Origin: Lactarius indigo
Taxonomy: Eukaryota > Basidiomycota > Agaricomycetes > Russulales > Russulaceae
Reading direction: 5' to 3'
Length of the DNA stretch: 64,000 nucleotides
NCBI GenBank assembly: GCA_025766275.1
Contig: JAFKAC010000107.1
Coordinates: 1-64,000 of the forward strand
The position numbers and the translations under genes were made by a program. Every line of letters begins with the position of its first letter. The first letter of the stretch is position 1. Below the pieces are notes generated by a model. It was not told the origin of the DNA, did not search any database, and saw nothing but the letters and a program-made list of their open reading frames with translations. This document shows, one piece after another, positions 1 through 64,000 of this stretch.

Positions 1-543
1 AGACCGCGATAGAAGAAGAGATGGTTGTGCAACGGCGAGATTGTGTTTCACGTTTATTTATAAACGTGACCCTTCAGATCTTCAGAAGCTTCAGAATCCA
101 GAGTCTCAGATACCGAGAGCTCAGCGAGGTGAAAATAACTTACAGGGATGAACGGTAGTGAAAAATCAAGGGAGTTTAATTGCGTCATCACAACCGATAC
201 AGGAGTGACTAGCACCACTTGGACCAGTCGCCCAGCCTGGAATCGGTGGAACTTGGGCGGGCGCGGAACGAGGAGAAGCGAATAAACCAAAAACAAGGTA
301 GTACTGTAGCCAAAACCACGATGAATGATTGGTCCTTGTTACTGCAAGCAAATCAGCAATTGAGACGCAAGTACATTCATTGCCAGAATAGGTTGGCATT
401 TTGGGGGGAGAGCGCCTTTACGATAAATATTTTGTGTTCGATAAGACTACCCTTCCATGGTCACGTGAGCTACACGTCTTTGATGTACAACTTGAACGAC
501 GGTGCAAGTGGTGCGTTTTTTTTCGTCCTATGTCTCGAATTGA
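1..543. other. No supported gene
   Basis: Only short open frames occur on either strand and none resembles a protein I recognise. A 5' exon of the gene that follows could lie here, because its open frame lacks an ATG, but I could not place it. Confidence 0.4.
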
Positions 544-1796
544 ACACCCTTTTATCTATTTCGAACAGAGGCTCCACTTTACCTTGTACCAAATAGTGAA
601 GGTACAGGGAAGCGGCTCGTTCGCCGCCCACACCCACCGCCCACGACCGCACCACTCCCCGACGATTTCGACGCGATAACTGTCACGCGCGGCAGCACGA
701 CCATATATGATGACGCGGGGAACTCGGCACTAGGAATCGACTACGATGCCGTGACTGTCGCCGCCACTGCTGCCCATGAGCGACCACTGCCGATCCACGC
801 TCCCGTGCCCTTATCTCCCACTCGCAACCCAATGAGTACCCTACGGCAGAGAAGGCCGGCCAGCCCCTCGCACAGTTTCGCTGGACCGGAGCTGCGCTCA
901 GTGGGGAACGGGGACGGCCTCGTGTCGCACAGCAAGGGCCTCGGCCACGGTAAAGCGCGTAGCGTCGCAGGCGATCGCTCCTCGCGGCGGAGCCTCGGCT
1001 CGGGGAACCCTCCGCCCGCAGCCGGGCCCCCGTTACCATTGCCCCCCTTCCCGCCGGGGAAGGGCCCCGCGGCGGGACGGAACGATCTCGTGGAGAAAAA
1101 AGTGCTCGAGGATGGGCCCGAGCGCACGATCTCGGTCTGGCGCGAGGATGTCGCGAAGAGTTCGAGCGAGGCTGGAGACGGCGATGGTGACCTCCGCAGT
1201 GACCTGGACAGTCACGCTGGGCGCCGGCGGCGCGTCGACTCCGTCGCACAGGCGGCGGGGAGCGCGAAGAGCAAGGGACACCGAAGCAAGGAATCGGCTG
1301 ATTTAACCGAGGCAGGTGCTCCAGAGATCCCCTTTTACAGATCAGGTACTGAGAATATCGTATCGTTATACAGAGCCAGGTTTCGACTCTGCAGCGCAGC
1401 GTGTCGGGCAGGTCCACGACGCCGCTCGCCAGCGCACCACCCATCAACACCGCCCCCCAGCCGTCGACCCCACAAAAGCCCCACCGCCGCGTGCCGCCTT
1501 CCCCCTCAGTGGCTCCTAAAGGAACTGAATATAGTGCATCTGTCTCTGAAGTCACTTCCCATACCAAAGTCACGTCATCCGCCCAGATTGAATCCGTTCT
1601 CTCCTCTTGCCAACCCTCTCTTTTGCATCTTTTACCTATTCTGGAAGAACTCGGTGTACGAGGTTCCGAACACATGACGGCGCTCGCGCGAATGCGCGAG
1701 GAGACGCGTGATCGCGAGGTAAAAGAAGAAGCCCTGAAGAAGGGCGTCACTGTCGTCGAGTGGGCGATCCTCATTGACAAACTGCAGACTCTATAG
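544..1796 (+). CDS. Uncertain low-complexity protein with helical C-terminus
   Basis: Not recognised. The frame is open from 544 with no in-frame ATG near its beginning, so the true start probably lies in an unplaced upstream exon. The first part, to about 1315, is rich in Pro, Ser, Gly and Arg and looks disordered. A short intron must lie between about 1300 and 1400, because the frame changes from one equal to 751 modulo 3 to one equal to 1401 modulo 3; several GT and AG sites are possible and none gives a clearly best phase match. The last 60 codons, ending at 1796, look helical (LLHLLPILEELG, then a Glu/Lys-rich stretch) and recall the small C-terminal helical segments of many fungal proteins of unknown role. 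The methyltransferase gene converges on it, with its stop at 2008. The opposite-strand frame over the GC-rich part is probably a shadow. Confidence 0.45.
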
Positions 1797-2007
1797 TCCC
1801 CCGGATGATACCAGATTCTCGGATTCTCGGTGCTTCGAACCGCTCTGTACTAGTTGCTCTGATCTGTACACATGTTCCTCATGTTCCTATGCTCTCATTT
1901 GGATAACAGCTATCGTACACCATCTTCATGCCAAAACCTGACCGATTGTGCACAGTTTCAACTGAGCGACTAGCCTGAGTTGAGTCATGAAGACGCAAGT
2001 GAGAATT

Positions 2008-5000
2008 TCAAACCGATCTCCGTGCCGAAACGCAGGACAACGGAAAGTCAAATTGCCATTCCAACGTGTCAAATTCTTCAAGAAGCCGCTCCTTGAACTC
2101 GGGTGTAAAGCCCAGTGCAAGTAGTTTAGGATGTGTCTTGCCAGAGAAAGCGCTACGCCACGAATTCTTGAATGTCAAGCCTAGCCCACCCAATCTGGGA
2201 TCTAATCTTCCCTATGAGCAACGTTCGGGCGGGGAGGAGCAGGGGGGCATACCTGAGGAAACCTGAGAACCGAAGGTGGCGACGACCTCGTGGACGTTGA
2301 CTTCGCTGAATGTGCCAGTTTGCCGCAGCCACGACTGGAGTTTACTGCCAACGGCCGGTACCTGACCGTTAGACTCCCAGAACTTGCACACCAACTCAAA
2401 CCCCGTTCGAACGGCACGCGCGTCGCCTTTGACCTCCCCGAGAACCGACACCTCCTCTATCAAGAGCCAGCCACCGGGCTTGACGAGTTTAGCGATACGC
2501 TCGAGGACGTGCTGTGGTTCCGGAAGCTATTCATGGCAGCGCATCATCAGGTCCCCAGCACCGAAAATCCACTCAGACACGTACGTGTATGAGGAGCAAG
2601 CGGACATGGACGACGTCCAAGGAACCAGCCTCCCAAGGAAGGGAGTCCGTTACAACATCGAGTTGTTGGAATTGAAAGTTGGAGGGTACCGGGCTGGGAT
2701 GGAAAGGGCTGATTGGCAGTGCTCCCTCGAGAGAGACCACGGAGGACGAACCGAGGTAACATTGGACTGATGTCGACCGCGGTTACTTTGGCACTCGGGA
2801 AGTACTCTGCGCACTCGATTGCCCTGTAATCTCCGCCGTTATGCATGCGCACGACGCCGAAACAAAAGAAGCATGGCGTACCATATTCCGGAGCCGGACC
2901 TGGGAAAGGAATTGACGAGTCAGGACCGGTAATGACGTGCGGGCATAGTAATTGGAGTAAGGCAGAAGAAATCAGGAACCCACACCCCTTATGTAAGCAC
3001 AAACCCTAGATTAGGGTTTGACAATTTTCGAGAGTAAGGCAGAGGTCAGGTGCGAAAATGCGAGGGGTCAACGGGTCACTGGGGGGGGGCAACTGATATT
3101 AATGTAGCAACTCTTCTATGTAGCTAGTGATTGTTTTATCTGAGTTATCATATCTGGCGGGAGTGTTCTATGACCGTGATACTTTCGATTTGCCCATGCG
3201 GCCTGAGCGCCTGACAGCCCCTCATCATATGCATGGATGAATCGAGCAGAGCGGTTGGCATATCTATCAGATATCAGACACAGCCAAGGAGAAAAGGAAA
3301 AAAGAAAACAAACCGTCGAATTTGGAGCAGGGGGACATCGTCAAGGCAGGCAATGACTTTTTTTTGCATGTCTTCGAGGGTTCTTGCATGACCAGCAACG
3401 CGAAACCGAAGTTTCGCGGCACCCCAATATTGCTCAATGAAATTTAGTTCACAATGATATTTAGGATAGAAATCACACAGGTGTCCGCGCGAGTCAATCA
3501 GTTCTTCGAGTTGTGATTTCTGGTGTACAAAGTCAAGCTGGTTAAATAAAAGCCGGCGACAGCAGCAGTCTGTCCGTGTGTCCGGGCATTTGAATTTGGG
3601 ACACTCAACAGGGAGGCCACGCTCTGGCCAGAGACCGCGCTCCCGGATGATTTGTTCCATACCCTTGAACCATCCAGGCATGGTGGGGTGATCGGGGGGG
3701 AAATAAAGAGGTTGGGGCTCGCCTGTCCATGGGTTAGAGCCATGACGCATGGGGGGGCCGTCCTTGTGGTGTGTCCAACCGAGTTTTGGGTCTGGGGAGT
3801 TGTCAGCGCGAGCATGATGCTCCAGATAAAGGGACTCACATTTTACCATATTCCGAGCCGATAGTGCATCAGGTGCCCGTTTCTGGTGACTTGGTGCATT
3901 GTCAAACATAAAGAGTGCTTGGGCCGATCCATTTGTCTTCTCCTCGAAAATCTTGATGGCACGTTCAACTTGTTGGAGGAGCTGGTCGGCACCAAAGTAC
4001 CCCTCACGATTCTTGCCTGCCTTGAATAAGACCCTGGCTTCCCTGTGCGTGTTTGGATGTGTGAGATGGGGGCAAGAGTCGAAGAAGAAACAACGCACTG
4101 ATTTCCGTGACAGAGGCGCCCCCACTCGACAGTCAGGAAGTCCGAAATCATGAGGGACTGTCCATTGCCCTTTGGTTTTGGTGTTGGAGTCGTGCTCAAG
4201 TGCGCCCAATGTGTTTTCCTCTCATCATTTTGGTAGAACGTCGACTCATCGTGTGTGACGAGAATGAGACGAAAGCGGCCCCCAGTGGGAAAGCCAGTGG
4301 GAAGAGGAAGGAGATTCCCGTCGTTATCCCACTTGTGGAAGCGCTTGGCATATTCCTTCCAGCGTGCAACAAACGCCTTTCGATATTGCACCACGTCGTC
4401 TCGCTCATGGCCATCAATATACATACCGTTTTTCTTTGGTTCGTATCTCCAGTTTAATTTTCTTAGCCAATTGCAGGCTGTCCGTTCGGTGATTGTTGGT
4501 TTGCAAACCCCAATCCGCCTCAAGCTTGCCTGTATCTCGGGGCTTGAGACGATCTTCACGACATCAGCTGCCTTGATGTGCCCACGCTTTGCACATTCCC
4601 CGAGATGGAGTTGAAGACGTTGCGATATGTCTTCATCATCAAGAATGGTCCACCTCGCTTGGCTGCTGCGATGGAGGGGGAGATGTCCACCCTCGACAAA
4701 GTTGAGGATCCACTTGCGGAGGTTGCGTGCATGTGTTGTACCCTGACCCCTGGCCTTTGCGACAACTAACGATGCGTTTCTCCAGGTATAGGAGAGCCCA
4801 CGGTCAAGATAAAGGTTCAAGACGCCAACCATCGCTGTGATCCGAGCACGCAAAACGACACCAAGACTTTTGTCTTTGCACTTGTCTGTGAGCTTCACAC
4901 AAGCCGTGCGCAAGGCAGCGCAATTGTTCCAGAGATTGAGGGCCCGGTCAGCAACGGACAGTGGATCCCCATCAGTGGATCCCTTTTCCCTCCCAGCACG

Positions 5001-7744
5001 CAGGTCTTCAAGCATCGCGTCAATGGCACAGCGAGCATCCGCATGAATGTTTTTATCGGTGTGATCTGGGCCCTCCCCACTTTCATTGTCGCTAATGTCC
5101 TCAGATGAAACCTCAACGCTTTGTTCGAGATCGTCGAGCGAAATGTCGCTGCCCACCCCCTGCCCAGCATTAGGTCAGTCCGCACTGACTTTGGTGTCAA
5201 GGATCTCACCTTTGACATCCGCCAGTTGTCGTCTTGTGGGCCATTCAGATGGCTTTTCACCACTTCCGCAACTGCTCCCATCGCCTCTCTTGCTGCGTCG
5301 AATGTTGCCCCCTCGGCATCCACCTCCATCGCTTCCTCCTCCTCCTCCACCACCTCCACCTCCATCGCCTCCGCCTCCATCACCTCGTCCGCTACATTCA
5401 CAGTCGTTCCAGCCATGTTGGGTGCCGCCACATTGGGTGCCGCTGCATTGGGTGGCGTTGCGACAGTTTCTGCGGCGTCAGTTGCTGTCGCTATCGTTGC
5501 CGCCACTGGCACGTCGGGTGCTGCCGCCATGTCGGGCACGATCGTTGTCGTTGCTGCCATGACGAACGCCATCGTGATTGATGCAGCGTTGGGTGTCACT
5601 GCACCCACAGCAGTTGTACCGGGGGTTGTCACGCCAGCAGTCATCGCGCTTGCGGGTGTTGCGCTTGTGGCCGTCGTGCTTGCAGTCGTTACGCTCGCAG
5701 CCGTCGTGCTTGCAACTGGCATGCTCATGGCTGTCGTGCTTGCAGCCGTCGCGCCCGTGGCCATCGCGCTTGCAGCCGTCGCGCCCATGGCCGTCGCGCT
5801 CGTGGCTGCCGTGCTTGCAGCCATCGTGCTTGCAGCAGTCGCGCCTGTGGCCGTCGTGCTTGCAGCCGTCGCGTCCATGGCCATCGCGCTCGTGGCCGCT
5901 GTGCTTGCAACCGTCGTGCTTGCAGCCGTCGCGCCTGTGGCTGCCGTGCTTGCAACCGTCATGCTTGCAGCCGTCGCGCCTGTGGCCATCGCGCTTGCAG
6001 CCGTCGCGTCCATGGCCATCGCGCTCGTGGCCGCCGTGCTTGCAGCCGTCGCGCCCGTGGCCATCGCGCTTGCAGTCGTCGCGCCTGTGGCCATCGCGCT
6101 CGTGGTTGCCGTGCTTGCAGCCGTCGCACCTGTGGCCATCGCGCTCGTGCTTGCCGTGCTTGCAGCCGTCGCGCCTGTGGCCATCGCGCTTGCAGCCGTC
6201 GTGTCCATGGCCATCGCACTCGTGGCCGCCGTGCTTGCAGTCATTTTGCTCGCGGCCGTCACACTCGCAGCTGTCGCGCTTGCAGCCGTCACGCTCGTGG
6301 CTGTTGTGCTTGCAGCCGTCACGCTCGCGGACGTCGCGCTTGCAGCCGTCACACTCACGGATGTCGCACTTGTCGCAGTCACACCAGCTGACATTGCTGC
6401 AGTTGTGCTCGTGTCCACCTCAACGGCTCCATCCTCTGGTGAGGATTCTTCTTCTTCTGGGGCTGGTTGTTCTTTGGCTGATGGCTCTCGTCTCGGGTCA
6501 CTTTTGGCTCCTGTGTGGTTCCGGAGATTGATGTATTCAAAGACTCCAAGAAACCCCTTCTCGGCCAGTTGCAGCCTTGCTTTCTTGTGTCGGTATGATG
6601 TCCTCAGTGACTTTCCGTTATAATGCTTTGGTGTTTGACGCTTCTTTGACTTTTCCTTCTCTTTCTCCAGCTGGATGGCAATCTGCTGAGCATGCTGGAG
6701 AACTGCACTGAAGTGCTCAAGTTCCGACTGCTCGGAAATATCTGGCCCATCAGAAGGGTCATGATCTGTGTCTGGTTCAAGTGCGTCATCTTCATCTCCA
6801 TCACTTTCGAAGTCCTGAACTTGGGGTTCAAGGTTGAACCTTTGACAGAAACTTGCAAGCTCCGGATCAAGGCCATCTCTACTTCCTGTCCATCATGTGA
6901 GTGTGCCCTTGCCTCTGGACTGGCGTGACTGCAACTCACCTGCTTGAGTATGACTAGATCTTGCCATAGGGGGTCTTGTGTCCAACGGATACAGGAAAAG
7001 ACGTGCTCTTTTGATGCTGTGGGCCTGGGCCAGTTTTATGCGGGACTTTCGGGGCATTTCTTGGGGCTTTGGACCTCTGTAGACAGGATTTTCGTTCGAT
7101 GGTATTGTAGGATTACGTCACATATTTAGGTCACGTGACTTGACAAATCCATCGGACTCAATTTTTAACATTGCTTCCTTTGGCTCGGAAACACTTAAAA
7201 ATGCTATTTACAAAAAAAGGGTTCTAGACCCTACTGTACCCTCAATTTTGAGAAATTTAAAAAATCCTCTGACCAGATGAGAGCTAGCGGGGCCCCCTAA
7301 AATCTCATCAGAACAGAATCTGTGAATTTGATGTTGTGTAGGAGGAGTAGGCTTTGCGGTGGAAGGGCTCAGATCGCTTACATAAGGGGTGTGGGTTCCT
7401 GATTTCTTCTGCCTTAGATAGATAGATACCCAATTTCCAATATCGTGCGTGGGTCATTGAGGGGCGCGAGGAACAGCTTGCCATCGAGATAATTCTTAAT
7501 GCCACGGTGCATGGCATCTAACCTAGTTAAGAGGAGACAAGCCCCATCTGTTTACTGCCGATACTGGAGTCAGACTCAGACGAGGCCCCACCTCGCAATT
7601 TCGGCCTGGTCGACCTACGACACAGGAGAGCAAATCAGGTAAACAGTTCAGGGGGGTCATTATCTCAAGACTGCCTACCGTTCCGTGCCAGTATATGTCT
7701 TTGCCTGGGTCAGCCATTTGTGGTCTCGTGGTCGTATCCGCCAT
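2008..7744 (-). CDS. SAM-dependent methyltransferase split by a transposon in intron 3
   Basis: Class I S-adenosylmethionine methyltransferase of the small-molecule type, substrate unknown. I reconstruct eight exons on the minus strand: 7744-7679, 7614-7592, 7522-7430, 2899-2882, 2823-2761, 2693-2585, 2526-2263 and 2211-2008. All phases agree and give 279 residues. Motif I (EIGSGSGIW, residues about 59-67) is split across exon 3, the 18-base exon 4 and exon 5. Motif II is VTAVDIS, and the motif IV/post-I region reads LDVVHVRLLLIH. LVKPGGWLLIEEV and WQFDFP near the C-terminus are typical of the family. The start is the ATG at 7744, followed by MADTTTRPQ. Intron 3 should be about 73 bases but holds a 4.46-kb transposon, so the coding sequence is intact while splicing depends on removing a roughly 4.5-kb intron. 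Family and frame are well supported; expression is unknown. Confidence 0.88.
2960..2998 (+). repeat. Left terminal inverted repeat
   Basis: Thirty-nine bases identical to the reverse complement of 7376-7414. It begins directly after the TA at 2958-2959. Confidence 0.95.
3116..6967 (-). CDS. DDE transposase, intact, 1197 residues
   Basis: Transposase that should cut and rejoin the element's ends. It belongs to a large family, common in Agaricomycetes, of DDE endonucleases related to IS630/Tc1-mariner. Six exons on the minus strand, all phases consistent: 6967-6940, 6885-5210, 5159-4099, 4042-3840, 3791-3314 and 3263-3116. The likely catalytic triad is Asp872 (THDESTF), Asp969 (MFDNAPSH) and Glu1109 (CELNFIEQYW). 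A Cys-rich motif, CPKFKCP...DCCCRRLL, precedes the last acid, as in the family. The N-terminus (MARSSHTQAG) is acidic, then comes a coiled-coil-like Lys/Gln/Glu segment. Roughly 250 residues of Ala/Thr/Ser/Met repeat, encoded at about 5640-6420, make it longer than relatives I know. The C-terminus (RKYHGHR) matches the family ending, so it is not truncated. Confidence 0.92.
5640..6420 (-). repeat. Degenerate 12-base-period tandem repeat inside the transposase
   Basis: On the plus strand the units read like gcttgcagccgt, cgcgcctgtggc and catcgcgctcgt, in changing order but always in multiples of three bases. On the coding strand this gives an unbroken Ala/Thr/Ser/Met-rich stretch (ATGATAAS, TSAMAMDA). 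The repeats keep all six frames open for long distances, which explains the long false open frames on the other strand. Confidence 0.85.
7376..7414 (-). repeat. Right terminal inverted repeat
   Basis: Thirty-nine bases, the exact inverted match of 2960-2998. It is followed by the TA at 7415-7416, beyond which the host intron runs 15 bases to its GT donor at 7429. Confidence 0.95.
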
Positions 7745-9930
7745 CACTTGTAGTACTAGTGCGTGACTCCGATTCAGCGTTTTGGGGTAATGATTGACCA
7801 AATGGGTAACTACCTGTAGGGGCCACTGTAAAGTCGGCAAAGAAGAGTAAAGTAAGCTACTGACCTCAACGTTTGGGGAGAAACTGCTGGGGCATAGCTA
7901 CTGGAGCTACGAAGTATATAACCAAGAGAAAAAATATTCTTAAAAGTGAATGAGGACCGCGGTCGAGCAACTGCAGCTTTTTTGTTTCTCTTTATTAGAC
8001 AGCCATCTATGAGATTGCACCGTAGGGGATAGATGAGCGATAGTATCTAAGTTACCTAAAAAGCTCTAGCTCTATCGTGCCGGTGCAGGACACGACAAGG
8101 GCCACGAGGCTCGAAGACGGAGGTGTGTTTATGCACACCGACGATGGGGGGATGTGGGACTCAAGTATCGGGGTGCCACCAAAAACCTTCCTTCTGGTAG
8201 TCCGCAGTATTTATTAGGGCTTTTTCTCGGGTGCCATTTACTAGTTGTATGTAGTCTTTTTCCTCAGTACTTCCGTCGCCGTGTAATCGTGTCTTCGGAG
8301 GTTAGCATTTGCCTCCACTTACCGTGTGCTCTCTGCCACGGATTACACGTGCGTATCTCAGCGATCAGATCAAGTAAGCCAAATCTGGTATCAAAAAATT
8401 CCCTAGATGCATGGCCCCAGCAGTGTGCCTTCTGGATTTTGGTTTTCTATAACACAGTGTGTTTGGTCGAGCAACCAAGTCCGACTTGGAGTAAAGTGTA
8501 GAGTGGACTCAGTCAGAGTCATTTAGCCCAGTCGGCCCGGAGTCCGTGGCGACTTCCACAGCTTCAAGTTCTTGCACGAGTCTTGCGTGTCTGTCACTTA
8601 CCTCCATCCAACTCACTCGGATAATCAGTGCTACTGGCACGCCTGGGTTATGCGCCACCTGCGGGTCTGCAGGTCACTTACTACACTTAGCACACACAAA
8701 TTGCACCTATACCAGAGGGAGACGGCTTTTCCAACGTGTTGCAAGAGGAACCGAAGCCCGACTGGTTGTGGTGACTGCGAATTCGTAGGGTTTACCTCTC
8801 GGGAGATTGTCACGGCCACGTGCATGTACGTCGAATAACTCGAATAATTCTGGTGTCAACGGAAAATCGCTTTATCACATCACCACAGTGACTGTTCGTC
8901 CTGACCATGCCAGGCTTGAGACTGGATCTACTCCCGATGGCTGGTCGTTTCGTTTTCCTCTTGGCATAGATCTCATTCCCCATCAAGGTCGATCGTGACA
9001 TAGACGTCATGACCCGTGGGACCCATAGACGCGCTTGGCCAGCGATGCCCATGTCGAAGCTGTAATTGGACCCAACTATATTTCCGGAGAGTTTCTGGAC
9101 AATGGTGACGTGCGCGCACTCGACAACCGTCTGGACCATCCCCGAAGTTCTTGCACTTGCAATCAAGATGGAAAGCTACTGCATCTAGTGTCGGTGGTGA
9201 TGAGCACACGAGAAACATGGCAGTACCACTTCGTTCGCTTACATCTCATAATAGGTGCTACACTGGTATATTTTAGAGCGGTTGCAAACGAGCGTATAGG
9301 GTATCTCCCGCGTCGCCTCGATTGGTGCGATCAATAAAATATTAATAACTCTTTGTCCGAGCTGCTGAGATTTCTGCTGAGATCTACAGGTATAATCGAT
9401 TTGAATTATGTTGCTTCTTCCTGATTGGACAACAGCCATTGTACATCATCTCCACCGCCACACTAGGCCTGGCTCTAGTTGAAGTACATCACACGAAGCT
9501 CGCGAGAGTAGGTGGGGGGTTGTGTGCTTTTCTACGAGTAGGCGCAGTTCCGTCCCACTACTCGAGGGCGAGTGAAGTGCTATCCTCACTGACCTATACC
9601 ACATCTACAGAAACACGATTTAAATGACCGATTCAGTTTTTGGCTTGGTTTTTGGTTTTGACTTTTCGATTTTGACTTGACGGTTTTGACTTGTACATGT
9701 CACATGTCGACTGTGGTCTGAATCGTGTGTGTCATAGCGTAGAGGAACTGGACTTAAACGACAAAGAGTTCCCGCCTCGGAGGTACAGTCTATTTATCCA
9801 ATTGATGACGAGGTCCGAGCCTCTCGATCACCATGTCTCGCCTTCCGTTTTTATAAGACACCTTGTTCACTCTTCACTCACTGATGCTAATTTTATCATT
9901 CTTTCCTCTCTCTGTCGTCCTCTGTCATCC
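7745..9930. other. Intergenic, no supported gene
   Basis: Short open frames only. The longest, about 118 codons on the minus strand at 8810-9166, has no family I can name. No terminal repeats, poly(A) tracts or RNA genes were recognised. The 5' end should contain the methyltransferase promoter and the 3' end the F-box gene promoter. Confidence 0.5.
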
Positions 9931-11167
9931 ATGCCTATCACTCTCGATTTATTACCACAAGAGATAATCGAGCGCGCTCTTACTTTTCTCGACCCACTCT
10001 ATGTTGCGTCCTTTTCCCAGACATCCAGACAATACAACAATCTTGTCTACCACTCGAGGGACAACCACCTTTGGCGTGAGCTCTACCTTGCACAGCCCTT
10101 AGATGACCCTCGACTTGCCCTCACTCCTCATCTTGAACGCGTCCCGATGGAGAGCATCGACTGGAAGGGTTCACTACAGGCCATCATCCGCGCACGAACA
10201 GTTCTCAGTGATCCGTCCAAATGCCGGCTAGATGAACGCGAAACTATCTTGCGCACATTAATTGCCATGCTTCGTGGGGCTGCACCCGCGCCCTCCTGGG
10301 AGAAAACACTTTCAAAAAACCTGGTCTGGCTCGTCGCGAGGCTTCGCGACGGTACCCTCCTCAATGACGGGTCCCTTCCATTATCCCGGACGGAGGCTCA
10401 ACTACGCGCGTACCTCCTAGTACACCTCGGGCTTACACCGAGCGACGCAAGAAGCATAGATAAAGCCGTCGCGCGCGCATTTGTCTATGACTTGCGCAAC
10501 TACTGCTTTGAAGGTAGCTTCGGGCCGTATCACCCCGATGGCAATGGCCATGTCAACTGGGTGCACCTCCACGCAATCCACCGCACGGTTGCGACGCACC
10601 TCGTCGACTTGCGCGAAACTGAGCTATTCATATTCCCGCTTATCCCTATGAGCATGCCGTATTGTCAGAGCATCATCCCACCGGGACTGGACCTCGAGAA
10701 GGCGCACGACTGGGCAGGCATTGAGGGTCTATGGCACTACTCGTTTTGCTTCATTGACCATCGCGAACTTTTACGTGAGTACCCTCCCTCTTTCCGCAGA
10801 CCAAACACTAATTTGCGCAGATTTTAATAGCTATGCCGTAGGCGTTTCCCGAATTCACTGTAAACTTGGCTACTGATTGACTTGGTTCACGCAGCCGGAT
10901 GACCGGGCGCCACTCAGCATATCGATGTTCCAAGATCCAAGGTTCAGAGACGCGTTCCGCGTGATTCCTATGTATTTCCGCATCATTGGATTCGAAGAAG
11001 ATCCTGAGCGTCCCACACGACCACGCTTACTATTCGCGGGTGATGTACGTGGTGGACAAACAATGATTGGCCGCATAGAGATGACGCCGGATGAGCACCT
11101 CCGTTGGAAATGGGTGCGTTTGTATAACTGTGCATATCGACAGTACCGGTTGCCCACAATTTTCTAG
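9931..11167 (+). CDS. F-box protein
   Basis: F-box proteins link substrates to SCF ubiquitin ligases through Skp1. Start chosen at the ATG at 9931, because the F-box begins immediately after it (LDLLPQEIIERALTFLDP, residues about 4-20, then a W-x-E-L helix near residue 52). Three exons: 9931-10774, 10821-10837 and 10895-11167, with consistent phases, giving 377 residues. The middle exon has only 17 bases. The rest resembles fungal F-box proteins with an alpha/beta C-terminal part of unknown fold (DPRFRDAFRVIPMYFRIIG). No leucine-rich, WD or Kelch repeats are visible, so the substrate cannot be guessed. The upstream in-frame extension to 9691 is considered untranslated. Confidence 0.85.
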
Positions 11168-11794
11168 GTGTGCGGGGAGGGGGGGCAGACAATCTGGAGG
11201 TATCATATTCTATCCACTTTGAAAAAAATAACCTGAACGGTTTGATTGACAACCTCCCCTAGTTGCGATGGCATCCAGGTTGGTAGGGTGCGATCGCCTT
11301 ACGGTGTTCTCGGAATCTGGACGACGGTCTTTCACGATCACGGCGACCCAGTCGGTCAGCTCCAAGCTCCTTTTGCGAGTGCATTCTAATCTTAATGCTA
11401 GTAACTGTAGGTCCATTCTGGCTGTACAAAGTGAAAGACAAAGTGAAAACAATAAGCGAATGATCTGTTCACGCGCTACTAGTTTGTATTTAGGAGCACG
11501 AGAAGCAAAAATTAAAAATATAACCTTCGACAGAACCTTACTGTCTCAGTCAGAGGTCAGAGGCTCTAGCTGCCGTGGTGGCAATAATGGGCACCTGTCC
11601 TTGTCGGACGCCGGTGATTCAGAAGTGCGATCACTCTTGCGTTATCTGCGGCTGAATCTGGCTTTACAACATCAAATACGTTGCAGAACCCCTGAAGGCG
11701 CCCTTTGTCATTGTCCCCTGAAGGTAGAAGTGGAAGTACTTGCGATCGGCAAGCTGAACTTATAATTACTTTTCCGGTGCACTTAGCCGAGTGA
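11168..11794. other. Intergenic, no supported gene
   Basis: Lies between the F-box gene and the LINE insertion. Open frames of 80-165 codons overlap in conflicting frames and none looks like a conserved protein. Confidence 0.45.
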
Positions 11795-11810
11795 ACGGGT
11801 ACATGTGTAA
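11795..11810 (+). repeat. LINE target-site duplication, left copy
   Basis: The 16 bases acgggtacatgtgtaa occur here and again at 12865-12880 directly after the poly(A) tract. Confidence 0.93.
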
Positions 11811-12591
11811 GGCACACGCCCATTGTATGCGTTTCCATCAGGCGCTCACCACACTGACTTTGCGCCATCCTTACTTACGATATGTGCTAGTCTGGACTCC
11901 TGCTGATCAGGAACTGGAAGGGCAACAGGTGGCACTGGCACTGGCGACCGAGGCCTGCACACGTACCCCGCCGTCGGGGGTAAATCGTATTCAATCTGCA
12001 GCATTCCAAAAGGACCGCGCGCGCCGGAGAGCCTTCACCCTCTGGCAACATAAGTGGCACGCCGCCCGCCTCATCCCCGACTTTCGGCTTCGGGAGCTTG
12101 GGGAGCCGTTGGCCCATCATCACCAACATGTCACGGTTTCCCCCCCTGACCCCGACAAAAACCACCCCCTCTGGAACGCGGCTGTCGCGCGTGAAAGAGA
12201 TGCCGATGGGCGCCCCACGGGCCCACCGAAGTTCACCCGTCGCACTACCTCCACTGCCATGCAGCTCGCGACTGATCACGCCTTCACTGGCACTTACGTC
12301 ACACGCTTCCGGCCCGCAGACCCACCCGAACACATCACCTGCCCTTGTGGCGCCCCCCTGCGGTCCCCAGAACACCTTATCCACCGCTGCCCGCGGTTCC
12401 TACCACAACGTCTCTCGGCCGGCGTCCTCAGCGCTGCTTACGCCCCCGTTCACCCTGTGTATCCGTACACTGCCCTATTCTCTACGCCGGAGGGGGCCTC
12501 GCGCCTGCTCTCTTACCTCCAGCTCTCCCGCGCTGCCTCACGTCCGGAATCCGGTCCGCCGCCACCCGAAGTGCCACCCGAACCTGACTAG
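11811..12591 (+). pseudogene. LINE ORF2 C-terminal remnant
   Basis: The open frame encodes the end of a Tad1/LINE-type polyprotein. VLVWTPADQELEGQQ looks like the RNase H end (the W-x-P-G/A-H-like motif), and the C-terminal CPCGAP...EHLIHRCPRF is the Cys-Cys-His-Cys knuckle found in fungal LINE ORF2 proteins. Reverse transcriptase and endonuclease domains are missing. The apparent start codon lies inside the target-site duplication, so it is accidental. Confidence 0.85.
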
Positions 12592-12864
12592 GTAACTGTG
12601 ACGCGTAAGGTTCCCTCTGACCTTTTCTCTCTTATCTCATGTGTCTTCTGACTCTTCAACATCGTGTCTTCGGACGAGTGACTGCCGACCCCTAATCGGG
12701 GTGTTTATAGCTCTTTGTGGTTCCCTATCTCGGTTCCGTATTTACGTTTCGGGGCACCTCTATTTACGTGGTTTTTCAAATGTGGTTGGTTCACGCCGCG
12801 ACTGGTCTGTATCTTTGATATGTACCCCAGAATAAACATGGATCAAAAAAAAAAAAAAAAAAAA
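11811..12864 (+). mobile_element. 5'-truncated non-LTR retrotransposon (LINE) with poly(A) tail
   Basis: About 1.05 kb bounded by an exact 16-base direct repeat and ending in about 20 A residues (12845-12864), preceded by an AATAAA-like signal (agaataaacatgg). It holds only the C-terminal part of the element's second open frame, as expected from incomplete target-primed reverse transcription. It lies about 190 bases upstream of the first NmrA-like gene and may alter that gene's promoter. Confidence 0.93.
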
Positions 12865-12880
12865 ACGGGTACATGTGTAA
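12865..12880 (+). repeat. LINE target-site duplication, right copy
   Basis: Second exact copy of the 16-base direct repeat at 11795-11810, directly after the poly(A) tract. Confidence 0.93.
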
Positions 12881-13008
12881 TGAGCCTGCCCGAACCGGCT
12901 ATGAACTCGACCTGCCGGTTTCCTTCTCTTCGGCTTTCGGCCTCGGGGAGTTCCTCTCTTTTGACTAAGCTTGCGCGCTCGGGCTACACCGAGGTTAGAA
13001 CGAGCAGG

Positions 13009-13015
13009 TATAAAG
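13009..13015 (+). promoter_or_regulatory. TATA box of NmrA-like gene A
   Basis: TATAAAG 41 bases upstream of the ATG. It is kept in copy B, reading TATAAGA at the same place. Confidence 0.6.
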
Positions 13016-13055
13016 ACGGGCACGACGAATAGCTATAGAGCCAACAAAGCAAAAA

Positions 13056-14265
13056 ATGTCAAAACTCATACTCGTACTTGGAGCAACAGGTGCTCAGGGC
13101 CGCGCAGTGGTCAATAGCTTGCTCGCACCATCGGAAGACGGCACCCCGTCACCTTACGCCGTCCGGGCACTCTCACGTGACCCGGAGAGCAAGCACGCGC
13201 TCAGTTTGCGCGAGCAAGGCGTCGAAGTCTTTAGGGGTAGGTCACCATGTATTGGCATGCGTGGATACCAGGCTCAAGGTATTTCATACAGGTGATACAA
13301 GTGATCTAGCATCTGTGGCTGCAGCGCTCGATGGCGCGTACGGCGCTTGGATCAATATCGATGGTTTTACCGTCGGCGAGCAGCGCGAGATTTACGCCGG
13401 CTTTCGAATTTTCGAGCTCGCAAAGCAGACAAAGTCTCTACGCCACTACATTTGGAGTAGCCTAGACTACAATTTGAAGGTGAGTTCCGGCAACCCGTCG
13501 TATTTCACGCTCGTGCTAAATCATAGTGCAGAAAGGAGGATATGACCAGAAGTATAGGTGTGAACACTACGATGCAAAGGGTCGCGTTGCCGAGTGGCTC
13601 TCCCAACAGCCATCTGTAGTCAGCGATACGGACCTTTCCTGGTCGGTGGTAACCTCAGGGCCCTACATGGATATGTTGCAAATTGTAAGTGGTGTAACTG
13701 TGCCAAATATGAAAAACGCACTCACGACGACATGTTTTCGCAGGGAATACTGGGCCCTGTCCAACACGATGAGGGCACATTCGTGTTCAACTCCCCCATC
13801 GGCGACGGGCACATCCCTATGGTTGCGCTCGCGGACATCGGCTTCTTCGCTCGGTACACGTTCGACCATCGCGCCGAGACGTCCGGAAAGAACCTGGAGA
13901 TCGCGAGCGAGTGGGTTGACTGGGAGCACCTCGTCGCGACATTTACCAAGGTGACGGGGCACAAGGCCGTGTACAACCGCGAGACGCTCGAAGAATGGCT
14001 CTCACACACGGAGAACGCCGAAAAGCCGGTCGCGGCCGAGGGGGCACCGGGCTCGACTTCTTGGGCAGAGAACTTCACCGGCTGGTGGAACGCCTTTAAG
14101 GACGACGTGAACAAGCGCGATATGGACTGGATCCGGAAGATAAACCCCAATGGGTACACACTGGAGAAGTGGATGGTCGAAAATAAATACGATGGTACGC
14201 TTTACAAGGATCCGGTTTTGAAGATTGTGGCAGATGGGAAGTCACTGCGCAAGAGAAGGGCGTAG
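13056..14265 (+). CDS. NmrA-like NAD(P)-binding protein, copy A
   Basis: NmrA-like proteins are atypical short-chain dehydrogenase relatives with a Rossmann fold; some sense NADP redox state, others reduce small molecules. Four exons (13056-13236, 13292-13479, 13532-13684, 13744-14265) give 347 residues in frame. The dinucleotide motif GATGAQG lies at residues about 9-15 (LILVLGATGAQGRAVV). There is no clear Tyr-x-x-x-Lys catalytic pair, as expected for NmrA-type members. The C-terminus is charged (KSLRKRRA). A near twin lies inverted at 26625-27835 and a broken third piece at 15404-15625. The 5'-truncated LINE ends about 190 bases upstream. The family is well supported; whether it is an enzyme or a regulator is open. 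Confidence 0.88.
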
Positions 14266-15253
14266 TTGTCCCCCGTAAGGCTGCGTATCCTGACGTGTAA
14301 TGCGGTCTGCAGATCCTATGGTGTAGTCAAGGGTTCCGTATCGTGAGGGGTGAATATGTTCTTACGGTCATGGTGGTGGTACGGTCACGGTTTGGTTACC
14401 TTACAGTAACATCTATTAATGTAAGCTACGTCTACTGTTTATGGTCGCAGAGTCAGAGCGTTTCAGTTCTGAAACCTAGCTCTTGAAATTTCTCAAAAGC
14501 AAACCTTTACAGACGACCGGTTGACATTGGTTGCTCTTGCTACAGAAACCCTGGGGGCCCGGCGTCAGGGCTGTTATTTGGTTTCAGTCAGGGCTGTCAC
14601 TACAACACCCTCAGGCCTCTGATCTCAGGCTCGGAGTGAGTACAATCTAGTGGTAGGCCGCCACTCAAGGGGCCGCTTGTTGCCATGCATGTTCCTTCCC
14701 AGAGGCAAAGCGGGCTCAAGCATTGGGGCCAACTTTTCCAAGTTTATAGTACGCCTCTAGACGAGTCAAGTGGGCCCATGCGTTTTAGCTGAGCATCAGT
14801 CAATGAGGCTCAGTAGTGCGCTGCTTTGCCACATCACCAGATTTTTACATGTAGGACTGGAGATCAGGCTTACCAGGCCTCGATTTGGACTTATCGTGAT
14901 AGTACTGTCACTTTGTCGCGGACCAAGGGGCACGTACTGCCGTCGGTTCTTGACGAGGCAATGCCGATTATTCTGGCGTTGTACATGGCACCGTAGTATA
15001 GTAGTACAACTTAAATGCGTAGCTCGGAACCGAACTGAAATGGGGGACTCGATGTCGCAACGCATCGTTGGCACCGGTACAGTATATTATGATGTGGATA
15101 GTGCATGTGCTTGCATTTCGCCCAGTCGAAGGTCACGGTGCTTCAATAGCCAAGACAATTCACCAGCAGCTGCGTATACATATGAGCGGACAGTAGCAAT
15201 TTGCACAAATACAGTTTGGAGTACTTCTCTTCGCCCTCATGAGTTTTTGAGGT

Positions 15254-15357
15254 CGTCGTCAATCAGCCACTTTACTCCTTCACATCATACGGATAGTTAC
15301 GTTGGTACCAATTCCGCAGCGTGCGACGATCCGCGATACACGACACCCCAAGCTTTG
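15254..15357 (-). pseudogene. Fragment of the egt1 last exon
   Basis: Reverse complement matches the end of egt1 (25520-25660), including the segment encoding RRTLRNWYQRNY, the stop codon and the bases after it. About 30 bases coding for the penultimate residues are deleted and there is no upstream egt1 sequence. It marks the breakpoint of the inverted duplication. Confidence 0.8.
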
Positions 15358-15403
15358 GAACAGCACCGTGAGCAGGAAGCATTGAGGAAAAGGAAGTCTT
15401 TTA

Positions 15404-15625
15404 CAACCGCGGGTTCCTGACCGAAGGACGACGATCGCACATGGAGAACGCCGAAAAACTGGTCGCAATCGAGAGGGCCAACTTTTTAGGCAGAGAGCAT
15501 CACTAGCTGGTGGAATGCCTTCAGAAACGACGTGAACAAGCACGACATGGACGGTACGCCATATGAGGATCCGGTTTTGAAGATTGTCGGTACGCAAGAA
15601 AAATTAGTCCCGAGAGGTATCTTCG
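15404..15625 (+). pseudogene. Broken third copy of the NmrA-like 3' end
   Basis: Matches the last exon of the NmrA-like gene from about 13975 to 14280: bases coding for MENAEK, then WNAF-like, then DPVLKIV. A deletion of about 65 bases and an in-frame stop (cactag) destroy the frame. It begins within 50 bases of the egt1 fragment, so three unrelated junctions are packed into about 300 bases. Confidence 0.78.
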
Positions 15626-16496
15626 TTTGTTCAAACCGGGAATTGGCGCGATGTACATGTCTTATGGTACATGATATGGTACACGTCTTGGAATAATATT
15701 TCGAGATCATTGAGGCTAATGTCCGTCCCGAGCTACTTTCCGGAGAATCATGCGACGTCATGAGTCGTGATGACATCCACGTAGATATCGGTCCCACGGG
15801 AACAATCCCCCTCATGCCCCATGCACGCGTTGGACTACACTAGTGGTCAGAGAGCCTGTAGAGGATTTACTCAGGCCTACCGAGATGGAGGACGCTTTCT
15901 TGGCCAATACTGTAATCCAAAAGGGACTTTTCATTTTCGAGCTCCTTCCCACAGTAGATGAGACGCAGTGGATCATAGGAGCGATTATTGCGGCTGTCAT
16001 AGACAAGATGTTGGCGACCTGGGTGATTGCTACGTAAAGTCAGAGCCCCAATTTCGGGGCATCTGAAGAGAAGAACAAAAAAGACCCCTCACACGGCATC
16101 AATCTGAGCCTTGACGCCGTTGACAGTACTGGAGGGCATCGTGTCAAGTGTTATGGTCTTCCCAGTTAGAGTCTTTACGGAAATTTGCATGCTTGTGAAC
16201 GGAGAAATGACTAGGGAACGGCACTAGTCGCAAGAAGGGTCGAAAGCACATATTTATATGTGGTAGACTGCAGCTATAGTGGGTACCGGGCAGTGAGTAT
16301 TGGGCACTACAGTAGGGCACTTGCCCAGTTGTAGGCATACTGACGTAGTGGCGGATCTGATGCGATCACGTGGTCTAGTCGCGGTAGAGAATATTCGCAC
16401 GGTTGAAGCGCGACTGGCCGCGAATGCCAGTCTGGGTGCGACTCGGACTCGGAGGGGACCACTGACAACCGTTCTGACAATTCTTCTTCAGTAGCC
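15626..16496. other. Intergenic, no supported gene
   Basis: Small open frames only. The last 150 bases should contain the kinesin promoter. Confidence 0.5.
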
Positions 16497-19339
16497 ATGG
16501 CATCGACAGAGACACAAGCACCGAAACGTCTTTTAAAGCCCACCTCGTTATTTGCTTCCAGACGCATCTCTATTTCAGGTTCATCCGAGTCCTCCCGCTC
16601 TTCGACACCACTGAATCCCTTCGCATCTGCCAAGAAATTCAAAGCAGCTCTTTCATCAGAAGCCCGCACTCGAACAACTGTAAAAATAAAACCCCCTGCG
16701 GCTGCTGCTCCCCCTGCTCCAGGAACGCCGACGAAACGCGATCTGGTGAGACCTAAGACTCCCGGCACACCACGACAAGGAGAGGATGACCCGCTTCGGG
16801 ACGATCGTAGCGAGATGGATGTTAGCAGAGTCGATCCGGAGGACGTTCTTGTAGACTGGGAAACTGTCGAACCGGGCGACATCTCTGGCGAGGTGGACGA
16901 GAACTTCCTCCGCACCACCGCGAACAGCAACAAAGACGACAAAGTCCTCGTCTCTATTCGCGTGCGACCGTCAGATGCTTCCACCGCATGGGAAGCACAA
17001 ACGAACACAAAGTCAATCAAGCTCCTGCCCCAGCACCATCGCAACGCTGCGACCTCCCCTCCTATCTTCAACTTCGATGAGATTTTGACCGGTTCGGATA
17101 ACAAGTCAGTGTACAATGCCGTCGCGCGTAACCACGTGTGTGCCGCTATGGACGGCTACAATGCCGTCATCTTTGCGTATGGCCAAACGGCTAGCGGAAA
17201 GACCTTTACTCTGGTCTGTCTGTCCAATGTCCAGCATGTATTCTGTCCTGACACGTCCTGCAGTCCGGCGACGACGACCAGCCCGGAATCATCCCGCGTG
17301 CGATGAAAGATGTTTTCGCATGTATCCGCCGCACACCAGCACGCGAATATCTACTGCGCTGCTCCTATCTCGAAATATACAACGAGACAATTTATGACCT
17401 CCTCGCACCTTCCTCCGCCCCTGCCGTACAACTGCAGGGTAGCGGAGCCAATGTGTGGCTAGCGCCTCTCCGCGAGGAGGTAGTGACAAGCCTCGCGGGT
17501 GTACGTGCGGTGATTGCGCGTGGATGGGCGGCACGGCGCACGGCGAGCACCGACTGGAACGACCGAAGCAGTCGTAGCCACAGCGTGTTCCGTGTGGTGA
17601 TCGAAAGTCGAGAACGGGGTGACACCAGTGGGGGCCGGCAGACCCCAGGCTTACCGTCGCGTCCGCCAACACCCGGTGGGCCGAGGCTGCAATCGATCGG
17701 AGGACGGAGCGTGCAGACGAGCGTGCTCAGCCTAATTGACCTGGCGGGGTCGGAGAAGGCGACTTCGGACAAGGAGCGCACGCGGGAAGGAAAGTTCATC
17801 AACACGAGGTGCGCGGTTCGTTGGCCTTGATCGCTGGTTTTACGATGGTGCTTCAGTTTGCTCACGCTTGGGAGCGTGATTGCGACGCTTGCCGAAAACG
17901 CGTCGAAAGGGAAGAGGTAAATGTGGAATCACCTCTTTGGCTCGAAGTTCCTGCTGACGCCGTTAAAGTGATCATGTCCCATTCCGCAACTCCAAACTTA
18001 CGCGCATGCTTCAACCGTCGCTGTCCGGCGACGCTCGCATCTCTGTAATCTGTACACTCAACCCGGACGTCAACGCTGTCGGCGAGTCAACGAGCACGCT
18101 GTTGTTCGCTCAACGCATCAAGAAGGTGCAGCTGAACGCGAAGAAAAAAGAAATCGTTGACACCGATGCGCTCCTCGAGCGCTACCGACAAGAAATCGAG
18201 GAGCTCAAGAAGCGCCTTACAGAGAAGGAGAAAGAGGCAGAGGCTCCAGAGAAGACTCGGCGCCTCTCCGCACGCGAGGTGATACCCGGCGTCGTCGTCT
18301 TGCGCCTTGAAATCTGACTGGGATGTGCAGCAACTGGACGAGAGCAAGGCGATGAAAGACCTCAACGCGCGCATCAAACAGCTCACCAACCTTATCCTCA
18401 CGAGCCAAACAGTTGACGAGAACCGTGGGGACGAGTCTCGTCCGGCGAGTCCCTCCAAGGTCGACTTTGACATGACACCGTACCAAGTACGCTTCCCTTC
18501 TCCCCTCCCCGTTCTCTCTCACACATACACACACAGCTCCAACAAGAACTCCTCTCCGCACGCCGCGAAATCGAGTCGCAAGGGACGCAGATCCTCGCAC
18601 TCGAAGCGGCACTACAGGCACGCCCCGAGTTGCCACCCGACGCGCCAGAAAGCGAGAAGGACCGCCTGCTCGGCGAGCAAGCGCGCAACATCCGCGAGCT
18701 CGAGATGGTTATCAAAGGCTACGAGGACAACCTCGGTGCACCGCTGCGCGCTGTGCGCGAGGATGTCGAGCGCGAATGGGGCGCGCGTCTCGCGGCCGAA
18801 GAGGCGAAGCGCAAGGAAGCAGATGCGTGGGCCGCAGAGCTCGCACGGGGACTCGAGAAGGAGAAAAAGGTCCGCACGTCCAACCTATCACAACTGTTGC
18901 TGTGGGCCGACGGATCGGCTTTTGCGCGAATATTTATATATAGGCACGGCAGCAGTTGGAAGATGAACGCCGCGCGCTCGCGGCGTTCGTGACCAAGTTT
19001 GACTCACTCACCGCGGGACTCTCGTCCTCGGCGTCACTGTCGAGTCTGGTGGGCGGCGGTAGTACGCCGCCGCGCGCTGCGATGGCCAAATCGCCCCTCG
19101 CGCGCCTACCACCTATCGTTGAATCGCCCTTGCGCATGGACCTCGGCGGCCTGCGCGCGGAGCCGAGCCTACTGGAGGAGAAATGGGACGCCGTAGGCGG
19201 GCTGTCGTTCGACGACGAGAGCTTCGAGGCGGACCGCGCACTCGGCAGCAGTAGTCCGAAGCGCGTGCAGAACACGGGCAAGCGAGTCGAGAGCCCAACA
19301 CGGGGAATACTAGAGGGAAAGGAGAATCTACCCGCGTGA
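16497..19339 (+). CDS. Kinesin motor protein, kinesin-7 (CENP-E/Kip2) type
   Basis: Microtubule motor ATPase. Seven exons (16497-17213, 17264-17808, 17857-17916, 17969-18278, 18331-18486, 18537-18869, 18953-19339) join in phase to give 835 residues. An N-terminal Ser/Pro-rich extension of about 145 residues precedes the motor, which begins at KVLVSIRVRPS. The P-loop GQTASGKT lies at about 228-235, switch I is NDRSSRSHS, switch II is LIDLAGSEK, and the microtubule-binding helix reads VPFRNSKLTRMLQ. The neck and stalk are predicted coiled coil (EELKKRLTEKEKEAE). The motif order and the VIESR strand after switch I fit kinesin-7, which in fungi includes Kip2-like motors with N-terminal basic extensions. 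The tail is short for CENP-E. Subfamily assignment is moderate; the kinesin call is firm. Confidence 0.93.
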
Positions 19340-19633
19340 TGCACCTCGTGCACACGCGCACGCATGTGATCAGCTGGCGATCTGTACCGTTATTGTTGTG
19401 GCGTGATATTGTTTTGCGTATTGCGTATGCTATATTTGAGGAACAGATGTACGATGTACCACCCACATTCCATAGTTGTCCTACTTGAAAGTCCTGCTCG
19501 AATGAGACAGGCCGGATACCTTTCTGAATGAAGCATCGCGGAGGGTCTAGTGTCAAAAAAGCATGAATGAAAATGAGTCTGAGTCCATAGCGAGAGTGAG
19601 AAGAGTGCAAAGGTCATTAAGAGACTACCGTAT

Positions 19634-20786
19634 TCAGTATGTACCCCAAAGGTATCGCCACAAACCAAAAATGATGTTCAGAATAAAACCCACAACCAAG
19701 CCCATCTGCATGCGCCGCCTACACCGCGCGTGAACATCATCATCAACTTCAAGAAGGAAGGAGAGAGGCGTACGAAAATACGGTGCTCTCCGGCGTATCG
19801 AGAGCGTGACCACTCTCCCAGAAAGCGGCGGGCTTTGGCGCGCGCAGGAAAAAGAAGGGGAGAAGCGGGAAGAAGAAGCCAATGATGATGCCATTGAGCA
19901 CCGCTCGCGCGCGCGAGTCGCTCTCGGCCGACCCACCACCCGCACCGCCGCCCCCGCCGAGGCCGTCGATCCACTGCTCCTCGAGCGCCCGCGCGTGCTC
20001 CTCGTCTACAAGAGAGGTTATAGTGGGGCGAAAAGGGGGAAGAAGCGGACGCACATTCTTCTTCGGTTGGGAACTCGGACGTGGAGAGGTAGTCCGCGAC
20101 GGAGCGCGAGTGGAACTGTCTCCGGATGTTGAGGATGTCCTCTTCCGAGAAGCCTGCAGAAGCGAGCCGATCAAAGCCGCGCAAAGGCTTGATTTGTGCC
20201 TCCTGTGTGCAGCCGCGACGCGATTGCGCCAATGTCGTCAGCCGTAACGAAGAAGGAAAGGAAATGGTGAATAGCGGAGGCGTACTTGGGCCTGTGCGTC
20301 GTCGTCGTCCTCGCCTTCGGAGAGCTGTGGTCCGACGGAGCATTGCAGCAGCCAGGGTCCTGCGCTTGGCGCTGCAGGACTAGGTGTAGTCGGTGCTATT
20401 AATGAGTCGGCGCCGTCTTTGTCTTTTGCGGCGGCGCGCTGCTGGCGCTCCTCGAGCGTGCCGAGCCATGACGCCAGCTGCGTGCTGTCGGTGAGCAGGC
20501 GCCCAGCGTGTATGAGGCGCAGGCGGCGGCGCTGCAGCTGAGGGCGCGCATCGCGGATCTGAGGTGCTCTACAGTCGGAAAAGACATGCATATGTACGAG
20601 GCGTATGAGGCGTACTTTGAGTTTGACGTCGTGCACCGAGTCGTGCTCGGTAAGGCGCAAGACGAGGTCCTGGACACCTTCGGTGAATCGTACCATTAAC
20701 TCATGTGGGGTCGAACCGCCATTTTCGGGTACGTCTTCAGAAATAGGATCGGCACGCTGCTTGCCCTTGGCCTTTTCGCTGAGCAT
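19634..20786 (-). CDS. dsc3: Dsc E3 ubiquitin ligase complex subunit 3
   Basis: Dsc3 is a membrane subunit of the Golgi Dsc ubiquitin ligase, which activates the sterol factor SREBP in fungi. Five exons on the minus strand (20786-20616, 20558-20286, 20202-20055, 20005-19774, 19718-19634) give 302 residues in frame. The N-terminal ubiquitin-like domain (DUF2407) runs from VRFTEGVQDLVLRL to LRLIHAGRLLTD, matching the ubiquitin pattern of strand, helix and 'L-I-x-x-G-K/R-x-L'. The C-terminal part has GFSEEDILNIRRQFHS and two membrane segments (NGIIIGFFFPLLPFFFL and MGLVVGFILNIIFGLW), as in the family. The kinesin gene converges from the left with about 295 bases between stops. Start at the ATG encoding MLSEKAKGK; an upstream in-frame extension is ignored. 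Confidence 0.9.
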
Positions 20787-20950
20787 CGTCGTGTGGTCAG
20801 AGGTGTGGGGTGTGTAGTGCAGGTGACTCGGTATATTCAAGTGTGTTATTACATAATAAACGCAGTACATCCGCTTCTACCCTAACACGATATTCATTCA
20901 GTGGCGGTATCAGATGATTGTTGGGCGCCGTATGGAGAGTCTGAAGGGAT

Positions 20951-21654
20951 TTAGATCGTCTTCGCACTCACACCCTGGGTATCTGACTCACAGTAATCAT
21001 ACACAACACGGGCTTGCACAACTTTACCACCAGGTTTTTCGGTAAATTTAATGCGTCTCGTGTAGCGCCTTTCTCCCTTGACTTCTTCAAAGCCCCATAC
21101 CTATAGTGGCGGTATTTATTAATGATCCCTGGTTCGAAACCAAGGCCGAGACAACACACCTCGTCCGAGGTCCAGCTGTACCCGCTCTTGTTGGTGTCGC
21201 TCTCAATCGATGAAGCGATGACACCATGTTCCACCGTGTCAGGAAGCCAACCACCCTTCAAAAAGTCGTCCTCGATGTCCCCCACGTTACGCCTTCTGGA
21301 TTTGCCGACGACATGTCCGAACAAATAATCATAATGATCCTTTTTTGTCCAATCCAGGACTCGCAACTCGGTGGTTCCAGGAATGCCGACAAGAGTTTGA
21401 TCCGAGTCAACATGTTCGACACCGTTCTCGTCCTTGTAATGTTTGACGTAAAGGGTGATGGTACCGTAGCTGATGGCAGTGCGATTGATCCAGCTGACAC
21501 CTTGCATGCTCATGATTCCATCGGTATCATCGCTTAGCTCCTTGTTCTACTGAGCGGTAAGAGCGGAAGCACCAGAAATGTATAACAATAGGCATCTGAC
21601 CATAACGTATACCGCACTAACGTTTAGAGTCGACAGGTCCTTAGGTGCAGCCAT
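20951..21654 (-). CDS. Small conserved fungal protein of unknown function
   Basis: Three exons on the minus strand, 21654-21613, 21546-21160 and 21100-20951, join in phase to 192 residues. The N-terminus MAAPKDLSTLNVSA, then LSDDTDGIMSMQGVSW, TITLYVKHYKDENG, the DWTKKDHYDYLFGHV region, and a C-terminus with WGFEEVKGERRYTRRIKF and ARVVYDY resemble a family I recall as common in basidiomycetes and some ascomycetes, about 180-200 residues, with lipocalin-like beta strands. No signal peptide or membrane segment is visible. Function unknown. The first exon boundary is the weakest part: GTATAC is used as donor because it keeps the family's N-terminal residues. Confidence 0.78.
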
Positions 21655-22320
21655 AGTAGGAAACGGAATAGTAGAAGGCGGACAGTTTGGGGGACATGAC
21701 CATATCAGTGGGGAGAGCGCCTGACTGGCCTCCTCGTGACCAATGCGAGGCGACGTGCGTCACGGTGTTCCCTCGGATTGCGCATGGATTGCGCAATCGT
21801 TGTATCATTCAGAGAGAAAGGAATATAAGACAGAAACTGAGCAAAATTTTCAGCGCTTTCAACCCCATTCCCCTTGATGCGTCCACTCCATGCCTGCGCA
21901 GCGCATGCCGACCACCCTGTCTACCTCAACAGTCCGCTAGTAATATTCGATCTGGCTTCCATTCTCGGAACATGAGGGTGTAATGTGGATACTATTGGAT
22001 TGGGGCATCTGATCTTCTACTCCAAGCACATGCGTTGTTTTGTACGTTCCTACTACCCTAGAATCGCACGTGCTATGCCAGAACGCGCACTCTTCGTCAT
22101 GGTCTGTCTAGACACAGCTGTACGAAGCTCTCAGGTCCCGATCCGCTCGGCACGCTCAGCACACAGGCGCTATTCTTGTGTATTTGGTTTTTGACACGAC
22201 GGCCGAACTCGCTTGCGGGTCCAAGTCAGCTGGTTTCGTCGCTTCGGCCCGGCAATCTCTGTCCATTTATAAAACACCAAGCCAACTACGGATCTTGCGA
22301 TTGTAAACTCCTCCATCACC
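21655..22320. promoter_or_regulatory. Divergent intergenic region with egt1 TATA box
   Basis: Separates the small unknown gene (minus) from egt1 (plus). TATAAAA at 22268-22274 lies 47 bases before the egt1 start codon. Nothing else was recognised. Confidence 0.55.
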
Positions 22321-25300
22321 ATGTCTGCGCGTATCATCGATGTACGCTTGAACGATAAAGTTTCCAACGGTGAAACCAACATCCGTGATGATGTCATCAA
22401 AGGTCTCTCGCGGCCTAATGGTCAAAAGACTCTCCCAACGCTTTTGCTTTATGATGAGGAGGGCCTCCGCATTTATGACGAAATTACCGTCCATGCCGAC
22501 GAGTATTATTTGTTCTCCGCTGAAGAGAACCTCCTCAAGAGTCACGCAAACGAGATTGTTCAAATTATGCACAATCGACCTGAATGTGATGGTTACGGAC
22601 CTGTCGAGAGCGTTGTGCTCGAGCTCGGCGCTGGGTGAGTCCTTATAATTATTGTTTTCATCCGGGCATACAGTACACGCTGGGATGACTTCGGTGTTCA
22701 CCCTTTGCTCCCGTGACTTCCCTTAATGGGTTCATTTACTCACCCTGTCACTGAGGTGCCAGGGGTTCTGCGAAAGTAATGCCATAGGTGGTTCTGCGCC
22801 ATCTTCATGGCTTCATATATTGAGGATAAGCGCGACCATGCATGGAAAACTATCTCATTTTCACCCCATTATTTCCATCAATTGTTTTCGCTGACGCCGG
22901 TTTGCGTTTGGTATAAAACAGTGCCTTGCGCAAGACATCCCACATCCTCTCTGCACTCTCAAAGTTAGTACCTGAGAAGATGTCTCCTGCACCTATCACC
23001 TATTATGCGCTCGACCTCGAGCAACGCGAACTCGGACGTACCCTCGATCAACTAGCGGCATCGCCCGTTGGGCCCGAGATACAAGATAAAGTCGACGCCC
23101 GTGGCCTTTGGGGCACGTATCAAGGCGGACTCAAGTTTGTCGAGGAAGGTGGCTTGCGTGGTCGCAATACCGCTGTGGCGGCGGCAGCCCGTGTCCGTTC
23201 CTTGAGCGCTGATAGCGCCGCCACTCAACCGTCGTCGCCGTCCTCATCGGAGCGAGACTCCGTCGAGACGTCACTCTCGACTCCAGACATAGCGGCCCTC
23301 GAGACACCGTTACACGTACTGTTTTTGGGATCCTCACTCGGAAACTTCTCTCGGGGTGAAGATGCCGCGTTCCTGAAGGCGCTTCCATTACGCGCAGGAA
23401 AGGGTGACACACTACTCATTGGCCTTGATCATGGGATCGATGGTGCGCGCATAGAACGCGCATACAATGACCGGGCGGGTATCACGCGACGCTTCATCCT
23501 CAATGGGCTCAAAGGCGCTGGCAGGGCATTGGGAGATGAGAACCTTTTTGCGCCAGAGAAGTGGGAGTACGTTGGCCGCTATAATGCGAACGAACGTTAG
23601 TCGTTGCTTCCATTATCGACTTGCGTAAGATGGCTGACAGCTGTGAATTTAATGTGGTTTAGGTCGCCATGAGGCGTTCTATCGTTCGCGCGCCGCGCAG
23701 ATGGTGCGCGATCCCAAAACCCAAACCGAGTTTGCGTTCCTTACGGATGAGCTCGTGAATGTCGAACATTCGCTCAAGGTTTGCTCTGTTAATTTATCCC
23801 CATCCGTGCCTGGACTCACAGGCGCCGACTTTTGTGCCCTAGTACACTGAAAGGGACACCCATAGGCTTTTCACGGAAGCCAATTTGCGCCCATTGAGGC
23901 GTTGGCTCGATGCCGACTCGGGTTATTCCCTTTGGCTCGTCGAACGACCACCATTCAACTTCCGACTCTTGCAGTCCCCGGGCTCGGTGTTATCGAATAC
24001 ACCGTTTGGCGTCCCGGACCTTCGGGACTTCCAAGAGATGTGGGCGGCATGGGATTTCATTACACAAAAGATGATCCCTGAGTCGATGATGTTCGAGAAA
24101 CCAATCGATTTAAGGCACATTTGCTTATTCTATACCGGCCACATTCCGACGTTCTTTGACATCCACCTTTCGAGACTATTGGGCGAACCGCATACTGAAC
24201 CCGAATATTTCAAGGTTCGTCTGATTCTCACATAACCTTTGACAATATCCTCACGCACCACACAGAACATCTTCGAACGCGGTATTGATCCGAATGTGGA
24301 CGATCCTACTGAGTGTCACGTAGGTGGCTAGTAGCTGCACTCAGTTCTGAGCTCTCATATGAAACAACAGCCACACTCGGAAGTTCCTCAGAAAGACGAG
24401 GACTGGCCGTCTTTCGCAAGCATCCTAGATTTTCAGAAGCGGGTGCGTGCTCGATTGGCGAATCTTTTTGAAGAATTGGAGTCCGGACGGCGTCCGTTGA
24501 CGCGGAAAGTGGCACGAGTGCTGTTCATGGGACTCGAACATGAAGGTCTCCACGCTGAGGTTAGGATTTCTCGCCTCTATACTTGAGTTGGTTCAAACGG
24601 GATTCGCAGACGCTGCTCTATATGCTTTTGCAACGTGCGGGGACGGGCACTATTCCACCTTCCGCAAATGGGTTTGCTACCCCTACTTGGGAATCCCTCG
24701 TCAGTGCTTGGAACACTGCTCCGACCCCCTCCAATTCCGCTGTCACACTTGGACCGGCGACAATTGAGCTTGGGCATGATGACTTCGAGGCTGATGATAC
24801 GTCCCTGGAAGTAAAGGACCATGAGTTGGGATGGGACAACGAACACCCGCGACGCCAGGTCGACGTGGGCAAATTCCGGATCGAGTGGCGCCCGGTCACT
24901 AATGGTCAATTCTACGAGTTTTGGAAAGAGGCTGGAGGGAAGGTGTCGATGCCGAAGTCTTGGGTTATGGACGGTGACAACACTATGGTAGGCAATTTGC
25001 TCACGACTTTGGCCTTAGTCAAGTTGCTTACATTACACGCGATTGCCTAGGTCCGCACTCTTTATGGGCCGGTTCCGATGAAGATTGCCCACCTCTGGCC
25101 TGTCGTCACTGACTACAACAGCCTTTCCGCTTATGCTACCGTTCGTGGTGGTCGCCTGCCCACGGAGCCCGAACTCCGACTCTTCTATGACAAGTTCGAG
25201 AGTGGCTACGAAGGTGGAAGGAATGTCGGGTTCCGCAACTGGCACCCTGTTCCGTGAGTACCTCCCCCGTCTTTTACATCTTGTCTGGTGTCCTGACGTC

Positions 25301-25645
25301 TTGGGTGAAACGCGCAGCGCGACGACGGGCGGAGAAGGTGGGGGACAGGGGCACAATGGTGGGGTGTGGGAGTGGACGTCGACGGTGTTTGACAAGCATG
25401 AAGGATTCGAGACATCCACGTTATACCCCGGATACTCGACGGACTTTTTTGACACGCATCACAATGTTGTGGTACGTGAATCCGTTTTTGTTATTAATTG
25501 ACCTGCTCACGCTATTACAAAGCTTGGGGGGTCGTATGCGACGATTCCGCGGATCGCGGAACGTCGCACGCTACGCAATTGGTACCAACGTAACTATGCG
25601 TACGCGTGGATCGGTGGCCGAGTTGCATATGATGTGAAGGAGTAA
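22321..25645 (+). CDS. egt1: Ergothioneine biosynthesis protein Egt1
   Basis: Bifunctional enzyme that trimethylates histidine to hercynine and then joins it to cysteine with oxygen, giving the sulfoxide precursor of the antioxidant ergothioneine. Ten exons (22321-22634, 22922-23595, 23663-23778, 23843-24214, 24266-24319, 24371-24559, 24610-24987, 25051-25253, 25318-25471, 25523-25645) join in phase to 858 residues, a normal size. The EgtD-like methyltransferase half shows VVLELGAG around residue 100 and LLIGLDHG. The DinB-like iron site is GLEHEGLHAE (H-x3-H-x-E). The C-terminal formylglycine-generating-like sulfoxide synthase domain contains NVGFRNWHPVP, GGVWEWTSTVF and GGRVAYDV. Intron 1, at 287 bases, is unusually long for this genome. 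Convergent with NmrA-like copy B; a copy of its last exon lies at 15254-15357. Confidence 0.95.
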
Positions 25646-27935
25646 AGTGGCTGATTGGCAACGACCGGAAATCTAGGAGGCGAAGAGAAGTACTCCAAAT
25701 TGTATTTGTGATTGTTACTGGTGTCGCCGGCGCTTGAAAGCTGCTAGCAAATTGTCTTGACTATATGGTGAATGAGTATCCGCGCGTGGTGAAGCTGGCA
25801 CCACATCTTTGTTACTGTGGCACCTTCGACTGCGTGGAACGCAGGCATATGTACTGCCCTGGGATACTAGTACGACTATACCGTGTGACATATAACTTGA
25901 CGTCCCGGTCCGGTTCCTAGCCACACATTCAATCCGTGCTACCATGGGTGCCATGTGCAACGTCAGTCGGTGTTGCCTTGTTCGTCAAGAACGGTCAACA
26001 CGTGCGCCTAGGCCTGCGACAAAGTGACAGTGCCATCACGGTAAGTCCTAATCGAGGCCTAATAGTCTAACCGCCGGCGAGTGCCCTGCACTGGCACTGG
26101 CATGTGAAAACCCGGTGTTGTGGTCAAGGCAGAGAGAGACATCGGTGCATGGGTCGCCGGGACACTCGGCTCATCTAAGGTCTAGAGGCATATGGACTCG
26201 GAAAATTTGGCCCTAATTGAGCCCGCATTCGCAACCCACCTATTGCCTCCGAGCAGGAGCATGCGTGGCAGCAACTTTCCCTAAAAACCAGTCCGATTGT
26301 GGCGACCGTCCCAATTCGGTACCAGAGCGGGGCCGCCGCCACTTTCTCAGGTTGCCGTGTTGGTGACCATTGTCGATCGGCCGTCTTTAAAGGTTTAAGC
26401 TTTTAGACATCACGTTCCAAAACTTTAGCTCTGCGAAATCCGCCGTGAACAGCTGATTCGTACCGTAGCCAAACAGAGGTTATAGTGGCCAAACCGTACC
26501 ATGACCGAACCGAAGGTAAGGACATAACCCGAACCCAACACGGAACCCGTGACCATACCATAGGATCAGTAGACCACCTCATACGTCACGGTGCATAGCC
26601 CTAGCAGAACTATAGGAACACCCTTTAAATTCTCTTCCGCAACGACTTCCCATCTGCCACAATCTTCAAAACCGGATCCTTGCGGAGCGTACCATCGTAT
26701 TTATTTTCGATCATCCACCTCTCCAGTGTGTATCCGTTGGAGTTTATCTTCCGGACCCAGTCCATGTCACGCTTGTTCAAGTCGTCTCTGTAGGAGTTCC
26801 ACCAGCCGATGAAGTTCTCCGCCCAAGAAGTCGAGCCTGGTGCCCCCTCGACCGCGACCGGCTTTTCGGCGCCCTCCATGTGCGAGACCCACTCTTCGGG
26901 CGTCTCGCGATTGTAAACTGCCTTGTGCCCCGTCACTTTGGTAAATGTCGCGACGAGGTGCTCCCAGCCAACCCACTCGCTCGCGATCTCCAGGTTCTTT
27001 CCGGACGTCTCGGCGCGGTGGTCGAACGTGTACCGAGCGAAGAAGCCGATGTCCGCGAGTGCGACCATGGGCATGTGCCCGTCGCCGATAGGGGCGTTAA
27101 ACACGAATGTGCCGTCCGCGCGCTGGATGGGGCCAAATACATCCTGCGAGAATAAATCGTCGTGAGTGCGTATTCCCTTTGGTACGAGTTCTGCACAACC
27201 CACAATATGCAGCATATCCATGTAGGGCCCGGTGGTTACTACCGACCAGGAGAGATCCGTGTCGCTGACCACAGATGGTTGCTGGGCGAGCCACTCGGTA
27301 ACGCGACCCTTTGCATCGAGGTGTTCACACCTATACTTCTGGTCATACCCTCCTTTCTGAGCCATGATTCAGTACTCAAGTGTGAAATATGACGGGTTGC
27401 AGGAATTCACCTTCAAACTGTAATCGAGGCCACTCCAAACGTAGTGGCGCAGAGACTTTGTCTGCTTCGCGAGTTCAAAGATGCGCAAGCCAGCATAGAT
27501 CTCACGTTGCTCGCCGATGGTAAAACCATCGATATTGATCCAAGCGCCGTACGCGCCATCGAGCGCTGCAGCTACGGACGCTAGATCACTTATGTCACCT
27601 GTGCGCAATCCATTTAGCCTCGTAGTAAGTACGCGCCGATTCGTGATGACCTACCCCTGAAGACCTGGACTCCCTGCTCGCGCAGGCTGATTGCGTGTTT
27701 ACTCTCCGGGTCACGTGAGAGTGCCCGGACGGCGTAAGGTGACGGGGTGCCGTCTTCCGAGGGTGCAAGCAAGCTGTTGACCACTGCGCGGCCTTGGGCA
27801 CCTGTTGCTCCAAGTACGAGTATGAGTTTTGACATCTTTTCTTTGTTGACTCGTGCTATTCGTGCCCATCTCTTATACCTGCTCGTTTCGGTGTAGCCGT
27901 CCGCAAGCTTAGTCAAGGGAGAGGGACTCCCCGAG
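25520..27935 (-). repeat. Inverted segmental duplication, copy B
   Basis: Reverse-complement partner of 12930-15360. Here the order is the presumed original: complete egt1, then about 980 bases of intergenic DNA, then the convergent NmrA-like gene. 25646-26624 holds no gene; its reverse complement aligns in patches with 14266-15250. Confidence 0.88.
26625..27835 (-). CDS. NmrA-like NAD(P)-binding protein, copy B
   Basis: Four exons on the minus strand (27835-27655, 27598-27411, 27356-27204, 27143-26625) give 346 residues in frame, with introns at the same positions as copy A. The Rossmann motif GATGAQG is kept. It differs from copy A at scattered residues (for example KHAISLREQGVQ against KHALSLREQGVE, and a C-terminus KRI instead of KRRA). 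Both copies look functional. It shares its 3' side with egt1 in convergent orientation; whether the two products are functionally linked cannot be told. A truncated LINE lies about 400 bases upstream of its start. Confidence 0.88.
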
Positions 27936-28227
27936 GCCGAAGAGAACGATATCGGCCTTGAGTCCATGCCCGAGTTTGGGCAGTGGGGCTCTAGTTCCCG
28001 TTCAAATGCCGTAAGAGTGACTAAGTGCAATAATGTGATAACTGGGAAGTCACCACTGCTGGTAGCTTACTGTAATGATGACAGAGACTCAGCCACCCTC
28101 TCGTCATGAGAGCATGTGATAAGCTGGAGGTCTGCTGCAACTTTGGAGAAAGTGGAAAACCATGTGTTTGCAGGAGAGCTGCGAACACCGGCTAAGGTTG
28201 TGTGTGAGTTTGACCAAGTGTAAGTGG

Positions 28228-28238
28228 GATGTCTCTAC
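28228..28238 (+). repeat. Second LINE target-site duplication, left copy
   Basis: The 11 bases gatgtctctac recur at 28748-28758 on the other side of the element. Confidence 0.72.
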
Positions 28239-28747
28239 GTTTTTTTTTTTTTAACCATGTTTATTCCGGGACAGTACAGAGAGTACAAGACCGGTCCCCG
28301 ACTCCCTACAGAGTGGGATTTAGAAACGAGAGGTAGGTAGGTGCGTAAGAGTAAATGAGTGTAAAAGTGCGGCCACCTCCCAGTGGAAGCCGAAGGTACC
28401 AAAGGAAAAGAAGTAGCATACCGTACAAGGAAAAACTAACGGCAGAGGAGCGATAGGGGAATAAAAATTTGCGTGCTTACATCATCCGGTGTTGTGTCAA
28501 TCAACCCTCTGCCCTGCCCCCTCGCCCGTCCCTCTTGGTAGGGGAAAGGTGACGGCGTTGGGGAGAAATCGGGGATGAGTGAAGCCAGGGTAGAGAGTGT
28601 TGCCGTGGAGGCAAGGGGAATTCTGTGGGTGCCAGCCGGTGAAAACCCGTGGGTGGATAGTGCGAGAAGAGGCGGTAATGGGGCACGACGGCCCTATGAG
28701 AAAAGGTGGTTATCAACCCGTGCCATTGTTCTGTAATCTAACGCCAT
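28239..28747 (-). mobile_element. Short 5'-truncated LINE in minus orientation
   Basis: Begins with a T run (28240-28252), the complement of a poly(A) tail, preceded on the minus strand by ggaataaacatgg, nearly the same 3' end as the LINE at 11811-12864. An 11-base direct repeat flanks it. Only about 500 bases of 3' sequence remain. A minus-strand open frame of 71 codons with Pro- and His-rich content may be the tail of ORF2. Confidence 0.78.
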
Positions 28748-28758
28748 GATGTCTCTAC
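28748..28758 (+). repeat. Second LINE target-site duplication, right copy
   Basis: Matches gatgtctctac at 28228-28238. Confidence 0.72.
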
Positions 28759-28995
28759 CGTTGGGATGAGGAACAATTACATGTGACCTCATTGAGCCGC
28801 TGGGCAGCTCGGGCCAAGACTCGGACTCACCACCCAGTAATTATAGAATAGTCGAATCGATAGTAGGTTACTAGCCACATCATATAACAATGAGAATCCA
28901 ACTCAAACAAGGGGTGTACAATATGCTCAGTCCACATACAGTAAGTCAGCCAATCCTGGGGATAGATTAGAGTCCAGTCGGGGTTTGCTTGCGCT

Positions 28996-31308
28996 CTATG
29001 ATTCGTCCTCGTCATCCTGCGCCTCGCCTGAAGAATCCACCACGACATCGTGACCGTCATCAGCGTCGTCGTCGTCAGATGGCATTGCTGGTGGTCGGTG
29101 TGAGAACAAATCTCGAGTGCCTTCGCGTTGCAATATCCTGCACGGGCGTGAGCATACAAAGGGCGATGAAGAAGATAATGGGAGACGAACATATCAAAAT
29201 ATGCAATTGAGCGCGCGTCCTCGCCCATTGATTCGTCTACTTCCGTGATGGTACTCAGGCGCATCAGCAACCGCAAGACGGATGGGTCTGTCGGGCTTGG
29301 TCCCCCACTTGGTAGCGGTCGCGTGGTGGTAGGCGTAGGCGGAAGCTCCGGTGCCCAAGGAGCGCTCGGAGTTGGAGAGTGCAAAATAATATGCCGCTCG
29401 ATACCCGCAGTCGCGATGACTGGGAGTACAGGGTGAATGAGTGTGGTGTTGACGATGGAGATATGACCTAGGTGGTCGTTCAAATCGAGTTTGGAACGAT
29501 CAGTAGACGGTAGACATACCACATAGACGTGTGAGAGGCGTAGAGAGCTCTTTCGGGATGTATTTTTCGCTCGAATAGGATGAGCCCGTGAATGCTGATG
29601 GTAGCAAGTCAGGTTGGCTTCAGGGATGGGATGAAAAGTCACGTACCGACGGCACCATTTTCTCCTCCGTTTAGCCAGTCATCTGCACCTATTATCTGCC
29701 TTTCATTTTCAAGCGTTTCCAAAGCTGGGATCTTCCACAGGTACCCCCTGAAATCGTCAGAACCTGATGAATAATAAGCCTCGCCGCCAGTGACTAGTGC
29801 GCTTCCACCAAATGATCCATGCTACATACGTGAGTACATAGACTAGCGAAGCATTTCAAACAAGCCAGACCTTCATAGTAGTAGAATCGGAGAACGTCCG
29901 CGTATCCTCGGGAGAGGTGCTACCGTCAGGGAGGTTGCGTCCACTGCAGACTGCCACGGGGTAAGGGTCGGTGAGAGAGTATATGGTTGGGAGCCAGTGC
30001 TTTATTGGCCCAGATGTCAAAACGGGATACCCCAAAAAGTCCCTTTATACCCACAAGGAAGGCGACACCGAGTTTGGTACCTAGTATAGAATGGGCAGGT
30101 TAGGGTACGGTTACGACGGTGTCATCGGAACTCGCCGTCGGGATCCCAGGTAATGCTGCTTGCCTCAGGTCTGATGTAGTGGGCGACAGATCTCCTTGTT
30201 ATCCTAGTTACATACTAACCAAATATGAGTGGAAAGGACGATATTGGGCTGATTGCTGTGCGTCACCTTGAGAACGATACCATCCATTGTCCGTTGGCGA
30301 AGGGGTCCAAATGCCATCCGCGTATCGCGGAGTCGAACATTACCTCGAACATCACTAGTAGCAAATAAATGTTCCATGCGTGGGTGGAAAAAGGCGCCAG
30401 AGAACTCGGCTGCCTGCTGCAAGGTCCCCTGTGCGCGGGTCATACGTGACTCAGCGCGGCCATCGTGAAGCATGACACAGCCATCTTCGCTGACGCGTAT
30501 CCTAAGGGGGCTTCAAAGCGAGACGAATTTCTAGCACCCACCTCGCACTCATGAAGATTTCATCCTGATAGGGATGGCACGACACGCTCCGGATGAAATC
30601 CTACGTGTATCTTCAGCGTCCGACGCTAGTGGCCGATAGCAACACCGACATTGTGCTGGGTGTAAGCTTGCACTGGGCCGTCACCGTCCAGGCAGTTGGA
30701 AGTATAGCGAGTCAAATCATACTTGAGGATTTTATCGTCTGCACCGCCGCTGGCATGAGATCAATACGGCAATGACGCACTATGTCAAGACGGAGAGCGC
30801 ACGAGTAGACATATTGATTTGACGAGGAAAACGCGACAGTGAATACATTGGACTTGCATGATATCAGTAGCTGGCACGCAGACTGTACATCAAGGACTGA
30901 CCACGGGCCCACTGAACGAGCAAGACGGTGCAATCAGGTCCTCTTGATGCAAATCCCATAGCTTGACCACGCGGTCTGTTTGCATATCAAGTTGTCCGTA
31001 CGGCCTTCTTTTCATAGGAGGAATAAAAGACTCACCATCACCGGCACTCGCTAACCACCTCCCATCGCCCGGAGAGAACGCCAGAGCATTAACACACGAA
31101 TTGTGTCCAGTGAGTTTCCTGTTTAGCCGAGTTCAGGGGGCGGAAAAGGTACTGATGATAAGATGGTTCTCATCACTCAACGGTACCTCGAATACGGGAA
31201 GCCTTCGGCAAAGTAACTCGAAAACATCATCTGTCTGGCTTTTTGCTGACCTGCTGGATCGAGAGAGCGAAAGGAGGCAAAAACGCGCCGTGGGTAGACT
31301 GACGACAT
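28996..31308 (-). CDS. WD40-repeat protein, DCAF5/6-like
   Basis: WD40 propeller resembling DDB1-Cul4-associated factors, which act as substrate receptors of Cul4 ubiquitin ligases. The start at 31308 encodes MSSVYPRRVFASFRSL. Short exons then give RKLTGHNSCVNALAFSPGDG and WLASAGDD plus VVKLWDL (repeat 1), NVFTVAFSSSNQYVYS then GADDKILKYDL (repeat 2), MLHDGRAES, FFHPRMEHLFATSDVRGNVR (a later repeat with its L-R-D strand), and GSDDFRGYLWKIP. The C-terminal repeat HISIVNTTLIHPVLPVIATAG precedes a Pro-rich loop, and the protein ends in an acidic tail (DDEDES) at 28996. At least ten exons; those at the 5' and 3' ends were checked for phase, the middle ones only by family pattern. The gene is divergent from the Avl9 homologue. 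Confidence 0.8.
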
Positions 31309-31418
31309 TAGACGGGCAACATGACCGTTGTGGACTGGAGAGTCATTCGAGATCCAAGCGTTGCACGTGCCAGTAACCGCATCAGTGTGCGTCTCCAGGC
31401 GAGCATACACTCTCTTCC
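31309..31418. promoter_or_regulatory. 110-base bidirectional promoter
   Basis: Only 110 bases separate the start codons of the WD40 gene (minus) and the Avl9 homologue (plus), so both promoters and 5' untranslated regions must share or overlap this stretch. No TATA box is evident. Confidence 0.7.
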
Positions 31419-34400
31419 ATGTCTTCCGACAACGACAATCATGATAACGACCGTCACCATTCGGGCCATGGCCTGACTCTCGATTTACAAGGTGCCCTTG
31501 CAGCTCACGACTATGATACGGACACCGCCTCTCAGCACTCAATATCCTTCACCTCCCCTGCTGCCTCTACCTCTACCTCACCCCATCACTCGCCCCAACT
31601 GCCTACATTTTCTACTACCGACACGTCACGTCGCCAGTCACGTCCTTACACCATCTCGACCGAGAGCTCAGACGACCTTGATGATGCCAGCCTATTTACC
31701 GGTCACACCAGCTCGGTCACTTCTCCTGGGGAGTCTGTGCTTGACCATGACGAAGGTGCGAAGCAAGTACCCCCAACTCCACTGCCGGCAGCTTTGGAGC
31801 GCAACGCGTATCCACCGGCGCAACCATGGAGTCCCGGGCGCTCGTCCGTGGCTTCGTTTGCGACTAGCACTTCTTCGTATTCCAAGAAGGCTAGACCAGA
31901 GAGCTTGCTAATAGATCCGCCCAAAGGACCATTGATTCTTGGAATCGCACTTGTGGATTTCAATCATCAGGTTTGTTCTCTTAACCTTGGTCTGGAAGGC
32001 GTTGTCCACAACTTAGCACGTGTAGGTCGGCCCCCGAATCCAATTTTCTGTCGGGAGCATCTTCGACGACGAGGAAATAAACAAGATCCTACCATTTTTG
32101 GCCCTCCCTGATGGTGCTCATCTTGTACGTCAATAAAGCAGCTGTTCAAGTCGTCTAAGTTATAAGCGTACCTCGTGACGCCTAGGCTACGGAAGATTAT
32201 TCATACTTCCACCTCGTCCCCAGCGTTCCGAATCCGAGTACAATATTCGGCATATCGTAGGGCCATTTGCGCATGTTTCAATACCAGATCATTTGACATG
32301 CGTCTAGATGCAATCGCCAAATTGCGACTTCGTCTCTCCTTGTCAAAGAAGTGGACATGACGCGCTCGACGGTACAGAAAGCGGTTGTAGTTCTTGCGTC
32401 CGGGCCCGTATTTGGACCTATCCGCGATCGTCTGGGCGTCGTCACTTTGGCGCTCTTTGAACAGAAGTAAGCGTACGCTCGCGCAAGACCGCGGGTTTCT
32501 GATGTTGTTCAAGGGACTTCACGAGTACGGATCTACTCGTCGAGTTTTACCAGTCGCTTCAGGGCTCTCTACGGAGTCAGCTTACGGAGAGTGGTCTTTA
32601 TATGGGTATGTGTCCTCCCTTTTGTTATGCGAAACCGTGTTAATAGCTCACGTAGGGACGTCCCTGTGAGTGATACCCTGTCATTTCCTAGAATCTGCCT
32701 TCATTGGGCTGTAGTCGCGAGTTGGTTCATGAATTCCGTCATCGTGCCCTAGTCCTTGTCAAGGCGCTAATTTTGCAGAAGAAGGTCAGCTCGCTGATCA
32801 CTTCCCTTCGACGACGTGTTCAGCGCTAACGTCGAACTAGATTATGTTTTACGGACACCCAGTCGAACGTTTATGTACATATCAATACTCCTTAATATCC
32901 CTCATACCGGGTAAGTCCGCTCGGGACTCTCGTTGCATAGCCGCTCACAGAAGTCCTCAGGCCTTCTTCAAAACTTGCAGGACTCCGGCTCACCTCCCTT
33001 AGCCACTCGAGCGCCAACTCTTTCCCAACCGACATCACTACGGACGTCGGATCGACGAAGTTTACTGGCTTACCTCGGCCTTCCGTTGGACCTATTTGGC
33101 AAGGTGGTTGTTTACCTAAGCAAGTTTTGCGGTGTCTCATGTCGCTCCATATCCAGGACGCGTTCTTCCAACCTTACCTCCCGCTGCAACAGCTTGACCT
33201 CATCAAGTCCCAAACACGTTCCTTCCTCTGCGGGAGCACGAACGCAATCGTTCGCCAGCAGAGTGATATCGAATTACTTGTTGATATTGAAACATGTTCC
33301 ATCGAGTTTAGAGACCCTAAGATCGAGCGCGCCGTTGCCCTTACTCCCGCTGACAGAAAGTGGGTTGACGAGATCGTTAAGGACGTGAACGACACATGGG
33401 ACACGGGGGACATCGGTATGCGGTGAGTCCCTATTTTATTGGGCAGTGCTCGTCATTGAACGTGAATGTGGCAAGGAGGTTCAAGGGCAGTGATGATTAT
33501 GTGCGAATCAAGGTGGGTGCGCCAACCTGTATATGTGAAGTGGTGCTAAGGCCGCGGGTTTAAGTTTGAGGAATACATTTCTGCGGCACTCGCTTCTGTC
33601 AAATACGGCGATTTCCTTGCGAAAGGGGACAGCAGTGGAGTTCTCATAACTCCCGGATCTGGTTTGGCATTTTCTCGCATGTTGGCCATCATTCCGTTGA
33701 TTTTCTCCTTGCCGTTCAGGTGGGGATTCGAATGCACTACAAGATTTCAACCCAGTTTGGATCGCCGAATTTAGACGTACAAATGCGTTTGACGTCTGGC
33801 GGCGGGTGACGGACCCAATGTTGTTCGACATTATCGAGCCACGGTACATCTCTTGCTTCTATTCCTATCGCCTTACTCATCGCCGATAGGCATCCCTGTA
33901 ACGAGAAGCCCAGTGCGATATCTGACATCACACTCCGCCTCTCGGAAGGTATTCAAGACCTTAAACTTGAACAGCAACTCGCACCCACACGTGAAGCGAT
34001 CTCGCGTACGATTAATGCAGGCTCCGCGAACTTCTTCAAAGCAGTCGAAGGAGTTAGAGGCAAATTTATGCAGCGATCTGGGTCGACCACCTCTGTTGGC
34101 AGCGCGAGCACTAGCTCGGGCACAGTGATCTCGAGTTCAGAGATCCCGGACGGCAGCGCGCTCATCACTACACCACCCACCCAGCCTGCACCCACTCCTG
34201 CAGGCGTTGATCCAACGACAATCCTCTCCAAGGAACGTTTGAGCGGGTGGGGTGCCAGTGTCGGGACATTCTTTTCATCGCGGACCTCAAGATTCTCAAC
34301 TCAGAAGACGACATCGCCGAACGTGAGCGCACCATCCAGCACCACCGGGTCGCCAGTTCCACCGCCGCAGCAACCCCCGTGGGTGCCCAGCCCAAAGGCA

Positions 34401-34625
34401 TCTATATCAGGGTCCACCGGGGATGTCGCATCCACTTTGGTCACAAAGACGCCACCGCCAGGACCGGCGTCGGCTGTGGACTTGAGCGAGAAAACGCCGC
34501 AGGGGCCTGGATTTCGCCTCGGTGGGGACGCAGAGAGTCAAGTGCTTCACGAGCACGAGCACGAGCACGAGCGTGAGCAGGGTGGTGACAGCGATGAGGA
34601 ACCATCGTTTGGTGTTGCGCTATGA
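31419..34625 (+). CDS. avl9: Avl9-like late secretory pathway protein
   Basis: Avl9 family proteins are DENN-related and act in exocytic transport from the Golgi. Exon 1 begins at 31419 with a disordered Ser/Thr-rich segment of about 165 residues and ends in ILGIALVDFNHQ. Following exons give VGPRIQFSVGSIFDDEEINK, LPFLALPDGAHL, TEDYSYFHLVPS and CNRQIATSSLLV, which is the uDENN-like core. Later come VFGPIRDRLGVVTLALFEQK, FRHRALVLVKALILQKK and MFYGHPVERLC (DENN core), LLAYLGLPLDLFGK, and KVDLEI-type lipid-protein segments (ELLVDIETCSIEFRD). The C-terminus after about 33950 is a helical segment followed by a Pro/Ser-rich tail with a His-Glu-Arg repeat encoded by a gagcac repeat near 34550. Family call is firm; the exons between 33400 and 33900 are less certain. 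Confidence 0.88.
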
Positions 34626-35132
34626 GTGATATGTCTGTTTGTCTGTCCGTCCGCTGGCACGTGCGGACGATCTTCTCTTTTTCATAATCTTCTTTTCGAT
34701 ACAAACTTTCATACGACCATATTCACGCTACACATATCCGAGCGTCTTGATCTCCCTTGGATAGCAGTCATCGACTGGTCTTGCTTGACCCCCAGCCCCA
34801 CACCCGCAAGTGTCTAAACGTCATGTTTTGTTATGTTTTCCCTTGCACGACTACATTGCAAGTGACGATGCGAAATATGTTCTCTGCTTGTGATTTCCAC
34901 ACCGAATGCCGACGTCGCATTGTTCGTATGAGAGCTTCCCAGCTCTATCTTTATTATGTCCGTGACAGGACTCGATGATATACTCACTATAAAATATCTG
35001 CCGGCGTGTCAACAGTTGATTGCGCGCGTCGCATCGCAGCATCTCACCATAGCTTCTCTCGAGTCCTCGTCCACATTCTCTTCTCTCCCCGGTACCCCAA
35101 CGTCCACCGTCCTCTCTCTGGACCCCAGCACC

Positions 35133-35851
35133 ATGGCCACCCCGCTCCACTGCGGCTCTGAAACCGAACTCTGGATCACGTACCACCAGGCGTCGCGCAA
35201 GCACAAGCAGGTGACCGCCCAGCTGATCGATGTCGGCGAGCACAGCCAGCTACTCGTCCTCGAGGACGTTCTCGACCACATCTTCCAGCAGGACTTTGTG
35301 GACCCAAAATGGCGCTCCGTGGTGTGGTGGGAGGACTGCGCCGGAGCGCGGCTCAAGGCGAGCGACACGGTGCAAGACCTGCTCACACGCGGCGCCGGTG
35401 GGGCGCCCGGCACCGCGTTGCGCCTGATCATCGGTAAGTGAACGTCCGCGCAGAGGACCCCCCCCGCGATTCGCTTAGGAATCGCTCCGGTCCGCAGCGG
35501 ACATCCCGACGGCCCTCTGGGTACACTACGAATACACGCGTTGCGCGCGCCCGGCGCACTCCACGACGCAGCGTATCCGCCTGGACCTGCCGCACGCCAA
35601 GTTAGAGTGCCTCGGACACGTCACGAACCACATTTTTGCGCAGGGGTATCTCCCGTGCAATGTGCGTTCGTTGGTATCCTGGAAAGACGCGTGTGGGAGC
35701 CACATCGAGGAGTGCGAGAAGGTGGAGGTGCTGCTCTCTCGGGGAGAGGGAACGTGCGAGGAGAAGCCTCTGCGGCTGGTTGTCGGTTGGTGGCCTGTGC
35801 CGATTTTTATTTGATCTCGCCGCTTGCTGATGGCAATTCTCAGATCTGTGA
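35133..35851 (+). CDS. Two-module small protein, paralogue 1
   Basis: Not a family I recognise. Three exons (35133-35433, 35498-35785, 35844-35851) give 198 residues. Module 1 is encoded by exon 1 (ELWITYHQASRKHKQVTAQL to ALRLIIG) and module 2 by exon 2 (ALWVHYEYTR to PLRLVVG); the 8-base exon 3 gives Asp-Leu-stop. Both introns are phase 1. Predicted order in each module: strand, strand, helix, strand, strand, a short turn with V-x-x-L-L, final strand. This is ubiquitin-like in order, but no Gly-Gly ends the protein. No signal peptide or membrane segment. The start at MATPLHCG matches the other copies; the frame is also open upstream. Diverged from copies 3-6 and closest to copy 2. Confidence 0.85.
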
Positions 35852-37076
35852 CGACGACGAAAGTCTGTATGGTGGAAGGTCGGGAGTAGCACGGGTTATG
35901 TTTGACCATAGACCATGTATGAGCGAATCCGTTGGACCCAGAGGATTGTCACGACCGTATGATATGATGACTACGTATAGATCGACACGTTGGTTTGTAC
36001 CCACGCAATCCGAGAGCGAAGAAAAGACAAATCAGGGCACAGAGGCACCAATCGAGGCCGGTGCAAGTGAGAAGCAAGTGAGAAGAATCGTTTGCGCGTG
36101 ATGAAGCAAGCATTTGTCCGTCAGGGGGAACCCACCACGACCGAGGTCGAATGATCTATGGCCGCTGTGAGCACATATTTGCGATTGGTTGCGATGTCGA
36201 AGGCCCACCAGTTCAAATGAAAGATTGGGGATGTCTCGTCACCGCAGAGCGGAGAACACAGGATAAAGACATTGTGACTTTATAGGTGGGGTCAAAACAC
36301 ATGAAAAGTCCGACTTCCGGAAAGTCGCTCAGTGAATAACGTCTCCCAGATACCACTGGGAGTGGAGAGAAGATTGGCACATCGACGAGGCGAACTGGTT
36401 AATGACAGGGTCATAATTAGGAGGAGAGCTTCTTTTGTGGGACAAGCGTGATGCTTCTTGTTGCCTTTCATCTTGTCTTTTTATGGTAAGTCTACTTCCT
36501 ATATCTTACTGTCCTTTTGTTTCCATGCCTACCCGTGCTTGCACTGTGGACGGACGCTAGGAAACGCCACAGCGGATTCAGATGGACATAACTAGTCTCT
36601 GGGCGGCAAGCGACCCCGCGCATGACAGCTCGCTGCTCGTAGCTCAGTATTGTCCTGCGTCATGGCTTTCCTTTATGCGACTCATACTCAGACTCAAGTC
36701 GCTTCGAAGACTTCTGAGCCTTAGAAACCTCACCACGATAGCAAAACGGTTTCACTCGTGGCTATGAATCTGGAGGGTGTTTTAGAGTAGATTTGGCAGC
36801 ATAGAGGCACCACATTGGCATCAGTAGCCGACACCAAATATTCGTTTGTCGCCGTCGCGGATGTCGCAGCAATTGAGAACCCGCCAGTTCCGTTTCACCC
36901 GCCCTCCTTTCACAGTAGCCGACGGGCCATAAAAAGGGCCCGTGAGGGGGCCCGACATATTGTCACACTCTACTATTCCAACCATAGATTCCTCAATCTC
37001 TCCCCATTCGCTCTCTTCGCTTTCCAGCACACCAACTTCGACCCTTCTCTCTGCATTTGGCTTGGACGACGACGAC
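35852..37076. other. Intergenic between paralogues 1 and 2
   Basis: No gene seen. CATAAAAAGG at about 36928-36937 could be a TATA box for copy 2. The 60 bases before the copy 2 start resemble those before copy 1 (pyrimidine-rich, with caccaacttcgaccc against ccccaacgtccaccg), which shows that the duplication included the leader. Confidence 0.55.
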
Positions 37077-37784
37077 ATGTCTGCTGCTGCACACGTACAC
37101 TGCGGTTCTGAGCTCTGGATCACGTACCACCAGGCGTCGCGCGTGCAACGTCAGGTGACTGCACAGCTCATCGACGTCAGCGACGGGACGCACCTGCACG
37201 ACCTCGAGGATGTCCTCGACCACGTCTTCCTGCAAGGCTTTGTCGACCCAAAATGGCGCTCCGTCGCCTGGTGGGAGGAATGTACCTCCGCGCGGCTCAA
37301 GGGAAGCCACGTCGTCCAGGAGCTGCTCGCACGGGGCATTGGAAGCACTCCCACGTCCGCACTCCGTCTTGTCATAGGTACGCCTAACTCCCCCATGAGC
37401 GAAGGGCGGAAATGCGAATGACGTGAATTTTTTGTAGCGGACATTCCGGCGGCCGTTTGGGTGCACTATGAATATGCCCACTGCGCGCGGCACCAAACTG
37501 CGACGCAGCGCATTCGCCTCGATGCGCCACATATGAAGGGTTGTGAGCGCCTCGCGCACATCACCAATTATATCTTCGCGCAGGGGTATCTCCCTTGCAA
37601 GGTCCGTTCGTTGGTGTCCTGGAAAGGCGCGTGTGGAAGGCACCTGGAAGAGAGTGTGAGGGTCGAAGACGTCCTCTCTTGGGGAGAGGGTACTTGCGAG
37701 CACAAGCCCCTGCGACTCGTGATTGGTGAGCACCCAGCTACGAGATGACGCATGTTTTCTAATCGGGGCATTGTAGACATGTAA
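37077..37784 (+). CDS. Two-module small protein, paralogue 2
   Basis: Three exons (37077-37377, 37438-37725, 37777-37784) give 198 residues, with exactly the same exon lengths (301, 288 and 8 bases) as copy 1. Module 1 runs from ELWITYHQASRVQRQVTAQL to ALRLVIG, module 2 from AVWVHYEYAHC to PLRLVIG; exon 3 gives Asp-Met-stop. Direct tandem partner of copy 1, about 1.2 kb downstream. Cysteines are more frequent in module 2 here (CARHQT, GCERLAH, CKVRS, ACGRH) than in copies 3-6. Function unknown. Confidence 0.85.
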
Positions 37785-38029
37785 CGGTGTCGATTGTGAG
37801 GTTTAATCCCATAACAACATACAAACTACAGTCGTTCCTTACTCTCGCCAGTGGCATTGTGTTCTTTATACCCTCATTAGCACAATGGAATTATACCTGT
37901 CCTTCGACTTCGGCAGTAACAAGTGATATCTTTACCAAACAAAGAATGGTAAGATGAAGTATATTGCTACATATCGTACAAATGTGACCCGACCGATATA
38001 ATATATTTTACGTGTTGTGAGTAAGCTCG

Positions 38030-40298
38030 TTAATCTAACACTGTGAGTCCGTCGTAGCTGGGCTTCTCGAGCGCGCGCTTCATAATGGACAATGGGGTCA
38101 TCTCTGGTTTCCGGGGAAGCTTCACCTCTTCGCCTTTTTCGTCCACCAAGACTGTATCGTCATCCAACGGCTCCTCTACGTCTTCGCCCATAAATACCTT
38201 CATCATCGCAGGATTGAACCCGCTCATGAGAGCAACTCCCTTGCTTTCTGCTTCAACAGGCGCCGTCTGGAGCTCACCCGCGAGGTTCCAATACACGATC
38301 TCTGGTACATCGTACCCCGCATCCTCATAGGCCCGCGCGATCGCATCATGATTGGTCACCCAAGCTCCAGGGTCCTCCTTCGCGGGCTCCGCGGCATCAA
38401 ACTGCATGTCAGAAAACACGAAGAGACGCTTGACCATGTCTTCTCGCGGCACGCGGTGCTGCACGGCCAGCGGGAGCAGTAAGCGGACAAACACGGCGTG
38501 CAGATTCGTGTTCGATCCCCACGAGCTACGTATCATCGCCGCGACGTTGGCCGAGACTCCCGCGCCCTCCTGGAGCGTAACGATTTCGGGCTCCGCGGAG
38601 AAGGTGATGAACACGTTCGCAAATGGCGGCTTGGCGAGCTGAGCGAGCACCATCGAGAGCGCCACGGCGGGGAGGATGGGCTGCGTCTCTGGGTACTGCC
38701 AGTAGATGTCGCCCATCGACCCGGAGACGTCGCAGACGGCGAGGGAGTTGTCTAGCGTGCCGGCCTCGCGTAGCCTAGCAAGCATCGCGTTCCATTGCGC
38801 GTCCACGACCTGCGCCTCGCGTCGGGCGACGCGCGCGCGGAACCCAGTGGGAACGGAGCTGCTCCAGGGTTTCATCTGCTCGTAGACGGTCGGCGCGATG
38901 GCCTTGGCCACCAGCTCATGTGGGAGGAGCGTCGCTCCGGAAATCTGGACCTTGCCTTCGGCTACGCTCTCTAGATAGGCATCAAATCGTTGGCCGTCGT
39001 TCTTGAAGAAGTTCTTGCTGTTGATGTGCATGCATTTGGACGGGACGTGTTTGTATGAGACATCGCCCCAGCGGCGCGCGGCCATGAGGGGCTCCGGAAC
39101 GCGGGACGAAGCACGTAGCGGTGTGAGAACCCAGCGTTGGTAGAACGAACGAAGGACGTGCACATCATCTCCTGAAACAGCGGCAGAGGCGTCGATCGAC
39201 CGAGAAATGGACGACATGACGCCGCCACGATACAGGAGTATCGCCACAGCGGTAGAGATGTTTGTCACTCTATCGTGCGAGGCCGAAGGTGTAGGTGCCC
39301 ATTTTCCGACGAAAGACACCTTTCTCAAGATACGGTCTCGCTCCTCGCCGTCTGCAAGGGTTTCTGCTCTGCGCATGAGAGATGCTTGCTCGACGAGCTC
39401 GTCTGAAAGTAGGCGTGCGACGGCAACATAAAGAGCGCGGAAACGACGCTCAGAGAGCTTGGAAAGCAGAAGCTGGTGGGACTCTGCTGCATTCTTAACG
39501 CGGCGCTCACGTGCAATGGCCCTGGCTTTCTGGTTCCTGTCTGCAAAAAGTTCCCTGACTTGTTCTGCGGTCATTCCGGAGAGGCGCTCGGTGGTTGTGA
39601 GTCTTTTAGGACCAACGGATTGCCCTCGAGCGGAGGGTCCCCGAGCGACATGCAAGAATGGAGCGGGGTAAGTGTCAAGTTGTTCAAGGGTGGCGAGGGC
39701 AAGAATATTGAGAAGATCTTTCCAGTAGCCATGCGGCATCTGGGTAGACTTGGACCTGGACTTGACGACGCAGAGAGGAGCCACGAGCTGAGAGAGGTTC
39801 GCAATTGCCGTACGCGGGTGGTGCTCATAGAGCCAGCCAAAAGCCCTGGATGTATGCATCGTGGTTAGCAGATTGAACGCACAAGAGCTCGGGGACGTAC
39901 TTGTAAAAGAGCTCTTTATCACCCTTACCATCGTGTATGCTCCGCGTGTTCCAGATGATCCTCAAGGCGAGGCCGGGGTCCTCTTCCCATGCCTTGGACA
40001 GCACAGCGTTAATCCTCTCTCTGGGCATGTGAAGAGACAAGCTCTGAAATGCGTCAAGTGTGTGCGAAAGTGTCGAGTTGAATGCCGGCGCTGAATTTTG
40101 GGTGTACTTTCGGTGCGCAACAGACTTGAGTGCATTCATGAAGGTATTCTCGGGCTCCGGTGCGTCGACGTTCATAGTATCAGGGGTTGACCGAGGCGGA
40201 AGTAGAACATCGAGAAAGTCAGGGTCAAAGAGCTCAGGGATGTGGGGGAGCGTGACGATCTGAGAGGTGGAAGCTGCGCCAGAAGCCGAAGCCGACAT
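38030..40298 (-). CDS. DUF2828 protein with von Willebrand factor A-like domain
   Basis: Two exons, 40298-39901 and 39845-38030, join in phase to 737 residues. The start is the ATG at 40298 (MSASASGAAS). The N-terminal half is helical and contains WNTRSIHDGKGDKELFYK and AFGWLYEHHP, characteristic of DUF2828, which resembles TROVE/Ro60 RNA-binding proteins in layout. The C-terminal half is a vWA-like domain with the metal site DVSGSM (LAVCDVSGSMGD) and later LFVFSDMQFD. Known members are cytoplasmic fungal and plant proteins of unclear role, possibly binding RNA. It lies between the two subclusters of the small-protein family. Confidence 0.88.
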
Positions 40299-40718
40299 TA
40301 TTCTCTGCGGGGGTGGCAAGAGAGGATGAGATGCGGCCTCCCATAAGAGCCAATGGCTTATATCATTCTGGGTCTAGCGGTGGCTGCGTCGCCTAGTCAC
40401 TCGGGTTCAGAGGGCGACTCGACTGGTGACTCGTGCTGCACTGCCCCCGGAGATGTACCTGCACCCAACATGGTAGCGGTACTGTAGCGCCTCTCGACTC
40501 CCGAGCCTTTGATGAGGCTTGCTGCCGTCACCGTACTGCCCACTGAGAACGGCTGTTAGGTAAGAGTTTGTACTGCGCCTGCAACTTACATCCTTTTTGC
40601 GGCTGTGCCCGACGATGTCCCTCCTTCCCGTTTCGTATCGACAGTCTTCCTTCTTTGATCTTCTGCCTCGCTCATGCCACCCTTTCTTTAGACTATTTTG
40701 ACACCGCACTCAGTTCCC

Positions 40719-42208
40719 ATGAGCACAGAAAACCCTCTTCCACTTTATGCCTTTGAGCCAGGAAGCTTACCCCCGATCCGGAAGCCTGTCGATGACTATG
40801 ATTCCGACGACGAACGTCCAGGCAACCCACGCCGGTGGTACCATTACGTGCCCTTGTGCAGTGAGTCAACTCACTCTCTGGGCAGGTCTCATTCGATTAC
40901 TGATGTACACACATCGCAGTCGCGGTCTTGCTCCTGCTTGCGCCTCATCCCTCCATCTTGCACGTCCTCCTCAACTACCACTACCTAACCCTCCACGCGA
41001 CGCGCTACTTCCTCGCCCACCTCCTCGTTATCTATACCCTTTCTTTCCTTGCATTCAGCTCACTCATCGTCTGCGTGGCGCGTGACCCGGGACCTGTGCC
41101 TGAGGCAAAGCCAGAGGTACAGCAAGACGCGGATGGCGAGATCAGCTTCGAAGACGCGCTCCTCAGCACACCACCGGAAGACTACACGCAGCCCGGGAAG
41201 TGGTGCCGTATTTGCTGGCGGCCCAAACCCGAGCGCGCACACCACTGCTCCCAATGCGGGCGGTGCGTGCTCAAGATGGGTGTGTGAGGCCACCGATCCC
41301 CCCGTGGCACGTCGTACTCACGCCTACTCCGCGCGTGGTAGATCATCACTGTCCCTGGATGGGCGCAAAATGCATCGTGCGCACCTTTATTCCGCGGTAG
41401 CGCTCATTACTGACGCGCGAGTGCACTGTGTAGGGCTTCCGAACGTATCCGTCTTTTCTGCATTTCTTGGCGTCTGTCACGCTCCTAGCGATCTACATCG
41501 CCGTGATATGCATCCGCGGGCTCAACTTTGCGTTTAGACATCCGCTTGCGATCGTACGTGTTGAGCTGGACTCATGACCGATATCGACGACGAATCCCCT
41601 CCCTTTTTCTCTCCAGAACGAAATCACGCCCGTGCATATGCTTTTGCTGTCCTTTGCCGGTTGCGCATTTACGCTCATCATGGGCTCTTTCTTCGGCTAC
41701 CACGTCTACCTCCTCCTGTACGCTCTCCCTTCCTGCTCGTTGATATTTTCGAACAAAGACCTCTTTCCTAGCACGAATCAAACTACGCTCGAACACATCT
41801 CGCCGTTCTATATCTTGCGGTACCTCCCCCCGCTCCCATCGGGCCGCCTCTCGAGCCCGCCACTGGAGCACCAGCTTGCGTCTGGGCAGCGTCGCGCAGT
41901 CCGCGCCGTCCACGCGCGCCTGTACTTATACGACGTTGGCTGGCGGCGCAATGTGGAGCAGGTGTTTGGAATGGGGGCGAAGCGGCGGTGGCAAGCATGG
42001 ACGGGCCGATTGCTTTGGGGCGGTGGTTGGTACGTTCGGTGTCCATTTCGCCGCTCGCCGCTCGTCCCACTAATTCTCGCGCCTGTGGTTGCATGCTTTT
42101 GTTTTTAGTCATGGCACAGGAACACAGTTCCCGCGCAACCCTCGTGCAGAGGACGTACTCGCGGAGTTGGCGGCGGAGTTAATCCGGATAGAAAATGGCA
42201 CAGACTGA
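40719..42208 (+). CDS. DHHC palmitoyltransferase
   Basis: Transfers palmitate to cysteines of membrane-associated proteins. Seven exons (40719-40860, 40920-41279, 41342-41376, 41434-41553, 41617-41717, 41772-42029, 42109-42208) give 371 residues in frame. Two membrane segments precede the Cys-rich domain CRICWRPKPERAHHC...CGRC and the catalytic DHHCPWM, which begins exactly at the start of the 35-base third exon. Two more membrane segments follow (LASVTLLAIYIAVICI and LLLSFAGCAFTLIMGSFFGY), then the TTLE motif (TTxE, common to the family) and an NPRAEDVLAEL tail. Topology and length fit a Pfa3/Pfa4-like enzyme; the exact orthologue was not determined. Confidence 0.92.
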
Positions 42209-42363
42209 GGTGTCTGGTTAGGTTTTGGACTCTACGATTACTCGCACGATATATATACCGTTCTTGCTGTATTTCTTGTCAGTATATATTAAAGCAAGCC
42301 AAGAATACAACGTCAGAGATATTTGGCTACATAAAAGTACATGGTGGGAGGGAAGCCGCATTA

Positions 42364-44025
42364 TCACCGCTCAGCATACTCGGTCGTGTCCTGATGTCGC
42401 CACCGCCTTAGTGGCCCCCACCACCACAACGAAGAATTCGTCTCTTCTGGATTTTGATTCGCCCCGGGTTGCCGGTGCTGGGGCTCCCTCTCGCGTTTTG
42501 TTGTTCTCTCCGTTCTTTCCTCCTCTATCACCACACCTTCCGTCCCCCTACTCTGCCCATGGCGTATCAGCCGCTCAGCGCCCTCCATCTCATATGCACC
42601 TGCGGCCTCCCTCTCCCTCTCCCGTACCCCGAAGGATCCGAGAGCCCATCCCGCGTTTGCGGGCACGTCCGCCGGCGGGCCGTCGACGCCAAACACCTCA
42701 CGGATATGCTCTGCACGCTCCATCGCGCGGCGGCGGGCGGCACTGACGTGGGCGTTACAGACGTAGCGATAAGCCCTTTGCGCGAGGGACCACGGCCAAT
42801 ATCTGCCATTGACTTGGGTATCGTTTTGTCCTCTCGTCGAGGTATCGCCGGACTGCGAAGACGCAGGGAGGGAATCGGTGTCTGAGCCCCTCCCCCTCCT
42901 CACCGTCGTCGTGCTGGACGGTGCCTTCTCCACAGCAGAGGTGGTAGCGCGGCCGCCGCCAGCGATGGCGTTCCACGCACCGCGAAGACGCTCTTTATGC
43001 TCCTTCCTGCGCGCATCGCGAGTTGCCCGGCGCTTACGGCGCTTTTCGGAGCGGCGGAGCCACTCGCCGACCTCGCCTATGCCCATACCCGCTCCGACCC
43101 ACCACCACCAGCCAAAGAAGCTCTGCCAGAGGATGACGGCGCCGGTCAGGCCGGGCACCCATTCGAACTGGTCGCGTGAGGGTATGTACGAGATCGTGAG
43201 GGCAGTGTAGGCGAGTGCGAGCAGGATCGCGCCGGCACCAAAGGCCGCGGTGCCACCGTCCGTGCGCCACGCTTGCTTGCGGTTCACGACGAAGCCCCAG
43301 ATCCCGAGCGAAAGCGTGAAGAGGATGGAGAGTGTCGCATTGCAAACGTTTCGCACCGCGCTCGCCACGGTGTTGAACTGCTGGCCTGGGTGGAGCGGAG
43401 CAAGCTGCATCCCTGCGGCGATAATGGCGAGGGGGCCGAGTAGGATGAAAATGAGCTGCGCCTCGAGGCGGGAGGGATACATAAGGGAAAGGAATTGGAT
43501 GTGCGTGATCTGTAAGAAAAAAAAAGTATAGACGAATTAAGATGGGGAACCTTGCCACGGGGTGAGTGGGCGGCGTACCTGCGTAAGTGCTGAAACTAGA
43601 GCGTTCATGAGGAGCCAGGTGATCAGCCCTCCCTGTGACCAGCCGGCTTCGACGCGAGGATCGTTGAGAGGGGGTAAATCGAAGGCAATATACTCGAGCA
43701 TAAATGGCCAATTTTGGCTTTGTCGCATCGTGTCATTGAGCAGGAGTGTGAGAGAGGCGATCTCCGATGCGAGGAGGACAACAGCGGCGGATAATTGGAG
43801 AAAAAAATTTACGCGTGCGAGACGGACATGGTAGGGGGCGGTAAATAACAGCTGGATGAGAAGAATGCAGACGAGGGTGAGTGTGATACCGTTGATGAGG
43901 ATTTGAATTGGGAGAGAGCGGGCGAAAACAGGACGATATGAGAGATAAGGGTTGGTGGTGTAGCCACTGTAGTCGAAGAGGTCAGCGGGGGGAACAAACT
44001 CTGGGGGAGGGTCAGACAGACCCAT
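42364..44025 (-). CDS. Multipass membrane protein of unknown function
   Basis: Two exons, 44025-43579 and 43509-42364, join in phase to 530 residues. The start is the ATG giving MGLSDPPPEF. About seven hydrophobic segments lie in the first 330 residues (for example LINGITLTLVCILLIQLLF, FFLQLSAAVVLLASEIASL, LITWLLMNALVSAL, IFILLGPLAIIAAGM, LSILFTLSLGIWGFVV, AGAILLALAYTALTISYI, AVILWQSFFGWWWWVGAG). A charged cytosolic tail of about 200 residues follows (ERLRGAWNAIAGG and later acidic/basic repeats). The arrangement recalls a seven-helix receptor or sensor, but no motif of a known receptor family was seen. Convergent with the palmitoyltransferase gene, with 155 bases between stops. Confidence 0.8.
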
Positions 44026-44162
44026 CGTGGGTGTGGTTTGTTGCAACGCCTCGTTTGGGCATTCGTTGACACTCTCTGCACCTTCGTCTTGGCAAAACTG
44101 ATGTAATGCGGAATTGGTCTTGGCCCACCTTATTGGCCGCTTGGGGGCTCTCCGTGCCGCAC

Positions 44163-44471
44163 TCACGCAAGTGCACTGGCGCAGCCTCTACAGCTAGTGA
44201 TCAGAGCGTGGGTGTTGTGGAGTCGTGGATACGCGTGTATGGTCTGCTGAGCAGGGCTGGTTACGCCCGAGTCAGCCTGCACACCAAGTCGGGACCATCC
44301 GAACAACGACGCCGAGTAGCCCGAGGGTGGCTTGTAGAATTCAACCGGCCCGCCCCCGAAACCTCTGGCTTTGGTGAGCATAGGCGTTGACTCCCTTGCC
44401 CCGCCACCTGCCTTGAGATTGTCTATCACATCTACGAAAGCGCTCGATCCCCATCGCTTTTCTGGCTCCAT
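44163..44471 (-). CDS. Possible small protein
   Basis: A 102-codon frame from an ATG, MEPEKRWGSSAFVDVIDNL, then LTKARGFGGGPVEFYKPPSGY. The first 60 residues look like a real small protein; the rest may be intron or 3' sequence. It lies 138 bases upstream of the membrane protein gene on the same strand. Not recognised. Confidence 0.4.
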   Translation of the reverse strand: MEPEKRWGSSAFVDVIDNLKAGGGARESTPMLTKARGFGGGPVEFYKPPSGYSASLFGWSRLGVQADSGVTSPAQQTIHAYPRLHNTHALITSCRGCASALA

Positions 44472-45423
44472 GGTATTTTCCTTGATCGCAGCTCAGGTCT
44501 CGGACCCAAAATTCTATCAGCCCAGAGGATTTTAAGGACCTCAGCCTCTTTTATAGTTGCGTCTGTTTCGCATTGGTTTTTTATTCTTTCTTTCGTTGAT
44601 GTTTCGTGTCCGTGCTAGTAGAGATGTGGGTGGGTGCCGACATCGCGCGACGCGGCCCTCGTCCTGCGAGCAACTCGGATGTGGGTTCTGCCACCGAAAG
44701 ACCCATTTTTGAACGATACTTCACCATCACTGAGCGGGGTGCGTGGCGGATGTCCTCGAACGGTGCGGACTGCGACCGAAGATAGACTCACGGCCGCACC
44801 ATTGGACGCTCATCCGAGATGAGCAGCTGAAAATCTTGGAAGCACTGGTCTCCGTCGCCGAGTCTTCTCGCTGCTGCTAGAGTATCTCTCCACTGGCTTC
44901 TGGTCGCACAGCTCCAAAAGCACACGGTCGACGCGACGACCTTATCACATCAGAGAAATATATCTGGGGCTGCTTAGACCGTAGAGACGAGCGGCACGCA
45001 AGACCCTAGTCTTTCATCGCACAGTCCTTGGTGCTGGGCGCGAGAACGACGCGCGATGTCTGGTGAGATGAGTAAGCATCAGCATCTATGTTACGACGTT
45101 ATTTTCACCAGCAGTCTTTCTGTGGGTATCACAGGTATTGTGGGTGTGTAAAATAGGATATGTGGCCAATCCTCGAACAGAAATGTATCCCACGGTGTAG
45201 CTTCTCTCAAGAATAATCTCATAGATCAAGCACCTCTTCCGCCCATCCCTTCAAAAACACACACACTTGACTAGACCAACATTCATAACGTTGGACATGG
45301 CGCACCAGAAAAGGAAAAGAAAAATAGAATAAAGAGTGTGTGTAGCTCTAGCTATGACAGCGGCAGTTACGGTAAACTTTCTTTTCGGATCCCAATTCTC
45401 AATTACAACAGATTTGCATGCCT
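44472..45423. repeat. 3' flank of paralogue 3, repeated at paralogue 5
   Basis: No gene. From about 44980 on, the sequence aligns in the same direction with 49400-49879, which is the 3' flank of copy 5 (shared stretches such as gtctttcatcgc, agcttctctc and gacagcggcagttacggtaaa against gacagcagtagttacggtaaa). Confidence 0.65.
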
Positions 45424-46169
45424 TTAGAGGTCTATAGGTTTTCGTCAGCGTCCGCTAAGACAGCCTTGCCATTGAGGACTCACCAATTACGAGGCGCAGG
45501 GGCTTATCCTCACTAACACCCTCGCCAGAGGAGAGTAAATCGTCGACTCTCGCATTCTCTGCGATGTGCCTCCCGGATGCTCGCTTCCACGAGACCGCTG
45601 ACCGCACCTTGTTGGGCAGATACCCTTTGGCGAAAATGTGGTTGGTGATGTGGGCCAGGCGCTCGAATTTGGTGTGAGGCAAATCGAGACGGATGCGCTG
45701 CACGGAAGTATGGGAGTGCCTGTCGTGCAAGTACTCATAGTGGACCCAAATAGCGACTGGGATGTCAGCTGGTTCCGGGAAGCCGCGTCAGCGTACCGCA
45801 CTACGAAAACAAAAACAACAAAAGCATACATATGACAAGACGCAGAGCAGTTTCGGGGGTGTTTCCGGCACCGTTTGCAAGTAGGTCCTTAACGGTGTGG
45901 CTTGCCTTGAGGCGTACCGAGTCGCAGTCTTCCAACCAAACGACAGAGCGCCACTTGGGGTCGACGAAACCTTGTTGGAAGACGTGGTCGAGGACGTCCT
46001 CGAGGTCGAAGAGCTGGGTACCGTCGCTGATTTCGATCAGCTGTGCGGTCACCGGCTTCTGTGCGCGCGATGCCTGGTGGTAGGTGATCCAGAGCTCGGA
46101 GGCGCGGTGAACAGAGACTACCCCTGCGTCAACGGGGATGAGAGATGCATTGGTAAGGACAGGGAGCAT
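45424..46169 (-). CDS. Two-module small protein, paralogue 3
   Basis: Exons 46169-45830, 45768-45484 and 45431-45424 give 210 residues. The N-terminal leader MLPVLTNASLIPVDAGVVS is longer than in copies 4 and 5. Module 1 runs from ELWITYHQASRAQKPVTAQL to ALRLVI, module 2 from AIWVHYEYLHDRHSHT... to PLRLVIG; the last exon is Asp-Leu-stop. Phase 1 introns as in the rest. TATAAAAG (minus strand) at 46246-46253 lies 77 bases upstream of the ATG. Pairs with copy 6 across the palindrome. Confidence 0.87.
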
Positions 46170-46245
46170 GTTTGAGACTAGAAAAGCTGGGTGTTGTGAA
46201 GAGGAATTGAGATGTGATGGGTAAGTAGCTGGCTTGCTGGCTCGT

Positions 46246-46253
46246 CTTTTATA
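46246..46253 (-). promoter_or_regulatory. TATA box of paralogue 3
   Basis: TATAAAAG on the minus strand, followed by gacgagccagcaagccagc. The same block occurs at copy 6. Confidence 0.65.
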
Positions 46254-46259
46254 GAGAAT

Positions 46260-47825
46260 TAGCAATCCCTGAGGGCGACTAATCCGGTTGGCAAGCTCAA
46301 GCCCTGGCAGGCTCTAGAACAGTCGGGGGCTAGTAAATTTGGGACAAGTCGCAACATTATTGATCGCCATGCTGCTGGACACTCACGCTGTGGACGATTT
46401 TACAATGTAGGTCAATTCAGTTCTGAAAATCTGACCAAAGACGATTTTAGAACCGAATTGGATGCCACCGTGAAATCCCCGCAGTGTCAGTGGTATCGCC
46501 GCTGAAGAGGACAGACGGAAATCCAGCGGAACAAAGAATTGTAATTCAAGAACAGACGCCCGTGATTCAGCTGGCGTCTAGCAGCGGATGGCGATGCCCT
46601 CAGGGCTACTGTAACAATACGTAGTCGTGGTGGGTAAGCACCTCTTCTGGCGTCCAGGTCCTCCGAGTCATTGGCAAGACAAGACTGGTGAGGCCGGAAC
46701 ATATCCTAGGCATTTACCGAATTCTGACCCCAGACAGAGACGGAGACCAATGAATATACTGTACTCAAGCCCGCAATGTGGTGGCAACTCCGGAGTTACA
46801 GCTTCTTGTCGCCGTCAGGGTCATATATCCAATCTACTTTGACAGTCGGCAGCTGCAAATATCACGACCGGTAGGGTCGTGTGAATCGAATACCGGGGTC
46901 CGGCGTTCTTTATGTCCCGGCTTACAGCGATGTCCCAGCACAAAGTGAATGCGTCTTGTTGGGACCAACATCACACCACTTCGCAAATTACAGGTACGAA
47001 CATTATTGGTAAGTTACTTGATTTTTTTCACCGCCAAGATACTTGGGGGGTGCGGAGGGGAGTCCCAGGGCGTGCAGATACCCGATCCAAGCTGTAGAGC
47101 TTCAAGTCGCGGTAGAGTGTAAACATTGGCCGCAGTGGCCAATCCGTCCTCGTTCAATGAAGCCCACGGAGCCATAGAGACCATATTGTCTCCGTGCGAC
47201 GGTTTTTCTGGGACAATGCTCGTGGGAACAAGCCCGAGATCGTCGAGCTTTTTCAAATTGAATTTGTTGAGGAACTTGAATCTGTGTCCACAACCCATGA
47301 CGAAGCCAAACAACGTAAGCAACCCTCTTGATCACGGGGTCGAAAGAATTTTGATCCGCAATGCAGTTCGCAGGTTGACACGGAACAACACATCCGTCCT
47401 CTCTATCTGCCTGGGTCCGTCCGTATAACATTTTCGTGAAGTCATCGTTCACCCCAGATGCACATGGTCAGGCACTAGTCGCCCTACGAGTGTCTGTGTC
47501 CTTTGTACCTTAGTGGATCTGGACACATGAAGGCCCCACCCTTCGGTGTTAGCCTCTGGACGACAACTCTTTGTCCGCACGAGCGGAAATGTCACGGAAT
47601 GTCTGACGGCATTATTTACTCCCAACAACTTATCTAATCTCTACTGGTCTCTGATTGTCGAGTCTGCAATGAATCGACCTTGCTAGCGTCCTGGCCAACC
47701 GTGTGTATTCCAATTTTCTATATAAGATGTACCAACATGCTAGTTACTTGCTCACCGCACTTCGACCTCTCGGATCTTCCATATACACTCTCTGCACCTT
47801 CCTTGCTTTATTCTTCGTCGTAGCA
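46260..47825. repeat. Spacer between divergent paralogues 3 and 4
   Basis: No convincing gene. Reading its reverse complement, it aligns almost end to end with the spacer between copies 5 and 6 (about 50700-52215), for instance gcttcattga...gacggat...ggccactg near 47140 and 51370, and ttgaattacaa.tctttgttccgc near 46530 and 51930. A possible TATA for copy 4 is TATATAAG at 47719-47726. Confidence 0.7.
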
Positions 47826-48539
47826 ATGGCCTCAGTTCAGCACACCCCCGAGCTCTGGATCACCTACCACCAGGCATCGCGCGCACAGAAGCCCGTGACC
47901 GCACAGTTGATCGAAGTCAGCGATGGCGTCCACCTCTTCGACCTCGAGGATGTCCTCGATCACGTCTTCCAGCAAGGCTTCGTCGACCCCAACTGGCGCT
48001 CTGTCGTCTGGGTGGAGGATCGTGACTCCAAGCGTCTCAAGACGAGCCACACCGTCAAGGACCTGCTCGTTAACGGTGCTGGAAACACCCCCGAGACTGC
48101 TCTTCGTCTTGTCATCTGTGGGCTTACTTTTTTTTTTTTTGTTTACCGTGCGTGCGGTACGCTGACGCGTTTAACCCAGCTGACATCCCAGTGGCAATTT
48201 GGGTCCACTACGAGTACTTGCACGACAAGCACTCCCATACATCTGTCCAGCGCATCCGCCTCGATTTACCCGACAACAAATTCGAGCGTTTGGCTCACCT
48301 CACCAACCACATTTTCGCCAAGGGGTATCTTCCCAACAAGGTGCGCTCCGCGGTATCGTGGAAGAGCGCGTCTGGGAAGCACATCGAAGAGAACGCGAGG
48401 GTTGACGATGTGCTCTCGTTGGGTGAAGGCGTTAGCGAGGACAAGCCCCTGCGCCTCGTTATTGGTAGGTCTACATGAACTCCGTCCGCGACTGCGAGAT
48501 AATCTTGACGGATGCTGACGAAAACTTACAGACCTCTAA
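47826..48539 (+). CDS. Two-module small protein, paralogue 4
   Basis: Exons 47826-48117, 48180-48464 and 48532-48539 give 194 residues. MASVQHTP leads straight into module 1 (ELWITYHQASRAQKPVTAQL to ALRLVI); module 2 is AIWVHYEYLHDKHSHT to PLRLVIG; the final exon is Asp-Leu-stop. Intron 1 contains a run of 15 T. Almost identical to copy 5: I count three residue differences (S/G, L/I, K/R). Helix in module 1 FDLEDVLDHVFQQG, in module 2 FERLAHLTNHIFAKG. Confidence 0.88.
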
Positions 48540-49879
48540 TCGGGTTATGCAAATCTGTTGTAACTCAGAAGTAGGAGCATCCGAGGAGAGACTTTACCGT
48601 AACTACTGCTGTCATAGGAGCTAAAGCTGCACATTCTTATTATAATTCTGTTCCATATCACATATGCTCGTATAGTCAGGTGTGTTCCTGAAAGGACGGC
48701 ATCGGGAGAGGCAGGAAAGTCAAAAGATGAAGCTGAAGGCGGATATGCTCGAGACTCGAGAGAAGCTTCTTACAAGTTCGAGAAATTGGCCACACTCCCT
48801 TGATATCCTGTTTTACACATCCACAGAACATGACACCTTTTAGGACTACTAGTAGAATTAGTATCGTAGTACAGATCCGAGTCACTGCATTGCCGGTATA
48901 TGTTGATGCTCAGCTTGCCAATCTTGGCAAGTCGTTCCTCCGCCAAATAATAAGGAAAACACGACGAAAGACCACGTCACGCGCCGTGCTGAAAGGTTAA
49001 GCACTCGCCCTAGTGGGACGATGAGTACAAGGAGCTGGTACAGTAGATAGGGTGATGTGCTTGGTGATTGGCGCCCAGTCGGCCGAAGACCAGAGGGCCG
49101 CGACTGGACACATGAAAACAGTGGCCGAGTAACGCATCTAACAAGGCCTCAGTTTTCGAAGTACTGGGAGACTTACAATATATGCCGGTACGTGCCCAGT
49201 GCCATAGCAGAACGTCCTGTCATGTGACGTATAGCAGCGGGCATGACTATCATGTGATCCGACTATCATTGCATCATCTCCAAAAGCAGACATTCGAGGC
49301 CTAAACAGGAAGATGACCAAATATGTGAGACTGCGGTTGGCACCGTTGACGATAAGTACCGTCCTTTTACCATCCCCTCAGGGCAATAGCCGTTGTCAAT
49401 GCACGTATCTGGGATCGCTTAGGTCGTAAAAACGAAGGCCACTCGAGATCATGGTCAAGGCGTCTTTCATCGCGTGATCCGTACTTGGCGCGGGAATGAC
49501 TTGCGAGACCTGACGAGCTGAGCACAGCACAAACAGGAGCATATACCCAGAATGCAGTAAGCCACGCTACGATACTACTTTCTTTGGCAGTCTTGCGAGC
49601 GTGTCCACCATAAATAGGTTCAGTGTCCGTGAGGCCAATTCCTCGAACTTATGAGAAGCTTCTCTCGAGCATAATCTCCATCCCTTGACTTTCACAACGC
49701 AAGCACTCTTCCGATGCCTGTCATTTCAAGGACACACTTGACTTCGCCTGCGCCCATGGTATGAAACAGAATTATAATGAAGAATGTGCAGCTTTAGCTC
49801 CTATGACAGCAGTAGTTACGGTAAAGTTTTTCTTCGAATGATCCCACTTCTGAGTCACAACAGATTTTACACAACCCGA
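48540..49879. other. Centre of the palindrome
   Basis: The first about 120 bases and the last about 140 bases are inverted copies of each other (3' flanks of copies 4 and 5). The middle, about 48665-49395, is single-copy in this window with no gene seen. The right part is also a direct repeat of the copy 3 flank at 44980-45423. Confidence 0.6.
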
Positions 49880-50593
49880 TTAGAGGTCTGTAAGTTTTCG
49901 TCAGCATCCGTCAAGATTATCTCGCAGTCGCGGACGGAGTTCATGTAGACCTACCAATAACGAGGCGCAGGGGCTTGTCCTCGCTAACGCCTTCACCCAA
50001 CGAGAGCACATCGTCAACCCTCGCGTTCTCTTCGATGTGCTTCCCAGACGCGCTCTTCCACGATACCGCGGAGCGCACCTTGTTGGGAAGATACCCCTTG
50101 GCGAAAATGTGGTTGGTGAGGTGAGCCAAACGCTCGAATTTGTTGTCGGGTAAATCGAGGCGGATGCGCTGGACAGATGTATGGGAGTGCCTGTCGTGCA
50201 AGTACTCGTAGTGGACCCAAATTGCCACTGGGATGTCAGCTGAGTCCGACAAGTCGCGTCAGCTTACCGTACGCACGGTGAACAAAAATAAACAAACGCA
50301 CAGATGACAAGACGCAGAGCAGTCTCGGGGGTGTTTCCAGCACCGTTAACGAGCAGGTCCTTGACGGTGTGGCTCGTCTTGAGACGCTTGGAGTCACGAT
50401 CCTCCACCCAGACGACAGAGCGCCAGTTGGGGTCGACGAAGCCTTGCTGGAAGACGTGATCGAGGACATCCTCGAGGTCGAAGATGTGGACGCCATCGCC
50501 GACCTCGATCAGCTGTGCGGTCACGGGCTTCTGTGCGCGCGATGCCTGGTGGTAGGTGATCCAGAGCTCGGGGGTGTGCTGAACTGAGGCCAT
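49880..50593 (-). CDS. Two-module small protein, paralogue 5
   Basis: Exons 50593-50302, 50239-49955 and 49887-49880 give 194 residues, with the same exon lengths as copy 4 (292, 285 and 8). Differs from copy 4 at about three residues. Intron sequences are also similar, but copy 5 lacks the 15-T run. The promoter block with TATATAAG (minus strand, 50693-50700) and the leader tcggatcttccatatacactctgc match copy 4. Convergent with copy 4. Confidence 0.88.
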
Positions 50594-50692
50594 TTCTGTA
50601 TCGACGAATAAAGTAAGGAAGGTGCAGAGTGTGTATATGGAAGATCCGAGAGGTTGGTGTGCAGTGAGCAAGTGGCCAGCACGTTTGCGCAT

Positions 50693-50700
50693 CTTATATA
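50693..50700 (-). promoter_or_regulatory. TATA box of paralogue 5
   Basis: TATATAAG on the minus strand 100 bases upstream of the ATG. The mirror-image element for copy 4 is at 47719-47726. Confidence 0.6.
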
Positions 50701-52214
50701 GAAAATTGGAACCCCTGAAGATGACAATGTTCACTAGGACGTTCTCAAGGTCGATCTATTGCAGACTCCAGAATAATCAGAGACCAGTAGAGGTTGGATA
50801 AGATGTTGGAGTAAATAATGCCGTTAGACATTCCGTGGCATTTCCGCCCAAGAGGTCAGGGTAAAGAGTTGTCGTTAGCTAACGCCGAAGGGCGGGGCCT
50901 TCATATGTTTACAGTTACTAAGTACAAGGTACAAAGCCACAGACGCTCGCAGGGCGACTGAGGCCTGACAATGTGCGTCTGGTGTGAACGTTTGAACGGC
51001 AAGTGTCACCTGCCAATGCGGTCAGTCAGTGCCAAAGGCCGGTCGGCCTGGGCGTTGCTGCGGATCAAAAAAGGACCAAGACCTGCTTACCTATTTATTC
51101 GATCTCGTGATCAAGTTTTCTTTTTCTTGGACGTTGCTTGGACTTGTGCTTGGATGTGGAAACGAAACGTACGAAACGACCACCACGGCCGCAGGTTCAA
51201 GCTCCTTGACAAATTCAATGAAAAAGCTCCATGCCGACCAATGATTCTAAGCTTGTGCTTCCAAGCATTCTCTGACATTCGACCTTGCATTCGACTGTCA
51301 CGACTCACAAGCCACAATACAGCAGTCGTCCTGTCAACCCGGAGACATTGTGGCCCCTATGGGTCCGCGGGCTTCATTGAGGACGGATAGGCCACTGTTT
51401 GAAAATCGGATCAAGTGTCTGACATATCGACTCAGGTATCGTGGGACTTGGAGTCCCCTCTACATCGGAAAACTCAATGTCAATGTTCCGAGTCGTACCT
51501 GTAATTTGTTGCTGGACTAGACGTGGCGCGATTCGGTGCCAACATGACGAATTCACTCTGCGCTGGGGCTTCGCTGCAGGCCTCGGGCTTAAAGAGCTCC
51601 GGGCTCTCGGTTCGCGGGGCCGTATCCGTACCGCTGGTGGTGTTCACAGCTACCAACTGTCATGGTAGGTTGGACATGTGAACCTGACGGCGACAAGAGG
51701 CTCAAGCTCCGGAGTCGTCACCGCTTTGCGAGCTTATGATATGTCCGTCTATGTCCGGTATGTGGTATATGCGAAGGATAGTCTATGGCTCAACCTCACT
51801 TGTGTTGTCCTGTTGATGAGGCCCATGAAGGCTTGTTCGCAAAATGAGTTTTTTTGCTACTACTGCTTATTGTTACAGAGCTGCCACCTGCAGTTGGACG
51901 CTAGCTGAATCACCGGCGTCTACTCTTGAATTACAACTCTTTGTTCCGCATGATTTCCGTCTGTCCTCTTCATCGGCGATACCGCTGACGCTGCGCACAC
52001 CTTACAATGAAATCCAATTCACTTCTGAAAATCCTGGGACCTGTTTGGTCGGTTTTTCAGAACTGAATTGGGTTACAACGTCCACAATGTGAAGTATTGC
52101 GATCAATAACGCGGCGACTTGGCTCACATGTACTAGTCCTCGACTGTTCTAGAGTCTGACAGGGGTTGAGAACTTGCCAACCAGATTAGTCGTCCTCAGA
52201 GATCACCAATTCTC
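50701..52214. repeat. Spacer between divergent paralogues 5 and 6
   Basis: Inverted match of 46260-47718. Contains no convincing gene; short frames on both strands are not shared between the two spacers. Confidence 0.68.
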
Positions 52215-52222
52215 TATAAAAA
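52215..52222 (+). promoter_or_regulatory. TATA box of paralogue 6
   Basis: TATAAAAA followed by gacgggccagcaagccagc, 79 bases before the ATG. The block is shared with copy 3. Confidence 0.65.
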
Positions 52223-52293
52223 GACGGGCCAGCAAGCCAGCTACTTACCCATCGCATCACAATTCCTCACAACTAATTTTCTTAATCTCAAAC

Positions 52294-53032
52294 ATGCTTC
52301 CAAGTGCAGCTTTCGTCGACTCAGGAGTGGTTTCTGTTCACCACACCGCCGACTTCTGGATCACCTACCACCAGGCCTCGCGCGCCGAGAAGCCGGTGAC
52401 CGCACAGCTGATCGAGATCAGCGACAGTACCCAGCTCTTCGACCTCGAGGACGTTCTCGACCACGTCTTCCAACAGGGTTTCGTCGACCCAAAGTGGCGC
52501 TCTGTCGTTTGGTTGGAAGACTGCGACTCGGCGCGCCTCAAGGCGAGCCACACTGTTAAGGACCTACTCGCAAACGGTGCTGGAACCACCCCCGAAACTG
52601 CTCTGCGTCTCGTCATCTGTATGCCTTTTTCATTTCATTATTTTTTTCTCCATGCAGTGCACTGATGTGTCTTCCCGAACTTAGCTGACATCCCAGTGGC
52701 GATTTGGGTCCACTATGAGTACTTACACGACAGGCACTCCCATACATCTGTCCAGCGCATCCGCCTCGATTTGCCTCACACCAAATTCGAGCGTTTGGCT
52801 CATCTCACCAACCACATTTTCGCCAAGGGGTATCTTCCCAACAAGGTGCGGTCAGCGGTCTCGTGGAAGCGAGCGTCTGGGAAGCACATCGAAGAGAATG
52901 TGAAGGTCGACGATTTGCTCTCCTCTGGTGAGGGTGTTAGCGAGGATAAGCCCCTACGCCTCGTCATTGGTAGGTTCCTATGAACACACTAAACTTCTTG
53001 AAAGATTCTGACGAAAACGTGTAGATCTCTGA
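52294..53032 (+). CDS. Two-module small protein, paralogue 6
   Basis: Exons 52294-52618, 52685-52969 and 53025-53032 give 205 residues. Leader MLPSAAFVDSGVVSVHHTA, module 1 DFWITYHQASRAEKPVTAQL to ALRLVI, module 2 AIWVHYEYLHDRHSHT to PLRLVIG, last exon Asp-Leu-stop. Closest to copy 3 in leader and promoter. The two modules of this copy align with each other over their whole length: Q-L-I with Q-R-I, D-H-V-F-Q-Q-G with N-H-I-F-A-K-G, R-S-V-V-W with R-S-A-V-S-W, V-K-D-L-L with V-D-D-L-L, and L-R-L-V-I in both. Confidence 0.88.
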
Positions 53033-53539
53033 CACGGCTCAGAACTCCTGCACTCCAAAAACGGGTGTTCGATGGTTTTATGAGACCCTGCGTAGGTGTA
53101 CCAAAGATAAACGGCTTGTTTCTAGACGTGTTTGGTCCCTAAAGCAAAGTACGGCACCTTTTGTCTGGACGTATATAGCAGTATCATTTAATGGCAACTC
53201 AGTCGCGAGACGTTTCCTTTTTTTTTATATATGGATTCAAGCTCTCAAATCCCCTCTGAGTCTCATTCGTGTGATAACCGAAGCCCGAGGCTTGATCTAG
53301 CATAGCCCCCTGATCCCCTGTCAGATTTAGTAACAGGTGGACGATTTGGGTCAGAGCTTCAAGTTGTGATGGTTTTGCGTTCTCATATCGTATCCAGCAG
53401 CGGCGTTGACAGGAAATCGGCCTATCACCGAGAGCTATGTATAGGCTTGAAGCCTGCAAAGCCTCGAATGCGAAGCAACAGGTTTGATATAGCCCGTTAG
53501 GTCACGCCCCAGATATTCGACGGACGGGCCGTCAGGTGG
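53033..53539. other. Intergenic, no supported gene
   Basis: Contains a T run near 53218-53226. No element ends or conserved frame recognised. Confidence 0.45.
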
Positions 53540-53880
53540 CTAGGAGAAGGGGAGTAGGCGGCCTACGGTGACGGCGTCGTGGAAAAGATGTGGCTGAAAA
53601 GCCGAGAGTTTGCGCGGAAACTCATGCCGCATGGTCCGGAACACGTTGAGGCATTCGTGCGTATGCTGGGAGAGTATAATGGCGTAACGCGTGCCTTCGC
53701 GGACGCACTCCCAGAATGCAAACGCAAGTGAAATCCAGTGATGCAAGCGCTGATTGACAGGGTCTTTCTCACGGATCTCTGGATAAGAAACTGCAAAGTG
53801 AGCCAAAAGCGATTGTTTGAATATCGCAACGATGAAGGTTCTACGATATCGTGATACCCGACAGACTTGTGGCTTACCAC
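53540..53880 (-). pseudogene. Possible orphan exon
   Basis: An open minus-strand frame with protein-like composition (FAVSYPEIREKDPVNQ, WISLAFAFWECVREGTRYA) but no ATG at its beginning and no upstream exon before the divergent kin17 start. It may be the remains of a gene or an unresolved small gene. Confidence 0.3.
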
Positions 53881-54035
53881 GGATACAAATATTAGACAAT
53901 ATACTTGTCGAGTTTATTAGCTAATAAAACAAAAGGACAGGCATGGGAAACACCGTGGGGACTTTCCCGCGCGTGCGAACTTTCTAGACCTACTACAGCA
54001 CTAATCCTTGACTCTTTTCACGAACCCCGACCGCT

Positions 54036-55067
54036 ATGCCGCGTGCTGAAGGTGAATTTCGTTCTTTAACCGCGAGATCTTACGCTGATGGATAGCAGTT
54101 GGGACTCCAAAATGGGTGGCCAACAAGATGAAATCAAAGGGCCTGCAGCGCCTCCGGTGGTACTGCCAGGTCTGCGAGAAACAATGCCGCGACGAGAACG
54201 GCTTCAAGATGCACGTATCTTCCGAAGCTCACCTACGACAAATGATTGTCGTGGGTGAGAATGCAGGGCGGCACATCGCCGACTTCTCTGCACAGTTTCA
54301 AAGTGAATTCGTCACTCTTCTCTCTCGCCGGTGCGTATCCCACCCTTCACTTCTCCGATACTTCACGGGTTCTGAAGGTCATGTCTCAAAGTTTCGGCAC
54401 AAAGCGTGTCAAGGCCAACAACGTCTATCAGGAATACATCCAAGACAAGCAACATCTACACATGAACGCCACCCGCTGGGTGACTCTCACCGAGTTCATC
54501 AAACACCTCGGTCGCAGCGGCGTCGCACACGTAGACGAGACGGACAAGGGCTGGTTTATTGCATGGATAGATCGCAGCCCGAAGGCTCTCGAGAAGCAGG
54601 AGGCGTCGCTCAAGAAGGAACGTGCGACGATGAACGACGAGCAGCGCGAGCGGCTGCTCATCGCAGAGCAGATAGAGCGCGCAGAGCGTGAGGCGCGCGA
54701 GAAGGGAGAAGGCACTTCTGCAGAAGGTGCCGAGGAGGAAGAAAGGCGGCGGGTGGAAGGTTTGCAGCGCGAGGAGGGTGAGAAGAAGGTTGTTCTCTCG
54801 CTATCTGCGAAGCCTGCTGTAGCCTCGTCGTCGACGGTTCCGGCTGAGGGCCTCAAGCTCAACCCTCTCAAGCTGGCTATCAACCCACTCAAGGCGAATC
54901 CACTCAAGCGGCCCAATCCGTTGAAGCAGTCTTCTGCAAGCTCTAGCACAGCGGAGAGGGCTAACGGGAAGCGGAAGGAGGCTCCTCTTACGGCTGCGGA
55001 GAAGCTCATCCTGGAAGAGCAGGAGCGAAAGCGCCGACGGATGGAGCGGGAAACGAAGACAGGATAG
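54036..55067 (+). CDS. kin17: Kin17-like DNA/RNA-binding zinc-finger protein
   Basis: Nuclear protein linked to DNA repair, replication and splicing. Exon 1 is only 16 bases (54036-54051, MPRAE); exons 2 and 3 are 54096-54330 and 54392-55067. All phases agree; 308 residues. The N-terminus after the first intron is VGTPKWVANKMKSKG, a family hallmark. The zinc finger is CQVCEKQCRDENGFKMHVSS...H (C-x2-C...H...H, residues about 27-50). The winged-helix domain contains RRFGTKRVKANNVYQEYI and ATRWVTLTEFIKHLGRSG. A charged helix (QIERAEREAREKGEG) and NPLK repeats follow (KLNPLKLAINPLKANPLK). The C-terminal KOW/SH3-like domain of animal Kin17 is missing, as in other fungi. Confidence 0.92.
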
Positions 55068-55409
55068 ATGGACAGGATATTTGTACGTTTTGACTTGTAC
55101 ATGCTGCATTGTACCTTACTTTATCTTGTGGGCGGAATACCATCCCATTTGAGCTAGGCATTGCCCTTGAGTGTGTCGACGATTCTCATTTTGGAGAGTA
55201 CCTTGTGGTACTTCCGTGCTAAGGGACCGGGCACCGCTGGTCTTAACTTTTCAAGGGCCTTGGGGTCCCCTTGGACTTGTGTGAGACCACATCCACGAGA
55301 TAGGGTGCCATACTCAATTCCCACTCCTCTGTGCGGCCTTGTCTATCCGGGAACAAATAATACAAACTCTATTGAAATTTCGTTCCTGCACGCGGCGCAC
55401 CCAAACAGG
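55068..55409. other. Convergent 3' intergenic region
   Basis: Between the stop codons of kin17 (plus) and the next gene (minus). Nothing recognised. Confidence 0.5.
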
Positions 55410-55958
55410 CTACTCTTCATCTACATCTGCCAAACCTAGGTCGAACCAAATTTCCGCGGGCACAGCCTCTGCAATGTCATCTGGGTCTGCCTCTTTGTGG
55501 ACTTGGTGCACACGTCCTTCTTCGGCAACCTCTGCAAAACGCAGCAGACTCGCGCTTGTAAGCCTGCAGCGTGCCTTACTTCCATGGCGAGCCGTGTGAT
55601 CGTCGTGCTGCAAGTCGACGCGAAGGAGTGCCGCGTGCTCGCGCGTCATCCATTGTACGCAGCTATCCCACGGGAAGCGCTGGCATTCCGGATCGACACG
55701 AAGAATACTCGCCTCTCCACCCGCACTGCCACACTCTGTTGGACCAGCTATCGGTATCGCGAAAGGTAGGGGCGCAGGGGTGCCGGCACGAGAGACGGTT
55801 TGGACGCTGAGCTCGACGGCGCCGGTGACGGGATCATGGTATTCGTCGACGACGAGGCCGACGCATCGATGTACTGCTGTGACGTCGTTTCCCGTGTTTT
55901 CTGCTGTTGGCTGTGAGGAGCGGGCGAAGACAATGTACGTCCCGAGCGCGATGGGCAT
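55410..55958 (-). CDS. Unknown protein with single-exon core
   Basis: Not recognised. The frame is open from 56174, but the first in-frame ATG is at 55958 (MPIALGTYIVFARSSQ), giving 182 residues. An upstream exon joining at an acceptor near 56050 could add about 30 residues (KANNKYSTTTNVPVETRP). Visible patterns: HRCVGLVVDEYHDPVTGAVE, a Pro-rich segment, PWDSCVQWMTREHAALLRVD, and an acidic end (DLGLADVDEE). No membrane segment. Divergent from arp6, with about 230 bases between starts. Confidence 0.62.
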   Translation of the reverse strand: MPIALGTYIVFARSSQPTAENTGNDVTAVHRCVGLVVDEYHDPVTGAVELSVQTVSRAGTPAPLPFAIPIAGPTECGSAGGEASILRVDPECQRFPWDSCVQWMTREHAALLRVDLQHDDHTARHGSKARCRLTSASLLRFAEVAEEGRVHQVHKEADPDDIAEAVPAEIWFDLGLADVDEE

Positions 55959-56185
55959 TGGTCTGGGATATGGTGCGCGGATCTGGGGCCGAGTTTCTAC
56001 TGGTACGTTGGTGGTAGTAGAGTACTTGTTGTTCGCCTTCTGTAGGGTTAAATAAACACTCGCATTGTGGCATGACCCAGGACATTTCTGAGCCACAATG
56101 TGTCTGGTGTGGGTTGTGGTACCGCGGCCCGGTGACAAGCGTTCTGCACTGGCGCTTACGCCCAACACCTCCAACTCAAGCTCTC

Positions 56186-57987
56186 ATGAAACGTGCCCCA
56201 GTTGTTGTTCTCGACAATGGTGCCTCAAGCGTCAAAGTTGGAGTCACCACTTCACCTAAGGACGTGAGGTAGGTACGATTTTGTTTCCTCTACCGTCGAC
56301 GTCCGTATTACCTCTGAATTCTCTGTGACGCAACACAGGATAATATCCAATGCAATTGTTAGATCTAAAGGAGACAAGGCAACATACTTTGGGCACGAGT
56401 TTGATTCTTGCAAGGACTTCTCGTCACTACATTTTAGGTTGCCTTTCGAACGCGTAGGCGTCGTCTGCTTTTAAGCATCGAGTGTATGTCTCACCTGTGA
56501 CGAAGGGGTACCTAGTCGATTGGGACGCACAGAAGGCCATTTGGGACGGAATATTTTCGGACCAAGTCCTCAATGTACGCACGCGCGTTACTTGTTGTCC
56601 CCATTCTGACGCCTTCGCTCCCACGCAGGTTGACACCGCAGAAACGTCACTTCTCATAACCGAACCGTACTTCAACCTTCCGAATATACAAGAAGTTTAC
56701 GATCAGTTCGTATTCGAGGAGTACGAGTTCCAATCATATCTCTGTTCCACGCGTGCGTCATTCCCACTGTTGTTGGGGCAGTTGCGCTGATCTACGTTTC
56801 ACGCTGCATAGCCGCGGCTCTCGTTCAACATGGCGGACTATTCTCAAGTCAAGGGTTACCACGACCAGAATGCACACTTGTGGTGGACGTTGGATTTAGC
56901 TTCACCCATATAGTGCCAATCATGGGGGGTGCTGTTCTTTGGTCGGCCGTAAAAAGGTGTGTGGCCTCCCTCAAGGTGGCAGTGCACGGTTGAGAGTTGA
57001 TGCTGGCAGGATAGATGTTGGTGGGAAGCTTCTGACGAATCACCTCAAAGAGCTTGTCTCATTTCGTCAATGGAACATGATGGAAGAGACACACATCATG
57101 AATGACGTCAAAGAGAAGTGCTGTTTTGTCTCGACGCAGTTCGCAGCAGATCTCGAGGCCTGCAGGTTCGCACTCCTCGGCCGGCCTAGTCGTGTCTATC
57201 CGACTTATCTCCCGTGGTGTTCAGGGGTGATAAAAATAACAGGATTGTGCAGGAATACGTGCTTCCAGACTTCTCGAGAAATCGAAGCGGGTATATCCGC
57301 AAGTCTAACGACCCGCGCATTGACGGAGAGCAAATACTCTATATGGGCAACGAACGCTTCTCAATTCCCGAGGTTTTATTCTGCCCAGACCATATAGGCA
57401 CGTCTACTTCGCGAAGCGGGGTACCTTTAGTGAATGACGTCGAGTATGGTAGGGTTGCGCCAGGCTGGATTAGGGGAGGCCATCGTCCAGTCCATCAGCT
57501 TGCTTCCTGAAGATCTGCAGGGCATGTTCTGGGCAAACATCGGCCTGATCGGTGGGAGTACGAAGTTCCCTGGTTTCTCTGCACGTTTGTAAGTCCTTCC
57601 CACAGCCGTGTGATAGTTGTCTGATCGATCACAATATCTGCAGAATGTCAGAGCTGCGTCCTTGCGCACCAGCAGACTGTGAGATAAAGATCTACGAATC
57701 CAAAGAGTACGTGTGTCTGTGGCACAGATGTGTGGCACGAAATGACCAACCGGCATAGTGCGGTCACCGAAGTTTATCATAGTGCGATGGCACTAGCGAA
57801 GACGTCTGCGTTCTCGAACATTGCAGTGACTCGCGCGGAGTATCTCGAGGGTGGGAGCAGCTACTGTAGAAGGAAGTTTGGGACGGATTATGATCGAGTC
57901 GGAGATGAGGAGCGTGTGCGAACGCCTCCCCCCTCGGCACGGATGAAGGTGCGCACGCGGACGGTCTCGACTGCGAAGCGAAGATAA
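56186..57987 (+). CDS. arp6: Actin-related protein 6
   Basis: Arp6 is a core subunit of the SWR1 chromatin remodeller, which installs histone H2A.Z. The start at 56186 gives [20 protein letters not shown], the actin phosphate-1 loop. Spliced exons give [58 protein letters not shown] and [11 protein letters not shown], all diagnostic of Arp6. Next come [14 protein letters not shown] (phosphate-2), [15 protein letters not shown] and [17 protein letters not shown]. The adenosine region is [16 protein letters not shown], and the end reads SYCRRKFG with a basic tail. At least seven introns of about 50-70 bases. A few apparent frame breaks near 56770-56830 and 57405 are explained by introns. Confidence 0.9.
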
Positions 57988-58311
57988 GCTGTTAGAACCC
58001 ACCTTTGTTTCGCTGGGTTTGGGGCGCTGTGGATGTAATGGAATAGGTTAAAGTGGTCGTGGCAATGAATGACCTTTTCGTGGCCGCTAATCAGACGCGC
58101 GTGAACGCGTCGCGGTTTGATTGTTCGACCCACGAGCGACTATTTAACTCAAATTTTTTGACCTTGGTTCTTACTTGTTCTTACTCTCTTCTCGATACCC
58201 GTCCCATCATACCCTGCACGACTTGAATACGACCTCCGATTCTGTAATGTAACAAGTCTCGGCATTAACCGTCGTGCGACGCTCATCTTCACCCGTGTAG
58301 CACGAGCAGAG
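57988..58311. other. Intergenic, importin promoter
   Basis: No gene seen between the arp6 stop and the importin start codon. Confidence 0.5.
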
Positions 58312-61300
58312 ATGGACCTGCAGTCTTTGACGCAGCTTTTCGCAACGACCTACGATTCTAACCCCAACACTCGCAAGGCTGGAGAACTTGCCGTACGCAA
58401 GGTGCGTGCATCCCGCGTGGCAGACCTCAACTGTCAGGCGACTCGTGTTTTGTGTCATCATAACTGATCTCTTTGTCCCATCACAGCTTGCCGGTCAGGA
58501 GGGCGTCATCCCTGCTCTCCTGCAGATAATTGCGTCCGACAACGTTGACATGTACGTCAATTTATTGCACGTCTTAGGTCTCATGTTTGCTGTCAATCGC
58601 TTACTACATCGCCGCGATTGTGCCTTTCGTTTTTCCGTCATCACGCAGTGCCACTCGCCAGGCCATTTCCGTCTGGATAAAAAACCGCGTTGCGTCTTCT
58701 TACGGCGCCGAGCCTGCGCGCGGAGGGCCCGATTACAATCCAATCTCGCCTGCCGACCGCGCTGCTCTGAAGACTAATATCCTTCCACTGCTTGCCGGGT
58801 CGCCTTCTCGCGTGATCACCGTCCAACTTGCGAGCACACTCAAGACGCTCATCTCGCATGACTTTCCCGAGAGGTGGCCTGAGCTACTTGGTGGGGCCAA
58901 GGCGCTCCTCGCAAGCAGCAACATTCGCGAAGTCGGCGCGGGCACCGTTATCGTGCTCGAGATGGTCCGCGCATTCCGGTACGCCCTAACATTGTTTTCG
59001 TATTTTTCGCTGGGGACTGACTCGGATCGGTGGATAGGTTCCGGCAGAAGAGTGAAATTTTGACCGGCATCGTCGAGGAGACGTTTGCGACCCTCGTCAC
59101 GCTTGCCACTAATCTGCTCAACTCCCCACCTCCCGGTGCCGAGCAGGACATCCCTGCGATTCTACATTTTATCCTCAAAGCGTACAAACACTCTATTGTT
59201 TTGAATTTGTCCAGGTATCAACAGAGTGCGGAGGGCCTTGTGCCCTGGGGTCGACTGCTCTTCCAGGTCGTAAATCTCCGCATTCCGGACGATGCTGTTC
59301 CTGCGGATGAAGAAGAGCGAGAGCGCAGTGAATGGTGGAAGGCCAAAAAATGGGCCTATGGAATTTTGGGCAGGCTGTTCCACCGGTACGATATTGTTGC
59401 GGCGTTTCGAATGGAGACGAGATTCACCCCTGCATAGTTTCGGCAACCCGTCCCAGTTGCCTAGCCCGTTGCAAGAAGAGTACGGTGCCTTTGCACAGCA
59501 CTTTGTGACGTCATTTGCGCCGGAGATCTTCAAGGTGTACCTCCATCAGATCGAATTGTACGTCTCAGGGCAAGTATGGCTTTCCAAAAAGTGCCAGTAT
59601 CAGATTCTTCAATTCTTCACCGAGTGGTTCGTATCGTATTTTTTTTCATACCTTTGAGACCCTGATACTATAAGGACGTAGCGTGAAGCCACAGAGCACG
59701 TGGGGCCTGCTTAAGCCGCACTTCGAGTCACTCGTGTCCAACTTTGTTTTCCCAAATTTGTCTTTCACACCCGCTAGGCAAGAATTATGGCAATCAGACC
59801 CCATCGACTACACGCGCACATCAATCGGTGCCTTGTCACCATCTTTATTACGTAGATCATCTACTGACATCATGTTCCGTTAGACGAATACGAGAATTAC
59901 TCCTCGCCGGTCGCTGCGGCGACAACGTTCCTGTGCCGACTTGTCAGCAGTCGCACCAAAGCAACGTTTCTTCCAATTCTTGGCTTTGTCAACAGCGTGC
60001 TCGACGCGCACCCTGCCGCGCCGCAACGCTTTGGGGCGCTTAATATGCTATCTGCTTTGTCGCCGTTCGCGATGCGTCATCCTGATGTGAAACACAAGAT
60101 GGAGGATTTTACGTTGCAACACATATTGCCAGAATTCACTGCACAAGAAGGATACATGCGGGCCGTGGTGCGTGACCATTCAAGAACTGGATAATGTCGC
60201 CATTAATGGTGTATTGTAGGCAAACGAAGTCGTTGCCTCGGAAGTTCGCAATCGCATAACCTGGACCAGCGACGAGGTACACACCGTATCCGCTGTCAAT
60301 GAAACACATCTGATGAGCGATTTACCACAGAACCTCAGTAAAGTCTTCCGTGCTGTGGCCGCAGGGCTGGACGATGCGGAGTTGCCGGTGCGCGTACATG
60401 CCGCGCTGACTCTGACAGAAATGGTCTCCTCGCACGAGTCTGTCAAGGCTGCAGTTGCTCCTCAAGTCGGAAAAGTAATCCAAGGTTTGCCCGTCGTACT
60501 AGACGTGTTTGAGCGTGGGCTTATCAACTCGCAGATCTATTGAAGCTGTCCGACGAGACGGACCTCGACATCCTAAACAGCAGTATGGAGACTATGGTTG
60601 AGCATTTCCAAGACGAACTCCTGCCTGTTGCTGCACAGCTTACTGCGCGTCTTGTGTGTACATTTCCTCTCACCTTATTTCTGTTCATGACATCGGGGGA
60701 AATAGTGCGAGTCGTATATGCGTCTCGTACGAGAAGCGATCGCAAGCGAGGAAAATGCCCCCAAGAGCGAGGACTTGGAGGCGTTTATGGAGACCGAAGG
60801 CGACGACGATAAGACGTACGCTGCGATGGGTGTCGCTAAGACCCTCAGCACTGTGAGTGATGAGTAGGCGCTCGGCGTGGTACGTGCGGGTGACGATTTT
60901 GTAGATCGTCTCTTCCATCGACTCTTCACCGGAGATCCTCGCGCAAGTGCAAGAAGTCATCATCCCCGTTATTAGGTATACGCTGGAGAATAAAGTTCTG
61001 GGTACGTATTTAGGGCACGAGCCGCGAAAGCATTGCATTCTAATGATTCTTGAAGACCTATTTGATAACGTGTATGAGCTCGTGGACAGCCTCACCTTCA
61101 AGTCGCGCAGTATCTCGCCAAACATGTGGCCTGTGTTTGAGCTGACGTACGAGCTATTCCGGACGGACGCGATAGACTTTTTAGATGGTAATGACCCCCA
61201 TTACGTCTACAAAAACGAAAACTGACTTTGGATTTCCTTAGAAATGCTGCCATCCCTCGACAACTTTGTGTCGTACGGCACCGACATTTTCCGTTCCCGC

Positions 61301-62459
61301 GCTGACTACCGCCAAAAGGCGCTTGACATTTACACTACGGCGTTGTCAAGTGACCACCTGGGCGATAATGATCGTGTGAATGGGTGTAAGCTCGCCGAGT
61401 CTCTGTTGCTCAACCTCCGCGGCCACATCGACGACGTGAGCGCGCTATCCTCATCTCGTATCATTCTTTCTAACTCGCAAAAAAAAAAAAAACACAGAAA
61501 CTCGAGCTCATAGTCGCAACCGCCTTTGGCCACCTCGACAAGGCGGAGACCAAGGCGTTTGAGCTGGCAAACCTCGAGGTGCTGATCAACACGGTTCTTT
61601 ACAACCCAGGCGCGGCGCTTGCCCTGATAGCCGCGCAGCGCCCCGGCGGAGCACGCGTGTTCTTCGACCGCTGGTTCGTAGCCGTGAACGCGGATCGGGG
61701 GCTCCCACGCGTGCACGACAAGACGCTGTCGATCGTCGCGCTCTCGGCACTTCTCGAGATGGAGCCCATCGCCGTACCTGCGGAGCTGCGCGATGGGTGG
61801 CCGGGCATCGTCGGCGGTGCGATCCGGGTGTTCAAGGGCCTGCCCAAGGCCATAGCGGGTACGTGTGATCGGGTTCACTCTCCTCTCCCCCAGCAGCCCG
61901 ACTGACTGCCACAGCAGCGCGCAAGGCGCTGCAGGAGTCGCTGCAGGAAGACGAGGAAGATGACGACGACGACGAGCAGCGGCTCTTGAACCTGAACGAG
62001 GAAGAAGGCGATGTGTGGGACGAAGACTCGGCGTATATCGAGATGCTCGCGAAAGAGGTGCGCCGTCTTACCCTCCCTTGCTAACAGAGAGCACAAAATC
62101 GACCCTGGGCATAGGGCCAGCGCCTGCGTGAGGCGGCCGAGCGCAAAGAACACGATGTGGACGGCGCCGCATCGGACGTGTCTGACGAAGAGGAGATCGA
62201 GGAGGAGCTTGGCTTTATCTCTCCGCTCGACACGGTGAACCCGTACGTGACATTCAAGCAGGCGCTCTCAAGTACGTGCCCCCCTTCCGCGCGCGTGTGT
62301 GCAAGTTACTGATTACAGTTGGTAGCACTCGAGGTGAAAGATCGCGCGATGTACCAGGCGGCGACTACCTCGCTCAATGTAGAACAGCAGACGCTGCTCA
62401 TGGAGATCATGCGGATGGCAGAGGAGGGGGCCACAGCCACAGCTGTGGGCGCACCATAG
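58312..62459 (+). CDS. Importin-7/8-like karyopherin (Nmd5/Sxm1 type)
   Basis: Nuclear import receptor made of HEAT repeats that binds Ran-GTP. Starts MDLQSLTQLFATTYDSNPNTRKAGE. The importin-N domain contains ATRQAISVWIKNRV and ITVQLASTLKTLISHDFPERWPEL. Many exons follow, with ILHFILKAYKHSI, CQYQILQFFTECVKPQSTWGLLKPH, PNLSFTPARQELWQSDPIDYTR and LVREAIASEENAPKSEDLEAF. Then come FDNVYELVDSLTFKSRSI, MWPVFELTYELFRTDAIDFL and DIFRSRADYRQKALDIY. The acidic loop (QEDEEDDDDDEQRL) and the end FISPLDTVNPYVTFKQAL are classic for importin-7/8. An intron near 61443-61497 contains a run of 13 A. The exon set was not fully phased by hand, but frame changes fall at GT..AG pairs throughout. Confidence 0.9.
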
Positions 62460-62861
62460 ACTTTTTATGCTGTGCCGCGCGCCAGTTTCAGCAGCGCTTC
62501 TTAGAAGTTTTCACTTTTTGCTTGTTTGTTTTTTTCCCACTTTTTTTTTCTTTCTTTCTGGCCCTATTCACATTTCGTGGAGAAGGGGGACGTCAAATCC
62601 ATTACGATAGGGCGTTTTATATGCGTGTCCAGACAACGAGGAAGGGGAAGGAGGGGTAGGAAAAACCCCTTTTGGAATAAATTTACGCATCTATATCCAC
62701 CACTATCGATCGCCATTACATCTGCCTTGGAAAGGGAAAAACATAGTAAAGAGAAGATCGTATAGATGTAACTGAGAGTAGAGAGAGGGTAACGATGACA
62801 GATTGGAGTGGTGATGTCTAAAGGGGTACATATATAGCTATGCTCTATGGGTTGGGTGGGG
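62460..62861. other. Low-complexity 3' region
   Basis: T-rich and then A/G-rich sequence after the importin stop, with no gene. Probably the 3' untranslated regions and terminators of two convergent genes. Confidence 0.55.
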
Positions 62862-63064
62862 TCAAGGAAAGGAAAGGAAAGGAAAGCGGAAGAAACTGAA
62901 CGAAAGGAGCAAACAGTGTTCGAACCGAGTCGATTCTATGTGACCGACCAGTTTTTTAAGTGGGGGAGGTGTAACAGTAACTAAACGAACAGGTCGACAT
63001 GCTATTTGAAACGTGTGAACGACGTGAAACCGTGAAAAAGATAAAAAGAAGCGTTGCTGTGATG

Positions 63065-64000
63065 TCATGGCGCCCGCGTAGCAGCCTCGATCTCGCTGAA
63101 TCCAGGCAAGGGCTACGCCGCCGATTCCCGGAGACTTGCCACCCCTCTCATCACCGAGCGCTGATGGGCTCGGGACACGCAGCGGCGCGAGCTTGATTGG
63201 CGGCGACCCCGCCCGTGACGTGGGTATACTTGCGCCCGCACTACCACCGGCGATGTGAACAAACGCAGGGGGCATTGATGCCGCAGCGTGGATCGGCGTC
63301 ATCTCGAACACGGCGCGCACCGAGTGGGCAAGGTGCGGTTGCGAGTGCGAGTGAGCATGGTACGATTGTGAATGGTGGATGGGGTACGAGTGTATCGGCG
63401 ACGGCGCCCTTGAATGTGGATGGCTGCTGGGCGAACTTCCATTGCTACTAGGCCCACTGGAGAGGACAGGTGTCGTGAGACCATGAGAGGAATGCAAATA
63501 GGGGTGCGCGTGGGACTGTGAGTGGGTCCCGTGTCCATGCAGAGGCAGAACCCGATGATAAGAAAAGGTAGTGTTGAAACGCAGGAGCACTGACAGGAAA
63601 CGTGAGATAAGTCTGTGAACAATGATGGAAGCGGTGTTGTATTCGTACCTATACGGCTCACAGTCGGCAGAACTTCTCCGCTTGCGACCTGTAGTGAACG
63701 AGCTCGGAGGGCTGTCCGGTACGCCTCCACCTCTCCGCCGATAAAAGTCATCTCCGGGTGACCCCGGTCGCGTAGCCGGCGGTGGTAACATTATTGGAGA
63801 AGGTGCACGTGATGGCTGTGCAGAATGAATGTTCAACGTTGAGAGACCACCAAGGAATGGACTTGTCGTTGGCGTCATGTATGGGCCAGGTGTGCGCACG
63901 GACACAGGCGGGGGCAAATCCTCATCGGTACTGCGCGGCGAGGGAGAATCATCATGTTGTGCTGCACTCCTCGGGTGTGCAAGCACATAGGGCTGGGAGT
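63065..64000 (-). CDS. Low-complexity protein, 5' end outside the window
   Basis: Partial gene on the minus strand. The first visible part is Pro/Ser-rich (STDEDLPPPVSVRTPGPYM, RPGSPGDDFYRRRGGG) and ends in TGRKRRSSADCEPYR, a possible nuclear localisation signal, at a likely donor near 63645. After an intron, a His/Ser/Pro-rich stretch (HGHGTHSQSHAHPYL, SYHAHSHSQPHL) is followed by SPPIKLAPLRVPSPSALGD. The end is unsure: a +1 shift near 63100 would give PGFSEIEAATRAP and a stop at 63065, while the unshifted frame runs to 62862. Looks like a disordered regulator, but no DNA-binding domain is in view. Confidence 0.5.

Follow-up and report, generated by a model that had tools for sequence, protein, structure and literature searches.

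Six paralogous genes of Lactarius indigo belong to an Agaricomycete family of small proteins with two predicted ubiquitin-like domains in tandem

The UBLs of OASL (tandem UBL, 7sbi), Get5 and the FIP200 N-domain (non-conjugating) sit in larger proteins. Esc2/Rad60/NIP45, a protein present in fungi, has tandem non-conjugating SUMO-like domains; it resembles the family analysed here by description, and differs in its long N-terminal region and its occurrence across eukaryotes. In the present family, unlike OASL, Get5 and FIP200, the domain pair is nearly the entire protein. The family shares with ISG15 and FAT10 two ubiquitin-fold domains (here predicted), a short linker and a short chain. It differs from them in being fungal, whereas ISG15 is vertebrate-specific (PMC9741609), in lacking a C-terminal Gly-Gly and in having no detectable sequence relation to ubiquitin. 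Linear (Met1-linked) di-ubiquitin is similar in layout and predicted fold, but the modules of the family are only 18–34% identical, are not ubiquitin by sequence and have no Gly-Gly between or after them.

The window, a stretch of 64,000 nt from L. indigo (Russulales, Russulaceae; assembly GCA_025766275.1, contig JAFKAC010000107.1, positions 1 to 64,000), contains six genes of this family, U1–U6. A preliminary description had reported six intact paralogues starting at 35133, 37077, 46169, 47826, 50593 and 52294 and reaching 53032, with intact frames, three exons and splice sites. These features were verified in 6/6 genes (GT-AG introns, zero internal stops), as were the arrangement in two subclusters, the two modules per protein and the L-R-L-(V/I)-(I/V) strand that closes every module. 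The reported start ELWITYHQASR does not hold for U6, which reads DFWITYHQASR. The introns were 51–67 nt long and both were in phase 1 in every gene. The third exon comprised only 8 nt, coding for the remainder of an Asp codon, Leu or Met, and the stop. The protein of U3 differed from the public L. indigo model P0001 by one residue. The genes are:

35133..35851 (+), gene U1, 198 aa; exons 35133-35433, 35498-35785, 35844-35851; counterpart on contig C237 intact
37077..37784 (+), gene U2, 198 aa; exons 37077-37377, 37438-37725, 37777-37784
45424..46169 (-), gene U3, 210 aa; exons 46169-45830, 45768-45484, 45431-45424
47826..48539 (+), gene U4, 194 aa; exons 47826-48117, 48180-48464, 48532-48539
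49880..50593 (-), gene U5, 194 aa; exons 50593-50302, 50239-49955, 49887-49880
52294..53032 (+), gene U6, 205 aa; exons 52294-52618, 52685-52969, 53025-53032

A TATAAA or TATATAA motif was present 79–145 nt 5' of the start codon in 5/6 genes (expectation approximately 0.04 per 200 nt), although these are not six independent cases because the genes are related. U2 had only ATAAAAA at a comparable distance. The motifs are:

34988..34993 (+), TATAAA, 145 nt 5' of the U1 start codon
46248..46253 (-), TATAAA, 84 nt 5' of the U3 start codon
47719..47725 (+), TATATAA, 107 nt 5' of the U4 start codon
50694..50700 (-), TATATAA, 107 nt 5' of the U5 start codon
52215..52220 (+), TATAAA, 79 nt 5' of the U6 start codon

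Splicing at the junction of modules 1 and 2 is supported by environmental proteins. In a hand-picked sample of 28 unnamed full-length environmental sequences, the junction was crossed without intron-derived letters in 24, whose longest contigs measured 924–1855 nt; such short contigs are probably cDNA. Intron-derived letters were present in the other four (P0004, P0132, P0152 and P0163, on contigs of 152,024, 2,571, 29,090 and 2,378 nt, respectively). At intron 2, two of the three public L. indigo models disagreed with our exon model: P0003 and P0033 retain the intron and end in GRST and GWWPVPIFI. The splicing of P0001 agrees with our model.

The preliminary two-module description was right but incomplete, since there is homology between the two modules and each has a predicted ubiquitin-like beta-grasp fold. 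They are located as follows:

35166..35432 (+), U1 module 1, predicted ubiquitin-like fold, exon 1
35515..35784 (+), U1 module 2, predicted ubiquitin-like fold, exon 2
37110..37376 (+), U2 module 1
37455..37724 (+), U2 module 2
45831..46097 (-), U3 module 1
45485..45751 (-), U3 module 2
47850..48116 (+), U4 module 1
48180..48464 (+), U4 module 2, equal to exon 2; from the exon model, absent from the 20 assembly matches of module 1
50303..50569 (-), U5 module 1
49955..50239 (-), U5 module 2, equal to exon 2; from the exon model, absent from the 20 assembly matches of module 1
52354..52617 (+), U6 module 1
52702..52968 (+), U6 module 2

Profiles of the two modules, built from 50 family proteins and the six window proteins, matched each other with a probability of 99.6 and an E-value of 1.8e-24 (56 proteins), and identity between the modules of one protein averaged 27% (range 18–34%). 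By this profile comparison, the two modules share one origin and have diverged. They have their end position in the LRLVI strand in common, and each is followed by a phase-1 intron, the trace that would be expected of a one-exon duplication with matching phases.

Two AlphaFold2 models (pLDDT 83 and 91) showed two ubiquitin-like domains in tandem, each module being predicted as a b-b-a-b-b beta-grasp of the ubiquitin-like type with about 75 residues. In Foldseek searches of the PDB, linear di-ubiquitin and ISG15 came out on top (first row 3b08 for one model and 8t48 for the other), with FAT10 lower. At the level of sequence profiles, no link to L. indigo's own ubiquitin-like sequences was detected (hhalign probability 0.2–0.7 percent), and the Pfam ubiquitin family PF00240 had zero matches in U1–U3 (E ≤ 10) and in 0/34 family members (E ≤ 1). 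Among the viral structures of BFVD, 12 rows were obtained at E ≤ 0.001; they included viral ubiquitins and also BTB/POZ, membrane and uncharacterised proteins, and say nothing about the origin of the family.

The absence of a named family, as claimed earlier, was borne out: Pfam (U1, U2, U3 and 34 family members) and NCBIfam (the 34 members) gave no credible match, the PDB, searched by sequence and profile, gave no sequence relative, and no profile match to a well-described family was found. Weak rows for Tox-PLDMTX (5/34 members, best E 0.055) and for the CofB pilin (3/34 members, best E 0.12) and two PDB rows (E 0.79 and 1.5) were rejected as chance-level. Calling the protein undescribed holds insofar as it has no library name, but its predicted fold is recognisable and the family is widespread in Agaricomycetes.

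We propose, with a probability of roughly 0.5, that the family is a non-conjugating tandem-UBL adaptor, a free protein docking on proteins that recognise ubiquitin-like surfaces. The chain ends one or two residues past the last strand, or enters a His/Cys-rich tail, without Gly-Gly, and the protein is therefore most likely unattached to others. It would act as a two-headed free adaptor whose domains dock onto such partners, and the Cys/His appendage, where present, would serve separately as a handle for metal binding or anchoring. Russulales would have lost the tail, rather than never having had one. Genetically tractable species with a homologue, such as Schizophyllum commune, would allow such a tandem ubiquitin-fold protein lacking conjugation chemistry to be tested.

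An unlikely alternative is that the protein works through its Cys/His appendage, in metal storage or sensing, and that the two ubiquitin-like domains are a scaffold. The composition and frequency of the appendages speak for it. Tails were counted in 64 non-Russulales and 32 Russulales rows. Outside Russulales, exon 3 usually codes for a tail: 41/64 models look spliced and 40 have at least 6 tail residues, together 1264 residues with 278 His (22%) and 106 Cys (8.4%). In Russulales, 22/32 rows look spliced at exon 3, and 21 of these stop after two residues, the exception being P0017 with a Cys-rich tail of 69 residues; the remaining 10 Russulales rows, including Amylostereum, look unspliced or differ at exon 3 and are uninformative. 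At the other end of the protein (65 non-Russulales and 33 Russulales rows, of which 63 and 33 had the anchor), a Cys in a short N-terminal extension was found in 27/33 Russulales rows, in 17 of them as His-Cys, and in 8/63 rows outside Russulales, some of these in probably misannotated long starts. The six Russulales rows without it were Auriscalpium, Amylostereum, Lactarius psammicola and three of the U3–U6 clade. Against a metal-binding function as the main role, U3–U6 have neither a C-terminal tail nor an N-terminal Cys, and in U1 and U2 there is a single HC pair each, although constraint is seen when the six genes are pooled; moreover, the modules are conserved while the tails vary in length and sequence. 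Identity with metallothionein was rejected, since the window genes lack Cys-rich stretches and the non-Russulales tails are richer in His than in Cys.

It is also unlikely that the modules are Ras-association/RBD or talin F0-F1 beta-grasp domains, with a membrane or a small GTPase as binding partner and no relation to ubiquitin-like recognition. Ras-association/RBD and FERM F0-F1 domains belong to the same fold class, whose scores lay within 1 Z. The full-length best matches of both models were di-ubiquitin and ISG15, with E-values that were better than those of talin by two to three orders of magnitude at the top of both lists; single-domain RBDs cannot be compared in this way. To our knowledge, RA/RBD domains are also not usually stand-alone tandem pairs.

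A covalent modifier like ISG15 or FAT10, processed or conjugated via an unusual route, would share the two-domain layout and the predicted fold, and its LRLV(I) at the C-terminus is similar to ubiquitin's last strand. We consider this very improbable. The module-2 end could be placed in 102 of 104 proteins, and a single one of these had Gly-Gly within 12 residues of it, inside a tail. None of U1–U6 had a C-terminal Gly-Gly, the ends being Asp-Leu or Asp-Met, and even retention of intron 2 would place only a single Gly after the last strand. ISG15-type conjugation is thus unlikely.

The preliminary description had taken the six copies as retained. All six are intact, but the four-gene subcluster forms one palindrome and does not represent four independent retentions. 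Its arms are:

45482..48795 (+), left arm of the U3–U6 palindrome; centre about 49.2 kb
49629..52971 (-), right arm of the U3–U6 palindrome

The pairing is nested, 45482-46999 with 52971-51493 (77%) and 47446-48795 with 50990-49629 (87%), and U3 and U4 are also inverted copies of each other (81%). In the intergenic parts, the two arms are 50–78% alike (150-column steps). Over 48316-48465 (exon 2), no difference separates U4 from U5, with identity falling to 0.78 at 48615-48754 and 0.67 at 48755-48904. Synonymous divergence (dS) was 0.38 for U3/U6 versus 0.023 for U4/U5. The coding regions of U4 and U5 differed at 6 sites on the window haplotype and at 10 on the other, the U4 alleles differed at 10, and at sites 135 and 381 the haplotype difference was present in both U4 and U5. 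The palindrome is old and arose through inverted duplications, and these sequence patterns would be explained most simply if U4 and U5 were kept alike by gene conversion; a second duplication of very recent date, with flanks that have diverged, would be harder to fit.

Contig C237 carries all six genes in collinear order, their CDS lengths unchanged and their frames free of internal stops, at 98.0% identity over 19.9 kb, and reads as the second haplotype on this evidence. The alleles of the six coding regions showed 29 differences, of which 25 are silent and 4 are replacements (pN/pS 0.049). This deviates from neutrality with a binomial P of about 1.5e-12 for the six genes pooled (single genes have 2–10 differences each) and indicates that the gene set is under selection, with strong constraint. 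Between paralogues, dN/dS was 0.10–0.29 (Nei-Gojobori), with the values for pairs including U1 or U2 being rough because their dS is near or above 1. With these values, the suggestion of selection on the copies was right in substance. As causes of retention, dosage would agree with the homogenisation of U4 and U5, and diversity with the divergence of the three subfamilies, and either may apply. That the array is a local-duplication by-product of little functional weight or an assembly artefact, as a palindrome prone to duplication and misassembly might suggest, is barely credible given six collinear genes on two contigs, 25 silent versus 4 replacement changes, and differing flanks of U4 and U5, which are therefore not one gene assembled twice.

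Searches of protein databases retrieved 145 proteins at E ≤ 0.1 with a single sequence (best 120 of 145 used), 277 at E ≤ 1 among 8000 scored with a profile (best 120 of 277 used), and 82 at E ≤ 0.01 from a divergent member (complete listing). Lineage look-up of ten species gave six orders of Agaricomycetes: Russulales, Boletales, Polyporales, Hymenochaetales, Jaapiales and Agaricales. The named rows among the matches listed were mushroom-forming fungi, where we take the named species beyond these ten to belong as well. Copy numbers per species are lower bounds, because rows were clustered at 90% and only the best are listed. Outside Russulales, 52 named species had at least one copy each (a single row each among the matches listed). 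Within Russulales, the matches listed show at least three copies for L. indigo, at least two each for Russula vinacea, Lactifluus subvellereus and Lactifluus volemus, and at least one each for the remaining named species. Several copies in some Russulaceae thus stand against one row each in the 52 non-Russulales species. Module 1 had twenty matches in the whole 90.3 Mb L. indigo assembly, all of them on the window contig or C237 with ten on each; because 24 candidates were scored, weak copies may have escaped the search.

In a tree of 42 of the 182 family proteins and the six window proteins, U2 fell into a group of 9 rows (96/94) together with proteins of Russula, Lactifluus and Lactarius. 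The group of U1 (8 rows, 100/100) had Lactarius as its only named genus, and that of U3–U6 (9 rows, 99/99) also held L. indigo models, two environmental rows and a fragment from Lactarius hatsudake. The family in Lactarius is divided into three subfamilies. Rows left out of the tree, profiles and counts were mostly single-exon fragments or near-duplicates, and unnamed environmental rows were assigned to Russulales or not by identity, as a matter of judgement.

As a speculative extension of the adaptor reading, possible if doubtful, mushroom-forming fungi would have their own class of free, non-conjugable double-ubiquitin-fold proteins. The Cys/His handle, C-terminal in most orders, would have shifted to the N-terminus in most Russulaceae, and the proteins would compete with or recruit ubiquitin-like signals in development or symbiosis; in milk caps they would have been multiplied in a palindrome homogenising through gene conversion. 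A comparative study counted 172 conserved unannotated orthogroups among genes that are expressed in development and restricted to complex multicellular species, and the propensity of unannotated orthogroups was called a sign of how cryptic complex multicellular development remains (PMC8893723). For one conserved 'dark' family of mushroom proteins without a name in the libraries searched, our analysis provides a predicted fold and a testable class of mechanism.

Nothing on this family was found in the literature, most subscription papers and all supplements being outside reach, and the family appears undescribed as far as the literature and libraries searched are concerned. Identity with Snowball (snb1) of Agaricomycetes, a seven-helix membrane protein (PMC10949477), was rejected: the models show two beta-grasp domains and no long helices, unlike the seven transmembrane helices of that protein. 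The Macrolepiota relative P0161 is labelled 'fruit-body specific gene C', a label for which no source data were traced in the literature. The accessible text of a Morchella paper says only 'gene cluster' (PMC8329594), and a 'Fruit-body specific gene a' is listed in Moniliophthora roreri (PMC3948071).

The two subclusters of tandem ubiquitin-like paralogues, U1/U2 and U3–U6, were separated by unrelated genes, and a ubiquitin-like stretch was also found elsewhere in the window:

15867–16088, minus strand, exon containing a ubiquitin-like segment, which matches PF00240 over 15882–15974
38030–40373, minus strand, DUF2828/DUF7788 gene with at least two exons, between the subclusters
40692–42108, plus strand, DHHC palmitoyltransferase gene (Pfam match in 40904–41287), between the subclusters
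42364–44187, minus strand, gene without a Pfam match, between the subclusters
54089–55067, plus strand, KIN17 winged-helix gene (PF10357), directly past U6

The product of the gene at 42364–44187, which had no match in Pfam, looks membrane-bound by eye. The ubiquitin-like stretch at 15882–15974 had a counterpart at position 1729763 of C237, the contig read as the other haplotype. A reading frame at 16407–17306, judged kinesin-like by eye, lay next to the exon at 15867–16088.

Elsewhere in the assembly (G000), weak ubiquitin matches under the curated cut-off (E 0.0017–0.0041) occurred on C79 (three at 911040–961711) and C237 (three at 261615–281274), and perhaps represent a further local cluster of ubiquitin-like genes.

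Among the 22 Russulales proteins that look spliced before exon 3, only P0017, an environmental relative with 68% identity to U3, carried a long C-terminal tail (69 residues, 10 Cys, repeats such as VCKEQ).
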